The position numbers and the translations under genes are program-made. A stretch of DNA of 64,000 bases from Sporomusa sphaeroides DSM 2875 (GTDB taxonomy: Bacteria > Bacillota > Negativicutes > Sporomusales > Sporomusaceae), in the NCBI RefSeq assembly GCF_001941975.2, contig NZ_CP146991.1, forward strand, positions 3,159,001 to 3,223,000. Reading direction: 5' to 3'. Positions 1 to 64,000 of this stretch are shown here, one piece after another. Under the pieces are notes generated by a model. That model made no database searches. It had not been told where the DNA came from and saw only the letters and a list, made by a program, of their open reading frames with translations. The stretch's first letter is position 1. The number at the start of each line of letters is the position of its first letter.

Positions 1-36
1 CGGTATAAATTCTGCGCTTCAGGGATAGTTCCAATA

Positions 37-80
37 AATAAGCTCCGCTCAGTCTGCTTCAGGCTGTTGCGGAGCTTATT
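37..80 (-). terminator. Inverted repeat downstream of the ferritin-like gene
   Basis: Arms at 37-48 and 69-80 are perfectly complementary (12 bp, AATAAGCTCCGC type) around a 20-nt loop. Read on the minus strand it lies about 70 nt past the stop of the ferritin-like gene and is followed by a T-rich stretch, so a weak terminator is plausible. It could equally serve a plus-strand gene lying left of the window. Confidence 0.4.
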
Positions 81-152
81 GCTTTATCCTTATAGTATCC
101 GCAAATAGCCATATTAGGCCCTTATGTTGCCGAAGACAAACTGAAGTCCGTT

Positions 153-677
153 TTACAAGCATTGAAGCTGCTGATACATCTCCTTAAAAATCTGGATATG
201 GCGTTTCTCATCAAGTATGATGCGGTTTAAGATCGCCACGATATTCCTATCGCAGATGATATTCGCCTGTCTGGTATATTTGCGGATGGCTGCTCTTTCC
301 GCTTCAATTGATTCGGCAATTAGGGCGCATATTTCACGCGGATAGCTGATAAACGAAGGCGACCACCAGCGTTTGCGTGGCCGCCCGCACCAGAGCCGCG
401 GGTCTGCGCCAAGCTGCATTGCAAGCTCAGCAAAGATATTGAGGTGATGCATTTCAACAATGCTGATGTGGTGGAAGCAGGTCGCAATTGCACCAAACTG
501 CGGCTTCGCTACCACAGCAATGTAAAAATACCGAGTGATATCACTCATCTCGGAGACAACATCTCCCATATTGCTAAGCATCTTGTCGGCATAAACGGGA
601 TTGGGTCCATCCACGCGCACTGGCGGATACGGCGCGTTCACCTTGTAGTGGCATTCGTGGATGTTGTTATCGTGCAT
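153..677 (-). CDS. Ferritin-like / rubrerythrin-type diiron protein
   Basis: A 174-aa protein of the ferritin-like four-helix family, probably binding a di-metal centre. Visible are an EMSD segment in the first helix, an IVEMHHLNIF segment (E-x-x-H, metal ligand pattern) near residues 72-82, a second helix pair with EAERAAI, and ILDEKRHIQIF (E-x-x-H again) near the C-terminus. The N-terminal PYPPVRVDGPNPVYA segment is typical of small Firmicute ferritin-like proteins related to spore-coat or manganese-catalase relatives. It stands alone. The physiological substrate is unknown; a role in oxidative stress is inferred and fits the nearby superoxide dismutase. Confidence 0.7.
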   Translation of the reverse strand: MHDNNIHECHYKVNAPYPPVRVDGPNPVYADKMLSNMGDVVSEMSDITRYFYIAVVAKPQFGAIATCFHHISIVEMHHLNIFAELAMQLGADPRLWCGRPRKRWWSPSFISYPREICALIAESIEAERAAIRKYTRQANIICDRNIVAILNRIILDEKRHIQIFKEMYQQLQCL

Positions 678-817
678 CTATCTTCCTCCTTCTCATACCG
701 GCATGGTACAGTGTATTAGCGAGGATAGAAGATTATGATAGTTCCGCCCTTCCTGTCAAACCAGGTGTTATTTTAGCATCCACTGCTAAGGCATGGAAGC
801 AAGCTGTTGCAGGCCAT

Positions 818-1273
818 TCATAAAAGTACCAGGTACACTGTCATAGCATTGTTTAGCAGGAAGTCTTCTATTACGTTAATCGCTACTTTAAGTGCCTTAT
901 CCCTGGGGTACCCGAAAGCACCCGACGATATCAGCGGGAAGGCAATACTCTCAAGCTTATATTCTTTTGCCAATAAAAGTGAGTTCAGATAACAATCGGC
1001 CAGCAGTTTTTCCTCGCCATTTTCACCACCGTGCCAGACCGGACCAACAGTATGTATTACATATTTTGCAGGCAGCTTATAGCCTTTTGTTATCTTAGCC
1101 TGTCCAACCTGGCACCCGCCCAGGGTGCGGCATTCTGCAAGCAATTCCGGTCCTGCGGCCCGATGGATTGCGCCGTCAACCCCTCCGCCGCCAAGCAAGG
1201 ACGAATTGGCCGCATTGACAATAGCATCTGCATGAACTTTCGTTATATCATTATGCAGTATTTCCAGTGGCAT
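818..1273 (-). CDS. Macro-domain protein (ADP-ribose / O-acetyl-ADP-ribose hydrolase type), C-terminally short
   Basis: A macro domain of the YmdB/AF1521 type that binds ADP-ribose and often deacetylates O-acetyl-ADP-ribose. The diagnostic stretches are there: [22 protein letters not shown] near the N-terminus (adenosine and distal-ribose binding loop), [11 protein letters not shown], and [11 protein letters not shown] (diphosphate loop). The second ATG (1273) was chosen because the GGAGG is 7 nt from it but only 1 nt from the upstream ATG. The protein stops at VYLVLL, where relatives usually continue for a further helix or more (VYLVVFD...), so the C-terminus looks truncated or frameshifted. 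The core fold should be complete. Confidence 0.8.
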
Positions 1274-1430
1274 TACCATACCTCCTGTTCTTAATCAGGG
1301 ACATTATATTTATTATACAATACAAGCCTTTAATCATCACAATTATATTGTACCATAAGCTTAAAAATCCTTAACATAACACATTATTTCATAAATAATG
1401 GCTGCTTTTGCTTCGTGAAATGCAATAAAA

Positions 1431-1475
1431 ATAAAGAAGCAAAAACAACATCCCTATGTTTCCCTTAAGCTTTTT
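1431..1475. repeat. Degenerate copy of a dispersed GAAGCAAAA/GGGACG intergenic repeat
   Basis: The minus strand reads AGGGATGTTGTTTTTGCTTC followed by TTTAT, closely matching the copy at 36105-36152 (GGGGACGTTCTTTTTGCTTC then TTTAT). The interval 1280-1504 otherwise holds only AT-rich promoter-like sequence. Confidence 0.5.
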
Positions 1476-1504
1476 GGAACCACATACATAGCATGTGAAT
1501 TATA

Positions 1505-1532
1505 AAAGCAATCGTTGAAAAACGATTGCTTT
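1505..1532 (-). terminator. Terminator of the superoxide dismutase gene
   Basis: Perfect 12-bp arms (AAAGCAATCGTT / AACGATTGCTTT) around a 4-nt loop, 20 nt beyond the sod stop codon, followed on the minus strand by TTTTATAATT. Confidence 0.75.
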
Positions 1533-1551
1533 ACTTTTTATCTAACACATA

Positions 1552-2232
1552 TTAATGCCCCTCATCATCACATATAGTTTGCAGCAAAGGAAGTTGTCCT
1601 TCCATCGCTAAAATGAGACGGTTTTCAACCTCAAACCAGTTTATTAATTCTAGCCATGCTCTAACATACGCCTCTCGATTATACTGGTAATCCAGATAAT
1701 ATGCGTGCTCCCATGTGTCTACGACAAGTATAGGAATAGTCCCCCATTGAGTAAGATTTTGGTGCTTCTCAGCAGTTAAAATTTCAAGATGTTTCCAGGC
1801 TGGATTCCAAACGAGTATTCCCCAGCCAGACGCTTCAACTTTTATAGCTGCATTGGTAAATTGCTCCAGGAAGCTATCAAAGTCACCAAAATATTTATTG
1901 ATTTCTCTGCTAGTGCATGGGCCAGGTTCACCACCACAGCCCGCAGGTGCCATCACTGTCCAATAAATGCTGTGAAGAATATGGCCTGAACCGTTAAATG
2001 CCAGTTCGTTTTCCCAATACTTCACAGATGTAAAATTATTTCGCTCCCTTGCCCTTACTAGCGCTAATTCTGCTTTATTTAAACCATCTACATACGTTTG
2101 ATGATGACGATCATGGTGGATTTTAAGCGTATCAGCACTGATAATCGGTTCTAATGCATTATATGGATAGGGTAACGGTGGTAATTTGTGTTTGCCTGGT
2201 GGTACATATCGGCCTAAAGCTTGATCTAACAA
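1552..2232 (-). CDS. sodA: Fe/Mn superoxide dismutase
   Basis: Dismutates superoxide in the cytoplasm. The 226-aa protein shows the family order: LPPLPYPYNALEP at the N-terminus, metal ligand His in KIHHDRHHQTYV, a central HILHSIYW segment (second His ligand), GWGILVWNP, and the C-terminal ligands in DTWEHAYYLDYQ (Asp and His of the DxWEHAYY signature). The N-terminus is about 15 residues longer than in E. coli SodA. A TTG start is used, placed 10 nt after AGGAGG. It is a monocistronic unit with its own terminator; the metal (Fe or Mn) cannot be told from sequence. Confidence 0.9.
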   Translation of the reverse strand: MLDQALGRYVPPGKHKLPPLPYPYNALEPIISADTLKIHHDRHHQTYVDGLNKAELALVRARERNNFTSVKYWENELAFNGSGHILHSIYWTVMAPAGCGGEPGPCTSREINKYFGDFDSFLEQFTNAAIKVEASGWGILVWNPAWKHLEILTAEKHQNLTQWGTIPILVVDTWEHAYYLDYQYNREAYVRAWLELINWFEVENRLILAMEGQLPLLQTICDDEGH

Positions 2233-2308
2233 ATCTCTTATACCTCCTCATATTATAAACTCCGTTGTTATATCATATTACGGAATGAGAATGAGGTTAC
2301 AAAAGATT

Positions 2309-2333
2309 GAGGAAGCGAAGGGACGGAAGCGAG
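2309..2333. repeat. Left half of a dispersed repeat interrupted by the group II intron
   Basis: GAAGCGAAGGGACGGAAGCG is joined, after removal of the intron, to 4211 onward (GGGGACG...TTTTGCTTC). The joined sequence matches the uninterrupted copy on the minus strand at 36105-36152. This gives independent support for the intron boundaries. Confidence 0.7.
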
Positions 2334-4210
2334 GTCGAGTAGAAGCGCGCCTCGCGGCACGCCCCCCTCACAGAACCGGACGTGCCCTATTAAGGCATCC
2401 GGCTCTTCATAGCAGCATTTACTTACGTTTAGCCATAGATATTTACATAGATCCTCGCTTTAGCTAGCGGGAATCTATCTTTGAGTTTTGCAAATCCTTC
2501 CCAGGTCAAGCTCTTCTTTTGGCTTCTTCGATTAAGTACTTCAAACAATTTACGCCGTATATAGTATCCAAATGTATTGATAGCGCTGCTGTTGTCGGTT
2601 ACTCCATAGTAGCGGAAGTGACCAACCAGCTTGATGTTTATCTGCTTAATCAATTTTCCTATCTCTGTATGCATATTTTGATAGAGCCATCCAGCGAAAT
2701 GTTTTAGCTTTGCTCTCAATTTCTTCCGGCTGGTTTTCCTTTTGACGCGGAATTTTCCCTTCTTGCTCTTGCTACAGTAGTGCGTGAACCCAAGAAAGTC
2801 GAATGTCTCCGGTTTGCTGGCCCCTTGGTTATTCCGTCTTTCCTCAGCAAAGCGCCCGAATTCGATAGTCTTTGTTTTCTCCTCTGCTATTTCTAGGTTG
2901 AATTTCCTCAATCGTTCTATCAACTTACCGTAGAAATCTTCGGCATCTTCTTGGTATTGAAAGAAGCATACAAAGTCGTCACAGTACCGAATTAAATAGG
3001 CCTCGCCTCTGCATTCCCGCTTTATCTTTACCATAAACCACAGGTCGAGCACATAGTGCAGGTATATGTTCGCCAGGGTTGGGGATATGATTCCCCCTTG
3101 CGGCGTTCCGGTGTCCGCCTCTTCTAGTTTCCCCTGTTCCATGACACCTGCTTTAAGAAATCGTACTATCAGTCTCAATAGATTCGGGTCTTGGATTCGT
3201 TCTTGTAGAAACTTCACCATCCACCCGTGTTCTACGTTGTCAAAGAATCCTTTAATGTCCGCATCCACTACATAGCTGACCTTCTTGCTTTCGAGAATCT
3301 TGGTGATTTCCTTCAGCGCTTCATGGCAATTTCTCTCTGGTCTGAAACCGTAGGAGCAGTCCAGAAATTCCGGTTCGTAGATGGCTGTCAGGACTTCATT
3401 AAGTACTTTCTGCACCAGTTTGTCCTCATAGGCAGGTATCCCTAGTGGGCGTTTCTTCTTATCCGTTTTGGGGATGTAGACTCTCTTTACTGGCTGCGGC
3501 TTGTACGCTTGCCGCTTCATTCTTTCCAGGAGATTCTTGATGTTTTCCTGTAGCTTTTCACCGTATTCTTCTTTGGTTACACCATCAACGCCTACTGCCT
3601 TGTCTGCTGACAGAATACTATGGGCCGCGTTCAGGCTTTCCTCGTCAATAGCATGGATAAGGGTTTGCAACTTGACTCTCGGTCTTTGTTTGGCTAATTC
3701 AGCTATCCTTGTCAGCTTTGTTTCCAATGGGTTCTCTGCCTCCAGTGCAGCATTGTTTCTTTTTCCAAGGCCACTACTATGTTACGTCCTTCCCTCCGCT
3801 GGCATTACCCGGCTTCTTCGGTACTACGACGTAATCCGACTCCCTGTCGCTTATTTGGCTTCCTCATCTTCGACTTGTCCGCCATACTCCTTTGAGAGCG
3901 GCAGGGTCTCCCAAGTTCACACGGAGTAACAGTGTGTAGCATGCCAAGACCTACGATCCCGGGCTGCCGCGATTAGCTCGCCTGTATCGCTAACTGCGGT
4001 GTTGTCTTCTGCTCGTCCCATGCATCGACCTTGACCATTGATGATTTCGGGATTCTACATCTTCAGCTTGTGCTTTCGGCCTACTACCTTTCCTGCCTAC
4101 GCTTAGACCTGGCGTTACCGCTTCAGTCCCAAGGCTGGATACTGGGTGGTTGGCTAGACCTTCCCAGACGGGATTTCCACCCGCTTTACTCCGTGCGCTT
4201 CTTGGCGCAC
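2334..4210 (-). mobile_element. Complete group II intron with reverse transcriptase
   Basis: A retroelement of about 1.88 kb. The 5' end reads GTGCGCCAAG at 4210, matching the group II 5' consensus. Domain V is the 33-nt hairpin at 2373-2405 (GAGCCGGATGCC, loop TTAATA, GGGCACGTCCGGTTC). A domain VI-like helix follows, and the element ends CTACTCGAC at 2334. The RT lies at 2429-3727, with about 480 nt of 5' ribozyme domains upstream. Both ends agree with the repeat it interrupts, so the intron seems full length. The reading frame is open and the element may be active. It lies between two transcription units and disrupts no gene. Confidence 0.88.
2429..3727 (-). CDS. ltrA: Group II intron reverse transcriptase/maturase
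   Basis: A 432-aa intron-encoded protein that helps splicing and copies the intron during retrohoming. RT blocks are visible in order: DGVTKEEY, RPLGIPAYEDKLVQ, YGFRPERNCHEAL, VDADIKGFFDNV (catalytic Asp), TPQGGIISPTLANIYLH, and the YCDD active site. A C-terminal maturase (domain X) segment contains GHFRYYGVTDN. No HNH endonuclease domain is seen, as in group IIC-type proteins. The start is a TTG about 11 nt after GGAGG. It is encoded inside the ribozyme. Confidence 0.92.
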   Translation of the reverse strand: METKLTRIAELAKQRPRVKLQTLIHAIDEESLNAAHSILSADKAVGVDGVTKEEYGEKLQENIKNLLERMKRQAYKPQPVKRVYIPKTDKKKRPLGIPAYEDKLVQKVLNEVLTAIYEPEFLDCSYGFRPERNCHEALKEITKILESKKVSYVVDADIKGFFDNVEHGWMVKFLQERIQDPNLLRLIVRFLKAGVMEQGKLEEADTGTPQGGIISPTLANIYLHYVLDLWFMVKIKRECRGEAYLIRYCDDFVCFFQYQEDAEDFYGKLIERLRKFNLEIAEEKTKTIEFGRFAEERRNNQGASKPETFDFLGFTHYCSKSKKGKFRVKRKTSRKKLRAKLKHFAGWLYQNMHTEIGKLIKQINIKLVGHFRYYGVTDNSSAINTFGYYIRRKLFEVLNRRSQKKSLTWEGFAKLKDRFPLAKARIYVNIYG

Positions 4211-4232
4211 GGGACGTACATTTTGCTTCGCA
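4211..4232. repeat. Right half of the intron target repeat, with a short stem-loop
   Basis: On the minus strand this is ATTTTGCGAAGCAAAAT, a perfect 7-bp stem, followed by GTACGTCCC and then the intron. Insertion shortly downstream of a stem-loop is the habit of group IIC introns. Confidence 0.55.
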
Positions 4233-4266
4233 AAATGCCAATTATATTGTACCACAACAGCAAAAG

Positions 4267-4307
4267 ACGGCTCACTGTCTGCGACACCAGTGCAGACAGT
4301 GAGCCGT
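4267..4307 (-). terminator. Terminator after xre copy 1
   Basis: 16-bp arms (4267-4282 and 4292-4307) downstream of the XRE stop codon. The central CTGTCTGC/GCAGACAG is shared with the terminator after the second xre copy at 14246-14293, while the outer bases differ in a compensatory way; the helix has been conserved since the duplication. Confidence 0.7.
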
Positions 4308-4326
4308 TTATAAAAATTCAGTACAT

Positions 4327-4683
4327 TCATTTATATTTCTTTATAAATTCTATTGCCTGTTCCAATTCCTCCGGGCTAATTTTAGCTTTTACAGCCTGGT
4401 CTACCACCCCGAAATAGTTGGGATAGTTTTCATCCTCGAATATGGCTGTCAAGTGATTATTAAATTTAATCTGTTCCAGCGTCTTTACATCTTCACGCAG
4501 AAAGAATTCAACCGGAATGTATAGTTTATTAGCCAATAACGCAATCTTGTCACGACCAAATTTCCGGCGATTGTTTTCCACATGGGATATATAGGATTGT
4601 GTCACATTTAATAACCGCGCTAATTGCTCGGTAGTCAGCGAAAACTTTTTGCGTACATAGCGCACTTTTTCTCCAAAATTCAT
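4327..4683 (-). CDS. Small XRE-family regulator at the end of pyl cassette 1
   Basis: A 118-aa cytoplasmic DNA-binding protein. Residues about 5-60 form an XRE/Cro helix-turn-helix (TTEQLARLLNVTQSYISHVE, then NNRRKFGRDKIALLANKLYI). The C-terminal half has a short helical tail (SPEELEQAIEFIKKYK) without a recognisable ligand domain. It lies 57 nt downstream of mtgA on the same strand, ahead of a terminator, so it is the last gene of the cassette. A near-identical protein (three substitutions over the shared length plus a three-residue tail) ends cassette 2. This conserved linkage suggests a role in regulating pyrrolysine or methyl-transfer genes; the target is unknown. Confidence 0.8.
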   Translation of the reverse strand: MNFGEKVRYVRKKFSLTTEQLARLLNVTQSYISHVENNRRKFGRDKIALLANKLYIPVEFFLREDVKTLEQIKFNNHLTAIFEDENYPNYFGVVDQAVKAKISPEELEQAIEFIKKYK

Positions 4684-4740
4684 ATCCAGTCCCTCCCAGT
4701 GAAATTACGGGCAACTGGCAAGGGATCATTGATATGATTA

Positions 4741-5535
4741 CTATTCAAGCAGTTTCTTGCGATAGGCTTGAAGATAATTCATACAATACGCATCTGTCCC
4801 CCGTAACGCTTCGGCAGCAATAATGCTGGCCATGAACTCTTTATCAAGCGGGTTCATAATCATACCGTCAAGACCGCGGTCTATGGCCATAATGCCAAAG
4901 GTTCTATTTAAAAACTTACGTAACGGCAGGCCGAAAGAGATGTTAGATAAGCCACACATCGTGTGAACGCCAGGATAATTGTTCATAATTATCTCAATCG
5001 CCTTCAGAAATTCGACACCGAAAATGTAATTGGTGGATAACGGCTGCACCAGAGGATCGACGTAAATCTGGTCAGGCGTCAGTCCTTTTTTGACAAGGCG
5101 GTTAATAAGTTCATCAGCAATTTTGACTCTGGCCTCTGCCGTTTCCGGCATACCTTCATCACTCATGCATAAGGCGACGACTTTATGAGCCGTTCCACTC
5201 ACCAGGGGTATGAATGCATCATATCTATCTTTCTCCAGTGAAATGGAATTGAGCATTGCCGGCCCTTTGTGAACCGCTAATGCGGCTTCAATGGCTTTCG
5301 GATCAGGGCTATCAATACAACACGGGCTATCAACAACCGCCTGAACTAATTGAACCAACCATTTTAGGTATTCAGCCTCTTCGCCGACAAAAGTCCCGGC
5401 GTTCACATCAATATAGTTGGCTCCGGACGCCTGCTCATCTTTGGCCACTTGTTGAATGTAGCTGGCATCCCTGTTTTTGATGGCTTCTGCAATCGGCTTG
5501 CGACTGGCATTAATCAGTTCGCCGACAATAATCAT
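4741..5535 (-). CDS. mtgA: Methylcobamide:tetrahydrofolate methyltransferase, copy 1
   Basis: A 264-aa pterin-binding (TIM-barrel) methyltransferase of the AcsE/MtgA type. It should take the methyl group from a methylated corrinoid protein and give methyl-THF for the Wood-Ljungdahl pathway. Visible are IIVGELINASRKPI at the N-terminus, YIDVNAGTFVGEE (pterin-site Asp-Asn), CCIDSPDPKAIEAAL, MLNSISLEK and CGLSNISFGLP. ATG 5535 is preferred over the in-frame GTG at 5544, since GGGAG lies 8 nt from the ATG. It follows pylSn1 and precedes xre1. It ends with TAG followed at once by TAA. The symbol is by family; the exact donor corrinoid protein is inferred. Confidence 0.85.
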   Translation of the reverse strand: MIIVGELINASRKPIAEAIKNRDASYIQQVAKDEQASGANYIDVNAGTFVGEEAEYLKWLVQLVQAVVDSPCCIDSPDPKAIEAALAVHKGPAMLNSISLEKDRYDAFIPLVSGTAHKVVALCMSDEGMPETAEARVKIADELINRLVKKGLTPDQIYVDPLVQPLSTNYIFGVEFLKAIEIIMNNYPGVHTMCGLSNISFGLPLRKFLNRTFGIMAIDRGLDGMIMNPLDKEFMASIIAAEALRGTDAYCMNYLQAYRKKLLE

Positions 5536-5634
5536 AACCTTCACTCCCCGTAATTTTATATTTTTCTTTTTTACCCATGCCTGCCGGTGGTTTACATGTT
5601 TCAGTACACCTCCTCTTTGACAGTCTGCAATGAC
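5536..5634 (-). other. Junction where mtbB-mtbC are absent in cassette 1
   Basis: In cassette 2 this position holds mtbB and mtbC; here only about 100 nt separate pylSn1 from mtgA. The junction carries a strong GAGGAGG ribosome-binding sequence followed 11 nt later by ATG-TAA (5592-5597), a start codon directly abutting a stop. A similar SD + ATG-TAA follows pylSn2 (17691-17696). It may be the residue of a deleted gene start. Confidence 0.5.
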
Positions 5635-5958
5635 TCATAAATTGGATCCATAGCTTTGGGTCATATAAGTTCCCGCGTATTTCTCCAGCTTCCACTGGGG
5701 AATTTTGCAGGTACGGCAGGAATGAAAAAATAATTTATTGCGCAAACAGCGGGCAGCCCGGCTATGCTTCGAATTCTGTATCTGGAATTTTTCATTGCAA
5801 TGGGTAGTAATTTCTGCTATGTCGCCGATAATTTCCATGCTTTTGATGCCGTGCAGTTTCCCGCTTCTTGAGGGCCAAAGCTTAAGTTTGGCAACAAGTT
5901 TAAAAAAGTCGATATTTTTGCGATAATAGCGTTTCTGTTTTTTTTCGCTAAGGGCCAT
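5635..5958 (-). CDS. pylSn: PylSn: N-terminal tRNA-Pyl-binding domain of pyrrolysyl-tRNA synthetase, copy 1
   Basis: A 107-aa stand-alone protein equivalent to the N-terminal domain of archaeal PylS, which binds the T/variable-loop side of tRNA-Pyl and helps the separate catalytic PylSc. The match is clear: LWPSRSGKLHGIKSMEI corresponds to LWMSRTGTIHKIKHHEV of Methanosarcina PylS, SKHSRAARCLRNKLFFHSC to SRSSRTARALRHHKYRKTC, and C-x-x-C zinc-ligand Cys are kept (CRTC). ATG 5958 was chosen since it aligns with the copy 2 start. Stop is TGA, unlike copy 2, which uses TAG. It follows pylD closely, as in Desulfitobacterium. Confidence 0.93.
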   Translation of the reverse strand: MALSEKKQKRYYRKNIDFFKLVAKLKLWPSRSGKLHGIKSMEIIGDIAEITTHCNEKFQIQNSKHSRAARCLRNKLFFHSCRTCKIPQWKLEKYAGTYMTQSYGSNL

Positions 5959-5995
5959 ATACATTCACTCCCGTCATCGATAATCGCCATAGGTT

Positions 5996-6814
5996 TCAGA
6001 TAACTAAAAAACACATGGTGGCTACCCCAATTTGCAACGGGTCATGCAGTATTTGGGCAAAGTGTTTCCCGCACTGTTCTGCCGGTACTCCTAAAGGAAC
6101 TCCCGGCGCGGCGATGATTGTGCGCTCGGTAATATATGCAGGACGAATAACATTCTCTGCCGGAGAAGCGTCCACTATAACCAGGTGCTTGCTTAAAGCA
6201 TAATCCAAATCTGTTTCCAACTTGGCCGGATATCCTTGTCGCCTCAGCTCATCAACCAATGCCCGGCTGGCGGTTACATCGATATCATATATGGAAACCA
6301 ATCCTCCCAGTTTGACGATTAAACCGGCCGCGCCTCTGCCTACCGCCCCGGCACCAATAACAAGCACATGCTTTTCCGTCAAACCGCAGCACATCTGGTT
6401 TAAGGCCGTTACATAGCCCTGGCCTGTCGCTTCGCTGTTATCGGCTATCGCACCGGTTCTTAGATTAAAGGCAATAAACTTATCATCATCGGCTGCAAAC
6501 AATATCTCAGCACCATGTAAGATAGCTTCAGCAATACCTGCGATATCATAGCTTGTAGTAATAAAAGTATCGAAACCCAGATGATCCAGGATACCGGCCA
6601 CTGCCTCAGTAAAGCCGCCAATAATTCCCTGGCCGCCGGTAATAGGAATAACCGCAATTTTGGATTGGGCCACTGAGATAGTGCTCAAATCCCTATTCGC
6701 AGCACGAGCCGCGATTGATTTTAGGTTACATCCTGTCTTGCTAATTAACTCAACATCGTATTTCGTTAGTCTGGCCGCAATCTGATTAACATCGTCTGCT
6801 TTTAGTCGTGTCAT
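5996..6814 (-). CDS. pylD: PylD: pyrrolysine synthase (dehydrogenase), copy 1
   Basis: Oxidises the terminal amine of L-lysine-N(epsilon)-3R-methyl-D-ornithine, after which the product cyclises to pyrrolysine. The 272-aa protein has an NAD-binding Rossmann stretch, VLVIGAGAVGRGAAGLI, with the glycine-rich GxGxxG motif, then VSIYDIDVTASRAL. An N-terminal helical domain begins MTRLKADDV. Start 6814 matches the copy 2 start exactly and overlaps the 3' end of pylC by 29 nt. Coding order pylB-pylC-pylD-pylSn supports one operon. Confidence 0.92.
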   Translation of the reverse strand: MTRLKADDVNQIAARLTKYDVELISKTGCNLKSIAARAANRDLSTISVAQSKIAVIPITGGQGIIGGFTEAVAGILDHLGFDTFITTSYDIAGIAEAILHGAEILFAADDDKFIAFNLRTGAIADNSEATGQGYVTALNQMCCGLTEKHVLVIGAGAVGRGAAGLIVKLGGLVSIYDIDVTASRALVDELRRQGYPAKLETDLDYALSKHLVIVDASPAENVIRPAYITERTIIAAPGVPLGVPAEQCGKHFAQILHDPLQIGVATMCFLVI

Positions 6815-8012
6815 TGCACCATCCCCCACGCGTTTCTAATGACATACCCTCAGCTCCACTTGCGGGATAACAGTCATAATAGTTGCTAATTCGGCAGGAC
6901 TGCCTGATCTTGTAAATAATACCCTCTCTTTTATTCCATGCCTCCGGCATATGCGCACCGGTGATGATGAGCGTAGCTACCCATTCTTTTTTGCCTGGAG
7001 AGTAAGTTGTCAGCGCTTCATCTGCTCCAAAAAAATCTGTACACAGACGAAGCGGCTCACCGGCGTCAGGTAGAATGTGTTCACCCAAAACTTCAAGCTT
7101 ATCACCATTTACGCGGATATGTTCGTAGATCACGCCTCTTTTCGCTTTGATGTCGAAATCCTCCCACGGGGTTCCTTGGACAAACGCCTTGCCGAGAATC
7201 TCCAGCATATTAATGCCGGTGGCATGATACACCGCCGTCGGGGTTTGACTGGGAATCCGGGCATCTATTTCCAAAACTTTTAGTTGGCCTGCATGGAGAA
7301 TGGCTTCTACATCCATAACTCCATTGAGATGCAAAAATCCAGCCAAACTAAGCGCGATGTGTTCGAAGCTTGCTTGCTGTCCTTTTGTCAGCACTGCCGT
7401 ACCGAGCACCCGCTTGCAGTCATATTGGGCGTCCAGTTGAATCTCGGTAATTTGCAAGGCCTTATATACTCCCTGGCAGCCAATGACCTCGATTGAATAA
7501 GAGGGTCCTTCCAGATATTCCTCAATTACCATATCAGCTATAGCTTTTTCAACTTGCAAACGCTTGAGCGCCTGAGCATTGTCCACCTTAATCACACCCT
7601 CACTGCCACTAGCCCCGGAGGGTTTTATAATAATAGGAAAACCACATCGTGGCCATGGTTTGGGTGCAGGGATGGAAAGGCGGTTAAATACTTCGTTGGA
7701 AGTAATTTTTGAGGAAGAAACAGCATAAGCCTGCTCGTCAAAAAGCAAAGGTACATTTGAATATTTAGCGCTGCTGGCTAAACAGTCTAACGCCTCTTTG
7801 TTTTCTAATGCCGGGATAACGAGATCAATTTTTTTCAATAACATTAGCCACTCGTCCCGATGCGTAACATCCATTGCCTGGAAATGGTCACCGATTGCCG
7901 CAGCCAAAACCCCAGGCTTTTTATCGACAACGAAAACTTCCCAGCCCGCTTTTTTAGCCAGATACGCAGCTTCGACTCCCTGAAGCTTGCCGCCGACGAT
8001 GGCAACTTTCAT
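6786..8012 (-). CDS. pylC: PylC: 3-methylornithine-lysine ligase, copy 1
   Basis: An ATP-grasp ligase joining D-3-methylornithine to the epsilon-amine of lysine. The 408-aa protein begins with a nucleotide-fold segment (KVAIVGGKLQGVEAAYLAKK), followed by the ATP-grasp core: FPIIIKPSGASGSEGV (ATP-binding lysine region), VIEEYLEGPSYSIEVIG, and LEIDARIPSQTPTAVYHATGINM (Mg-ligand region). The C-terminus runs 29 nt into pylD and ends in a tail unlike copy 2, where the stop overlaps the pylD start by 4 nt (ATGA); a small indel near the 3' end is the likely cause. Expected to work normally, since the tail lies outside the fold. Confidence 0.92.
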   Translation of the reverse strand: MKVAIVGGKLQGVEAAYLAKKAGWEVFVVDKKPGVLAAAIGDHFQAMDVTHRDEWLMLLKKIDLVIPALENKEALDCLASSAKYSNVPLLFDEQAYAVSSSKITSNEVFNRLSIPAPKPWPRCGFPIIIKPSGASGSEGVIKVDNAQALKRLQVEKAIADMVIEEYLEGPSYSIEVIGCQGVYKALQITEIQLDAQYDCKRVLGTAVLTKGQQASFEHIALSLAGFLHLNGVMDVEAILHAGQLKVLEIDARIPSQTPTAVYHATGINMLEILGKAFVQGTPWEDFDIKAKRGVIYEHIRVNGDKLEVLGEHILPDAGEPLRLCTDFFGADEALTTYSPGKKEWVATLIITGAHMPEAWNKREGIIYKIRQSCRISNYYDCYPASGAEGMSLETRGGWCNDTTKSRRC

Positions 8013-8030
8013 TATGAATCCCCCTTCCGG

Positions 8031-9176
8031 CTAATGGCGTTGTACAACCCAGTTTGTATAGGTTTCTTTCGTTTCGTTAATCTGCCTATGGGAAGGAGCG
8101 AGTCTTGCCAAACGGGCCAATACCCATTCCATATATTCTTCCATACTAGCCCGTTCGAGACCGCATTGCGCTAATATCGGCAGGATGCTGTCAACGCTAC
8201 GGTTACCGTCATCGATATCCAGCTCCTGATTGGATACGCCGGCCAGGCCGGCCTCTGGCGGAATGATCGAGGTTACGACATTGGCGCCGGCGTTAAGGCG
8301 GTCAGCTAAACCATGGATACCATCCACATCCAAAGACGCGGGAATCAGACGGTTGGGAAAGACCAGGCGCATGATGGCAATCATCAATAATTCTCTCGTC
8401 CGCGGGAGCGACGGGACGTGCTGCATGGGTGTATCCTTTTGCGGTACAAAGCTCATAATTCGTACCTGATCAGCTCCCAGGCTTCTCATGGCCGCCAGGG
8501 AATCAATCAAATCCTCATATCTTTCCCCGACACCGGTCAGTAAGCCCTCCTCAATCAGGAAACCCATATCCCGGGCTTCCTTTTTTCGTTCCATTCGTTC
8601 CGAGAAGCTTTGGCTTATTCTTAGTTTTGCATATAAGCCAGGGTTATGGGTTTCCTGATAGCAGGCATACCACTCGGCACCGGAATCTTTAAGCGCTCTT
8701 AATACATCTTCCGGGACGACGCCTGCCGAAATCATAATCGGTATGTCGGTGTCTTCCTTGATGGCCCTCACCGTTCTTACCAGCGAATCAAAGCCGGCTC
8801 CATTATTGCTATAATACCGGGGATCTTCCCCCATCGTTAAATCCAGCAAGTGTACTCCGGATTTCACCAGCCGGTAAGCGGTCTCCATAATTTCCGCCGG
8901 GGTTTTATGATAGCGGGATAACGATTGATTGGATTTACGATATAAACAGAAAGCACACTCATTTCGACAATAGGTTGAAAAATAAACGAAACCATAGAGA
9001 AATATTCTATTCTTAAAATATCGATGCCTGAGCATTCTGGCTATGGCAAATACCCTGGCGATATCATCTTCTGCGGAAAGTCCCAATAAATATAAAAGCT
9101 CAGCCCTGGTCAGCGGCTCTTCCTCCAAAGCTTTTCCCAATATCCTGATCAAGGTGGCAGGTTGTTGCAGCCCCAT
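8031..9176 (-). CDS. pylB: PylB: methylornithine synthase (radical SAM), copy 1
   Basis: Isomerises L-lysine to (3R)-3-methyl-D-ornithine, the first step of pyrrolysine synthesis. The 381-aa protein has the radical-SAM cluster motif CRNECAFC (Cys 70, 74, 77; C-x3-C-x2-C), preceded by LYGFVYFSTY, then LLDLTMGEDPRYY, GAEWYACYQETHNPGLY, GVGERYEDL and VMSFVPQKDTPM-like segments characteristic of PylB and its BioB/HydE-like barrel. The ATG 9176 start is preferred (AGGTAGGTG upstream) and gives the same length as copy 2. It lies between pylSc and pylC. Confidence 0.93.
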   Translation of the reverse strand: MGLQQPATLIRILGKALEEEPLTRAELLYLLGLSAEDDIARVFAIARMLRHRYFKNRIFLYGFVYFSTYCRNECAFCLYRKSNQSLSRYHKTPAEIMETAYRLVKSGVHLLDLTMGEDPRYYSNNGAGFDSLVRTVRAIKEDTDIPIMISAGVVPEDVLRALKDSGAEWYACYQETHNPGLYAKLRISQSFSERMERKKEARDMGFLIEEGLLTGVGERYEDLIDSLAAMRSLGADQVRIMSFVPQKDTPMQHVPSLPRTRELLMIAIMRLVFPNRLIPASLDVDGIHGLADRLNAGANVVTSIIPPEAGLAGVSNQELDIDDGNRSVDSILPILAQCGLERASMEEYMEWVLARLARLAPSHRQINETKETYTNWVVQRH

Positions 9177-9228
9177 GAAAATCACCTACCTTTTAAAGTA
9201 CATTTAGCTTCCTGCTATTTCTTTGGCC

Positions 9229-10062
9229 TTAAATATTTAATCGTACTCCGTCCAGGTAACTAAGACTTCTTCCCATACTCTGAACATTTTGCGCTCCCTC
9301 CCTAACCATTAACAAACGTTCGAGGCCAAAGCCTATGCCTATCCAAGGCGCGGTGATTCCCCATTTTTTATCAAGTACATGCGGCCCCATGGCGCCTGAA
9401 CCTAATTCAATACCCTTCATCACATCCAAGGTATCGCCATACACGACAGAACTGGTTACTTCCAGCTGATATTCATCAATACCGGCGACAGACATAACCA
9501 ATGCAGCCATTTCTTCCAAGCGTTGCTGCCTCTCGTTAAGGGGTAACCCTAATTCGGTTATATTGAGCATGGTAAACTCGTTGAGATGCAATCCCCCCTG
9601 GGATTCCTTACGATAACAGGTGCCGATTTCAAAAAGGCGAATCGGCGGCTGCCATAAGCGCAGCAAATCTTTCCATAAGGTGTACAGATTTGGCGCCAGC
9701 ATCGGCCGCAGGCACCGCTTGGCATCAAGCCAAAATACCTGGGAAAATAGTGGATGCTTATCGTCTATAGACATTTTCGCCAAAGAACCCTTAGCTATAA
9801 TTGTCGGTGTCATGACCTGAACGAATCCCCGGAGGTTCAGGGCTTCGGTAAGTTGCTGTTCAAGCCTGCTCAGCAACGGCCGCTTAATAAATTTTTGAAA
9901 TTGCGCCAAATGGCGTCTTCCTTTAGTCACAAACTGCCTCTCCAGGTCTTGAAACGCAAAATCACGCTCGCTGGCTGATTCAAAACGTTGTTCTTGCAAA
10001 GTTGAGCTGATATTAAGTTCTTTTAACCGCTGCTTTTGTATGGATGTCCAGGTAATATCCAC
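9229..10062 (-). CDS. pylSc: PylSc: catalytic domain of pyrrolysyl-tRNA synthetase, copy 1
   Basis: A class II aminoacyl-tRNA synthetase catalytic domain (277 aa) that charges tRNA-Pyl with pyrrolysine. Motif 2 is FEIGTCYRKESQGGLHLNEF and motif 3 GIGFGLERLL. Compared with Methanosarcina mazei PylS, the pocket residues Tyr306 (LAPNLY), Asn346 (TMLN), Tyr384 (VYGDTLDV) and Trp417 (PWIG) are kept, while Cys348 is Thr. The GTG start sits 7 nt after AAGGAGG, and only 22 nt after the 3' end of pylT1, so tRNA and mRNA are probably cotranscribed and separated by RNase cleavage. Confidence 0.94.
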   Translation of the reverse strand: MDITWTSIQKQRLKELNISSTLQEQRFESASERDFAFQDLERQFVTKGRRHLAQFQKFIKRPLLSRLEQQLTEALNLRGFVQVMTPTIIAKGSLAKMSIDDKHPLFSQVFWLDAKRCLRPMLAPNLYTLWKDLLRLWQPPIRLFEIGTCYRKESQGGLHLNEFTMLNITELGLPLNERQQRLEEMAALVMSVAGIDEYQLEVTSSVVYGDTLDVMKGIELGSGAMGPHVLDKKWGITAPWIGIGFGLERLLMVREGAQNVQSMGRSLSYLDGVRLNI

Positions 10063-10084
10063 CTAGCTGCCTCCTTGAAATTGT

Positions 10085-10156
10085 TGGCGGGGAGTACGGG
10101 AGTTTCACCCGCCTGCGCGAATTTAGAGTCCACGTGATCCATCCGATCCACCCCCC
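10085..10156 (-). tRNA. pylT: tRNA-Pyl (CUA anticodon), copy 1
   Basis: A 72-nt amber-suppressor tRNA with CCA encoded. It folds with a 7-bp acceptor (GGGGGGT/ACTCCCC), only one base between acceptor and D stem, 4-bp D stem (GATC/GATC) with a 5-nt loop, 6-bp anticodon stem around CTCTAAA (anticodon CTA), a 3-nt variable loop and a T loop TGAAACT lacking TTC. These are the hallmarks of tRNA-Pyl, and the sequence closely resembles my memory of the Desulfitobacterium hafniense gene. It differs from copy 2 at positions 17 and 25; position 25 gives U-G here against C-G there. Confidence 0.97.
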
Positions 10157-10174
10157 GTAATCTTGCCAGCACAA

Positions 10175-10203
10175 TGTATAGCAAAGGTAAAACGAAATGG
10201 CAA
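10175..10203 (-). promoter_or_regulatory. Sigma-A-type promoter of pyl cassette 1
   Basis: On the minus strand TTGCCA, a 17-nt spacer and TATACA, placed so that transcription would start about 10-15 nt before pylT1. No terminator is seen between mtmB and pylT1 (10157-10280), so readthrough from mtmCB can also feed the cassette. Confidence 0.6.
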
Positions 10204-10280
10204 GGGCGCATATAATATCTATATACACCCCTGTCCAAACGATGGTAAACGGCAATCTTAACGCGTCTGTCTAATTATAA

Positions 10281-11669
10281 TTAATCCCAATAAGTCAGCC
10301 CCAAATCGGACAAGATTTTAACGGCTTCATTATAGATCTGTACATATTCATCGGTGGGAACCAGTTTCACCGGATCATAGCACTGATCGAAGGTTTTTCC
10401 TGCCGGCGCAGTTTTATAATTCTTTTCATACATGGCGACCAGTTTATCCAGGAGGATGTTGACCTCGTGCAGATCCATCCCCGCCACAGCGTGAGCCACT
10501 TCGCCCATAAACCGGGCCTCCATGGCCGTAAACAGATCGGTAGTGACGCCTTTGCCGGCGGCCACCCCGGAGAGCACTTCACGGCCGCTTACCGTATCGG
10601 TGATAGCCTGGGCCGCCGTCTCCAGCAGGCACATTACGGTGCAGGGGCCGGCCAAAGTGTAATACTGGTTGCCTAGAAGCAGATGAGTGTTTTCTTCGAT
10701 GGCCCTGGCCGCGTGGCCTGCGACTGCCAGAGCCTCTCTGGTGGTCGTAATGCCCCAGCGGACATGAACCGGTCCGTCCAAATGCCAGGTTGCCTGCATC
10801 ATCACAAAAGAGTTCAGGGTCGTCGCCACATCAACTATCGCCGTTTCTTCCAGACCTCCGGAATAGCCGCCGAAAATGGGCATCTGCTCGACCATGACGC
10901 ATACACCGGACACAGCGTAATAAGCACCAACAACCAACGCACCTACGTCGATTTTGAGCTCACAGAGCTGTGACACTTCATGAGAATCAGACTCCCGCAT
11001 GCCGCCCGGAAAATCCGACATAATTACGCCGGCCGGGCTCAGAGAAGTTTCACTCCCCTACAATCCCATGCCTGTACGCCCCGCCCTGCTCTGCGCTTCG
11101 CGCACCTGGAGCAGTTCCGAACGCACGGCCATAATCTCCCACGGAGATTCGGGTACCGGGTCTTTGCCCATCACGGTCTGCATTACGCCGTTAACGATGG
11201 TATCCACAATCGGCTCCTGGGCGTAGGCCTGATGGATGGGCATGAACAGTTTTTCCGAACAAGGCGAACCGGTGGGTCCGCCCTGAATGACCGGTACCTT
11301 CTTTGAGTTGTAAGCCCGGGGAACCACATGAATGGCTTCCTGGTTTTCTCCATAAGTAAAGTGGTCAGGAGCGGATTTGATGGCCAAGAGCACCTCGTCA
11401 CGGGTGTATTTAATCACCCGGTTGGTGTCAATGCAATAAACGCCGCATTCCACCAGCATGTCAAGACCGGCCTGGAACAGATTGTTAATAAGGTCTTCGT
11501 CCTCGGGGATAATGGTTTTGCGGTCTATCTTTATGCCGTACTTTTCCTTGAGCTTTTTGGCGGTTTGGGGTATGACGCCAAAATCCCAGTCGGCTTCCGA
11601 CATTTCGGGGCCGCTTTGCGCCCGCTCGTAAACATCAAAGACGGTTATCGGTTTTGCTATTGCTTTCAT
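10281..11669 (-). CDS. mtmB: Monomethylamine:corrinoid methyltransferase with in-frame pyrrolysine codon
   Basis: Transfers the methyl of monomethylamine to the corrinoid protein MtmC. The frame is split only by TAG at 11058-11060, residue 204, in exactly the context of Methanosarcina MtmB Pyl202: GRTGMGL-Pyl-GSETSLSPAG. Flanking sequence matches MtmB throughout: IVQGGPTGSP-like VIQGGPTGSP, DTIVNGVMQTV, DSHEVSQL, EQMPIFGGYSGG, SASWHLDGPVH-like ATWHLDGPVHVRWG, CTVMCLLETAAQ. With the amber read as pyrrolysine the protein is 462 aa, near the usual 458. ATG 11669 follows AAAGGAGT and lies 1 nt after the mtmC stop. The upstream sequence carries the operator shared with pocR. Confidence 0.96.
11058..11060 (-). 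other. In-frame amber codon decoded as pyrrolysine in mtmB
   Basis: TAG at codon 204. Both flanks align without gap to Methanosarcina MtmB around its pyrrolysine, and tRNA-Pyl is encoded 0.9 kb away. Confidence 0.95.
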
Positions 11670-11670
11670 G

Positions 11671-12324
11671 TCATACTCCTTTCCTTTTAGCCAAAGCTTT
11701 TTTAGCGAGAACCGGCGTAGCTGTCGCGGAGTCGCAGTATCCATCCGCACCAATATTGTCGCACCACTGTTGAGTGACCGGAGCTCCGCCGAACAGGCAA
11801 ATGTACTTGTCCCGCAGCCCTCTTTCCTTCAACAGTTCCACAACCTCCCGCTGGCGGGGCATGGTGGTCGACATGAGAGCCGCACCGGCGATTACATCGA
11901 CCTTCAACTCCTCCGCTTTTTCAATAACCGTGCGTGCCGGCACGGTTTTTCCAAGATCAGTGACTTCGAAATTATTGGCGCTGAGAATGGTTCTGACGAT
12001 ATTCTTACCGATGTCATGCACATCGCCCTCAACAGTATACAGCAGCACTTTGCCGGCAGACATAGTGTTCATTTCGCTTTGCGGCACCGAGGCAGTCAGG
12101 ATTGCCACCGCCTTCTCAAAAGCTTCCGCCGCCAGCATTAATTCCGGAACAAAAGCCTCGCCGTCATCAAAGCGATCACTTATGATCTGCATACCTGCGG
12201 AAAGCCCTTCACTGATGCAATCCAGTGGATTAAGGCCGGCGGCGACGGCCTCTTTGGCAGCCGCTTCAGCCAGGTCCTTATCCAGATTGCTGATAGCATC
12301 CTTTAATTTAGCATATTTGCTCAT
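11671..12324 (-). CDS. mtmC: Monomethylamine corrinoid protein
   Basis: A 217-aa B12-binding methyl carrier, methylated by MtmB and demethylated by an MtgA-type enzyme. An N-terminal four-helix cap (residues about 5-85) leads into the Rossmann B12 domain with EGDVHDIGKN, whose His103 is the lower cobalt ligand, then VTDLGKTVP and GGAPVTQQWCDNIGADGY near the C-terminus. Start 12324 follows AGGAGGTG. The stop is 1 nt before the mtmB start, so translation is probably coupled. Confidence 0.93.
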   Translation of the reverse strand: MSKYAKLKDAISNLDKDLAEAAAKEAVAAGLNPLDCISEGLSAGMQIISDRFDDGEAFVPELMLAAEAFEKAVAILTASVPQSEMNTMSAGKVLLYTVEGDVHDIGKNIVRTILSANNFEVTDLGKTVPARTVIEKAEELKVDVIAGAALMSTTMPRQREVVELLKERGLRDKYICLFGGAPVTQQWCDNIGADGYCDSATATPVLAKKALAKRKGV

Positions 12325-12495
12325 ATTGAAACACCTCCTGAATACTCTCCTTAAAAGTGGGGTCCCTTGGGTCCGCGGCCGGCGTTATGGTCCTTTTTTA
12401 CTTCTAAGCAGCCATAACAATTCTTCTTTGCCGCTGCACAAGTACATCAATAGCACCATCCTTTCTGAATAATCAATATTTTGTTCTATGTTTAA

Positions 12496-12553
12496 AATAT
12501 AGCAAACAGCCCATCACCCGGTATTGTATTATGTTAGGATTTTCTGGTGTTAT
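12496..12553 (-). promoter_or_regulatory. mtmCB promoter with PocR-type operator
   Basis: Positions 12516-12553 match 14131-14168, upstream of pocR, at 30 of 38 bases in the same orientation to the gene. A -10 box (TATATT, 12496-12501) lies exactly 14 nt from the end of the motif, the same spacing as at pocR. The motif would overlap the -35 region, as expected for an AraC-type activator. The rest of 12325-12572 is leader sequence with no gene. Confidence 0.72.
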
Positions 12554-12572
12554 CTTCAGGTAACTCACCAAA

Positions 12573-12614
12573 TAAAAAAAAGGCAGTTTCCCGGCAAAAC
12601 CCGTGGAAACTACC
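12573..12614 (-). terminator. Terminator of pocR
   Basis: On the minus strand a GGTAGTTTCCACGGG/CCGGGAAACTGCC hairpin (one mismatch) followed by eight T, about 50 nt past the pocR stop. It separates pocR from mtmCB. Confidence 0.85.
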
Positions 12615-12664
12615 CAATGTCATTAAGTTAACCCGCTTAAACTAGCATATATAGTAAATTGCGC

Positions 12665-13942
12665 TTATTTGCAGGTAAGCATCCGCCATTTTGAGGGCGA
12701 AATCGCTTCATATCGCTTAAATATTTTCACAAAATAGCTTTGGTCGGCAAACCCCACCTGTTGCGCAACCTGAGCAAGCGGTACGTTTTTCCGTATATAC
12801 TGTTTGCTAAATTCAATTCTTACCTTATTCAAATAGTCCGAATAACTTTGTCCTGTTTGTTTCTTAAAAAGATCGCTAAAATAATTGGGGGCTAAAGAAA
12901 CCTCTTTTGCCACATCAGCTAAGCTCACATTCATATAGTTTTGCCGGATATAATTCATGCCCTGAAGGATAGCTTCATTAATCCGGTAGCTGTTTTCCTG
13001 CAAAAATGCATTCTGAAAACGGTCTGCCGCCGCATAAATAACCTCACCCAAAATGATATAATCTTCTGCCTCTAACAATTGAAAAATAGCCTCATAGTTT
13101 TTGTTAAAAACAAACTCCAAATTCATGTCTCTTTTTTTGCCAATTTCAATTAAAGAAAGAAAAAACGCCGCACTCCGTGATTTTACCTCTGTGTAAGACC
13201 TATATTCATATATGCTGTCAATTAAAACAGAAAGAATTGTTTGCAGTGCCTCTTTTTTCAGATTCTCGCTGCCATCATGCCGGGAAGAAAGCAGTTCAAT
13301 TGCTCTTTCCATTACATAAACTTGTTGGCGGTATTCAGGATAAAAGGATTCGTTCGCCGCTTTATCTAAAGATTTCACCAAAAAGGCAAGTACATCCTGT
13401 TTTTTCCAGAACTTCTTAGTAGCATCAGTAGTAAAAGCAGAAACTGACCGTTGCAACATATTTCCCAATGCATCGAGATAATGTTCATCCACCAAAGGAA
13501 CGCCCCCCATTAATTGTGCAATATCAGCATAATGGGAGGACAGCAGCTCATTTGTTTCTATAAAACGATTGATGAACCCTTTTCCCGCTGGCTCCAGCCG
13601 CAAAGGACCGGAGGAAACAAAGTAAAGCGTTTCATCTTCCAGCAAAACGCAAACCGCAATATTCAACAAGCCGTATGGACAGTAATATACATGGCTTGTC
13701 CCCATTTCCAGTGCCGGCCGGCAGCTGCCGAGATAGTCATGAACGCAGCCGCCGCTGGGATCAAAGCGTTTGATAAAATTGCAAAGATTATTGCACTGGT
13801 AACAGGTTCTATTGCCAACGCGTTTACCTGCTTTATCAAAAAAATAGCAGTTAACTCTTGTTACCAATTCGTAATCCTGAATGGCCGCCTTGATATCTGT
13901 AAGAAAGTGAGAACTATGATCTTGTGTTTTAGACATATACAT
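12665..13942 (-). CDS. pocR: PocR-domain AraC-family transcriptional regulator
   Basis: A 425-aa cytoplasmic regulator. The N-terminal PocR sensory domain (about residues 10-175) contains a Cys cluster (Cys47, 50, 54, 66, 74, 88; CYQCNNLC and GGCVHDY among them), followed by a linker and a C-terminal AraC double HTH: NYMNVSLADVAKEVSLAPNY then VAQQVGFADQSYFVKIFKRY. PocR domains are thought to sense small organic compounds and occur beside C1 and diol genes. It lies directly upstream of mtmCB with an operator shared between the two promoters, so activation by monomethylamine and autoregulation are inferred. The family name is used as the symbol; it is not the Salmonella gene. Confidence 0.85.
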   Translation of the reverse strand: MYMSKTQDHSSHFLTDIKAAIQDYELVTRVNCYFFDKAGKRVGNRTCYQCNNLCNFIKRFDPSGGCVHDYLGSCRPALEMGTSHVYYCPYGLLNIAVCVLLEDETLYFVSSGPLRLEPAGKGFINRFIETNELLSSHYADIAQLMGGVPLVDEHYLDALGNMLQRSVSAFTTDATKKFWKKQDVLAFLVKSLDKAANESFYPEYRQQVYVMERAIELLSSRHDGSENLKKEALQTILSVLIDSIYEYRSYTEVKSRSAAFFLSLIEIGKKRDMNLEFVFNKNYEAIFQLLEAEDYIILGEVIYAAADRFQNAFLQENSYRINEAILQGMNYIRQNYMNVSLADVAKEVSLAPNYFSDLFKKQTGQSYSDYLNKVRIEFSKQYIRKNVPLAQVAQQVGFADQSYFVKIFKRYEAISPSKWRMLTCK

Positions 13943-14110
13943 CGCTCTCCTTAGTCAAGACGTTTTGGAATGACTGCATCATGACAAGCTTTTCTTGTAA
14001 CAATCGCCTATGTCTCTACAAACCATCAACTCTGGCCATTTCCGGCAGCACGTTTACCGTCCGGGAAGTTCCGAATTTCTAAACGTTCGGTATTTTATTC
14101 TATTTTGAAA

Positions 14111-14168
14111 ATTATATCACAGATTTTATAACCCGGCCTTGTATTATATTTAGATTTTCTAGTATTTT
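14111..14168 (-). promoter_or_regulatory. pocR promoter with operator shared with mtmC
   Basis: A -10 box TATAAT (14111-14116) lies 14 nt from the 38-bp motif at 14131-14168, repeating the mtmC arrangement at 12496-12553. A leader of roughly 160 nt follows before the pocR start (13943-14110), with no gene visible in it. Confidence 0.72.
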
Positions 14169-14245
14169 TTTCAGAAAATGGTAAATACCCCATCATTCTC
14201 TCTGAACTCCTCGTAACCGTTTATGCCTCCCGGATATTTTATTAT

Positions 14246-14293
14246 AGTAAAAAACCGCGACTGTCTGCAACATAAATGCAGACAGTCGCGGTT
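14246..14293 (-). terminator. Terminator after xre copy 2
   Basis: An 18-bp perfect stem (14251-14268 with 14276-14293) and, on the minus strand, a TTTTTT run. It closes the cassette 2 transcription unit before pocR. Confidence 0.88.
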
Positions 14294-14302
14294 TGTAAAA
14301 AT

Positions 14303-14668
14303 TCAGTACATTCTCTTATATTTCTTTATAAATTCTATTGCCTGTTCCAATTCCTCCGGGCTAATTTTAGCTTTTACAGCCTGGTCCACCACCCCGAAAT
14401 AGTTGGGATAGTTTTCATCCTTGAATATGGCTGTCAAGTGATTATTAAATGTAATCTGTTCCAGCGTCTTTACATCTTCACGCAGAAAGAATTCAACCGG
14501 AATGTATAGTTTATTAGCCAATAACGCAATCTTGTCACGACCAAATTTCCGGCGATTGTTTTCCACATGGGATATATAGGATTGTGTCACATTTAATAAC
14601 CGTGCTAATTGCTCGGTAGTCAGCGAAAACTTCTTGCGTATATAGCGCACTTTTTCTCCAAAATTCAT
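14303..14668 (-). CDS. Small XRE-family regulator at the end of pyl cassette 2
   Basis: A 121-aa paralogue of the protein at 4327-4683, with Ile for Val10, Thr and Lys at two further sites, and an Arg-Met-Tyr tail. The N-terminal HTH is intact (SLTTEQLARLLNVTQSYISH). ATG 14668 follows GGGAGGG; the upstream in-frame TTG is too close to the Shine-Dalgarno. Placed 57 nt behind mtgA2, as in cassette 1. The high conservation against more diverged pylC/pylD copies hints at recent gene conversion or strong selection. Function is not known. Confidence 0.8.
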   Translation of the reverse strand: MNFGEKVRYIRKKFSLTTEQLARLLNVTQSYISHVENNRRKFGRDKIALLANKLYIPVEFFLREDVKTLEQITFNNHLTAIFKDENYPNYFGVVDQAVKAKISPEELEQAIEFIKKYKRMY

Positions 14669-14725
14669 ATCCAATCCCTCCCAGTGAAATTACGGGCAAC
14701 TGGCAAGGGATCATTGATATGATTA

Positions 14726-15520
14726 CTATTCAAGCAGTTTATCGCGATAAGCCTGAAGGTAGTTCATACAATACTCGTCTTTCCCCCGTAACGCTTCGGC
14801 AGCAATAATGCTGGCCATGAACTCTTTATCAAGCGGGTTCATAATCATGCCGTCAAGACCGCGATCTATCGCCATAATGCCAAAGGTTCTATTGAGAAAC
14901 TTACGCAACGGCAGGCCAAAAGAGATGTTAGATAAGCCACACATCGTGTGAACGCCGGGATAATTGTCCATAATCATCTCAATCGCCTTCAGAAATTCGA
15001 TACCGTAAATGTCACTGGTGGATAACGGCTGTACCAGAGGATCGACGTAAATCTGATCAAGCGACAGTCCTTTTTTGACAAGGCGGTTAATGAGTTCATC
15101 AGCAATTTTGACTCTGGCCGCTGCCGTTTCCGGCATACCATCATCACTCATGCATAAGGCGACGACTTTATGAGCTGTTCCACTCACTAAGGGTATGAAG
15201 GCATCATATCTTTCTTTCTCCAGTGAAATGGAATTGAGCATTGCCGGCCCTTTGTGAACCGCTAATGCGGCCTCAATGGCTTTCGGGTCAGGGCTATCAA
15301 TACAACAAGGGCCATCAACAACTGCCTGGACTAATTGAACCAACCATTTTAGGTAGTCAGCCTCTTCGCCGACAAAAATTCCTGCATTCACATCAATATA
15401 GCTGGCCCCGGCCATATGTTCATCTTTAGCCACTTGTTGAATATAGCTGGCATCGTTATTTCTGATGGCTTCCGCAATTGGCTTGCGACTGGCGTTAATC
15501 AGTTCGCCGACAATAATCAT
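14726..15520 (-). CDS. mtgA: Methylcobamide:tetrahydrofolate methyltransferase, copy 2
   Basis: A 264-aa pterin-binding methyltransferase paralogous to 4741-5535, with roughly twenty substitutions by eye, most in surface-like regions (for example KDEHMAGASY for KDEQASGANY), and the same pterin-site sequences (YIDVNAGIFVGEE, CCIDSPDPKA). It follows mtbB-mtbC directly, so methyl groups from dimethylamine and trimethylamine can be passed to THF. ATG 15520 was chosen on the GGGAG at 8 nt. It again ends TAG-TAA. Confidence 0.85.
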   Translation of the reverse strand: MIIVGELINASRKPIAEAIRNNDASYIQQVAKDEHMAGASYIDVNAGIFVGEEADYLKWLVQLVQAVVDGPCCIDSPDPKAIEAALAVHKGPAMLNSISLEKERYDAFIPLVSGTAHKVVALCMSDDGMPETAAARVKIADELINRLVKKGLSLDQIYVDPLVQPLSTSDIYGIEFLKAIEMIMDNYPGVHTMCGLSNISFGLPLRKFLNRTFGIMAIDRGLDGMIMNPLDKEFMASIIAAEALRGKDEYCMNYLQAYRDKLLE

Positions 15521-15556
15521 AACATTCACTCCCTGTAATAATGATAGGAAAGTTTT

Positions 15557-16207
15557 TTAGGCTTCCAGCAGTTTCAACACCTTGGTAACGGCTTCTGCTG
15601 CGTCTTCGGCGTAGGCGTCGGCGCCAATGCGGTCAGCCCATCTTTGAGTCGCCGGCGCACCGCCGACAATGGTTTTATATTTTCCTCTCAGATTGCTCTG
15701 TTTCAAGACCTCTTCTAATTTTTTCTGTTCAACCAAAGTAGTTGTCAGCAAAGCGGATGTCCCAATAATATCCACTTGGTACTCCTCCGCCTTTTCTATA
15801 ATGGTGGCTACAGGCACATCCCGGCCTAAGTCAATAACATCTATCCCTTGGGTTTTAATTAAGGAAACAACGATGCCTTTGCCAATATCGTGAACATCGC
15901 CCTCAACAGTCGCCATAATCATCCTGCCTGTATGTCCCTTGTTTTCACCTTTCGCCTGGAGCGCCTCGTCAAGAACAGCAGTGGCTTTTTTCATGACTTC
16001 GGCAGCGGAAATTAACTCTGGCAAAAACATCCGGCCTTTGCCGAAAAGGTCGCCAACCTGCCTGATTCCTTCGCTGTAGCCTTGTGACAAAATGATAATG
16101 GGGTCAACGCCGGACGCCAGTGTTTTTTTAGCGGTTTCAAGCGCAGCATCCAGATCCTGTTTAAGAATGCTGGCGATTGCCGCTGAAATTAAAGCATCTT
16201 GGGTCAT
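15557..16207 (-). CDS. mtbC: Dimethylamine corrinoid protein
   Basis: A 216-aa B12-binding methyl carrier with N-terminal helical cap (about 1-90) and VEGDVHDIGKG, where His106 is the cobalt ligand, followed by VIDLGRDVP and VGGAPATQRWADRIGADAY. ATG 16207 was chosen as it lies 11 nt from AAAGGAG; the longer in-frame start lacks support. It sits 36 nt after the mtbB stop and just before mtgA2, so it should be the partner of MtbB. Cassette 1 has no counterpart. Confidence 0.9.
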   Translation of the reverse strand: MTQDALISAAIASILKQDLDAALETAKKTLASGVDPIIILSQGYSEGIRQVGDLFGKGRMFLPELISAAEVMKKATAVLDEALQAKGENKGHTGRMIMATVEGDVHDIGKGIVVSLIKTQGIDVIDLGRDVPVATIIEKAEEYQVDIIGTSALLTTTLVEQKKLEEVLKQSNLRGKYKTIVGGAPATQRWADRIGADAYAEDAAEAVTKVLKLLEA

Positions 16208-16243
16208 ACTATTCTTCGCTCCTTTCTCTCCACTCAAATTCAA

Positions 16244-17635
16244 TTAAATTTTAGACATTTTATTGAAACGCGTAACGGAATTAATCTCAATATCCAGTAT
16301 TTGGGCAATGCGGCTCTTCGCCGCCAGGGCATCGGCAGATTCCGGCCGCGCATTGGTTTCGCCGATATTCAATTGATTGCGGATATCCCTCATTACAGAA
16401 GAATCATGCAAATCGCTTAAACTGATCTTCAGTTTATCAGCGACATACTGTTTAGCCGCATCAATACGAAGTCCCTTAGCCATTTGAACCCGGGCCACCA
16501 GATCTCCGGAGGTCCTGATTCCACTCATCCCGGCTGCGACTCCATGATTGATAGGCATACCATAACAATCACCTACGCCTATCTACAACCCGTCAATCTT
16601 ACAAATCTCCACAAGCGCTTTATCCGCGCGGGAGGCAGCGTCCAAAGGAACGGCATCTGTCAGCGGCATACCGCAGACCCCCATGCCTACGTTGGGGTGA
16701 ATAGGAATATTGCTCACCTCACTGCAGGCCTTCACGAATGTGCAGACCCGGGCGATATTCCAGGGGAAGGATTGGCTGCTATTGGTATTGACGGTGGGGC
16801 CAAAGATGGTCACCCCGGCAGCCTCCGCCAGTTTTACCTGCTCATGAGGATACAGACCAGCCAGGGTCTTACCTTCAAACTGCAGGCCGCCATGCATGCC
16901 GAGGATGAATTCTCCGGCCATCCCCAGTTCAATGGCAAAATCGGGATGCATTTCCCGGATCTTTTTCACAGCCCTGAAAGCAGCCAGCGCATCGGCATCA
17001 CCGGAAGCGCCCACAGTATCAAGATTAATGCCATCGGCACCGGCCTCATACATTTTATGGGCGACAGTAACGATGTCTCTTATCGAATGTTCCACTGCCT
17101 CTTCCTGGGCCTCCCGGGCGGCGGCAATCTTCCCGGCAGGCAGAAGTTCTGCCCAATTTCCCACAGGCCCGTCAGGCTTGGTATATAGACCCAAATTGGG
17201 CATGGCACCGTAAAATACCGGTATGATGGTATTAAGCTGAGCATGATGCATGGCGCAAACCTCGTCATGAATGATGCCTTTGATGGGTTTATAGCTATAA
17301 TCGATATGGGCCAGTTCCGCAGAATCCATACATAAAATCTTTTCATTGATCAACAACGCTGTAGTTCTGTCGATAGACAGACCGCAGCGCACGGAAACTT
17401 TTAAAGTTCCCTCATCATTGGTCATGACAACTTCTTTCCCTGGTTCTACCGTCACAAACTTTGCCGGCATTGTACAAATTTCCAGGAGATGCTCTTGCTC
17501 CTCAGCCGTCAGTGGCGGAATTTGACCCCTTTCCGCCGCATCCTGGGTGCCGAGCAGGATTTCTTCCCGGATTTCATCCATTGTCATTTCGGCCCCATAG
17601 CCATCTCCATAACGGACAAAATATTTCTTTGCCAT
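16244..17635 (-). CDS. mtbB: Dimethylamine:corrinoid methyltransferase with in-frame pyrrolysine codon
   Basis: Demethylates dimethylamine to monomethylamine, methylating MtbC. The frame is interrupted only by TAG at 16583-16585, residue 351, in the context KIDGL-Pyl-IGVGDCYGMPINH, matching Methanosarcina MtbB Pyl356 (VDGI-Pyl-IGVGDPMGMPISH). Other MtbB stretches are HIDYSYKPIKGI, IPVFYGAMPNLGLY, GADGINLDTVGASGD, ELGMAGEFILGMHGGLQ and TNTNSSQSFPWN-like VNTNSSQSFPWNIAR. Full length is 463 aa against about 467. The start follows AAGGGGG. The gene is placed between pylSn2 and mtbC, so it depends directly on the cassette that decodes it. Confidence 0.96.
16583..16585 (-). other. In-frame amber codon decoded as pyrrolysine in mtbB
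   Basis: TAG at codon 351, aligned gap-free with the pyrrolysine of Methanosarcina MtbB. Confidence 0.95.
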
Positions 17636-17761
17636 AGATACGCCCCCTTCTTCTCTCTATTTTCTAAATTTCCCTTGGTATTACATAAGCCCCCCCTCCT
17701 TTCGCAGCTTGCGTCTTTTGCGCAAAGGATATGGATAAGAAAACCACGGGATTTTTTTTAT

Positions 17762-18085
17762 CTATAAAGTAGCTCCATAGCTTTGGCTCATATACGTTCC
17801 CGCGTATTTCTCCAGTTTCCACTGGGGAATTTTGCAGATACGGCAGGAATGAAAAAATAATTTATTGCGTAAACAGCGGGCAGCCCGGCTATGCTTCGAA
17901 TTTTGTATCAGGAATGTTTCATTGCAATGGGTAGTAATTTCTGCGGTGTTGCCGATAATCTTCATACTTTTGATGCCGTGCAGTTTCCCGCTTCTTGAGG
18001 GCCAAAGCTTAAGTTTGGTAACAAGTTTAAAAAAGTCGACATTTTTGCGATAATAGCGCTTCTGCTTGGTTGCGGTAAGGGCCAT
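17762..18085 (-). CDS. pylSn: PylSn: tRNA-Pyl-binding domain of pyrrolysyl-tRNA synthetase, copy 2
   Basis: A 107-aa protein with the same PylSn hallmarks as copy 1: LWPSRSGKLHGIKSMKI, SKHSRAARCLRNKLFFHSC and CRIC. ATG 18085 is 9 nt after GGGAG. It ends in TAG (17762-17764) rather than TGA. If that amber were read as pyrrolysine, translation would continue for 26 further codons, rich in Arg and Lys, to the TAA of the ATG-TAA pair at 17691-17696. The 126-nt gap before mtbB holds that start-stop pair and the mtbB ribosome-binding site and nothing else. Confidence 0.93.
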   Translation of the reverse strand: MALTATKQKRYYRKNVDFFKLVTKLKLWPSRSGKLHGIKSMKIIGNTAEITTHCNETFLIQNSKHSRAARCLRNKLFFHSCRICKIPQWKLEKYAGTYMSQSYGATL

Positions 18086-18123
18086 ACACCTTCACTCCCG
18101 TCATTCATAATCGCCCAAAGTCT

Positions 18124-18942
18124 TCAGATAACTAAAAAACACATGGTAGCTACCCCAATTTGCAACGGGTCATGCAGTATTCTGGCACTGTGTTTCCCGC
18201 GCTGTTCTGGCGGTACCCCTAAAGGAACTCCCGGCGCTGCGATGATTGTGCGCTCGGTAATATGCCGGGGAGGAATAACAGCCTCCGCCGGCGAGGCGTC
18301 CACTATAACCTGGTGCCTGCTTAAAGCATAATCCAAATCAGTCTCCACCTTGGCCGGCTGCCCTTGTTTCCTCAGCTCATCAACTAACGCCCGGCTGGCG
18401 GTTACATCGATATCGTATACGGAAACCAGTCCTCCCAGTTTTGCGACCAAACCGGCCGCGCTCCGGCCTACCGGCCCGGCGCCAATAACAAGCACAGGCT
18501 TTTCCGTCAACCCGCAGCACATTTGGTTTAAGGCCGTTATGTAGCCCTGGCCTGTCGCTGCTCCATTATCGGCTATCGCCCCGGTTCGCAGATTAAAAGC
18601 AATAAACTTATGATCATCGGCCGCAAATACCACCTCGGCCCCACCGTGTATAGCTTCGGCAATACCGGCAACATCAGAGTTTTGGGTAATAAACGTATCA
18701 AAACCAAGATAATCCAGGATACCGGCCACTGCCGCAGTAAAGCCGCCAATAATTCCCTGGCCGCTGGTAACAGGAATAACAGCGATTTTAAGGCGGGACG
18801 CTGAGATATGGTCCAAGTCCCGCTGGGCAGCCCGGGCGGCAATGGCCTTCAGACTGCACCCCGTCTTGCTGATTAACTCAACATCATACTGCGTTAGTCC
18901 GGCTACCACTTTACTGATATCGTCTGCTTTCAGCCGTGTCAT
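18124..18942 (-). CDS. pylD: PylD: pyrrolysine synthase (dehydrogenase), copy 2
   Basis: 272 aa, same length as copy 1, with NAD motif VLVIGAGPVGRSAAGLV (GxGxxG) and VYDIDVTASRALVDEL. Its ATG overlaps the pylC stop as ATGA, the usual translational coupling. Substitutions relative to copy 1 are spread over the protein rather than clustered at the cofactor site, so the two are likely isofunctional. Confidence 0.92.
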   Translation of the reverse strand: MTRLKADDISKVVAGLTQYDVELISKTGCSLKAIAARAAQRDLDHISASRLKIAVIPVTSGQGIIGGFTAAVAGILDYLGFDTFITQNSDVAGIAEAIHGGAEVVFAADDHKFIAFNLRTGAIADNGAATGQGYITALNQMCCGLTEKPVLVIGAGPVGRSAAGLVAKLGGLVSVYDIDVTASRALVDELRKQGQPAKVETDLDYALSRHQVIVDASPAEAVIPPRHITERTIIAAPGVPLGVPPEQRGKHSARILHDPLQIGVATMCFLVI

Positions 18943-20135
18943 TGTCCCCCACCCGCTTCTGCTGCACCGGTTTCAACCTCAACCGTGGGATAACGCTCAC
19001 AATAATGTTGAAGCCGGCAGGCTTGCTTAATCGCACCCATAATCCGCTCCCGCTTATTCCATGCCGCCCGCATGGTCGCGCCGGTGATGATGAGAGTAGC
19101 TACCCACTCGTTTTTGCCTGGTGAATACGTTGTCAGTGCTTCATCTGCTCCGAAAAAATCTGTACACAGGCGAAGCGGCCCGCCGGCGTCAGGCAGAATA
19201 TGTTCACCCAACACTTCAAGGGTATCGCCCTTTACGTGAATGTGCTCGTAAATGGCGCCTCTTTTCGCTTTGATGCTAAAGTCCTCCCACGGGCTTCCTT
19301 GGACAAATGCCTTACCGAGAAGCTCCAGCATATTAATACCGGTGGCATGATAAACGGCTGTCGGGGTTTGACTGGGAGTCCGGGCATCGATTTCCAAAAC
19401 TTTTAGCTGGCCTGCATGGAGAATGGCTTCTACATCCATAATTCCATTCAGATGCAAAAAGTCAGCCAAATTTAGCGCGATCTGCTCGAAGCTTTCTTGC
19501 TGTCTTTTTGTCAGCACCGCCGTACCTAGCACCCGTTTGCAGTCATATTGGGCATCCAGCTGAATCTCGGTAATTTGCAAGGTTTTATATACGCCCTGGT
19601 AGCCAATGACTTCAAGCGAATAAGAGGGGCCTGACAAATATTCTTCAATCACGGTATCGGCTATAGACCTTTTAACCTGCAAACGCTGAAGCGCCTGAGC
19701 AGTTTCCACCTTAATCACTCCCACACTCCCGCTAGCGCCGGAAGGCTTGATAATAATAGGAAAACCACACCGCGGCCAAGGCACAGGCGCGGGGATGGAA
19801 AGGCGCCTGAAGATTTCGTTGGAAATAATTTTTGAGGAAGAAATAGAATATGCGTTCTTGTCAAAAAGCAAAGGTACCTTTGCGTATTTGGCACTTCTGA
19901 CTAAACAGGTTAACGCTTCTTTGTTTTCTAACGCCGGGATAACCAGGTCGATATTTTTTAAAAACAGTAACCAATCGGCCCGATGAGTGACATCCATGAC
20001 ACAGAAATGATCACCGATTGCCGCAGCCAAGACCTCAGGTTTTTTATCAACAACGAAAACTTCCCAGCCCGCTTTTTTAGCCAGATATGCAGCTTCGACT
20101 CCCTGGAGCTTGCCGCCGACGATGGCAACTTTCAT
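18939..20135 (-). CDS. pylC: PylC: 3-methylornithine-lysine ligase, copy 2
   Basis: A 398-aa ATP-grasp ligase with FPIIIKPSGASGSVGVIK, VIEEYLSGPSYSLEVIG and LEIDARTPSQTPTAVYHATG. Start 20135 is set by a GGGGGG ribosome-binding site and by alignment with copy 1; the frame is open further upstream but only across the pylB end. The C-terminal tail differs from copy 1, and the stop overlaps the pylD start. Confidence 0.92.
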   Translation of the reverse strand: MKVAIVGGKLQGVEAAYLAKKAGWEVFVVDKKPEVLAAAIGDHFCVMDVTHRADWLLFLKNIDLVIPALENKEALTCLVRSAKYAKVPLLFDKNAYSISSSKIISNEIFRRLSIPAPVPWPRCGFPIIIKPSGASGSVGVIKVETAQALQRLQVKRSIADTVIEEYLSGPSYSLEVIGYQGVYKTLQITEIQLDAQYDCKRVLGTAVLTKRQQESFEQIALNLADFLHLNGIMDVEAILHAGQLKVLEIDARTPSQTPTAVYHATGINMLELLGKAFVQGSPWEDFSIKAKRGAIYEHIHVKGDTLEVLGEHILPDAGGPLRLCTDFFGADEALTTYSPGKNEWVATLIITGATMRAAWNKRERIMGAIKQACRLQHYCERYPTVEVETGAAEAGGGQ

Positions 20136-20158
20136 TATGAATCCCCCCTTCCGGAGCT

Positions 20159-21304
20159 TTAATGACGTTGTACAGCCCAGCCTGTATAAGTTTCTTTCAC
20201 TTCGTTGTTCAGCCGCTGGCAAGGAGCGAGTCTTGCCGAACGGGCTGATACCCATTCCGTATATTCTTCCATACTGGCCCGCACCAGACCACATTGCGCT
20301 AATACCGGCAGGATACTGTCAACCGTACGGTTACCGTCATCGATATCCAGTTCCTGATTGGATACGCCGGCCAGACCGGCCTCCGGCGGAATGATCGAGG
20401 TTACGACATTGGCGCCGGCGTTAAGGCGGTCAGCTAAGCCATGGATACCGTCCACATCCAAAGATGCGGGGATCAGACGGTCGGGAAAGATTAAGCGCAT
20501 GATTGCAATCATCAATAATTCTCTCGTCCGCGGCAGCGACGGAACATGCTGCATGGGTGTATCCTTCTGCGGTACAAAGCTCATCACCCGTACCTGATCT
20601 GCGCCCAGGCTCCTCATAGCCACCAGGGAATCAATCAAATCCTCATACCTTTCCCCGACCCCGGTCAGTAAGCCCTCCTCAATCAGGAAGCCCATATCCC
20701 GGGCTTCCTTTTTTCGTTCCATTCGTTCAGAAAAGCTTTGACCTAGTCTTAGTTTTGCATATAAGCCGGGGTTATGAGTCTCCTGATAGCAGGCATACCA
20801 CTCGGCACCGGAATCTTTAAATTGCTGTAATACGTCTTCCGGGACGACGCCTGCCGAAATCATAACCGGTATATCTGTACTTTTCTTTATAGCCCGCACC
20901 ATTGCTATCAGCGGCTCAAAACCGGCGCCATTATTGCTATAATACCGGGGGTCTTCCCCCATCGTTAAATCCAGTAAATGTACTCCGGATTCTACCAGCC
21001 GGTAAGCCGTTTCCATGATCTCGGCCTGGCTTTTATGATAACGGCGCAACGCTTGGTTGGACTTACGATATAAGCAGAACGTGCACTCATTGCGACAGTA
21101 TGTTGAAAAATAAACGAAACCATAGAGAAATACTTTATTCTTAAAGTAGCGATTCCTAAGCATTCTGGCTATAGCAAATACGCTGGAGATTTCATCCGCT
21201 GAGGAAATTCTCAATAAATATAAAAGCTCAGCCCTGGTCAGCGGCTCTTCCTCCAAAGCTTTTCCCAGTATCCTGGTCAGGATAGCCGGTTGTTGCAGTG
21301 CCAT
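20159..21304 (-). CDS. pylB: PylB: methylornithine synthase (radical SAM), copy 2
   Basis: 381 aa with the radical-SAM motif CRNECTFC, then LLDLTMGEDPRYY, GAEWYACYQETHNPGLY, VRVMSFVPQKDTPMQHV and GIHGLADRLNAGANV. It is highly conserved against copy 1 in the central barrel and varies most near the two ends. The first ATG after AGGTAGGTG was used. It lies 23 nt ahead of pylC. Confidence 0.93.
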   Translation of the reverse strand: MALQQPAILTRILGKALEEEPLTRAELLYLLRISSADEISSVFAIARMLRNRYFKNKVFLYGFVYFSTYCRNECTFCLYRKSNQALRRYHKSQAEIMETAYRLVESGVHLLDLTMGEDPRYYSNNGAGFEPLIAMVRAIKKSTDIPVMISAGVVPEDVLQQFKDSGAEWYACYQETHNPGLYAKLRLGQSFSERMERKKEARDMGFLIEEGLLTGVGERYEDLIDSLVAMRSLGADQVRVMSFVPQKDTPMQHVPSLPRTRELLMIAIMRLIFPDRLIPASLDVDGIHGLADRLNAGANVVTSIIPPEAGLAGVSNQELDIDDGNRTVDSILPVLAQCGLVRASMEEYTEWVSARSARLAPCQRLNNEVKETYTGWAVQRH

Positions 21305-21357
21305 CAATCATCACCTACCTATAGAAATGCATTGGCTTTTTCCAGCTTTGTCAGGAC

Positions 21358-22191
21358 TTAGATATTTAATCGCACTCCGTCCAGGTAACTTAGACTTCTT
21401 CCCATACTCTGGACATTTTGCGCCTCCTCTTTAACCATTAACAAGCGTTCCAGCCCAAAACCGATTCCTACCCAGGGGACAGTGATACCCCATTTTTTAT
21501 CAAGTACATGCGGTCCCATGGCGCTGGAACCCAACTCAATGCCTTTTATCACATCCAAGGTATCGCCATACACGACAGAACTGGTTACTTCCAGCTGATA
21601 TTCATCAATACCGGCGACAGACATAACCAATGCAGCCATTTCTTCCAGGCGTTGCTGTCTCTCGTTAAGAGGTAACCCCAATTCGGTTATATTGAGCATG
21701 GTAAATTCATTGAGATGCAATCCCCCCTGGGATTCCTTGCGATAACAGGTGCCGATTTCAAAAAGGCGGATCGGCGGCTTCCATAAGCGCAGCAAATCTT
21801 TCCATAAGGTGTACAGATTCGGCGCCAGCATCGGCCGCAGGCACCGCTTGGAATCAAGCCAAAATACCTGGGAAAATAACGGATGCTGATCGTCGACCGA
21901 CATTTTTGCCAAAGAGCCCTTGGATATAATTGTCGGCGTCATGACCTGAACGAATCCCCGCAGGTTCAGGGCTTCGATAAGTCGCTGTTCAAGTTTGCTC
22001 AACAGCGGCCGCTTACTATTGTTCTGAAATTCCGTTAAGTGCTGCCGTCCCTTAGCCACCAACTGCCTCTCCAGGTCTTGAAACGAAAAATCACGCTCGT
22101 TGGCTGATGCAAAACGCTTTTCCTGGCAAACCGGACTGGCATTAAGTTCTTTTAACCGTTGTTTTTGTATGGGTGTCCAGGTAATATCCAC
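21358..22191 (-). CDS. pylSc: PylSc: catalytic domain of pyrrolysyl-tRNA synthetase, copy 2
   Basis: 277 aa, with motif 2 FEIGTCYRKESQGGLHLNEF and motif 3 GIGFGLERLL identical to copy 1; all pocket residues visible in copy 1 (Tyr306, Asn346, Thr at 348, Tyr384, Trp417 by M. mazei numbering) are the same, so no change of substrate is indicated. Differences concentrate in the N-terminal 65 residues, which would face the tRNA. GTG start 7 nt after AAGGAGG, 23 nt behind pylT2. Confidence 0.94.
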   Translation of the reverse strand: MDITWTPIQKQRLKELNASPVCQEKRFASANERDFSFQDLERQLVAKGRQHLTEFQNNSKRPLLSKLEQRLIEALNLRGFVQVMTPTIISKGSLAKMSVDDQHPLFSQVFWLDSKRCLRPMLAPNLYTLWKDLLRLWKPPIRLFEIGTCYRKESQGGLHLNEFTMLNITELGLPLNERQQRLEEMAALVMSVAGIDEYQLEVTSSVVYGDTLDVIKGIELGSSAMGPHVLDKKWGITVPWVGIGFGLERLLMVKEEAQNVQSMGRSLSYLDGVRLNI

Positions 22192-22214
22192 CTAGATACC
22201 TCCTTGTAAAGTAG

Positions 22215-22286
22215 TGGCGGGGAGTACGGGAGTTTCACCCGCCTGCGCGAATTTAGAGTCCGCGTGATCTATCCGATCCACCCCCC
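22215..22286 (-). tRNA. pylT: tRNA-Pyl (CUA anticodon), copy 2
   Basis: 72 nt, CCA encoded, same cloverleaf as pylT1 with a 3-nt variable loop, 5-nt D loop and a single linker base between acceptor and D stems. It differs at position 17 (A for G, D loop) and 25 (C for T, which restores C-G in the anticodon stem). Acceptor, anticodon loop and T arm, which PylS contacts, are identical, so cross-charging by both synthetases is expected. Confidence 0.97.
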
Positions 22287-22320
22287 ATAATCTTCACGTT
22301 AACTGGTTTGCTTATCAGTT

Positions 22321-22338
22321 ATGCAAAATCGATGCCAA
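22321..22338 (-). promoter_or_regulatory. Sigma-54 promoter of pyl cassette 2
   Basis: On the minus strand TTGGCATCGATTTTGCAT: GG and GC separated by exactly 10 nt, close to the -24/-12 consensus TTGGCAC-N5-TTGCW. The predicted start lies about 12 nt downstream, some 25 nt before pylT2. Confidence 0.75.
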
Positions 22339-22353
22339 GAGTAAGAGCAAAAC

Positions 22354-22388
22354 AAAGGAGCTGCCTGTGACACTATGGCTGCTCCTTT
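22354..22388. promoter_or_regulatory. Inverted repeat in the pylT2-mttC control region
   Basis: 12-nt arms (AAAGGAGCTGCC and GGCTGCTCCTTT, one mismatch) around 11 nt, directly upstream of the cassette 2 sigma-54 promoter. Its place suggests a binding site for the sigma-54 activator, although an upstream terminator-like structure cannot be excluded. A second, weaker inverted repeat lies at 22588-22605 (ACCGA/TCGGT), just upstream of the mttC promoter. The rest of 22287-22841 has no gene. Confidence 0.45.
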
Positions 22389-22638
22389 CTATTTCCAGTA
22401 ATACTATGAACTTTTCACTTGCAGATATTTTTGATACCGGTTGCCTGTTTTTCTCTTTCCTGCTTGCCAACTCCTGGTAAAAGGTGAAAAAAAAAATTAC
22501 ACTGTGAAAAAAATCTTTACATATTTTTCCACCGGCAATCACTAATCCGGACCTCTGCTTGCAAAACTTTTTCCGGCAGGTAGCCGCACCGACAGCTATA
22601 TCGGTCTAATTCGCAAATAAAATCATTCCTGTTTTACA

Positions 22639-22656
22639 TTGGTATTATTCTTGCAA
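22639..22656 (+). promoter_or_regulatory. Sigma-54 promoter of mttCB
   Basis: TTGGTATTATTCTTGCAA, with the invariant GG and GC exactly 10 nt apart. It is followed by a leader of about 180 nt to mttC. Confidence 0.8.
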
Positions 22657-22841
22657 TAAGTTTGAAATGAGAAACCAAATTGCAAATTCACAACCCTTCA
22701 CCCTCCGGGTGGCAGGAATGTGTGAATGACCTTTGGTTACCTACTATCCATTCCCGGCTGCTATGCTGCCGGTCAGGAGGTGATAAGTAACTAAAACGTT
22801 ATTGGTTATGGCACACAAAATGTAGAGAAGGAGTGGAGAAG

Positions 22842-23474
22842 ATGGCGAGTTTTGAAAGCTTAGCCCAAAGTGTTATTTCCGGGCGGGAAGGTCAGGTTAA
22901 AGAACAGGTACAGGCCTTGATTGATTCCGGTACAAATCCCTTGGCTATTATTACTGACGGATTGATTAACGGAATGAATGTAGTTGGTGCCAGGTTTAAA
23001 GTAGGGGATATGTTTGTGCCGGAGGTTTTGCGTGCCGCCAAAGCCATGTCCGCCGGTCTTGCTATAGTTAAGCCCCACATAGCCGACAAAGATATGCCTG
23101 CCACAGGAACAGTTGTAATCGGCGCGGTTCAGGGCGACCTTCATGATATCGGTAAAAACCTCGTAGTCATGATGTTGGAAGGCGCCGGCTTTAAGGTTAT
23201 TGACCTGGGTATCGACATTTCCACCGAGAAGTTTATTGCTGCCGTCAAAGAACACAAAGCAACCATTTTGGCCATGGCGGCACTCTTAACCACCACCATG
23301 CCTGTTATGCAACATGCTATAGAATTACTGACCGAAGAAGGGCTGCGCGACACAGTGAAAGTAATCATCGGCGGCGCTCCGGTAACGCAAGATTTTGCAA
23401 ACCAGATTGGCGCTGACGGCTACGCGTCGGATGCAGCCATCGCGGTTGATATATGCAAGGAATGGGTCGCTTAA
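22842..23474 (+). CDS. mttC: Trimethylamine corrinoid protein
   Basis: A 210-aa B12-binding methyl carrier partnering MttB. The helical cap occupies residues about 1-80, then QGDLHDIGKN with His101 as cobalt ligand, VIDLGIDIS and IIGGAPVTQDFANQIGADGYASDA. ATG 22842 was taken because AAGGAG lies 8 nt away; an in-frame GTG 9 nt upstream overlaps the Shine-Dalgarno. First gene behind the sigma-54 promoter, 30 nt ahead of mttB. Confidence 0.93.
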   Translation: MASFESLAQSVISGREGQVKEQVQALIDSGTNPLAIITDGLINGMNVVGARFKVGDMFVPEVLRAAKAMSAGLAIVKPHIADKDMPATGTVVIGAVQGDLHDIGKNLVVMMLEGAGFKVIDLGIDISTEKFIAAVKEHKATILAMAALLTTTMPVMQHAIELLTEEGLRDTVKVIIGGAPVTQDFANQIGADGYASDAAIAVDICKEWVA

Positions 23475-23504
23475 GATATTATCACAAAAAGGAGTTGCTA
23501 GAGC

Positions 23505-24980
23505 ATGAAAAGAAATCTGCCGTCAGGTCATTATAACTGGGTCGGCTGCGGCATTCAGCTTTTTTCTGATTTTGATGTGGAAGCCATCCATTGCAGTACA
23601 TTGGAAGTGCTGGAGAAAACCGGCATAAATGTAAAAAGCGATAGAGCTATTGATATTTTCGAACAAGCAGGCGCTGATGTCGACCGTGAAAATAAAATTG
23701 TGCGGATTCCTGTCTGGATGGTGGAGGAAGCCGTGCGCACCGCTCCCAGAAAAATACTGTTAGCGGGAAGAGACCCTGAAAATGATATCATTGTAGAATA
23801 TGGACGGGTCTACGTCACTCCCTTTGGGACAGGCGTAACGGTTATTGACCCTTATACCGGCGAATGCCGGCCGTCAACAAAAAAAGACATTGAGCAGCTT
23901 GCCACAATTACCGACTATCTGGATCAAATGGATGTGTGCTGGGATACTGTAATTCCCAGAGATGTCAACCCGCATACGGTTTGCCTGCATTCTTATGAAG
24001 CGCATGTAGCCAACACCACTAAGCACATGTTTGTCAGCCCCGAAAATACGGAAACAGCCCAGCTTCTCATTGAAATGGCCGGGAAGGTTGTCGGCGGCAA
24101 AGAAAATCTAAAAGCCCGGCCGATCATTACCGGTCTGGGCTGCCCGATAAGCCCTCTGACCTGGCCTGAGTTTCTCAGTGACAGCCTAATTGAATTTGCC
24201 AAAGAGGATCTCCCCTTCCTCGTACTTACCATGGCTATGGCCGGCGGTACCGGGCCTGTTACTCTGGCAGGTACTTTAGTTACGATCAATGCCGAAATAT
24301 TAACAGGCGTAGTCTTAAGTCAGCTGGTCAAAAAAGGAGCTCCCGTAATTTACGGCAGCTCAACCACCAACTTTGATTTGAGAAAAGCAACCGCTACGGT
24401 AGGCAGCCCGGAGTTAGGGCTAATTAGTGCCGGTGTGGCCAAAATGGCGCAGTATTATAACCTGCCCAGTTTTGTTGCCGGTGGATAGGCAGACAGCAAA
24501 GTGTCTGATTTGCAAACAGGTCTTGAAAAGACTGTAACTTACCTGTTACCGATGCTGGCAGGCGCCAACATCATCTATGGTTCAGGGATGTTAGAGCTTG
24601 GCATGACTTTTAGTTACGGACAATATGTTGCCGATAATGAAATTGTCCGTGTACTCAGAAGAACCCTTGAGGGTATTCCGGTTAGTGAGGATACTATGGC
24701 TTTGGATGTGGTCAGCAAGGTAGGACCCGGCGGCCACTATCTCTTAGAAGACCATACTTCCGACCGGATGAAAACGGCTCATGTACTTCCCAAATTCATT
24801 GACCGTGACAACCGGTCCGAATGGGTCAAAAACGGCAGCGTCACCTTTATTGATTCAGCTACCAAGAAGGCTATCGATATTATCGAAAACCACAAGGCGA
24901 AACCGCTGCCCGCTACTGTCCTCAAAGAACTCCGCGCCATTGTCGAGCAAGCCGACAAAGACATGACGGGGCATAAATAA
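23505..24980 (+). CDS. mttB: Trimethylamine:corrinoid methyltransferase with in-frame pyrrolysine codon
   Basis: Demethylates trimethylamine to dimethylamine, methylating MttC. TAG at 24486-24488 (residue 328) interrupts an otherwise open 491-aa frame in the context PSFVAGG-Pyl-ADSKVSD, at the site of Methanosarcina MttB Pyl334. This marks a true trimethylamine enzyme rather than a pyrrolysine-less MtgB-type betaine methyltransferase. MttB-family segments include EVLEKTGINVKSDRAIDIFEQAGADVD, YVTPFGTGVTVIDPYTGE, AMAGGTGPVTLAGTLV and GGHYLLEDHTSDRMKT. RBS AAAAAGGAG. The MtgA-type acceptor enzyme is supplied from the pyl cassettes. Confidence 0.96.
24486..24488 (+). other. In-frame amber codon decoded as pyrrolysine in mttB
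   Basis: TAG at codon 328; the frame continues without any other stop to TAA at 24980 and both halves are colinear with MttB. Confidence 0.95.
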
Positions 24981-25089
24981 AAGCAACTAGCAAAGCGTAA
25001 ATACTACGACCGGTCTTTTCCCGGTCGCCATTAGACGCGAGCAGGGCCTCATACTCTTTGGCGGCACAAGAAAAGAAATCCGGTCAACA

Positions 25090-25127
25090 AAAAAAAACTG
25101 ACCCTCGGCAACGGGTCAGTTTTTTTA
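25090..25127. terminator. Bidirectional terminator between mttB and the sigma-54 activator
   Basis: Stem 25097-25104/25113-25120 (ACTGACCC/GGGTCAGT) with an A-run on the left and T-run on the right, serving both convergent genes. A further short hairpin, GACCGG/CCGGTC, lies at 25008-25026 just past mttB. Confidence 0.88.
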
Positions 25128-26558
25128 TTAAATTTCATAGGTTTTTATCTTATAATGTAAATTCTGCCGGGAAATATTTAATTCTTTGGCCGTCTTGGAT
25201 ATGTTGCCGGCGTTTCTTAATAAGGCATCCTTAATGAGTCTTCTTTCAATCTCCAGTAAAGTTCCGGAAAAGGTGGTATTGGAAGTTTGCAATTCCGGGT
25301 AACCTGTTTTCGGCTTACCATTGATTCTGTTTTTAAAATGGGGGGGCAAGTGCTTAAATTGCAGGAGTGACTCTTCACTCCCCACAAAATGCATTGCGGT
25401 TTCAATAGCATTTTCCAGTTCCCGTACATTACCCGGCCAATGGTAGCTTTCCAGCAGTTCAAGTAGTTTATCGGCTATCTCACTTATTACCAACCCAAAT
25501 TTACTACTTGCCCGTTTGGCGAAATACCGGGCTAAAAAAGTAACATCTCCCTGCCGCTCTCTCAGTGGTGGAATGTACAGAGTTACTTTGGCTAAGCGAT
25601 ACAGTAAATCAGACCGGAGGATCTCGTCATTATCAATAGAAAAAGGATCGGCGTTGGCAGCACTTATAATCCGGCAGTTTACCGGTGTTTCTTTTTTCCC
25701 GCCTATTCTTCTAATCACCCGGTCCTGCAGAACTCGCAACAGTTTGGCCTGAAGAAAAAATGGCATCGAGTTTATCTCATCTAAAAATATCGTACCGCCC
25801 TCGGCTTGCTCAAACAGGCCCGGCATATCAACAGCACCGGTAAAGGCGCCTCTCACGGTTCCGAATAGCACACTTTCCAGCAGTGTATCGGGAATCGCCG
25901 CACAATTAATCGGCACAAAAGGTCCCTCGGCAAAGGTACTGGCATTATGGATGCCTTGGGCAAAAAGCTCTTTTCCTGTTCCCGTCTCGCCAATAAGCAT
26001 CACGGGAGAGTTATAGCGCGCGAATTTTCGGGCTGTCAAAATAGCTTCGGTTATAGCATTACTTTCGCCGACAATATCACTAAGACAAAAGTTTGCGCCC
26101 GTTGTTTTCGGGTCTTCCTGATTTGTTATCCACTTGTGAATTTCCAGTGTTTTAGCGATGTATTCACCCATAGTCTCCATATTGCGGCCGATTACATACA
26201 TCCCGGCTATCGCATCTTTATAAAAAAACGGGTAAGCATTAAAAACTATATAGGTTTTTCTCCCGTCTCTGAGCAGGTACTGGTATTGCTGGTCGAATAG
26301 CGGCTCACCGGTATCTAATACTTTTTCGCATACATTTTCAGAGAAATCGGGGCAATGATTAAAGGTCTCCTTTTGTGTTCTGCCAACTACGTCCTTCCTA
26401 TCTAGCTTTTCTATTTTTTCAGCCACAGGATTATACAAAACGATGTTATCTTTTTCATCAATAGCCAAAACATATTCATGAATTTTGTCAATAATATTCC
26501 TCAATAATTGATTCTCGCGTTCTAATTCTTCTAACCGGACAACATCTTTCTTCTCCAT
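25128..26558 (-). CDS. PAS-domain sigma-54-dependent activator, probable regulator of mttCB and pyl cassette 2
   Basis: A 476-aa enhancer-binding protein. Residues about 10-130 form a PAS sensor (VLAIDEKDNIVLYNPVAEKI, KTYIVFNAYPFF). The central AAA+ domain (about 165-390) has Walker A GETGTGKE, the sigma-54 contact loop GAFTGA and Walker B GGTIFLDEINS. The C-terminus is a Fis-type HTH (GNISKTAKELNISRQNLHYK). It lies convergent to mttCB, and the only clear -24/-12 promoters I found in the island are those of mttCB and pyl cassette 2, so those are the likely targets. The ligand is unknown; a methylamine or a redox signal through the PAS domain is possible. Confidence 0.88.
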   Translation of the reverse strand: MEKKDVVRLEELERENQLLRNIIDKIHEYVLAIDEKDNIVLYNPVAEKIEKLDRKDVVGRTQKETFNHCPDFSENVCEKVLDTGEPLFDQQYQYLLRDGRKTYIVFNAYPFFYKDAIAGMYVIGRNMETMGEYIAKTLEIHKWITNQEDPKTTGANFCLSDIVGESNAITEAILTARKFARYNSPVMLIGETGTGKELFAQGIHNASTFAEGPFVPINCAAIPDTLLESVLFGTVRGAFTGAVDMPGLFEQAEGGTIFLDEINSMPFFLQAKLLRVLQDRVIRRIGGKKETPVNCRIISAANADPFSIDNDEILRSDLLYRLAKVTLYIPPLRERQGDVTFLARYFAKRASSKFGLVISEIADKLLELLESYHWPGNVRELENAIETAMHFVGSEESLLQFKHLPPHFKNRINGKPKTGYPELQTSNTTFSGTLLEIERRLIKDALLRNAGNISKTAKELNISRQNLHYKIKTYEI

Positions 26559-26690
26559 GGTTAGCCTCCGACATTAATTGTCTTTTTGAATTTCCCAAAT
26601 GAATCAATATATGTAAATTTCTCCCTTGATTTAATATATTCCTCCAAGTCGCAAACTTTTTTATGATGTATACTTATGCTATGGACAATC

Positions 26691-26716
26691 CGATACGCCT
26701 GGATTACCAGGCGATA
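26691..26716. repeat. Palindromic repeat CGCCTGG-ATTA-CCAGGCG
   Basis: A palindrome in GATACGCCTGGATTACCAGG followed by CGATA; a related copy is at 29448-29472 (GATCCCGGATTACCGGGCGA then TATC). The shared core is GATTACC-GGCGATA. Intergenic, function unknown. Confidence 0.5.
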
Positions 26717-26745
26717 CCGCCCCTATCCAGCTAAAATGGAAAAAG

Positions 26746-26780
26746 AGCCGGTCGAGGTGATAAAACCACTCCGACCGGCT
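26746..26780 (-). terminator. Terminator of the metallophosphoesterase gene
   Basis: 14-15 bp stem (AGCCGGTCG.../...CGACCGGCT) and CTTTTTCC on the minus strand, about 40 nt past the stop. Confidence 0.8.
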
Positions 26781-26817
26781 TGCTGTTACTGCTATTCCAA
26801 TTACATATTCGATTTTC

Positions 26818-27936
26818 CTATTTATCTCCATACGACCTAAATTCCTTACAATTTTCCGGTTTGTTTAACTTGCAGGTATGGCCTGCTATCTCATTCTCCA
26901 GCATGTATTGATAAAGCTTCCAGCACTTGCAATTATCACTTTGGGGACATTGCTCACCATTGCCGCAAGCCATAAAATTTTCTTCTCCATCGGTTTGATG
27001 ATTTATAATTTTTTCAGCCAATATCTTAAATTCTCTTTTTCGCCGATACTCTTTTTTCCATTCCAGTTCATTCCAGTTCAGCCCCGCCAACGGGTAGGTT
27101 ATATGTCTGCCTTCTTGATCCCACTGGTCAATCAGCGCTCCGGCTTCCTCATATGTCGGCTGTTTCATATCCGGAAAGGCTGCTTTGAACTTACTCCTGT
27201 ATTTTTCTATCTTCCAATCTCGCGGCTCCGGGTCTTTGGGCATAAATACATTTTCCTGCAATACCACTATTCTATCATTCAATACTGTAAATTTACCGAT
27301 GGTTTTGTTTGTATGGAAATGACCAAAAAACCAGTGCTTAAACCTGATGTTTTTCTTAAAATAATTCAGCATTTCACTGGTAGAATCATTGATTTTGTCA
27401 CCAAAAAAACTATTAAGCTGACCGATTATATCCCGGGGAGCAGTATGTGTTATTACATAGTCCACAGTCATATCATGCTTTTCCAGGTTTTTGATGCCTT
27501 CTTCAAATTCGCGCCGGCTAGGTATTTCCTCTCTCCACCACGAGATAAATTCCTTCCTGAATTGTTTATCTACTGATTCGGCACCGCCAAATGTGAAGAT
27601 TTTTTTCCCTTCAATTGTAAACACCTGGCCCCGCATTAAATGAATTACAGATGGCCTTATTTGATGGATCTTGCCACCGTTCCAGTCCATGATAGGGAAT
27701 TGATACAGAAGATCAAAGTTTTCGTGGTTGCCGTCTACAAAAAGGGTGGTAAAATTCCTGCTTTCCAACCAATCCAAAAGCCATTCATCCTGTTTGCCGC
27801 CTGACCAAATACAGCCAAAGTCACCGGCAATTATGACATAATCATTCTTCGTTAATTCCCTTTGCACCGGGAAGTTTTTTGTACTTAATTTGGCCTTATC
27901 GATTTCTCCATGCAAATCCCCGGTTATATAAATCAT
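26818..27936 (-). CDS. Calcineurin-like metallophosphoesterase with Cys-rich C-terminus
   Basis: A 372-aa protein with an N-terminal di-metal phosphoesterase domain (about 1-235): GDLHGE, IIAGDFGCIW, DGNHENFD, TAPRDI and GHFHTNKTIG give the metal ligands in family order. A separate C-terminal part (about 240-372) ends in a cluster of about eight Cys (MACGNGEQCPQSDNCKCW, then HTC and ENC), which may bind zinc or an iron-sulfur cluster. Substrate not predictable. Monocistronic; promoter region 27937-27979 is short. Confidence 0.75.
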   Translation of the reverse strand: MIYITGDLHGEIDKAKLSTKNFPVQRELTKNDYVIIAGDFGCIWSGGKQDEWLLDWLESRNFTTLFVDGNHENFDLLYQFPIMDWNGGKIHQIRPSVIHLMRGQVFTIEGKKIFTFGGAESVDKQFRKEFISWWREEIPSRREFEEGIKNLEKHDMTVDYVITHTAPRDIIGQLNSFFGDKINDSTSEMLNYFKKNIRFKHWFFGHFHTNKTIGKFTVLNDRIVVLQENVFMPKDPEPRDWKIEKYRSKFKAAFPDMKQPTYEEAGALIDQWDQEGRHITYPLAGLNWNELEWKKEYRRKREFKILAEKIINHQTDGEENFMACGNGEQCPQSDNCKCWKLYQYMLENEIAGHTCKLNKPENCKEFRSYGDK

Positions 27937-28284
27937 TGTAAATTCTCCCCGTTCAGGTTTAAGTAGAACATTCTTCGAGTCAAACCGTTACTACGCTCTC
28001 TATTATAGCAAAATTAACAACTTTATCATATATTTCCGCTATTATGTGGACAAAGACGGGAATTAACCCTGAGGCCGGCGCTAGCATTGATGCCACCCAT
28101 ACCATAGCCAACACCGTCAAAAAAATGCCCGAACGGGTCATTTCAGTGGTTTCGGACCGTCCCCTTGTGCGTATAAGTGGGTGCTCATCACTCATTTCCG
28201 CCAGTAGTATAATAGCATAAGCAGTCACCTGAGCTATTGACTTAAACTGGTAATGCTTTTACAATATTGCTAGTATGTTAACAA

Positions 28285-28764
28285 TTGAGCTTGGGGAGGC
28301 TGACAGAGATCACGCACAATGATATTTCGGATAGTTATTTTTCAATACGTACGCTGATTGAACTGACAGTATTCCAGGATAATTTAGATGATGTTTTGGA
28401 GATGCACTTTTCACGGTACGGTTTATCCAGGGCTAAGTTTAGTGCTTTAATTCAGTTATATATGACCGGAGGAGGAGGCCTGACACAATCAGAATTAGGT
28501 AAAAAGCTGCTGGTTTCCCGCGCCAATATCACCAGACTGATTGATCGGTTAGAAAAAGAAGACCTGGTGGTTCGCAAGACTGATCCTGTCGATAAAAGGG
28601 CTTTTCAACTGTATCTTACAGACCGGGCCAATATTCTCATGCATGCTTTCGTTCCCGTTCATAACCAGTATGTACATAAGCTCATGTCCACACTTGATAC
28701 AGATGAAAAAAAACTGCTGATTTCTTTGTTGGACAAGTTGAAAAAAGGGTTGGAAGAAGTGTGA
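28285..28764 (+). CDS. MarR-family transcriptional regulator
   Basis: A winged-helix regulator of about 159 aa. The core is LTQSELGKKLLVSRANITRLIDRLEKEDLVVRK then DKRAFQLYLTDR (wing), flanked by the dimerisation helices (RTLIELTVFQDNLDDVLEMHF and a C-terminal pair). The N-terminus is uncertain: the TTG at 28285 has no good ribosome-binding site and the GGGGAGG at 28292-28298 lies inside the frame, so a slightly later non-ATG start is possible. An imperfect TTG-TTAAC-type palindrome just before the gene resembles the palindromes at 29364-29409, suggesting autoregulation. Confidence 0.82.
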   Translation: MSLGRLTEITHNDISDSYFSIRTLIELTVFQDNLDDVLEMHFSRYGLSRAKFSALIQLYMTGGGGLTQSELGKKLLVSRANITRLIDRLEKEDLVVRKTDPVDKRAFQLYLTDRANILMHAFVPVHNQYVHKLMSTLDTDEKKLLISLLDKLKKGLEEV

Positions 28765-28870
28765 GCTTCAGGTAAATAAATACAAATGTATAAAAGCAGA
28801 GGCAAAATTGTCCCTGCTTTTATACATTGGTTAGGCCGATAGTTGGTCGACGTTGCTTTATCGGATTTTG

Positions 28871-29272
28871 TTAATCAGCGATATTCATTTTGCCTAGTGT
28901 ATCTTCTCCCCAAAGTTTGATCAGAATCTTACCATTTTCTCTAAACCCATGGGCAAGTTCACAGTGTCTTAATATGGCAAAATTTCTTTCCAACTGTAGC
29001 TTAGTCAAACTGAGTTTATTCATAATTTGCTCAGCAGTAACCGGACCTTCGGCCTTAATGTAATCGTATATGCTTTTTTGCAGTTCGGTCAACCCATCGG
29101 TGCCTTCCTGCCCAGCCATCTTACGGGATAATTTGGCACTGTGCACAGCGGCAACGTCACAGGTACGTGGGGGCTCCAGCCTTTCAAGATAGCAATCCTC
29201 ACAAAGCAGTTGGTTCCGATGCAGGCATTGTTCTCCCTCAGGGATTTCATTATTACATTTGGTACAGAGCAT
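28871..29272 (-). CDS. Zinc-ribbon/winged-helix small protein
   Basis: A 133-aa protein beginning MLCTKCNNEIPEGEQC, then LLCEDCYLERL (C-x2-C ... C-x2-C zinc ribbon, about residues 3-35), followed by a winged-helix segment (TELQKSIYDYIKAEGPVTAE, QIMNKLSLTKLQLERNFAIL). ATG 29272 is chosen on AAAGGAAGG. Long palindromes lie in its promoter region and match a MarR-type operator, so it is probably controlled by the MarR protein encoded next to it. No known family name recognised. Confidence 0.65.
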   Translation of the reverse strand: MLCTKCNNEIPEGEQCLHRNQLLCEDCYLERLEPPRTCDVAAVHSAKLSRKMAGQEGTDGLTELQKSIYDYIKAEGPVTAEQIMNKLSLTKLQLERNFAILRHCELAHGFRENGKILIKLWGEDTLGKMNIAD

Positions 29273-29363
29273 AATTAGCCTTCCTTTCATACTGTAGTCT
29301 GTTGTTATTCATTTGTTGCTATAAATTGTTTTTCTTTTGGAGGTGAGCTCATTGTTGTAAAAC

Positions 29364-29409
29364 GTTAGCATGCTAACAAATAAATGTTAATATATTAACA
29401 TTTATTTGT
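29364..29409. promoter_or_regulatory. Tandem palindromic operator (14 bp and 34 bp)
   Basis: 29364-29377 is the perfect palindrome GTTAGCATGCTAAC. 29376-29409 is a perfect 34-bp palindrome whose centre is TGTTAATATATTAACA. The centres are 22 bp apart, two helical turns, and both carry GTTA...TAAC. It lies upstream of the zinc-ribbon gene and 0.6 kb from the MarR gene. The remainder of 29273-29667 shows no gene. Confidence 0.75.
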
Positions 29410-29667
29410 CAATTACTTCTTGGCAATTTATTGAGGGAAGAGTTTTTGATCCCGGATTACCGGGCGATATCAAAAAAAACCTAGATATAGCCCTGGTACA
29501 ATCATCACGAAGTCTTTTAATCGCGGGATATTAACTAAGTCTTCCGCATCATACCTTTATGCACTATCCTAAATAGTTTGATCACTGAGTTTGTAAGCAC
29601 TACGCCCCATGGAAGTAATGCAATTAATCCTATGCTGATCCCCATCATAGAATTTAAAGTATTAAAT

Positions 29668-29703
29668 AAAGAGAAGACTTTGCCGCGGCAAGGCCTTCTC
29701 TTT
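29668..29703 (-). terminator. Hairpin downstream of the antiporter gene
   Basis: AAAGAGAAG...CTTCTCTTT outer stem with an inner CTTTGCC/GGCAAGG stem; T-rich on both sides. Acts for the antiporter gene on the minus strand. Confidence 0.65.
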
Positions 29704-29712
29704 TTATCCAAT

Positions 29713-29755
29713 GACTTAGATTCAGATGGGGTTAAAATCCCATCTGAATCAAGTC
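29713..29755. repeat. Dispersed palindromic repeat, copy A
   Basis: Stem from GACTTAGATTCAGATGGG to CCCATCTGAATCAAGTC around GTTAAAAT. It matches 54476-54519 at the core TTCAG-TGGGGTTAAAA-CCCA-CTGAA and in the flanking GACT/AGTC. Confidence 0.65.
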
Positions 29756-29773
29756 TCATTTATTAATCTGCTG

Positions 29774-32056
29774 TTACAGCAAGTCGTCTTTGGCCAATTT
29801 CCCGGCCATTTCTTGTGTACCTAAAATCCAGACCAAATCATTTTCCTGAAGGTGCATATTAATATCCGGAGCCAGAATGGGGTAAAGATTTCGTTCTAAG
29901 CCAAGCAGAAACCCGCCCCACTCGCTTTTTATCTTAGAGTCTTTAATCGCCACACCTGACAAGTCAGACTCCTTTTCAACAGTTACGGCATAGCAAAACA
30001 GCTGGTCATCTTCAGCATAGGCTTCCTGATTTTTGATAAACTCCCGCAAGGTCGCATACATGCCGTCTGCCTTTTTATCTAATTCAACCTGCGTTAAAAT
30101 AGCAAAAGAATCGAGCATTCTATCGCTGCCAGCAACAAAAACGATATCGTTTGCCCGGATATGTTCCGATCCTTCCGGAATATTAATATGTTTGCCACCC
30201 CGAATAATTTTAATAACCTTCAGCTTTGAATGTTCGGTGCCCGGCAAATTGGCTAATGTTTGATCTAAGACGGCAACTTGGTCACTGCACCGGAACTTAC
30301 TGACGTAAATCCGCTCATCCAGCCAGCTGTGGCCAATATCTTTCCCTTTTCTTGCCTCTAATTTTCTTTCATTAAAGTTAGCCAAAAAACGCGCTTCTAT
30401 TTTTAAGTACGGATTAATAAGCCAGTCGGAGCGGGCGATAAGAAATACCAGCCCGACAGCTATTGCCAATATATATGGCGTAGACAACTCAAGCATAATG
30501 GAAATGGGAAGCATAACCAAAAAGAGTAACGTTCCCTTCCTTAGTAAAAGCAGCATGATCAAAGGCAAATGGTTTGTTGCGCTTTTAAACCACAGCGGGA
30601 TAAAATATTCATTCTTTCTGAACAAACATTGTTTAAGAAATGGCGCCATCAGTATTAGAGTAACCAGCGTTGCCAATATGTCCGCAATTTTTGGCGGCAG
30701 ATGCGCCGCTAAAAATGGTTCCAGTAATGAAGTCCCTGCCAAAATGATTCCCAGCATAATAACACTGTAAAGTATCAAACGGGAAAAATACTTTTTAAAG
30801 AAAGCAACCCAGTCGCCGTCTTTTTCAGTTTCAGACTGATTTTCTGAGGTATGTCTGTTTAGATATTTAGAAACTTTATTGGGAAGATATTTGTCTAAAT
30901 AGTAGTAGCTCCCCTCGGCCGCCTTGATAACAAACGGCGTGGTGAATGTCGTAATAACCGAAACTGCAACGACAATCGAATAGATATAATCACTGATTAC
31001 TCCCAGCGATATGCCTAACGAAGCGATAATAAACGAAAACTCCCCAATTTGTGCGAGTGAAAAACCGCATAATATCGCCGTTTTTAACGGTTGCCCCGAA
31101 AGCAGTACGCCTAATGACGAGAGCGCCGCCTTACCGAAAATCGTGGCGATTGTAATAAGCACGATTGGCCCTGCGTACTTTACGATGAGCGCCGGGTCGA
31201 CCATCATACCGACCGAAATAAAAAATACGGCGCCAAATAAATCTCGTATCGGTTTATTAATATGCTCGATTTTTTCAGCATGAATAGTGCCTGCCAGTAA
31301 TGAACCGGCCAAAAAAGATCCCAGCGCCGAAGAAAAGCCCAGATGATGGGCTAAAAAAACCATGCCAAAACAAATGCCCAGCGACACAATTAACAATGTT
31401 TCGTCATTCATCAGGTTTTGCACATCTTTGAGTATCGTGGGTAAAAGATATATCCCTAAAATCAGCCAGAGAGCCAGGTAAAAAATCATTTTCAGCAAAT
31501 GCACGGCCAGCTCGCCGCCGGAAATTCCCTGACTGACAGCAATAGTCGACAACATGACCATCATAAAAATGCCGGCAATATCTTCAACAATTAGTGTGCC
31601 AAATACCAGTTCAGTAAATTTCTTCCCTTTTAAGCCCAAATCCTCAAAGGCTTTGATAATAATAGTTGTTGACGACATCGACAGCATGCCGCCGAGAAAT
31701 ACGCTGTTCATAACACTCCAGCCCATCAACTGGCCACAGACAAAACCAACCGCCAACATGGAAACAACTTCGGTAATTGCCGTAATAATTGCCGTACCAC
31801 CGACAGAAGCTAGTTTATGTAAATTAAACTCCAGCCCCAATGAGAACATCAGGATAATAATGCCGATTTCACTCCAGGTACTAATACTTACTGTATCGGT
31901 AACTGCCGGAACCAGTGTAAAATAAGGCCCAACCATAAAACCGGTAATAATATACCCTAAAACCAAAGGCTGCCGGAACCGCTTAAAGATCAGCGTCATA
32001 ATCCCAGCTACCAGCAGCATGAGAGCTAAATCGGAAATAAGCTCAGGTATGTGCAT
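29774..32056 (-). CDS. CPA2-family monovalent cation:proton antiporter with RCK_C domains
   Basis: A 760-aa inner-membrane protein. About 12 membrane segments cover residues 5-390 (GIIILMFSLGLEFN, STTIIIKAFEDLGL and SALGSFLAGSLLAGT are typical of the Na+/H+ exchanger fold), a second hydrophobic block covers about 420-540, and the C-terminal third holds two TrkA-C-like regulatory segments (KLKVIKIIRGGKHINIPEGS, then LGLERNLYPILAPDINMHLQ). K+ or Na+ efflux in exchange for protons is inferred. ATG 32056 was chosen (GGAG at 7 nt). A 25-codon open frame with its own ribosome-binding site precedes it at 32182-32259. Confidence 0.85.
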   Translation of the reverse strand: MHIPELISDLALMLLVAGIMTLIFKRFRQPLVLGYIITGFMVGPYFTLVPAVTDTVSISTWSEIGIIILMFSLGLEFNLHKLASVGGTAIITAITEVVSMLAVGFVCGQLMGWSVMNSVFLGGMLSMSSTTIIIKAFEDLGLKGKKFTELVFGTLIVEDIAGIFMMVMLSTIAVSQGISGGELAVHLLKMIFYLALWLILGIYLLPTILKDVQNLMNDETLLIVSLGICFGMVFLAHHLGFSSALGSFLAGSLLAGTIHAEKIEHINKPIRDLFGAVFFISVGMMVDPALIVKYAGPIVLITIATIFGKAALSSLGVLLSGQPLKTAILCGFSLAQIGEFSFIIASLGISLGVISDYIYSIVVAVSVITTFTTPFVIKAAEGSYYYLDKYLPNKVSKYLNRHTSENQSETEKDGDWVAFFKKYFSRLILYSVIMLGIILAGTSLLEPFLAAHLPPKIADILATLVTLILMAPFLKQCLFRKNEYFIPLWFKSATNHLPLIMLLLLRKGTLLFLVMLPISIMLELSTPYILAIAVGLVFLIARSDWLINPYLKIEARFLANFNERKLEARKGKDIGHSWLDERIYVSKFRCSDQVAVLDQTLANLPGTEHSKLKVIKIIRGGKHINIPEGSEHIRANDIVFVAGSDRMLDSFAILTQVELDKKADGMYATLREFIKNQEAYAEDDQLFCYAVTVEKESDLSGVAIKDSKIKSEWGGFLLGLERNLYPILAPDINMHLQENDLVWILGTQEMAGKLAKDDLL

Positions 32057-32181
32057 AAACATACTCCTTTCAAAAATAGTAACAATTCGTTAAGCCAGTA
32101 TATTCATCTCGGCATATTGCCTGGTAAAAATTCCCTCAACTGTATGTGTTCCGAATAAATAGTATGACGTATTCGGCTTCT

Positions 32182-32259
32182 TCATACACGGAAAAGAAAA
32201 TTTTTCCCAAACATAACCAAGGACGATGTCAGGGGGGACAACTCTTCTGATTCAGTCAT
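32182..32259 (-). CDS. Short upstream open reading frame (25 aa) before the antiporter
   Basis: Starts with ATG five nt after GGAGGT and encodes MTESEELSPLTSSLVMFGKN plus five residues. A promoter-like TTGAGA with a 17-19 nt spacing to TGTATACT lies just upstream. It ends about 125 nt before the antiporter start. A leader peptide or a gene remnant; no homology recognised. The rest of 32057-32768 contains the 32504-32530 hairpin and AT-rich promoter sequence. Confidence 0.35.
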   Translation of the reverse strand: MTESEELSPLTSSLVMFGKNFLFRV

Positions 32260-32503
32260 TTCCTACCTCCACTATAAGTATACAGCATCAATATATAATT
32301 TTCTCAAATTTTATTTCCATATTTTCGCAAAATTAGGGTAGCAACAACGCCGCCCCACCTGACACCCAGAAAGTAATGTCAATTATACTACTATTTACCA
32401 CTAGACATCAATCCCTTTATAGTACTAAATAAGGCGGTTTATTATGTGATAACTGCTCTGGAAAAGCCGAATTGAACTACCTATGCTATATTTCTCTCAG
32501 ACA

Positions 32504-32530
32504 AACACGCAGGGACGGTTGCTGCGTGTT
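32504..32530. repeat. Hairpin with GGGACGG loop, dispersed repeat family
   Basis: AACACGCAG / CTGCGTGTT perfect 9-bp stem around GGACGGTTG, followed by TTTATA. Half of the same motif recurs at 34203-34222 (AACACGCAGGGACGGTT). Confidence 0.55.
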
Positions 32531-32768
32531 TTATACTTTGAGGACAATAGTGACGGTTTTACCTTTTGCCAGGACAAAATTTAAACATTTACAAAATGGT
32601 AATGCTATGATATTTTAATATTAGGTCCTAAGATTTGGTACTATGAAAGGTGAATTTTTTTATTCTCTATTTACATTATCCTAAATCTTGGCCAGAAAAA
32701 CCGGATGACACGCGGCAGCAATCATCATAGGAAAGACTATTTTGTCACGACAAAAAAAGGAGAATATC

Positions 32769-34103
32769 ATGGAACCAACCAATAATGCAACAACACTACC
32801 AGCTAATACTAATAAAAAACCGTTTTACAAATCCCTCCACTTTCAGGTTTTCCTAGCCATCTTCTTAGGCATAACCTTAGGCCATTTTGCTCCCGACACC
32901 GGGGCTGCAATGAAACCGTTAGGGGATGCCTTCATTAAGCTGATCAAAATGATTATTGGGCCGATTATATTCTGCACCATCGTATCCGGAATCGCCGGTA
33001 TGGATGATATGAAGAAGGTTGGCAGAGTAGGAACGAAAGCGTTAATATATTTTGAAGTTGTAACGACATTTGCGTTGATCATGGGTTTAGTAGCTGTGAG
33101 CTTATTAAAACCTGGGGCAGGCATGAATGTAAATGTATCAGCTTTAGACACCAAAGATATTGCTGCATATACAACTGCAGCCAAATCTCAGAGTACAGTG
33201 GACTTTTTTATGAATATTATTCCCAACACGGTAATAGACGCGTTTGCCAAAGGGGATATACTTCAGATTTTGCTGTTCTCGGTAATGTTCGGGGGAGCCT
33301 TGTCTGCCATGGGGAAAGCAGGCAAGACTATATATGGAATTATTGTCGAGATAACCCAGGCCCTCTTTAAGATGGTGGACATGATTATGAAAGCAGCGCC
33401 GATTGGCGTTTTTGGCGCTATGGCATTCACAATAGGTAAGTACGGCATAGCCTCTCTTGGTCCGCTGGGCAAACTATTAATTGTGTTCTATCTAACCTGT
33501 CTGGCATTCGTTTTTTTGGTTATTGGACCTATTGCTAAATGGACCGGATTCAGTATTATAAAGTTTTGCTCTTATATTAAAGAAGAATTGCTCATCGTAC
33601 TTGGTACATCCTCTTCCGAAAGTGTGCTGCCGCGCATGATGGAAAAGCTGGAGAAGCTCGGCTGTTCAAAACCGGTTGTCGGCCTTGTCATTCCGACAGG
33701 CTACTCATTTAACTTAGACGGCACTTCCATCTATTTGACAATGGCTGCCATCTTCCTGGCGCAGGCCACAAATACGGATCTTACCCTAATACAGGAAATA
33801 ACAATATTGGCTGTGCTGCTTTTAACCTCCAAGGGAGCTTCCGGTGTTACCGGCAGCGGCTTTATCGTTCTGGCTGCCACCCTATCGATTATACCGGGGA
33901 TTCCGGTAGCAGCTCTCGCCGTTATATTCGGCATCGATCGTTTCATGTCAATGGGTAGAGCATTAACCAATCTAGTCGGTAACGGTGTTGCAACAATTGT
34001 TGTTTCCAAGTGGGAAAATGAACTGGATTTCGCAAAACTCAAACAAGAGTTAGAACGTGGAAGTGACAAAAATGGATCGCAAACCAATGATATGAACAAA
34101 TAG
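32769..34103 (+). CDS. dctA: C4-dicarboxylate:cation symporter (DAACS family)
   Basis: A 444-aa membrane transporter for succinate, fumarate or malate driven by H+ or Na+. Family hallmarks: [20 protein letters not shown], the serine-rich re-entrant loop [40 protein letters not shown] (substrate and cation site), and [20 protein letters not shown]. The close fit to DctA points to C4-dicarboxylates rather than glutamate. ATG 32769 lies 6 nt after GGAG; the upstream in-frame start is unsupported. Stop is TAG. Single gene with its own terminator. Confidence 0.88.
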
Positions 34104-34137
34104 GGGTTTCCGTCTGGAAGTCTTTCTCATGGAACAC

Positions 34138-34177
34138 AAAGACACGTAAATTTGACAAACGTCATTACGTGTCTTTT
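34138..34177 (+). terminator. Terminator of dctA
   Basis: 12-bp perfect arms (AAAGACACGTAA / TTACGTGTCTTT) and TTTTCTT, 35 nt past the stop. Confidence 0.88.
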
Positions 34178-34442
34178 CTTATCTCATCTATTCACGCAAG
34201 ATTTTGGAACACGCAGGGACGGTTATTGTCTTCCTGCTATTCCACCTTCCTGCCTGGGCAGGTTTCTTCTGGAATAAGTCGAATTAGTATAGGATTAGCA
34301 CGAGGATATGGAATGGAGAAATGGAATAAAATAGCTGATGGACACAAATGGAAGTGTTAGTTGCTGCCATATACTCAAGTACTGGGAAAACAAAGGGATA
34401 TCAGCAAGGCAATCAAAAAATACAGATGGGAGGAACTTTATC

Positions 34443-35633
34443 ATGGAATTAACACCAGCATCAGAAATCCAGTGTAGAACCCGTAACTTTCAGCAGAAGC
34501 TTGTTGAACAAGCAGTCGATGGGGCCGTTGTTTTACTGCAAAGTGATATTTTCTACTTTACCGGGACAGTACAAAACTCCTACTTGTTTATACCTGCCAG
34601 CGGCGAGCCGGTGCTTATGGTGAAAAAAAGCATAACACGCGGTCAGCAGGAGTCTCCGTTAAAAAATATTGTTGCAATTAAGAACCCTAAGCAAATCCCG
34701 GAAATTTTGGCGGCCTACGGGTATAACGGTTTTAGCAAAATTGGGCTGGAATTAGATGTACTACCCTTTAATATTTATAAGTCTTATGAAAAGATTTTTC
34801 CGAATACTGAATTTGTCGACTGTTCTCCTGCTATCAAAGAAACCCGTGCGATAAAGTCATCCTATGAAATTGATCTACTGCGCGGTGCATTAGCGGTCAG
34901 TGATCAAGCGTTTTTAGCAGTACCTTCCTTTTTACGGGAGGGAATGTCAGAACTTGAATTAGCTGCCTTATTTGAGGCTGAGATGCGCAAACGCGGCTTT
35001 GCCGGCCCTTGCAAGATGCGAGCCTTCAATCAAGATTTTTACTTGGGTAATATATGTACCGGCGGCAGCGGCTTTTATCCCAACTATTTCGATGGACCGG
35101 TTGGTGGGCAGGGAGCCAGTGTAGCCCAGCCGCAAGGAGCCGGCTGGAAAAAGATAAACCGCAATGAGGTTATTTATATAGACTATACTTGTATCGTAAG
35201 GGGATATACAGGTGACCAAACCCGGATATTCTGCATTGGCGAGCTTCCGGCTAAGCTGGTTAAAGCCTTTGATGATGCGGTACTCATTGAAACAGAAATA
35301 GTAAAAAGCATTAAGCCGGGAACTTTAGCCGAGGAACCCTATCTGCTGGCACTCAAGCTGGCAGCAGAGCTGGGGTATCAGGATAATTTCATGGGCTATA
35401 AGCAGGACCAGGTCAAATTTATTGGCCATGGTATCGGCCTGGAATTGGATGAATGGCCAATTTTAGCCAAAGGAATGAAGACGCCGATAATGCCGGGAAT
35501 GACTTTTGCACTTGAACCAAAGTTCGTTTTCCCCGAAGGGGCTATTGGTACGGAAAATAGTTTTGTTATGACAGAAACCGGACCTCAACGTTTAAACACA
35601 TCTCCCGAAGTTATCACGTACATTACCTGCTAG
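34443..35633 (+). CDS. M24-family metallopeptidase (Xaa-Pro aminopeptidase-like)
   Basis: A 396-aa protein with an N-terminal creatinase-like domain (about 1-150) and the pita-bread catalytic domain. Metal ligands can be seen: Asp in YIDYTCIV, Asp in YTGDQTR, His in FIGHGIGLELDE, Glu in FALEPKFVFP and Glu in IGTENSFVMT. ATG 34443 follows GGGAGG. The region 34178-34442 upstream contains part of a dispersed GGGACGG motif. Stop is TAG. Substrate not defined; relatives are often called Xaa-Pro peptidase. Confidence 0.85.
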   Translation: MELTPASEIQCRTRNFQQKLVEQAVDGAVVLLQSDIFYFTGTVQNSYLFIPASGEPVLMVKKSITRGQQESPLKNIVAIKNPKQIPEILAAYGYNGFSKIGLELDVLPFNIYKSYEKIFPNTEFVDCSPAIKETRAIKSSYEIDLLRGALAVSDQAFLAVPSFLREGMSELELAALFEAEMRKRGFAGPCKMRAFNQDFYLGNICTGGSGFYPNYFDGPVGGQGASVAQPQGAGWKKINRNEVIYIDYTCIVRGYTGDQTRIFCIGELPAKLVKAFDDAVLIETEIVKSIKPGTLAEEPYLLALKLAAELGYQDNFMGYKQDQVKFIGHGIGLELDEWPILAKGMKTPIMPGMTFALEPKFVFPEGAIGTENSFVMTETGPQRLNTSPEVITYITC

Positions 35634-35682
35634 CGTAAAGTGGGAGAATACTCGACTCTTAAATAGTTAGGAAGTGTTTGTT

Positions 35683-35910
35683 ATGGGAGAATGCACGTGT
35701 ACTATCTCGATGATGGCAGATCACAATGCAATATGTAAAGCCTGTTCAGAAAAGCAAGGTAAAGCCGTTCATATGGGCGTTCAAAGCCATCAGCCGGAAA
35801 TAAAAACACAAGTGGAACAATGTACCTGTGATACACGGATGATGGCAGACCATAATGCAATATGTAAAGCCTGCTCCCCAGATGTCGCGGGGGCAGGCTT
35901 ACCGACATAA
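35683..35910 (+). CDS. Cys-rich small protein with a duplicated CxC/CxxC motif
   Basis: A 75-aa protein made of two almost identical units: CTCTISMMADHNAICKACS and CTCDTRMMADHNAICKACS, separated by 32 residues rich in Lys and Gln. Each unit offers C-x-C and C-x2-C plus a His (four Cys and one His), a likely metal site. ATG 35683 lies 6-7 nt behind AGGAAG; an in-frame GTG 9 nt earlier is less likely. Located about 50 nt after the M24 peptidase stop, so cotranscription is possible. No named family recognised. Confidence 0.6.
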   Translation: MGECTCTISMMADHNAICKACSEKQGKAVHMGVQSHQPEIKTQVEQCTCDTRMMADHNAICKACSPDVAGAGLPT

Positions 35911-35957
35911 GCTTCTTTGATGGTTTCCTCGTTAAACTGTATAAATTCCTTGGACAT
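35790..35957 (-). pseudogene. Possible truncated gene start antisense to the Cys-rich gene
   Basis: A 55-codon frame starts MSKEFIQFNEETIKEAYVGK behind a good AAGGAG. From about residue 18 on it runs antisense to the Cys-rich gene, where its composition stops looking protein-like. Probably the start of a gene whose body was lost. The interval 35958-36318 otherwise holds only the repeat at 36105-36152. Confidence 0.3.
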
Positions 35958-36104
35958 GTTTGCAGTCTCCTTCGGTAAATGGTGTTGTTGTGACTTCACT
36001 TTACCTTTTGACTGTAAACTTGTCCTCTTTTTTTTGTCGTAATTGAATTTGCGAAACTTATTGTACATTATCCTTCTTGGTCTTTATTATATCATTTTAT
36101 ATAA

Positions 36105-36152
36105 AGATAAAGAAGCAAAAAGAACGTCCCCTTGCTTCGTCCCTTTGCTTCT
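36105..36152. repeat. Dispersed GAAGCAAA/GGGACG repeat, intact copy
   Basis: Minus strand: GAAGCAAAGGGACGAAGCAA then GGGGACGTTCTTTTTGCTTC. The same arrangement, with a few changes, is found when the intron at 2334-4210 is removed, and a decayed copy lies at 1431-1475. Confidence 0.65.
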
Positions 36153-36318
36153 ACTTTCCGTAGCGGCCCCGGCGTTAGCCACGCTTTCGCCGTGACGAAT
36201 TAACCAGATTTTTTTCATTGTTTCACCCCATATACTTAATTTTTCAAACTAGTATCCCTAAACAGACTTGCGGTAATCATTAGTGTCAGATTAATTATAG
36301 AGGTTTCCGGAAGTACTC

Positions 36319-37032
36319 TTAAGCATAAAATTCCCGGTAACTTGGCAATTCTAAAGCCGCCAGCCGGCCACCGAAACACCCGCCGCAATCGATGCCTATT
36401 TTGTCCTGGTACTCTTGGTCAAACCAAATCCGGGCATTTGTTTTTTTGAATTTCTTATCGTAGCGATAGAGATTCCACGTGGGAATATGTCCGAAAACAA
36501 GTATCTTCCCTTTGTACGCCGGACAATAAGGAAAGCGATCCTCCATCCAAACCAGATCATCTTCAATATTCTTTTCTATGGGCTTCCGCGTATTAGCACC
36601 CGCGTGGGAAAAGAGGAATTTACCGGTTGAAAAATATAACGGCAAACTTTGCACAAACTGAAGAATTTCTGCTAGTTTACCGGGTGCTAAGGTTTCTATT
36701 TCCTCAAACATAGTAGCGCCGCCGTTATATTTAACCCAATTATATAAGTTCTCTGATGGCTTTTTCCGCCAGGAATCGGATTCAATCATTTCAATTACAC
36801 TCTGCTCTAAAAATTGTTCATGATTCCCTTTTAAAAGCACTGCACCTTGGGCCTGAAGTATTAGGCAAGTTTTTAGCACCTCCAAATTTTCCGGGCCACG
36901 ATCTATCATATCGCCACAGATAATCAGTAAATCACCTGCCGGGTCATATTGAGTTTGTTTTAATAGAGACTGAAATCTTTGGTTCTCACCATGAATATCA
37001 GATATTGCCAATATCCGGTCAACAATCCTCAT
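36319..37032 (-). CDS. PPP-type serine/threonine protein phosphatase (or Ap4A hydrolase-like)
   Basis: A 237-aa di-metal phosphatase with the PPP signature in order: ISDIHGE (GDxHG-like), ICGDMIDRGPENLE (GDxxDRG), LKGNHEQFL (GNHE), FSHAGAN (HAG) and LVFGHIPTW. These are the PrpE/PphA/ApaH-type signatures. Single gene, distinct from the calcineurin-like protein at 26818. Substrate unresolved. Confidence 0.85.
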   Translation of the reverse strand: MRIVDRILAISDIHGENQRFQSLLKQTQYDPAGDLLIICGDMIDRGPENLEVLKTCLILQAQGAVLLKGNHEQFLEQSVIEMIESDSWRKKPSENLYNWVKYNGGATMFEEIETLAPGKLAEILQFVQSLPLYFSTGKFLFSHAGANTRKPIEKNIEDDLVWMEDRFPYCPAYKGKILVFGHIPTWNLYRYDKKFKKTNARIWFDQEYQDKIGIDCGGCFGGRLAALELPSYREFYA

Positions 37033-37125
37033 ACTATTTACCTCAGCTTCGTAATTTAAGATACCATGTTTATCTATAAATCGGTAATCCCCACTACTTT
37101 CACAACTTCTAGCTTAAACTCTTCC

Positions 37126-37170
37126 CTACCTGATATATAATAGTCTCTAAATCCATTATATATCAGGTAG
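37126..37170. promoter_or_regulatory. 16-bp perfect inverted repeat between phosphatase and corrinoid activator genes
   Basis: Arms 37126-37141 and 37155-37170 (CTACCTGATATATAAT / ATTATATATCAGGTAG) with a 13-nt loop. No T-run follows on either side, so it is less like a terminator than an operator or an RNA-stabilising hairpin. Confidence 0.5.
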
Positions 37171-37223
37171 AGGCGATCCAAAACCTTGCAAATCCACCCA
37201 TTCTCGCAACCGTTTAAGGTTTG

Positions 37224-38783
37224 TTAACGGGAACTACGTTCCAAGTGTTTACGGCTTCTGATCTTTTCAATGACCGTGGGATATAATGAAAAATCCGTGT
37301 GGGGCAAAAAGTTGGCTGCTGACATTTTATTCAGAAAATCCGGTGCCTCAGCTAAGGAAAGATAGGCTATATTGCTAATTAGATCTTCTACAACCAATAA
37401 TTGATCTGCATTTTCTAACAACTTGCAGGCTCCTTTTATAGAGCCGTTTCCCAGCTGAACAAACCTCTCTCGGGGAAGGTCGGGATATAACCCAATGGTT
37501 ATCCCTGACTCAATATTGATGTAGGTTCCAAAGGCTCCGGCCATATATATCCGTTGAATCTTATCCGGTGTAATACCCACTGCATCCAGTAAAAACGCTA
37601 CCATGGTATTTGCTGCTGCTTTTGTATCCATAAATCTTAAAATGTCCGTCTGACTGAATACTAAGTCTTCATTAGAGGCTGATTCATACTCCCATGCGTA
37701 AACAATGACATATTCTCCGTCCCGCATAAGGATTCTCTCTGATCTGCCGGGAATAAACCGACCAGAGTAATCAATCCAGCCTTCCAGCAACATTTCAGCA
37801 AGCAGGTCAACAATCCCTGAACCGCAGATGCCCACTGGCTTTGCATTGTCTATTGTAGTGATTTTCAACTGATTTTGAACAATCTGCACCGAATCTACCG
37901 CTCCTGCTTTCGCCCGCATTCCCTGCTTGCTGATACCGCCTTCCAAGGCAGGTCCTGCCGCACCCGCAGCTGAAATCAGAAATTCATTGTTGCCCAAAAG
38001 CATTTCGCCGTTTGTTCCAATATCCATATAGAGAGCCAGTTCATTTTGTGCATACATCTCGGACGCCAACAGCCCGCTGATAATATCGCCACCTAAATAA
38101 TTAGCTACAGAAGGAAAACAGTATACTAATCCATTAAAGGGTAAACCTATTTCACGGCCAACAAAGAAACCGCTCCGATTAAAAGCTGGCGTATAGGGAG
38201 TAAAGAAAATAAACCAGGGATCAATCCCCAACAGAAAATGAATCATGGTAGTATTGCCGCCGATAATGAATATCCCGCATTTGTCCGGAGAAATGCTTGT
38301 CGCAGTTTGAATTTTCTCCATGAGTTCAATAAAATTCAACAGCGTACATTGCTGGAGTTCTCTTAAATGAGCATCATTATCTTTAACGTAAAAGATTCGG
38401 CTAAGGATGTCATCACCAAAACGGACTTGATGATTGACCCTGCTTTCTTCACACAAAATATTTCCAGTATTCAGATCGATCAGCTGCATAATAACCGTTG
38501 TGCTCCCAAGATCAGCTGCATAAGCGAAATTCTTATCTGAAGTATTTCCCCGCTCAAGGTTTACAATCTCCCAGGCAAAACCTTTGTGTACTAAGGTAAC
38601 TGTGAGCTTCCAGTCAAAATCCCGCAGCAGCTTATAGGATAATTTAATAGTTTCAATAGAAATCTGAACCTCTCCATACTCCGGTTTTAAAGCTTGAAGG
38701 ATTCTGTCAATGTCAGCCACAAAGTCTCCGTTACCCGGCGTTCTCAATTCAAGGTATATTTTTTTACAAATTACATTCTTCAT
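37224..38783 (-). CDS. ASKHA-domain corrinoid-protein reductive activator lacking an Fe-S domain
   Basis: A 519-aa protein of the RACo/AcsV-RamA-like (DUF4445) family that uses ATP to reduce inactive Co(II) corrinoid proteins. The linker domain comes first (KKIYLELRTPGNGDFVADID), then the ASKHA actin-like fold: AADLGSTTVIMQL (phosphate-1), FIIGGNTTMIHFLLG, YMDIGTNGEMLL (phosphate-2), GICGSGIVDLLAEML and IYMAGAFGTYI. Usual relatives carry an N-terminal [2Fe-2S] or C-terminal [4Fe-4S] domain; none is seen here and no Cys cluster exists. It is the only activator in the window and could serve MtmC, MtbC and MttC 11-25 kb away; this is inference. Confidence 0.82.
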   Translation of the reverse strand: MKNVICKKIYLELRTPGNGDFVADIDRILQALKPEYGEVQISIETIKLSYKLLRDFDWKLTVTLVHKGFAWEIVNLERGNTSDKNFAYAADLGSTTVIMQLIDLNTGNILCEESRVNHQVRFGDDILSRIFYVKDNDAHLRELQQCTLLNFIELMEKIQTATSISPDKCGIFIIGGNTTMIHFLLGIDPWFIFFTPYTPAFNRSGFFVGREIGLPFNGLVYCFPSVANYLGGDIISGLLASEMYAQNELALYMDIGTNGEMLLGNNEFLISAAGAAGPALEGGISKQGMRAKAGAVDSVQIVQNQLKITTIDNAKPVGICGSGIVDLLAEMLLEGWIDYSGRFIPGRSERILMRDGEYVIVYAWEYESASNEDLVFSQTDILRFMDTKAAANTMVAFLLDAVGITPDKIQRIYMAGAFGTYINIESGITIGLYPDLPRERFVQLGNGSIKGACKLLENADQLLVVEDLISNIAYLSLAEAPDFLNKMSAANFLPHTDFSLYPTVIEKIRSRKHLERSSR

Positions 38784-39009
38784 AACTCTTCCTCTTTATG
38801 CTTATTATGTCACATACTACCAGAGCTCGTACAAATAGTCCCCGGTAGCTGCTTCATTTGTATTGTAATGCATCCTGATATACTCATCTCATAATTCTAC
38901 CTAATATATGTACAAACCTGCTTCTTCCCTTATCTCATTCTTACAATTGCTTACAAATGTCTTAGTTCCTGCCTCATAGTTACATTTCGCATGGCTAAAA
39001 GCTATATTC

Positions 39010-39177
39010 TCAATATCGTAAAACATCATCCGGAGTGTTATGCCGGATTTTATTAGCATAAATACCTGTACAACTACGGCTGCAAAAGAAATAATCTCTT
39101 CCTTCTTTTTGTTGCCTTCGCACTTCTTTATCCGGTTTCTCAAATTCCACACCACACAGATGACATATTACTTTCAT
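39010..39177 (-). CDS. Small zinc-finger protein (55 aa)
   Basis: MKVICHLCGVEFEKPDKEVR begins a 55-aa frame with C-x2-C (Cys5, Cys8) and, near residue 32, C-x3-C (FFCSRSC), the treble-clef pattern of HNH-like and phage-type zinc fingers. ATG 39177 follows GGAGG by 9 nt. The frame ends TGA at 39010. The Shine-Dalgarno lies inside the hairpin that appears to terminate ssrA. The stretch 38784-39009 upstream of the activator gene shows no gene. Confidence 0.6.
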   Translation of the reverse strand: MKVICHLCGVEFEKPDKEVRRQQKEGRDYFFCSRSCTGIYANKIRHNTPDDVLRY

Positions 39178-39186
39178 AAAACAAAA

Positions 39187-39229
39187 CCTCCACCTTTGAT
39201 ATAAATTATCCTAATATCAAAAATGGAGG
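39187..39229 (-). terminator. ssrA terminator hairpin containing the next gene's ribosome-binding site
   Basis: On the minus strand CCTCCA-TTTT-TGATAT pairs with ATATCA-AAGG-TGGAGG, with TTTTGTTTT following: a terminator 15 nt past the tmRNA 3' end. The 3' arm GGTGGAGG is also the Shine-Dalgarno of the zinc-finger gene at 39177. Confidence 0.7.
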
Positions 39230-39243
39230 CGACATTCAAATTG

Positions 39244-39589
39244 TGGTGGAGGCGGCGAGAATCGAACTCGCGTCCAAAGGCATTACTGCATAGGCTTCTC
39301 CGAGCGCAGTCGGTGATTTAAATTTCGCGCCCTTGCCGCCCACAGACAGGCTGCGCAAGCACTATCTCGATAAAGGTTCCCAGTCGGCTCTCCGAGAATT
39401 GAGCTTCAGGTATCCCACTAAGTGACGCCCTATCCTAGGCCGCGGGAGTGCGTAGGCAGGACGTTAGCATTAAGCTGCTAAAGCGTATTCTTCGTTTGCG
39501 TTTACTATTTTCCACCGTCTTGACGGGCAAATGGAACCCCGGCTCGCTACCTATACCATAACTACCCCTGTCGAAACCAGTACGCCCCC
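39244..39589 (-). ncRNA. ssrA: Transfer-messenger RNA (tmRNA)
   Basis: 346 nt, one-piece tmRNA that rescues stalled ribosomes. The 5' end GGGGGCGT and 3' end CGCCTCCACCA pair as an alanine-tRNA-like acceptor, and the T arm GAGTTCGATTCTC is present near the 3' end. The tag frame (39470-39499) is GCA AAC GAA GAA TAC GCT TTA GCA GCT TAA, giving ANEEYALAA. Its protein partner SmpB is encoded 1.1 kb away. Confidence 0.96.
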
Positions 39590-39773
39590 ATATAAATGGG
39601 TATGCTGGAATGGTATGTCATGTCTTTTGCAAATAAGAATACTCTCCTATTACATTAGTTTATTATAGCATAAAGATTGAATCTAGCCAAATAAAACTTT
39701 TCCCAGTCAACTTATTCTACAGGATACATCGGGCTTAATGCCGAATATATTGTAAGATAAGGAGTGATTTTGC

Positions 39774-40685
39774 TTGAAACAACAACATACCGGTATGCTG
39801 CTGGTGGCAACATCGGCTGCCGGGTTTGCCACATTAGCCATTTTTATTAAATTCGCTTACGCTGCAGGGGCGAATACGATTACGATCCTTGCCGGACGCT
39901 TTGTACTGGCTTCTATCTGCCTCGCACTTATTCTAAAATTGCGCGGTACGCCACTGACGATAGAAAAAAGCCTGATGAAACGGCTGTTTTTACTGGGCGG
40001 ACTGGGTTATGGAGCAATGTCAATGCTTTTTGCTTTGGCTGTCATATATCTGCCGGCATCACTGGCCGCCATGCTGCTGTACACTTATCCCGCGATAGTC
40101 AGCGTACTATCTTTTTTTATTGGCGATGAACAGTTCAGTTGGTCAAAAGGCCTGGCACTGGGCATCTGTTTCTCAGGCTTGTTTTTTGTGCTGGGTGTAT
40201 CGTTTGATAATATCAATACGTTTGGCTTTATCCTGGGGCTTGGGGCGGCGATAGTCTATGCCATTTATATTGTTGTTGGCAACAGGGTTCTGAAAAATAC
40301 CGATCCGCTGGTTACTACCACCTATGTCTGCATTGCGGCAGCCCTGGTATTTGTACTCAGCGGTATCGCCACCAACACGCTGATTTTTAACCTGCCAGCC
40401 CAAGGGTGGCTGTCCATTATCGCCATCGCACTGCTGCCCACCATTGTCAGTATTATCGCCTTCTTTGCCGGATTGCTCCGTGTGGGCGCTACTAACACTT
40501 CCATTATCAGTACCCTGGAACCTGTCATTACCGTGCTGTTATCGGTGGCACTGCTTAATGAAAAAGTAACGCCGCAGCAAATAGGCGGCGGCGTACTAAT
40601 ACTTTTCGGTATATTGATTTTGCAGCTTTGGGCCGGAAATAAGGAAAAGCGGCCGAAAGAAATGAGCTGCGCTAATGACTGCTAA
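39774..40685 (+). CDS. EamA/DMT-family transporter
   Basis: A 303-aa inner-membrane protein with about ten hydrophobic segments forming two EamA repeats (start to about 135 and 150-290): ATSAAGFATLAIFIKFAYAA, FALAVIYLPASLAAMLLYTY in the first half, GLGAAIVYAIYIVVGNRVL and STLEPVITVLLSVALLNEKV in the second. Start is TTG, 9 nt after AAGGAG. Substrate unknown; family members export amino acids and other metabolites. It runs opposite to its neighbours. Confidence 0.85.
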   Translation: MKQQHTGMLLVATSAAGFATLAIFIKFAYAAGANTITILAGRFVLASICLALILKLRGTPLTIEKSLMKRLFLLGGLGYGAMSMLFALAVIYLPASLAAMLLYTYPAIVSVLSFFIGDEQFSWSKGLALGICFSGLFFVLGVSFDNINTFGFILGLGAAIVYAIYIVVGNRVLKNTDPLVTTTYVCIAAALVFVLSGIATNTLIFNLPAQGWLSIIAIALLPTIVSIIAFFAGLLRVGATNTSIISTLEPVITVLLSVALLNEKVTPQQIGGGVLILFGILILQLWAGNKEKRPKEMSCANDC

Positions 40686-40699
40686 GAATAAGCCTTAAA

Positions 40700-41170
40700 C
40701 TAATCTTTTTGCCGGTCCCGCAGCGCTCGCTCCATATCGCGTTTAGCATCCCGCTCGGCAAGGTCCTGGCGCTTGTCATAGGTATGTTTACCACTGGCCA
40801 GTCCCAGTTCTACCTTAACTTTGCCTCTGGTAAAATACAATTTGATCGGCACCAGGGTATAGCCTTTTTCTTTGGTTTTGCCAATTAATTTATTGATTTC
40901 ATACCGGTGCATCAATAGTTTGCGGGTACGCAGCGGTTCATGGTTAAAGCGATTGCCCTGATCGTAAGGGCTGATATGCATATTGTGGAGCATAACCTCG
41001 GCATTATCAATGCGGGCGTAGGCATCCTTCAGGTTAGCTTTGCCGGCCCGGAGTGATTTAACTTCCGTGCCGGTAAGTGCAATCCCGGCCTCATAGGTTT
41101 CGTGAATATGATAATCGTGGCGGGCCTTCCGGTTTTCCGCCGCTATTTTTATGCCTGCTTCTTTGCTCAC
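40700..41170 (-). CDS. smpB: SsrA-binding protein SmpB
   Basis: 156-aa partner of tmRNA in trans-translation. Family segments: [59 protein letters not shown] and the basic tail [20 protein letters not shown]. Follows rnr by 82 nt on the same strand. The order rnr-smpB-ssrA is common in Firmicutes. Confidence 0.97.
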
Positions 41171-41251
41171 CGCTTGTCACCTCTTAGAATCCTGCTGATA
41201 TGCATACCTATTGTAGCCGATTTACAGTCTTACGTCAATTGCTTTGCCTGG

Positions 41252-43528
41252 CTACTTTTTCGGCGCCCTGGGCTTTTTCGGTTTGGCAGCAGTAGAGGCA
41301 GTTTTCCTTTTTGCCGTACTTGTCCGGGTTTTGCTAGCGCTGCGCCTTGTTCCGGGGGTGCTGCGTTTTTGGTCTGAGACCTGATTGTCAATGGCTTGCA
41401 GCAAGTTGCCGGATTCGGCAAGGACATAGTCAATGGTCCGTTCTGCCGGATTGACTCTGGTAACAGTAATCCTGACACTATTGCCCAGCCGGTAGATTTT
41501 ACTGGTACGCTCACCAATCAAGGCATATTGCTCTTCCACATACTGATAATAGTCATCCTGCAGGCTGGATACGCGCACCAAGCCTTCCACCCCATTTTCT
41601 ATCTCAACAAAAAAGCCGAAGGCGGCAACACCGCTAATGATACCATCAAATTCCTGGCCGACAAACTGTGCCATGTACTCCACTTTTTTCAGGTCAACAG
41701 TTGCCCGCTCGGCTTCTGCGGCAGCCCGCTCGCGTTCTGAGGAATGCAGCGCAATCTCCGGCAGCATGACCGATAGTTTTTGCCGCCGTTTGGCCGAGAT
41801 ATCCCCTTTGGAAAAGGTCTCCCGGATAAGACGGTGAACAATTAAGTCCGGGTAACGCCGGATGGGTGAGGTAAAGTGGGTATAATAGGTGGCTGCCAGC
41901 CCAAAATGCCCCAGGTTTTCGGCATCATAGCGGGCCTGCTTCAGGGACCGCAGCACAACAGTACTGATAATACGTTCTTCCGGCCTGCCGGCAATCTTGC
42001 TAAGTACCCGTTGCAGCGCCATGGGCTCAATTTCCTGTGTCTTCGGCAAACGCTGGCCAAAGTTATTAAGCAACAGGTTGAGTCTGCTCATTTTTTCTTC
42101 GTCAGGTTCTTCATGCACCCGGAACATGGACGGCACACCCAGCCAGTGCATATGCTCTGCTACCGTTTCATTGGCCACAAGCATGAACTCTTCGATAATG
42201 GATTCGGCAATACTGCGAATCCTTTTTTCAATGGCAATCGGATGCCCTTCATCATCTAATTTTACTTTTATTTCCGGGAAATCAAAATCAATGGCGCCCC
42301 GGCGCATGCGGCGGTCCCGCAGAATCCGGCACAGGCGCTCCATCTGCTCTAAAGGACTGACCAGCTCGGCATACTTGTCCCGTAACACTTCGTCATGATC
42401 GGCCAGAATCTGCCGCACGATGTTGTAGGTCAGTCTGGTTTTGACTCTGATAACACTGGGGAATATTTCATGATTGACTACCTGACCCCGCCCGTCTATT
42501 TCCATTTGGGCCGACAGTGTCAGCCGGTCTTCCCCGGCATTCAGGCTGCAAATGCCGTTCGACAGCCGCGGCGGCAGCATGGGCAGTACCCTGTCAACCA
42601 GATACACGCTGGTGCCTCTGAGTCTGGCTTCATTGTCCAGCGGCGTATTTTCCCGCACATAATGACTGACATCGGCAATATGCACACCCAGCAGATAGTT
42701 CCCGTTTTTAAGGCGTTCGACATACACGGCATCGTCCAGGTCTTTGGCATCGTCACCGTCAATGGTCACAAGACCTAAGTCTCTCAGGTCGCGGCGGCCT
42801 AATAAATCCTCATCACTAATGGTGGTGGTGACGCGGGCGGCAGCCTTTTCGACATCGGGCGGAAACTCTGTCGGCAGATTATTGTTTTTGATAATGGAGA
42901 GTATCTCAATCCCCAGGTCGCCCTGCCGGCCTAACACTTCGATAACCCGGCCTGCCGCGCTTTTCTGCTTGTGCGGCCAGTCGGTAATCTCGACGACAAC
43001 CTTGGAGCCGGTTTTAGCGCCGGCAAGTTCCTCTTTGGGAATAAAAATATCACGGCCAATGCGCCGGTCATCCGGCAAGACAAAGCCAAAATTACGGCTG
43101 GCTTCCAAAGTGCCCACGACCTTAGTATTGGCCCGGGTAACAATCCGGATAATCTCGCCTTCTACTGCTTTGCCGGACACATGCCGGTGGTGCATCCGCG
43201 CTACCACCCGGTCGCCATGCATGGCGCCGCCAATAGCGTCAGGGGGAATAAAAACGTCCGCCAGTTCCCGGTTTTCCGGTAAAATAAAGCCAAAACCCTT
43301 GGTTGTTGCGGAAAACTTGCCGACAACCAGATTCATACGCTCAGGCACACCATACTTGTTATAGCGGGTTTTTATGATCGCCGCTGCAGCCTCCAGCTTG
43401 TCCAATACCTGCCAAAATTCTTCCAGTTCTTTGCCGCGGATATTCATCCCGGCGGCTAAGTCCTCGGCCATAAGTGGTTTATAGGCTTCCTCCCGCATGA
43501 ACTCCAGTATTCTGTCAGCTAAGTCCAT
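41252..43528 (-). CDS. rnr: Ribonuclease R
   Basis: A 758-aa 3'-5' exoribonuclease that degrades structured RNA and takes part in trans-translation. An N-terminal HTH, two cold-shock domains (GFGFILPENRELADVFIPPD, NFGFVLPDDRRIGRDIFIPK), the RNB catalytic domain with TIDGDDAKDLDDAVYVE (active-site Asp cluster) and YTHFTSPIRRYPDLIVHRLI, an S1 domain, and a basic Lys/Arg/Ala-rich tail are all visible. ATG 43528 is favoured, with GGAG at 9 nt, inside the end of the upstream thioesterase gene. Stop is TAG. Confidence 0.96.
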   Translation of the reverse strand: MDLADRILEFMREEAYKPLMAEDLAAGMNIRGKELEEFWQVLDKLEAAAAIIKTRYNKYGVPERMNLVVGKFSATTKGFGFILPENRELADVFIPPDAIGGAMHGDRVVARMHHRHVSGKAVEGEIIRIVTRANTKVVGTLEASRNFGFVLPDDRRIGRDIFIPKEELAGAKTGSKVVVEITDWPHKQKSAAGRVIEVLGRQGDLGIEILSIIKNNNLPTEFPPDVEKAAARVTTTISDEDLLGRRDLRDLGLVTIDGDDAKDLDDAVYVERLKNGNYLLGVHIADVSHYVRENTPLDNEARLRGTSVYLVDRVLPMLPPRLSNGICSLNAGEDRLTLSAQMEIDGRGQVVNHEIFPSVIRVKTRLTYNIVRQILADHDEVLRDKYAELVSPLEQMERLCRILRDRRMRRGAIDFDFPEIKVKLDDEGHPIAIEKRIRSIAESIIEEFMLVANETVAEHMHWLGVPSMFRVHEEPDEEKMSRLNLLLNNFGQRLPKTQEIEPMALQRVLSKIAGRPEERIISTVVLRSLKQARYDAENLGHFGLAATYYTHFTSPIRRYPDLIVHRLIRETFSKGDISAKRRQKLSVMLPEIALHSSERERAAAEAERATVDLKKVEYMAQFVGQEFDGIISGVAAFGFFVEIENGVEGLVRVSSLQDDYYQYVEEQYALIGERTSKIYRLGNSVRITVTRVNPAERTIDYVLAESGNLLQAIDNQVSDQKRSTPGTRRSASKTRTSTAKRKTASTAAKPKKPRAPKK

Positions 43529-43529
43529 A

Positions 43530-43925
43530 TTATTCATCTCCTTTTACGGCAACCGTCGCTTTTCCTTCGGCCGTTACTGTTCCGTCCGGCAAACTAATGT
43601 TACCGGCTAGTTCATACATTTTTCCCCGTTGGCCGGTAATCCATCCACAGATGCGTAATTCCTGACCAATGGGAGTGGGATGCCGGAACCGTACTTCGAG
43701 CTTGGCCGTAACGGCGGTAAGGCCTTTGGCATACAAATAGCGCGCCATAATCTCGTCCAGCAGCGTGCTTACCAAACCGCCGTGCATAATGCCGCCATAG
43801 CCCTGATGCTCCGGACCGGGAGTAAAGGTTGATATATATGTGTCATTTTCTTCACGGAAGTCAAGTTTCAGCCCTATGGGATTATCCCGGCCGCAGGCAA
43901 AGCACCATTCATCATTTCTGTTCAT
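43530..43925 (-). CDS. Hotdog-fold thioesterase (PaaI-like)
   Basis: A 131-aa acyl-CoA thioesterase-like protein. It begins NRNDEWCFACGRDNPIGLKL, a stretch common in this subfamily, and has the catalytic-helix region GGIMHGGLVSTLLDEIMARY and the strand LEVRFRHPTPIGQEL. ATG 43925 follows AGAGGTG. Its stop lies 1 nt before the rnr start, so the two are probably translationally coupled. Substrate unknown. Confidence 0.8.
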   Translation of the reverse strand: MNRNDEWCFACGRDNPIGLKLDFREENDTYISTFTPGPEHQGYGGIMHGGLVSTLLDEIMARYLYAKGLTAVTAKLEVRFRHPTPIGQELRICGWITGQRGKMYELAGNISLPDGTVTAEGKATVAVKGDE

Positions 43926-43974
43926 CAACACACCTCTTCATTTTCCTATATACTATCCAGGTAAACCTGGAATT

Positions 43975-44724
43975 TTATAGCGTAAAAAATTGACTAATCT
44001 CCTGAAAAACAGTGTCACGTTCCCTGTCAAGGGTCACAATGTGACCTGAATTATTAAGCCATACCAGTTTTTTTCCGGTGCTTCCCAGATTATCATAGAT
44101 ATGCTGCGCACTCTCGGGCTTAACCGTGTGTTCTTTCTTTGATTGTACAACCAGTGTCGGTACGGTGATTGAAGGCAATAAGGCGTCAACCTCTTTTATG
44201 AGGGCAAGCAGGCTGGATAAGCTGCTGAGTGGCGTTACCTCATAGGTAATCGAATAGTCTTCGCCAATATCCGGCAGGCGCTTGCGCTTCTTGGGAACAA
44301 AATCGGTAAACAGGCGATACAAGGGCAGCAGGGGCAGTTGCTTGTTGGCAATATAGATGGGTGTACTAAGAACTGCCAGCCGCCTCAGCGGATATTCACT
44401 GGCCAGTTTCAAGGTCAAAAGCCCCCCCATGGACAACCCCACCGCCGAAACACTGCTGCATATTCCCGCTAATAAATGATAACCGTCCTCAACATTGCCA
44501 TACCAGTGATTCCAGGTTGTTTTCGCCATTTCCCGGGGCGTTGTTCCATGCCCCGGCAGCCGGGGCGCTAATACAGTATAGCCTAACTTATGTAAATATT
44601 CTCCTGCCAAGCGCATCTCTGACGGCGCTCCGGTAAAACCATGTACCAAAAGTACACCCTGTTCACCACCAGGCAGAAAAAAAGGTTCAGATCCTGGCAT
44701 AATAGCCAATTCAAACTCCCCCAT
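43975..44724 (-). CDS. Carboxylesterase, Est30-type alpha/beta hydrolase
   Basis: A 249-aa hydrolase with oxyanion-hole region LLVHGFTGAPSEM, nucleophile elbow GLSMGG, an Asp region (VPTLVVQSKKEHTV) and catalytic His in NNSGHIVTLDRERD. The overall order fits Geobacillus Est30. ATG 44724 is the likely start although no strong ribosome-binding site is seen; the frame stays open into the upstream gene. Acts on short to medium acyl esters by family. Confidence 0.82.
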   Translation of the reverse strand: MGEFELAIMPGSEPFFLPGGEQGVLLVHGFTGAPSEMRLAGEYLHKLGYTVLAPRLPGHGTTPREMAKTTWNHWYGNVEDGYHLLAGICSSVSAVGLSMGGLLTLKLASEYPLRRLAVLSTPIYIANKQLPLLPLYRLFTDFVPKKRKRLPDIGEDYSITYEVTPLSSLSSLLALIKEVDALLPSITVPTLVVQSKKEHTVKPESAQHIYDNLGSTGKKLVWLNNSGHIVTLDRERDTVFQEISQFFTL

Positions 44725-44737
44725 TGAACAATTACTA

Positions 44738-45466
44738 CTAGTATTTCCGGCCGGCCGCACTGACAAACGCTTCAAATAATGCAAGCATGGCCGGATTGCT
44801 GTCAATCATTAGTTCAGGATGCCATTGAACGCCCACCGCAAAAGCGGCTGTTTCATGCTCAATGGCTTCGATAATTCCATCCTTGGCCCGTGCGCTCACG
44901 GTAAGCCCGCGGCCAGCGCTCTTGACGGCCTGATGATGGAAGCTGTTGGTCATAACTTTGTCCCCTAATATCGTGGCTAATTTGCAGCCAGGCTCCAGCA
45001 AAACGGTATGTCCGGCATAATCGGCAGGAGAATTCTGGTCATGCTGAATAGTGGCTTCATCTGCCGATAAATGCTGATAAATAGTGCCGCCTGACGCGAT
45101 GGCCAGCACCTGGCAGCCCCGGCAAATGCCCAGTACCGGCTTATCTGCCTTCAGTGCCAAAGCGACAAGCAGCAATTCATGCGTGTCGCGCTCAGGGATG
45201 ACTTTACCCAGTGCCGGCACCGGCTCTTCCCCAAACAGCTGTGGCTGCATATCGCCACCTCCGGTGAGCAGCAGGCCGTCCATTGCAGCCAGTTGTTGCT
45301 CAATGGCTGACTGCTCGGTAATAATTGGCAGCAACACAGGCACCCCGCCGGCGCTAAGTATCGACCGGACATAGGCATCACTGACAAATTGCCGTTTGGT
45401 GCCGGCCATGATCCCGCCTTCTGTCACAAACTGGTTGGCAGTAATACCAATCAGCGGTTTGCGCAT
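44738..45466 (-). CDS. Class I glutamine amidotransferase-like gamma-glutamyl hydrolase (peptidase C26)
   Basis: 242 aa. Starts KPLIGITANQF, then GLLLTGGGDMQPQLF, the nucleophile elbow LGICRGCQVLAIASGG (Cys), and VGVQWHPELM (catalytic His-Pro-Glu). This is the PuuD-like pattern, which hydrolyses gamma-glutamyl amides such as gamma-glutamyl-GABA. It precedes the esterase by 13 nt. Confidence 0.83.
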   Translation of the reverse strand: MRKPLIGITANQFVTEGGIMAGTKRQFVSDAYVRSILSAGGVPVLLPIITEQSAIEQQLAAMDGLLLTGGGDMQPQLFGEEPVPALGKVIPERDTHELLLVALALKADKPVLGICRGCQVLAIASGGTIYQHLSADEATIQHDQNSPADYAGHTVLLEPGCKLATILGDKVMTNSFHHQAVKSAGRGLTVSARAKDGIIEAIEHETAAFAVGVQWHPELMIDSNPAMLALFEAFVSAAGRKY

Positions 45467-45617
45467 ATCGCTTCACCTCACCACCTATTTTACTTATACT
45501 ATTATACCATTATCTCCCACAGAAAGAAAACAAACGCGAGAAGCGGTTTTACTTTTGGCATCGCCCCGTAAGCAGAAAACCAAGTTATTAGGAGAGAAGT
45601 TCCTTTAGATTAAAAAA

Positions 45618-45643
45618 ACGCCAAGCTACAATAGCTTGGCGTT
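45618..45643 (-). terminator. Terminator of hppA
   Basis: AACGCCAAGCT / AGCTTGGCGTT stem and T-run on the minus strand, 14 nt past the hppA stop. The stretch 45467-45611 shows no gene. Confidence 0.9.
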
Positions 45644-45656
45644 TCATCATTAGATT

Positions 45657-47663
45657 TTAGAAGAAAAGCAGCGGAGCAATAATAAGTGAAATAGTACCGG
45701 CAACTTTAATCAGCGGGTTCATGGCAGGACCGGAAGTATCTTTGAACGGGTCACCAACCGTGTCGCCGATAACTGCGGCAGCATGGGCAGGAGTACCTTT
45801 ACCGCCTAATTTGCCTGTCTCAATCCATTTCTTGGCATTGTCCCAGGCGCCGCCGGCGTTGGACATAAAGAGAGCCAGCAGCACACCGGCAGCAGTAGCA
45901 CCGGCCAGGAAGCCTGCCAGCGCTTTCGCGCCAAGTACGAAACCAACCAGAATCGGAGAACCTACGGCAAAGAGACCAGGCAGCATCATTTCACGGATAG
46001 CGGCTTTAGTGCTGATATCCACGCAGCTGGCATAGTCAGGACGGCCTGTGCCTTCCATAATGCCGGGGATTTCACGGAACTGACGGCGAACTTCACCAAT
46101 CATTTCAAAGGCAGCTTTACCAACTGCTTCCATAGTAAAAGCACACACCAGGAACGGCAGGGTCGCGCCCAGGAAGATACCAATAATAACAGCCGGTTCG
46201 GTCAGGTTGATTACCAGATGGCCATTAACCAGAAGACCGGACAGTTTGGGGTTTTTAGCTATTTCTTCACCAAACGCGGTGAACAAGGCCAGGGCGGTAA
46301 GCGCCGCCGAGCCAATGGCAAAACCTTTGGCAATAGCCGCAGTGGTGTTACCAACCGCATCCAGCTTGTCAGTGGTTTTACGGATTTCAGGTCCAAGTTC
46401 AGCCATTTCGGCAATACCACCGGCATTATCGGCTACCGGACCGAAGGAGTCAACAGCAACAACCATGCCTGCTGTGCACAGCATGCCCATGGCTGCCATA
46501 GCAATACCATAGATACCGGCTGCACTGTAGGCAACCCAGATAGCAACGGCAAATACCAGCATCGGCAGTGCGGTACTTCTCAGACCGCAGGCAATACCGG
46601 CAATAACGTTGGTAGCCGGACCGGTTTGGGAAGCATCGGCAATGTGTTGTGTGGGAGGCTTGTTATTGGAAGTATAGTATTCGGTAATAGCGCCAACAAG
46701 TACGTTAACCGCCAGACCGCAAATAACCGCAATCGTAATGCCCATAGCCTGAGCCGGGAACATCATGCTGGCAAAACCATAGGTAGCAAAAGCCACCAGG
46801 ATATTGGTGCCCCAGATACCTCTGTTTAAGGCCGCCTGAGGGTCGCCGTCTTCACTGGTTCTAACCAGGAAGGTGCTGACAATGGATGCAAAAATACCGG
46901 CCGCACCGATAACCAGCGGGAACAGTACACCATTGATATCGCCTTTGAACACAGTTTGACCGATAAGCATAGCGGCAATAGCGGTAGCCGCATAGGATTC
47001 GAATAGGTCGGCACCCATGCCGGCGGTGTCGCCAACATTATCACCGACATTGTCAGCAATAACAGCCGGATTACGGGGATCATCCTCCGGAATGCCTGCT
47101 TCTACCTTACCGACCAGGTCAGCGCCAACGTCGGCTGCTTTGGTAAAGATACCGCCGCCGACACGGGCAAAGAAAGCGATAGCACTTGCGCCAAACGCAA
47201 AGCTGTTAATAACAACAGGGTCTTTGAAGATTATGTATAGACCGGATACACCTAAAAGTCCTAAACCGGCAACCGACATACCCATTACCGCACCGGCGCG
47301 GAAAGAAACACTCAGCGCCTTGTTCAGGCTGTGACGGGCCGCTTCGGTGGTACGGGCGTTGGATTTGGTGGTTGAGGTCATACCCACATAACCGGCAATG
47401 GCCGAACAAACGGCACCTACCAGAAAGGATACAGCCAATTTGTAACCGTCGATGTAAAATAGAATTAAGAAAATAACGATAGTAAACGGAATAAGTGTTT
47501 TGTACTGACGATTAAGGAAGGCCATAGCACCTTCAAAAATAGCCTGAGAGATGTCCTGCATTTTTTGATTGCCAGGGCTTTCTCTTAAAACGCTGGCCAT
47601 CAAATACGCAGCAAAAGCCAGTGCGACAATACCTGCCACCGGCGCAAAGTACAATAAATCCAT
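45657..47663 (-). CDS. hppA: Membrane-bound ion-pumping pyrophosphatase
   Basis: A 668-aa integral membrane pump with about 16 segments, coupling PPi hydrolysis to H+ or Na+ transport. Catalytic loops: DVGADLVGKVEAGIPEDDPR, NPAVIADNVGDNVGDTAGMG (Mg-PPi ligands), and the C-terminal AAVIGDTVGDPFKDTSGPAM. The GNTTAAIAKG stretch has Ala where potassium-independent enzymes have Lys, indicating the potassium-dependent class. ATG 47663 follows AGGAGG. PPi recycling is common in acetogens. Whether Na+ or H+ is pumped is not settled here. Confidence 0.95.
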   Translation of the reverse strand: MDLLYFAPVAGIVALAFAAYLMASVLRESPGNQKMQDISQAIFEGAMAFLNRQYKTLIPFTIVIFLILFYIDGYKLAVSFLVGAVCSAIAGYVGMTSTTKSNARTTEAARHSLNKALSVSFRAGAVMGMSVAGLGLLGVSGLYIIFKDPVVINSFAFGASAIAFFARVGGGIFTKAADVGADLVGKVEAGIPEDDPRNPAVIADNVGDNVGDTAGMGADLFESYAATAIAAMLIGQTVFKGDINGVLFPLVIGAAGIFASIVSTFLVRTSEDGDPQAALNRGIWGTNILVAFATYGFASMMFPAQAMGITIAVICGLAVNVLVGAITEYYTSNNKPPTQHIADASQTGPATNVIAGIACGLRSTALPMLVFAVAIWVAYSAAGIYGIAMAAMGMLCTAGMVVAVDSFGPVADNAGGIAEMAELGPEIRKTTDKLDAVGNTTAAIAKGFAIGSAALTALALFTAFGEEIAKNPKLSGLLVNGHLVINLTEPAVIIGIFLGATLPFLVCAFTMEAVGKAAFEMIGEVRRQFREIPGIMEGTGRPDYASCVDISTKAAIREMMLPGLFAVGSPILVGFVLGAKALAGFLAGATAAGVLLALFMSNAGGAWDNAKKWIETGKLGGKGTPAHAAAVIGDTVGDPFKDTSGPAMNPLIKVAGTISLIIAPLLFF

Positions 47664-47746
47664 TGTTAACTTTTCCTCCTTTGAAATAAACCCCTCAAAA
47701 ATACCCCAATATGCCGGATAGTATCCAGCCATTGAGGTTAGTGACG

Positions 47747-47977
47747 CTACTGCATCAATTTAACCAAAATCAATGTTACTATTCCAAACAAAGTGGCGAG
47801 GATAATGGTTGCCTTTGCCAGAATTCCATCAAGGCCCTTACCTTTACCACCGAAAATAGATTCGGCTCCCCCGGCAATCGAACCCGATAAACCCGCGCTC
47901 TTCCCCGACTGCAACACTACAACGGCAATTAATGCAATCGAAAGTATGCCTTCCAAAATCATCAGTCCTGTTATCAC
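47747..47977 (-). CDS. secG: Protein translocase subunit SecG
   Basis: A 76-aa protein with two membrane helices ([20 protein letters not shown] and [20 protein letters not shown]) around the conserved loop [20 protein letters not shown]. Component of SecYEG. GTG start about 8 nt after GGGGGG. Placed downstream of eno as in many Firmicutes. Confidence 0.92.
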
Positions 47978-48136
47978 TTCTTAACCCCCCTCACGACTGA
48001 TACCGTTATTTCTTGTTGCCAAATCACGTTGCCAAGGCATAACAACATTCTAACACACTCCAGGATGCTTGACAATTATCTAGTCGATTTTTTCACATAT
48101 TTGCTACAATATTTTACCCAAAATTTTCAAAAATAA

Positions 48137-48157
48137 ACAGCCGGGGGTACCGGCTGT
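48137..48157 (-). terminator. Terminator of the glycolytic operon
   Basis: ACAGCCGG / CCGGCTGT stem followed by TTTATTTTTG on the minus strand, just past the zinc-ribbon gene. Confidence 0.8.
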
Positions 48158-48198
48158 CTTTCCATACTGTTTTACGCCTTAACGGAGGTGAGAACCGG

Positions 48199-48408
48199 TT
48201 AGGGAAAATCGGGATGCAGGTCGGCGTTAACGACATGCGTATTCATGCGGCTGGTGCAGCCAAACCGGCCTTCCTGCTGCTGAATGACTTCCATATTGGA
48301 ACTGCCGCAATGCTCGCAGATATGCTTATTCAGGCACTCCATCAAATCTTCTTCACACTCATACAGATAACCGCAGTCACTGCATCGAATAAAATATCCC
48401 TTCGGCAT
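48199..48408 (-). CDS. Small zinc-ribbon protein
   Basis: 69 aa, MPKGYFIRCSDCGYLYECEE then HICEHCGSSNMEV: two C-x2-C knuckles (Cys9/12, Cys32/35) separated by a helix, a zinc-ribbon pattern. Excellent AAGGAGG ribosome-binding site. It is the last gene of the glycolytic operon, 28 nt behind eno. Function unknown. Confidence 0.7.
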   Translation of the reverse strand: MPKGYFIRCSDCGYLYECEEDLMECLNKHICEHCGSSNMEVIQQQEGRFGCTSRMNTHVVNADLHPDFP

Positions 48409-48436
48409 AATGAGTTCACCTCCTTCCGGCGCGAAC

Positions 48437-51284
<2,848 letters not shown>

Positions 51285-51309
51285 GTTTATTCTCCTTTAT
51301 TCATAAGGT

Positions 51310-52071
51310 CTAGGCTTTCCCCGAAAACATCACCAGCTTGCTGAAAGAATCTGCTTCCAGACTCGCTCCGCCAACCAGGGCGCCGTCAATGTCAGGTTGG
51401 GCCATAAGTTCAGCTATATTGTCCGGTTTGACGCTGCCGCCATATTGAATACGCAGACTGTCGGCAACTGTCTGACCAAACATCGCGCCTACCGTACGGC
51501 GAATAAAAGCGCATACCGCATTGGCATCCCCGGCCGAAGCCGTACGCCCGGTGCCGATAGCCCAAACCGGCTCATAGGCAATTACCAGGTTCGCGGCCTG
51601 CTCGGCGGTGAGACCTTCCAAGCCGCCCTCAACCTGAATACCGACAACCTTTTCCGTGGCATTGGCTTCCCGCTCAGCCAGCGTCTCGCCCACACATACG
51701 ATGGGAGTTAAACCGGCCTTGAAAGCAGCCTTGGTTTTCTGATTTACGGTTTTGTCGGTTTCAGCAAAGTACTGACGCCGTTCAGAGTGACCAATAATCA
51801 CATGGGTGCAGCCAATATCTTTCAGCATGCCGGGAGCGATTTCGCCGGTAAAGGCGCCTTTTTCCTCCCAGTGCATATTTTGAGCGCCCAAACCAATGGC
51901 AGTCCCTGCTACCGCACCGGCAGCGGCTGCCAGCGCCGTAAACGGCGGACACACCACCATATCCACATCGGTAACAGTCTTGGTCAAAGCCGCTAATTCC
52001 CGCACAAGTAGAGCGCCTTCACCGGCAGTTTTATACATCTTCCAGTTACCGGCAATAATGGGCTTGCGCAT
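51310..52071 (-). CDS. tpiA: Triosephosphate isomerase
   Basis: 253 aa. RKPIIAGNWKMYK gives the N-terminal Asn and Lys, VIIGHSERRQYF the catalytic His, and IAYEPVWAIGTGRTA the catalytic Glu. ATG 52071 (7 nt after GGAG) is preferred to the adjacent ATG at 52074. The frame is open upstream but runs into pgk. Confidence 0.97.
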   Translation of the reverse strand: MRKPIIAGNWKMYKTAGEGALLVRELAALTKTVTDVDMVVCPPFTALAAAAGAVAGTAIGLGAQNMHWEEKGAFTGEIAPGMLKDIGCTHVIIGHSERRQYFAETDKTVNQKTKAAFKAGLTPIVCVGETLAEREANATEKVVGIQVEGGLEGLTAEQAANLVIAYEPVWAIGTGRTASAGDANAVCAFIRRTVGAMFGQTVADSLRIQYGGSVKPDNIAELMAQPDIDGALVGGASLEADSFSKLVMFSGKA

Positions 52072-52087
52072 CATATCACTCCTTATT

Positions 52088-53275
52088 TTATTTATCCGCC
52101 AGCGCAGCAATCCCCGGCAGTTCCTTACCTTCCAGGAACTCCAGCGACGCACCGCCGCCTGTTGAAATATGCGTAATCTGGGCAGCCAGCTTGAGTTTTT
52201 CCAGCGCGGCTACCGAGTCACCGCCGCCGACAATGCTCTTGGCGCCTGAGGCGGCTACGGCTTTAGCAACCGCTTCCGTACCTACGGCAAAAGCGTCAAA
52301 TTCAAACACTCCCATAGGGCCATTCCATACTACTGTCTTGGCCGTCTGCAGGCTTTGAGCAAACTTGGCGGCAGTAGCCGGACCAATGTCAAGCGCCATC
52401 CACTCTGCCGGAATTTGATCAACAGGGACTGTTTTCCGGTCGGCGTCGGCGGCGAATTTGTCGGCAACCACCACATCTTCCGGCAACAGCAGGCTGACGC
52501 CTTTGCTTTTAGCCATAGTTATCAGGTTTTTGGCCAATTCCAGCTTATCGGCTTCCACAAGCGATTTGCCGCATTTGTAGCCCTGGGCGGCCAGGAAGGT
52601 GTTGGCCATGCCGCCGCCGATGATCAGGGTGTCTACCTTTTGCAGCAGATTTTCGATTACGCCGATTTTATCGGAAACCTTGGCCCCGCCGATAATGGCG
52701 ACAAACGGACGTACCGGGTCGGTAACGGCCTGCCCCAGAAACAACAGTTCTTTATCCATCAGGAAGCCGGATATTGCCGGGATATATTTGGCAATGCCAT
52801 GCACCGAGGCATGGGCGCGATGGGATACCCCAAAGGCATCGTTTACCAGAATGTCCGCCAATCCGGCAAGCTGTTTGGCAAATTCCGGATCATTTTTCTC
52901 TTCCTCGGCATGGAAGCGAAGGTTTTCCAGCATGAGCACCTGGCCTGCGCCAAGCGCGGCTGACAGGCTGCGGGCCTCTGGGCCGATACAATCGGCGGCA
53001 AACTGCACTTCCCGGCCATAGAGCAGCTGGGACAGCTTTTGCGCCACCGGTTTAAGCGAGAATTCGGGCGCAACTTTGCCTTTAGGACGTCCCAGGTGGC
53101 TGATAATAATAACAGCAGCGTTTTTCGAAAGCAAAAACTCCAGGGTGGGAATGGTGGCACGGATACGGGTATCATCAGTAATATTGCCCTCTTTATCCAT
53201 CGGCACATTATAATCCACCCGGACCAGCACTTTTTTGCCAGATACCCAGATATCATTCAAACTTTTTTTATTCAT
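52088..53275 (-). CDS. pgk: Phosphoglycerate kinase
   Basis: 395 aa. N-domain: [52 protein letters not shown]-domain nucleotide site: [26 protein letters not shown] and [14 protein letters not shown]. Operon order gapA-pgk-tpiA-gpmI-eno. Confidence 0.98.
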
Positions 53276-53353
53276 ATGTACTCCTCCCGCATTAGGTAAG
53301 GTGAGGTAGGAGAAGCAATCCCAATGCTTGAGATTGCTTCTTTATAATAAGAC

Positions 53354-54388
<1,035 letters not shown>

Positions 54389-54475
54389 TTAGTATTTATC
54401 CGATGGCTAACCCGCTCTAAGACTCCCATCTTTTATAAGTGGGGGTCAAGAGCGGCTAAGCCCCTGGATAAGGGC

Positions 54476-54519
54476 GACTAACCTTCAGCTGGGGTTAAAA
54501 CCCCACCTGAAGCTAAGTC
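54476..54519. repeat. Dispersed palindromic repeat, copy B, in the cggR-gapA spacer
   Basis: GACTAACCTTCAGCTGGGG pairs with CCCCACCTGAAGCTAAGTC around TTAAAA. The same element as 29713-29755. A second possible hairpin (CCGCTCT.../...AGAGCGG) lies beside it at about 54412-54456. In the cggR-gapA mRNA these could act as stability or processing elements. Confidence 0.6.
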
Positions 54520-55541
54520 TACTTTATTAATAACTGAATGGCCTTAGCCGCCGCCTCGTCGGTAACAAGGACATCTTGTCCGCCTGCACCAACTACGGCC
54601 AAAATGGCCTTAGCTTTGGCGCTGCCCCCGGCTACGGCAATTACGGTTCCAATTCCGGCCAGGTCATCCAGTCGTAAACCGATACTGCTGGTAACATGCA
54701 CAATTTTCCCCGGTAAAGCGCAGTATTGCCCCAGCGCTTCACCCACAGCGCCGCAGCGCTCAATCTTGGCAAAGGTTTCCGGCGGTACGCCGCGACGTTC
54801 AGCCATCTCGGCGGCTTCACCGATACCATGAACCAGAATGTCGGCGTGTTTGATCATTTCCGCCACCGCTCTGAGGTTCGTGTCGCCGTCCAATATGGCT
54901 TCCAGCGTTTCTTCATTGACTCCGTCAGGAATATGCAGCATCCGATAGCGCCCGCCTAACTTGCCGGCCATAACCGCGGCGATGGTATTGGCCTGATATT
55001 CGACCACTTCCCCCAGGCCGCCCCGGGCGGGAACAACGGTAGTGGCAGGAAAACTGAAATTAATGGCTTCCGCCACCTTGGCCATAGTGGAGCCGCCGCT
55101 TACAGCCACCACCATCTGGTCTGTCAGATACTGACCAAGCACACCGGCGGTAGCCCGGCCAAGTTCGCGCCGTACAGCACGGTCGATCTCGCTGTCGCCG
55201 GGAATTATGATAACCTTTCTGAGGTTCAGCTGCCGGCTCAGTTCAATCTCCAAGCCGACTAAATCCCTGAGCAGACGGATGTATTCGGCCAAATCGGCCA
55301 TTATAGCTTGCCCTTCGGCGGTTACACTCATCCCTAACGGCGAAAACTCGACCAGTCCGGCATCTTTCAGCCAATCCACCTGTGCCCTGACCACCCGCTC
55401 CCCCATATGGAGCAGCGTTGCCAGCGCCCGCCGGCCTACCGGCTGGGTATGCTGGATATGGCGCAGGAGATTGTATCTTGCTTCAATAATTTGTGTAAGT
55501 TCAGGCGCAAATTTGCGCTGCAGTTGAATGATTTTTTCCAT
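54519..55541 (-). CDS. cggR: CggR, central glycolytic genes repressor (SorC family)
   Basis: 340 aa. An N-terminal winged HTH (GRRALATLLHMGERVVRAQV, DWLKDAGLVEFSPLG) and a SorC sugar-binding domain (VAVSGGSTMAKVAEAI, HGIGEAAEMAERRG, VAGGSAKAKAILAVV). In Bacillus the effector is fructose-1,6-bisphosphate. ATG 55541 follows GGGGAG. The direct repeats at 55561-55590 upstream support autoregulation. Stop is TAG. Confidence 0.94.
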   Translation of the reverse strand: MEKIIQLQRKFAPELTQIIEARYNLLRHIQHTQPVGRRALATLLHMGERVVRAQVDWLKDAGLVEFSPLGMSVTAEGQAIMADLAEYIRLLRDLVGLEIELSRQLNLRKVIIIPGDSEIDRAVRRELGRATAGVLGQYLTDQMVVAVSGGSTMAKVAEAINFSFPATTVVPARGGLGEVVEYQANTIAAVMAGKLGGRYRMLHIPDGVNEETLEAILDGDTNLRAVAEMIKHADILVHGIGEAAEMAERRGVPPETFAKIERCGAVGEALGQYCALPGKIVHVTSSIGLRLDDLAGIGTVIAVAGGSAKAKAILAVVGAGGQDVLVTDEAAAKAIQLLIK

Positions 55542-55560
55542 ACTAGCTCCCCGGGCTAAA

Positions 55561-55590
55561 GTAAGTCCCACATGTACATATCATGTCCCA
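55561..55590 (-). promoter_or_regulatory. CggR operator
   Basis: Two TGGGAC repeats (minus strand) with a period of exactly 20 nt, the arrangement of the Bacillus subtilis CggR operator (CGGGAC repeats). They lie 20-50 nt before the cggR start. The stretch 55591-55687 has no gene. Confidence 0.7.
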
Positions 55591-55687
55591 TATTGAATAA
55601 AAAATATCGATTTCACTTTATAATGTTCGCTAGTCATAATGAAAATCCTGCCTGATTATCTATTATCCGGCATTTTTTCTCCTGCAA

Positions 55688-57445
55688 TTACCTGGCGTTA
55701 ATTTTTCCCTGATACACAATGCCTTGTTTTGGATCAACAGTAACCGTCATGCCGTCAGTCAAACGCTCGGTGGCGCCATCGGCACCGACAATGACAGGTA
55801 TGCCAAAGCTAATGCCGACAACAGCGGCGTGAGAAGTAAGCCCGCCCTCTTCGGCAATAATGGCTCCCGCCTGGGCGGCATACACCGCGGTTTCCTCATC
55901 AACCGCCTTTAGTACCAGAACATCGCCTTTTTGAAATTTAGCTTTCAGCTCTTTGACCGAGCGGGCAATGCACAGTTTCCCGGCCGCCGCCAACCGGCCA
56001 ATCCCCGTCCCTTTAAGTAGAATATTGCCGACAACATGCACCCGGATCATATTCGTGGTTCCCGAGGTTCCTGACGGAACGCCGGCAGTAACAACAACCA
56101 GATCACCTTCTTTGACTGCGCCGGCCGCTAACGCGCTGCCGATGGCATTGGCCGTCATCTCGTCCGTGCTGGTTGCATCCGGCGCCAATACCGGGTAGAC
56201 ACCCCAGTACAGCAGCGAACGGCGCAAGGTATTTTCCCGGGGAGTAACGGCAATAATGGCTGATTTCGGGCGGTATTTTGATACCATTCTGGCGGCATGG
56301 CCTGTGTGGGTTGCAGCAAGTATGGCTGCCGCTCCCAGACCGTGAGCCACCTGGACACTGGCATGACTAATGGCCTCGGTTGTCGTTTTTTCCTGGCCAA
56401 TCCCTTTAGCCAGCAGCATTCGGTCATACGGCAGGGACGCTTCTATGCGTACAGCCAGTTTGGCCATAGTTTGCACCGCTTCCACCGGATACTGCCCTGA
56501 CGCCGTTTCACCACTGAGCATGATGGCGTCAGACCCGTCTAAGATCGCGTTGGCGACATCACTGGCTTCCGCCCGTGTAGGCCGGGGATTTGTCAGCATG
56601 GATTCCAGCATTTGGGTAGCCGTTATCACCGGTTTACCGGCCTTATTGCATTTCTCAATAATCATCTTCTGCACCAGCGGCACTTCTTCTACCGGAATTT
56701 CCACCCCTAAGTCACCTCTGGCTACCATTACCCCGTCGGTTACCTTAAGAATTTCATCAATCCGTTTAACACCTTCGGCATTTTCTATTTTAGCGATAAT
56801 ATCAATATCATTTTGCACACCGGCCTCTTCCAGCAGCTTGCGGATAGCCAGGATATCACCGGCCCGCTGCACAAAAGAAGCGGCAATGAAGTCGATGCCT
56901 TGTTTGATCCCGAATTGAATATCGGCGACATCCTGGTCGGCTAATAACGGCAATTTGACATATACACCCGGTGCAGCCACCCGCTTGCGGTCTGAAATGA
57001 GTCCGCTGTTTTGCACAGTTGTCGTGATATCCTGCCCGGATACGGCTTCCACCTTCAGGCTGATAAGTCCGTCAGAAAGCAAAATCATATCCCCTGGCGC
57101 TATTTCTTCATGAAAATGCGGGTGATTGACTGCCGCCACCGAATTATTGCCGACAATATCCCGGGTGGTCAGGGTGAAGGTTTGGCCCTGTGACAGGATT
57201 GTCTTGCCCCCTTCAAACTTTCCCAGCCGCATTTCCGGCCCTTTATTATCCAGCATAATGGCCACCGCCAGCTTAGTGGCCCGCGCCGCTTCCCGCACCA
57301 TAGCGATGCGCCGGGCATGCTCTTCGTGAGAACCATGGGAAAAATTAAATCTGGCGACATTCATTCCTGCCAGCAGCAGGTTTTCCAGCACACCGGGTTT
57401 ATCAGTGCTTGGCCCGACTGTACAGATAATCTTTGTTTTTTTCAT
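55688..57445 (-). CDS. pyk: Pyruvate kinase with C-terminal PEP-utiliser domain
   Basis: 585 aa, catalyses PEP + ADP to pyruvate + ATP. TKIICTVGPSTDKPGVLENL, MNVARFNFSHGSHEEH, MVARGDLGVEIPVEEVPLVQ, KPVITATQMLESM and DGSDAIMLSGETA cover the catalytic core; residues about 475-585 form the extra phosphohistidine-type domain (LTSHAAVVGISFGIPVIVGA) found in Bacillus-type enzymes. The ATG at 57445 is favoured over 57451 (AGGGGG at 6 nt). Confidence 0.97.
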   Translation of the reverse strand: MKKTKIICTVGPSTDKPGVLENLLLAGMNVARFNFSHGSHEEHARRIAMVREAARATKLAVAIMLDNKGPEMRLGKFEGGKTILSQGQTFTLTTRDIVGNNSVAAVNHPHFHEEIAPGDMILLSDGLISLKVEAVSGQDITTTVQNSGLISDRKRVAAPGVYVKLPLLADQDVADIQFGIKQGIDFIAASFVQRAGDILAIRKLLEEAGVQNDIDIIAKIENAEGVKRIDEILKVTDGVMVARGDLGVEIPVEEVPLVQKMIIEKCNKAGKPVITATQMLESMLTNPRPTRAEASDVANAILDGSDAIMLSGETASGQYPVEAVQTMAKLAVRIEASLPYDRMLLAKGIGQEKTTTEAISHASVQVAHGLGAAAILAATHTGHAARMVSKYRPKSAIIAVTPRENTLRRSLLYWGVYPVLAPDATSTDEMTANAIGSALAAGAVKEGDLVVVTAGVPSGTSGTTNMIRVHVVGNILLKGTGIGRLAAAGKLCIARSVKELKAKFQKGDVLVLKAVDEETAVYAAQAGAIIAEEGGLTSHAAVVGISFGIPVIVGADGATERLTDGMTVTVDPKQGIVYQGKINAR

Positions 57446-57462
57446 CTGCATCCCCCTATTAT

Positions 57463-59283
57463 TTAGTACTGAGCAACTTTTCTAACCACATCATAGGCCT
57501 GATCCCGGGCGATGGTAAAACCATTGATCCCGGCTTTTGCCAGCAAAACCGCACAGCGTTTATCCTTATCGGTAGTCTCCAGGAAGGCTTGGCGTAACCG
57601 CTCTGACAGCTCAGAAGGTATTTCCGGCCTGCAGACAATGGCATCTTTGGGTATTGCTTCTGTCTGAGCCAGAATTGCCAGCCTTTCCACCGGATACCCT
57701 TTGCTTCTGGCAGTCTCTATCGCCTCAGAATACGTGGCGCCGCCGTCAACAATCCCCTCAAGCACTGCCTCGATAACCCGGTTATGACTGCCTAAAAATA
57801 CCGTTTCCCCAAAGAAAGTGTCGGCATTTTTACCGCGCTGCGCCAGCAGGGCCCGCGGATAGATATAGCCGGATGCCGATTGGCGGTCCACAAAGGCAAA
57901 CTTTTTACCCTGTAAGGCATCAAGCGTATTGCCTTTTTCTTTTGCGCCAATGATAAGGCCGGTGTAGGACGCGCTATGATTGACAACAGGCGTAACCAGC
58001 GGCATAAGTTCGCCCGCCCGCTTCGCCGAAACATAAGCAAACGGCGAAAACCAGCCTACATCCACAATTCCGTCAAACATGGCCCGGCCAAGCGCATCAT
58101 AGTCGGAGACGATGATAACCCGGGCACACAAGCCAACCTTTTGGGCCACATGCTGCAAGATGGGGACATAGGTTTCGCGGATGATTTGCGGAATGGTAAA
58201 GGGATTTACACCAACTACAATATCTGTGGCCGACTTGGACTTCACAGCCACCGATTGCAGTTTGTCGGCCACGATGGTAATGGCCTTGGCATGGGCAAAA
58301 ACCTGTTCCAGATTTTCTTGCTGCAGGTTGACACTGGCCTGTATGGATTGGGTATTTGCCGCAATTTCCACCGTCGCCGTGCCAATAATCCCGATAGCTG
58401 ACGCCATTTGTTCGGTGGTAAGTGTCTGGCTTTCAGATAATTGGCATAGCCGCTCCACCGTGCTGCCAATACCGGTAATATGTTCAACAATGTCCTGCAT
58501 GGCCTGGGTGGACTGGCGGGCCATGGTTTCCATTCCTGCCAGTCTGTCCCGGCCTGCCAGCATGCTTGCCGTTACCTGGGCAGTCTCTCTGGTAATATCA
58601 CCGATAACGGCATCCACTTCCTGGGTAATTTGCGCGCTTTCCCCGGCAAGGTTTCTTACCTCCTGGGCAACAACCGCAAACCCCCGCCCGTGTTCCCCGG
58701 CCCTGGCGGCCTCAATGGCCGCATTTAATGCCAGCAGATTGGTCTGACTGGCAATCCGCTGTATCTTGCCGGTAAACTCACTAATTCGCCGGGAAGCTTC
58801 ATTTAAGCCGTCTACCGAGCGCGCCGCCGCCTCAACCACCCGCGCTACATCGGTCATGGTATTGGTCACATGAATAAACTCTTCCTGGCTCTTTACCGTC
58901 AACTCCAGGGAAGCCCTGCATTGTTCAAGCACTTCCCGCGACGAATGGGTCACAACGCCGGCAGTGGCTGCGGTTTCCTCGATGCCGGCAGCGGTCTCCT
59001 CTGTACTGCTGGCATTATTTTCGGTTTCTCTGGCTACGGCTTTTGACAGTTCTCCCAATTGGGTTAACGCGGTTTTACTTTGCTGCATCTCCCAGACTAC
59101 CTGCTGAGATATAAACGCTAAATCGCCGGCAATGCCAAACATGTCAATGGTATCGGCAGAGCCATCCGGTTTATGCGCCGCAGCAAGTGGGACTGTTTTT
59201 ACTTTTCCCGGTTCCTGCGCGCAGGCTGCTTGTTTGAACAGTCCTGTTGCAAGTTGTGCCATCCAGCTTCGTCTTTTTTCCAT
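57463..59283 (-). CDS. Soluble methyl-accepting chemotaxis protein fused to a PhnD-type binding domain
   Basis: A 606-aa protein without signal peptide or membrane segment. Residues about 65-350 are an MCP signalling coiled coil with the conserved hairpin tip ([40 protein letters not shown]). Residues about 358-606 are a phosphonate/phosphite-type (PhnD/SsuA) binding domain: [60 protein letters not shown]. Such domains are usually exported, so a cytoplasmic one as receptor output partner is unusual. The ligand is unknown. The start follows GAAGGA. Confidence 0.85.
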
Positions 59284-59314
59284 ACGTCATCCTTCACCTC
59301 TTACGTATGTGCTA

Positions 59315-60511
59315 CTATTTCCTTTCGTAGGCAGCCCTTACGAGGGAAATGGGATGGGCTGTCTTAACCCCGGCACCATGGGCAATCTGCAGGCGGCAGG
59401 TGCCGCAGTCGGAAAGCGCGGTAGTTACACCGCTGGCCTTAATGGTCTCGAACAGATTGCTGCCAATATTCATGGCTATCTCATATTTGTCTGCTTTAAA
59501 GCCGTAGTTGCCGGAGATGCCGCAGCAGCCGGCATCGGCAGCCACCACCTCAATACCGGGAAGCATACGGATAAGTTCCAGGCCGGGGGTGCCAATGCCC
59601 TGCACTCTGAGATGGCAGGGGGCATGATACATATAGCGGCCTGCCTGTTTGGCAAAATTGGTATTAAGCCGTCCCTGGTCATAAAGCTCCAGTAAAAACT
59701 CCGAGATATCATAGACACGGCCGGCCACAAGCTGTTGATCCTCAATGTCGAACAGCTCCTGGTATTCCTGCTTAAGCATCAAACCACAACTGGTACAAGC
59801 CGTTATAATCGGAAGCCCCTGCTTAGCATACTGCTGTAAGATCGTCATATTCTTCCGGGCGTTGGCCTCGGCTTCCTCCATATACCCGTTAACCACCAGC
59901 GGCGAACCGCAGCATACGGTATCTTCCGGGACAATTACCTGGAAGCCGCTCAATTGCAGCACGGCCACAACATCAAGTCCGACCTGCGGCTGATTATAGT
60001 TCACAAAACACCCCGGGTAAAATACCACCTTATCGGCCTGCGGCTTTTGTTTAATTTTCCGGAACTGTTTGGTAAAGGATGCGGCTGCATAGGCCGGCAG
60101 CGGCATTTGGTCAGATATCCCGATCCCCTTTAGTACCGTCTTGCTCAGAAGATTATGCATGCCCATATTGGCAAGACCGGGAGTAAGGCCGGCCATTTTG
60201 GCCATTTGCTCGCCATGGGACAACAGCCAATCCCGCAGCGGCTGCTTATGGGTCTTGTAATAGTTGGCTCTGGCCTTCATATTCAAGGTGGAAATGGGTA
60301 CCCGCGAGGGGCAGCTGATATCACAGTTTTTACAATTAGAACAATATTCCAGCGCAGCCTCATACTCTTCGTCCAATAACCGGAACCGTTCACCGGCCGG
60401 ACCTGCCAGCTTGGGGCCCCGGAACTCCCGCACAGCCTGAGTGACCGGGCAGTGAACCACACAAGCGGTACAGGACGTACAACTGTCCGGATTGTAATGA
60501 TGTTTTTTCAT
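59315..60511 (-). CDS. glpC: Anaerobic glycerol-3-phosphate dehydrogenase subunit C
   Basis: 398 aa. Two [4Fe-4S] motifs at the N-terminus (CTSCTACVVHCPV and CSNCKNCDISCPS), then two CCG domains (VCCGSPLVVNGY, GCCGISGNYGFK), ligands for further clusters or haem. Passes electrons from GlpAB to the membrane quinone pool. Last gene of glpA-glpB-glpC. Stop TAG-TAG. Confidence 0.94.
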   Translation of the reverse strand: MKKHHYNPDSCTSCTACVVHCPVTQAVREFRGPKLAGPAGERFRLLDEEYEAALEYCSNCKNCDISCPSRVPISTLNMKARANYYKTHKQPLRDWLLSHGEQMAKMAGLTPGLANMGMHNLLSKTVLKGIGISDQMPLPAYAAASFTKQFRKIKQKPQADKVVFYPGCFVNYNQPQVGLDVVAVLQLSGFQVIVPEDTVCCGSPLVVNGYMEEAEANARKNMTILQQYAKQGLPIITACTSCGLMLKQEYQELFDIEDQQLVAGRVYDISEFLLELYDQGRLNTNFAKQAGRYMYHAPCHLRVQGIGTPGLELIRMLPGIEVVAADAGCCGISGNYGFKADKYEIAMNIGSNLFETIKASGVTTALSDCGTCRLQIAHGAGVKTAHPISLVRAAYERK

Positions 60512-60523
60512 AGTTATTCTCTC

Positions 60524-61768
60524 CTATACAGACATACCGGCTTTATAACCAGATACCAGCGCTACTCCATTGCCCGACTTTTCCAGGCAATAATCGTAGC
60601 CAGCCAGGTTACGACCGGCAATATAGACATTATCAAGCAGTATCCGCCCCTGTGCATCTACCGGCCGCAGGCTGGCATCCACGTTAATACCAATTTTGGC
60701 AAAAGGCTGGGCTGTACCGGTAAACAGTCTGAGGGTTCCCCAGTCTTCCTTATCGGCCGGAGCAGTTACCGGCAGGTTGCATACGGTTTCACTCACACTG
60801 TCATGTTCTGCCACAAGGCCGCCGCCAAAAAAGCCGCCGGTAGCCAGAATAACCGCCTTCGTATGATAGGTGCGTTCACGGTCAATGTTGCCGGTGACAA
60901 CAGCCGCAACCCCGTTACCGTCTTGCTTTACCCCAATGGCATGTGCCTGTTCCATGATGCTGACTCCCAGCTTTTTAGCCCGCTCGAGCAGCATGGCGCG
61001 TAACCGCAAACCGGTAACAGAGGTCGGCATAATGACGGTTTCCACAAAAGTGCAGTTAAGCATTTTTTCCAAAGTATCCTTAACGGCGTAACCCGGCCGG
61101 ACCCCCAAAACAGGCGGAATAATTACAACACTGCCTGGTTTTAGCTGTTTTGACAATTGTTCCCGGCAAGCCTGCTGCCCCTGAATTGTGTCCAGCCATC
61201 TGGCAATATCCACGGTGCTCACATCCCGCCCGCCGCGAAAGCCAGGATCAATTTCCAGCTTTTCATACTGTTTTTGATACCCCGGCAGCTTGCTTAAGCC
61301 TTTGATCACCAGTTCAGGATAATAATCCTTCAACCGGGTAAATCCGGCCACCACTACCTGGCTGGCAGTCTGAACAGCCGCCGTATCCATAGTCAGCGGC
61401 ACCAGACAGCTGGGTTTTAAGGTGCCGATAGCTGTCGGCAGCCACTGCATCTCGTTAAGGCTGCCCTGATAGGCAAAGCCTTCTTGCTGACAAAGCGTCA
61501 GAAAAAAGTCCACTGCCGCTGTAATTGTCTCCATACCGGCCTTGGTGTACGGATGTTCCGGCGGCAAACTTGCCAGTCCTGTACGGGGATTGGCCACCGG
61601 GGTGCCGCCTGACAAATAGCCCAGGATATCGATAGTACCGCCGCCAATAGCCAGTGTGCCGGCACCGGCGGTCATAAGCGTAACCTTTTTTCCTCGTCCG
61701 GCTGCGGTAATGGCTGCTGTCAGGCCAGCAAGACCGCCGCCGATTACAATAACATCACTTGTTCTCAT
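60524..61768 (-). CDS. glpB: Anaerobic glycerol-3-phosphate dehydrogenase subunit B
   Basis: 414 aa flavoprotein. FAD/NAD(P)-type Rossmann at the N-terminus (SDVIVIGGGLAGLTAAITAA), GTLAIGGGTIDILGYLSGG, and the C-terminal NVYIAGRNLAGYDYCLEKSG. ATG 61768 overlaps the end of glpA, indicating coupling. Confidence 0.92.
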   Translation of the reverse strand: MRTSDVIVIGGGLAGLTAAITAAGRGKKVTLMTAGAGTLAIGGGTIDILGYLSGGTPVANPRTGLASLPPEHPYTKAGMETITAAVDFFLTLCQQEGFAYQGSLNEMQWLPTAIGTLKPSCLVPLTMDTAAVQTASQVVVAGFTRLKDYYPELVIKGLSKLPGYQKQYEKLEIDPGFRGGRDVSTVDIARWLDTIQGQQACREQLSKQLKPGSVVIIPPVLGVRPGYAVKDTLEKMLNCTFVETVIMPTSVTGLRLRAMLLERAKKLGVSIMEQAHAIGVKQDGNGVAAVVTGNIDRERTYHTKAVILATGGFFGGGLVAEHDSVSETVCNLPVTAPADKEDWGTLRLFTGTAQPFAKIGINVDASLRPVDAQGRILLDNVYIAGRNLAGYDYCLEKSGNGVALVSGYKAGMSV

Positions 61769-63365
61769 GATCGACCGCTCCATCTATATTTAATGCCGCC
61801 GCATAGATGCCCCGCATCAATTCGGCTTCCCGCAACTGATTCCCCCACAGCACCGGCCGGATACCATTCCAGCGGGCCTCCAAAAAATCCTCAATAAGCC
61901 GGGGGGCATCCTTGCCGGTAATTAACTCATTGGCTGCAGCTGCCCCTACGCCGCGAAAACCGCAAAAGGCTCCCTGACAAGTCCCCATACCCATGCGCGT
62001 TTTGCGCCGTACATCTTCCAGACTGTAGCTGGTATCATCGGCCGCCATAGCCTCGACTTCAGCCAGAGTAACCATTTCACACTCGCATAAGAGCTGCCGC
62101 TTAGCCGGGTCGGTTTCCATGGCTTTTACGACTTCGGGAAATTTGGGCCCAAGCCGGGAAGCCGCCCGGTCAACACCATAGGCCGGGAAAAACCGTCTGG
62201 CCGCTTCGATATCGGCGGCTGCCGCATCGGCAATCATCGGTTCGGCGGCAGTCCGGCACTCAGCCATGACACCAAGGTGTTCACATACCTTGTCAGCCAT
62301 CTTTTCGGCCATAAGCCGGTAGGTCGTCAGTTTACCGCCGACAATTGTCGCCATGCCTTTGAGGCCGTCCTGTTCATGATCAATGATGGTAAAATTGCGG
62401 GAGGCCGCCCTGCCGGCCGCCGGATCGGCGCTGTAGAGCGGGCGGGTTCCGGCAAAGGTCCTGAGGATACGGTAATGATAAATATCTTCAAATAATGGCT
62501 GGCCGATTTTCAGCAGGGTGGCCACCTCGGCTGCCCGCGGGATGGTGTCGTCAGGCCTGGTTGCCGGCGAAGAAGTTGTGCCGAAAATAGTAATTGAACC
62601 GTGCGGCACAAAGATATCACCGTCAGACGGCGGCCGCAGCCTGTTGACAATCCGGCTGGTAAACCGGTGGTTAAAGGCAATCAACACCCCTCTGTCAGGA
62701 CTGACATGAACGTCCACTCCGGCCAGATGCGCTACCTGTCCCACCCAGGAGCCAGTGGCGTTGACAATATAATCACAGGCAATTGAGCCGGTCTGGCCTG
62801 TAAGGGTATTTCTGACCTTAACTCCCACCACCTGATTATTTACATGTTCAATAGCGGTTACTTCCGTATAGGTTAATGCTTCCCCCCCATACTTACGGGC
62901 TGATATAACATTTTGCCAAACCAGACGGAAGCCGTCTATGGCGGAATCCGGCACCCGGTAAGCGGCAACCGCCCTGCCGGAAAGCTGCGGTTCCAGGCGT
63001 CTGGCTTCTGCCGGGGTTATGGGGATGGCCGGAATATTCACCTGCGCACAGGCTGTCACCCACGCGGCTTCAAAGGCTTCGTCATCCTCCGGCAGCCTGA
63101 CAAACAAACCCTCAGTTTCTTCCACCGCGTGTCTGGCCACTTTCCGCAAAATCATATTTTCTTCAATACATTCCTGCGCCGATTCGGCATCTTTTACCGC
63201 ATACCGGCCGCCGCTGTGCAACAGCCCGTGAAAGCGCGAGCTTGTGCCATAAGCCAAATCTTTTTGTTCAACTAAAATTGTTTTTACACCGCGCATGGAC
63301 AAATCCCGGAGAATACCAACCCCGGTTGCCCCGCCGCCGATGACTACTACAGTAGCTTGCCTCAT
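61755..63365 (-). CDS. glpA: Anaerobic glycerol-3-phosphate dehydrogenase subunit A
   Basis: 536 aa, oxidises glycerol-3-phosphate to DHAP. FAD motif VVVIGGGATGVGILRDLSMR, VEQKDLAYGTSSRFHGLLHS, GGRYAVKDAESAQECIEEN, and a C-terminal BFD-like [2Fe-2S] domain (LLCECEMVTLAEVEAM, then GMGTCQGAFCGFRG). Lies behind glpK, from which a terminator separates it. Confidence 0.95.
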   Translation of the reverse strand: MRQATVVVIGGGATGVGILRDLSMRGVKTILVEQKDLAYGTSSRFHGLLHSGGRYAVKDAESAQECIEENMILRKVARHAVEETEGLFVRLPEDDEAFEAAWVTACAQVNIPAIPITPAEARRLEPQLSGRAVAAYRVPDSAIDGFRLVWQNVISARKYGGEALTYTEVTAIEHVNNQVVGVKVRNTLTGQTGSIACDYIVNATGSWVGQVAHLAGVDVHVSPDRGVLIAFNHRFTSRIVNRLRPPSDGDIFVPHGSITIFGTTSSPATRPDDTIPRAAEVATLLKIGQPLFEDIYHYRILRTFAGTRPLYSADPAAGRAASRNFTIIDHEQDGLKGMATIVGGKLTTYRLMAEKMADKVCEHLGVMAECRTAAEPMIADAAAADIEAARRFFPAYGVDRAASRLGPKFPEVVKAMETDPAKRQLLCECEMVTLAEVEAMAADDTSYSLEDVRRKTRMGMGTCQGAFCGFRGVGAAAANELITGKDAPRLIEDFLEARWNGIRPVLWGNQLREAELMRGIYAAALNIDGAVDHENK

Positions 63366-63408
63366 AATTTATATCCCCTTTGCGAGAATTCTGCCTTTTG
63401 TCAGGGCA

Positions 63409-63464
63409 AAAAAAGGTAGAGAAGTCCCCTTGGGCCAACGATCCGGCGCAAGAAGGACTTCTCT
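63409..63464 (-). terminator. Terminator between glpK and glpA
   Basis: AGAGAAGTCC / GGACTTCTCT arms (63418-63427, 63455-63464) and a T-run on the minus strand after glpK. Partial readthrough could still feed glpABC. Confidence 0.75.
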
Positions 63465-63508
63465 TCATCTCTAAGTCCGTTGTATAGCGTTTTTAAAAAC
63501 TGAATTCT

Positions 63509-64000
<492 letters not shown>

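Follow-up and report, generated by a model that had tools for sequence, protein, structure and literature searches.

Genes around the mttC-pylT intergenic region

The window analysed here is a stretch of 64,000 nucleotides from the 5.0-Mb genome of Sporomusa sphaeroides DSM 2875, and all positions refer to it unless another locus is named. A tRNA-Pyl (CUA) gene, called by ARAGORN at 22215-22286 on the minus strand, and mttC, whose ATG lies at 22842 on the plus strand, are separated by an intergenic region of 555 bases. The tRNA gene is the first gene of pyl cassette 2, and is followed on the minus strand by pylSc (21358-22191, TIGR02367), pylB (20159-21307), pylC (18939-20186), pylD (18124-18942), pylSn (17762-18085, TIGR03912), mtbB with one in-frame TAG (16244-17635), a gene for an mtbC-like corrinoid protein (15557-16243), a gene for a methyltetrahydrofolate:corrinoid methyltransferase-like protein (14726-15529) and an XRE-type regulator gene. 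The last three proteins before the regulator were named from family profile matches, and mtbB probably shares a transcript with the pylT cassette. We take the three genes between pylSc and pylSn to be pylB, pylC and pylD from the conserved gene order. Cassette 2 contains pylT, a split pylSc/pylSn, pylB, pylC and pylD, as expected of a bacterial pyl operon, and its designation as cassette 2 in an earlier note on this DNA was borne out: a second tRNA-Pyl gene lies at 10085-10156.

On the plus strand, mttC (22842-23474, a corrinoid protein by family profile match) is followed by mttB (23505-24980), the gene of a trimethylamine methyltransferase. A PYLIS_3 match and one in-frame TAG are present in mttB. 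MttB scores 686.6 bits against TIGR02369 (cut-off 525), and its single internal stop was read through as TAG. The next gene (25128-26558, minus strand) is convergent with mttB and encodes a PAS/AAA+/Fis-type sigma-54 activator. The earlier note had described a PAS/AAA+/Fis activator with GAFTGA encoded next to mttB; the protein indeed contains PAS, Sigma54_activat and HTH_8 domains and the GAFTGA motif. It thus combines the features of an enhancer-binding protein, namely a GAFTGA-containing AAA+ domain for interaction with sigma-54 and a C-terminal domain for DNA binding.

The genome contains two pyl cassettes, cassette 1 at 4321-10156 and cassette 2 at 14303-22286. Their proteins are 81-97% identical, cassette 1 is the sister of cassette 2 on the PylSc tree, and both close with an XRE regulator gene and a gene resembling methyltetrahydrofolate methyltransferase. 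The neighbours of cassette 1 are mtmCB, which precedes it, and a PocR/AraC regulator. A group II intron with a reverse-transcriptase-like open reading frame lies at 2334-4177, which leaves about 150 bases to the distal end of cassette 1.

Two divergent -24/-12 sites

The intergenic region carries two putative sigma-54 promoters. The predicted promoter of the pylT cassette, TTGGCATCGATTTTGCAT, is located at 22321-22338 on the minus strand, with a predicted start at about 22311, some 25 nt before the tRNA; that of mttCB, TTGGTATTATTCTTGCAA, is located at 22639-22656 on the plus strand, with a predicted start at about 22666. Both 18-mers were described in the earlier note, and we found them at these positions and strands with a GG/GC spacing of 10 nt. 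They fit the pattern TTGGYAY-N5-TTGCW and stand back to back, 300 bases apart, facing outward to tRNA-Pyl and mttC, respectively. Genome-wide, this strict pattern has 53 matches, compared with 5 for the reversed pattern and 9 for a spacer lengthened by one, which suggests that most of the 53 matches are probably real. A gene for RpoN is present, with one match at G000:C1:3225872-3227239 (446 bits, cut-off 277.35). A sigma-54 tRNA gene is unusual in this genome. Of the 51 other strict matches, 30 could be viewed with their surrounding loci, and none of these 30 has a tRNA within 1.5 kb.

We also scored sites with a motif weighted by conservation (maximum 23.2). The pylT site has the top score in the window, 21.5 of 23.2. 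The mttC site scores 20.0 and ties with seven other places in the window, with two more scoring higher, so that the score alone does not single it out.

Conservation within Sporomusa

PylSc was found above the curated cut-off in nine of the 12 family genomes. The divergent mttC/pylT arrangement, together with an activator 70-78% identical to that of the window, is present in the window and in two other Sporomusa loci, L070 and L071. In all three, the activator gene is convergent with an mttB-family gene; that of L070 has only 49% identity to the MttB of the window, and in L071 the gene is the second of two. When the three loci are aligned, each -24/-12 site keeps 15 of its 17 columns, compared with 7 of 34 in the pylT leader and 5 of 33 in the segment upstream of the mttC site (22606-22638). 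In L069 (S. acidovorans), near-perfect sites are found in both directions within a different gene order. In the class to which the window belongs, 3 of 380 genomes, all of them Sporomusa, contain the exact combination of promoter and tRNA; this is a strict pattern that misses L069. By eye, the divergent sigma-54 sites of L069 (9120-9480) flank a direct repeat of about 60 bp, which resembles neither of the two enhancer patterns described below.

The mttC transcript would have a 5′ leader of about 175 nt. The segment 22656-22844 keeps 98 of 189 columns in the three Sporomusa loci, 22656-22800 folds better than shuffled sequences (z -2.4), and an extended Shine-Dalgarno-like sequence, AGGAGGTGAT, lies about 70 nt before the mttC start. 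The leader may be an RNA control element; it has no Rfam match at gathering scores. A TAG-ending leader peptide was considered and dropped, as by eye it is not conserved.

Sigma-54 sites at other tRNA-Pyl genes

A survey of sites upstream of tRNA-Pyl drew on the loci of the best 80 of 306 PylSc relatives in genome_contigs, 12 family stretches and the window; the 80 loci include neither Acetohalobium nor Desulfitobacterium hafniense. ARAGORN made 74 tRNA-Pyl calls, of which 64 were kept after copies with identical flanks and genes with less than 100 nt upstream had been dropped. A site scoring at least 21 lies within 160 nt upstream of 20 of these 64 distinct genes, compared with 0 of 64 for each of four controls (opposite strand, reversed motif, spacing +1 and spacing -1). 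At a score of at least 19 the count is 21, compared with 0, 2, 2 and 0 in the same order. The distance from site to tRNA is 28-48 nt in 19 of the 20 positives and 116 nt in the remaining one, L152. Three of the positives come from the type-1 Sporomusa loci (the window, L070 and L071), one from L069 and 13 from Desulfosporosinus; the last three belong to Candidatus Formimonas warabiya, a Clostridia MAG and the Bacillota MAG L152. We note that these 20 are far from independent, as 13 come from the single genus Desulfosporosinus. A site of at least 20 is absent within 160 nt of 43 of the 64 genes, and the tRNA-Pyl of L099 has a borderline site of 20.0.

The sites are located at the heads of operons. 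In a scan of the pyl genes of 81 loci (the 80 and the window), with a head defined as a gene that has no annotated same-strand feature ending within 200 nt, sites were found at 20 of 36 tRNA-Pyl heads, 13 of 20 pylB heads and 3 of 7 pylSn heads, and at none of 25 tRNA-Pyl genes that are not heads. Over the 374 genes scanned, there were 0 hits with the reversed or shifted motifs and 1 on the opposite strand. Twelve Desulfosporosinus cassettes (L083-L085, L088-L095 and L097) carry a second sigma-54 site before pylB, where 0.3-2.8 kb separate pylSc from pylB.

On a quick PylSc tree (LG+G4, SH-aLRT support only), all 19 sigma-54-pylT rows fall inside one clade of 25 rows (support 98), and the label requires 4 changes compared with a shuffled mean of 17.5. 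L152 was given no label on this tree and is placed outside the clade. Members of the same clade without a site of at least 20 within 160 nt are L086, L101, L109 and L098, the last being the same place as L072. A single origin of sigma-54 control at pylT with later losses is possible on this tree. In L072/L098 (Sporomusa malonica, 1-1082), tRNA-Pyl by eye directly follows an ethanolamine ammonia-lyase small-subunit-like gene.

No GG/GC site at all was found in the 160 nt upstream of the tRNA-Pyl of cassette 1, and sigma-54 control of this cassette was rejected on that ground. In the family cassettes in which pylT follows mtmB (L073 and L075-L079), no site of at least 19 occurs within 160 nt, and there is likewise none in L080, where mtmC was detected without mtmB. 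In the genome of the window, the cassette seems to have been duplicated, with one copy of the machinery coming under different control.

Activator types and candidate enhancers

Enhancer-binding proteins are expected to bind some 80-200 nt upstream of their promoters. Read on the minus strand, the sequence at 22484-22521 is a tandem of two TGTAA-N3-TTTTTTYC elements with a period of 20 bp, at 148-185 nt from the -24 GG of the pylT site and 120-157 nt from that of the mttC site. This tandem is a candidate shared enhancer. In the three Sporomusa loci, 22484-22523 keeps 27 of 40 columns. The tandem pattern fits the window, L070 and L071, and the shorter half element has one mismatch in one of the L071 copies; a search of the window's own genome with up to 3 mismatches gave this single match and no second tandem. 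We note that both enhancer patterns discussed here were derived from the very sequences that they match, in the case of the tandem from the window, L070 and L071.

The activators split into two types by identity and by their C-terminal helix. Type 1 comprises those of the window, L070 and L071, with relatives in L099 and L109 that are 53-58% identical to the type-1 proteins. Type 2, sampled where the activator lies in the same locus (L088, L089, L090 and L096), is 29-39% identical to the activator of the window and has a different C-terminal helix. In L099 and L109 there are four exact half elements of the TGTAA type. Each of the four precedes a sigma-54 site by 139-148 nt and is faced by a weaker second copy in inverted orientation; among the six sigma-54 sites scoring at least 21 in these two loci, two have no half element. 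Type 2 activators occur with an unrelated element, AAGTYA-N4-TGACTGA-N3-GAGTC-N5-TGACTT, which is present with up to 4 mismatches in 13 of the 15 sigma-54-pylT loci outside Sporomusa (L152 excluded) and starts 163-241 nt upstream of the sigma-54 site. The remaining two, L093 and L094, contain a similar sequence by eye; in L069, a single copy of the element with 4 mismatches is found close to the pylB site. The activator type and the DNA element thus vary together, which supports the partnership of both.

A proposed sigma-54 switch for a conditional genetic code, and its alternatives

The earlier note proposed that divergent sigma-54 promoters control both mttCB and the pyl cassette, tRNA included, and this proposal is supported by the enrichment of the motif over controls, the conservation of both sites and the survey of 64 genes. 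On this sequence evidence, both sites are very probably sigma-54 promoters that give joint control of the mtt and pyl genes, and we infer that they would depend on RpoN and on the activator encoded at 25128-26558. In general, a sigma-54 promoter gives almost no transcription unless an activator driven by ATP is present. In the mechanism that we propose, a sigma-54 and enhancer-binding-protein switch would turn on the conditional genetic code. The activator would bind the tandem at 22484-22521 and, by DNA looping, contact the sigma-54 polymerase of both promoters. Its PAS domain may respond to the substrate, either trimethylamine (TMA) or a signal derived from it; TMA as the signal is conjectural, suggested by the genes and by the TMA-dependent pyl expression reported for Acetohalobium. 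MttB and the UAG-decoding machinery would then be made at the same time. Transcription from the pylT promoter would extend through the minus-strand cluster as far as mtbBC, and processing of the long transcript would release tRNA-Pyl from its 5′ end.

In one alternative, a SigA promoter or read-through would account for the expression of cassette 2, and the GG/GC matches would be incidental. Some pyl cassettes indeed lack a site, and a sigma-70-like match on the minus strand (22673-22644, 9 of 12) points to pylT from about 350 nt away. However, this weak match is the only one in the intergenic region, where about 0.8 are expected by chance, and it overlaps the conserved mttC -24/-12 site, so it was rejected as a SigA promoter although it points to pylT. 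Together with the conservation of the sites and the 20-versus-0 result of the survey, this makes expression by SigA or read-through highly improbable.

Two other alternatives dispute only the activator step and leave the sigma-54 promoters themselves in place. The sigma-54 promoters may be real and served by another enhancer-binding protein of the genome, with the adjacent gene regulating something else. The genome has 44 places with PF00158, some of them weak, any of which might supply a different activator. Against this, in the window, L070 and L071 alike a type-1 activator gene converges on an mttB-family gene, the half element also accompanies the related activators of L099 and L109, and the tandem element is single in the genome; we therefore regard another activator as unlikely. 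It is less likely still that the activator binds the inverted repeats to which the earlier note had drawn attention, at 22354-22388 and/or 22588-22605. Both exist in the sequence as dyads, and the first is conserved in outline in the three loci. The second keeps only 1 of its 18 columns, which supports no function, and it was rejected as an activator site. The first behaves as a hairpin: its arms AAGGAGC/GCTCCTT are fixed, its inner stem changes in a compensatory manner, its loop measures 11, 7 and 7 nt, and the distance between the fixed arms varies by 4 nt, as is more readily expected of a hairpin than of a dimer site. This repeat also ends about 16 nt from the -24 box, which is close for an enhancer. 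This hairpin is possibly a terminator or insulator; a terminator scan of the intergenic region found none, with a loop limit of 8 that excludes the 11-nt loop. The repeats are thus probably not activator sites, and the tandem at 22484-22521 is the likelier enhancer candidate.

A wider reading is likely, held with less confidence than the promoters themselves. The conditional code would be under a sigma-54 enhancer switch in several Bacillota. In Sporomusa, Desulfosporosinus and Formimonas alike, tRNA-Pyl would have remained a sigma-54 gene even as activator and enhancer were exchanged, giving two activator types and two unrelated elements. The cassette of the window would have been duplicated, with the copy behind mtmCB having no sigma-54 promoter. 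Sigma-54 control would keep UAG unambiguous as a stop codon as long as the substrate is lacking. A defined promoter pair, an activator and a candidate enhancer would open the switching of a natural genetic code to direct tests.

Comparison with known systems

In Escherichia coli, FhlA and sigma-54 control formate hydrogenlyase and the selenocysteine enzyme FdhF; there too, sigma-54 and an enhancer-binding protein govern a recoded enzyme. To our knowledge, the selenocysteine tRNA and its machinery are not part of the FhlA regulon, whereas in the window the decoding tRNA and synthetase themselves are likely targets.

A similar outcome has been reported for Acetohalobium arabaticum, in which pylTSBCD is insufficiently expressed without TMA (Prat et al. 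2012, via PMC8318568 and PMC11467909). Such TMA-dependent expression is what the switch in the window would be expected to produce, but the passages of PMC8318568 and PMC11467909 on this system name no sigma-54 promoter or activator. Sigma-54 control of pyl genes or tRNA-Pyl was not found in the open-access literature searched. PMC12016528, the one paper in that literature to contain both pyrrolysine and sigma54, mentions them in unrelated places, and the Formimonas genome paper (PMC6778437) describes the pyl cluster with 0 occurrences each of "sigma" and "regulator".

Another close system is in the same genus. Start-site mapping in S. sphaeroides KIAC gave 24 promoters with TGGCA-N6-TTGC, attributed to SigL/sigma-54, several of them in a betaine cluster that includes a TMA methyltransferase and is activated on betaine (PMC12456013). 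The likeness extends to the promoter sequence, to sigma-54 activators within the cluster and to the TMA methyltransferase; it differs in that pyrrolysine, pylS and pylT are absent from the main text of that paper, whose passages on this cluster name no code-expansion genes as targets. Sigma-54 promoters in a betaine/TMA methyltransferase cluster of Sporomusa were known (PMC12456013), and what appears to be new, relative to the literature searched, is the extension of this control to the pyl genes and tRNA-Pyl.
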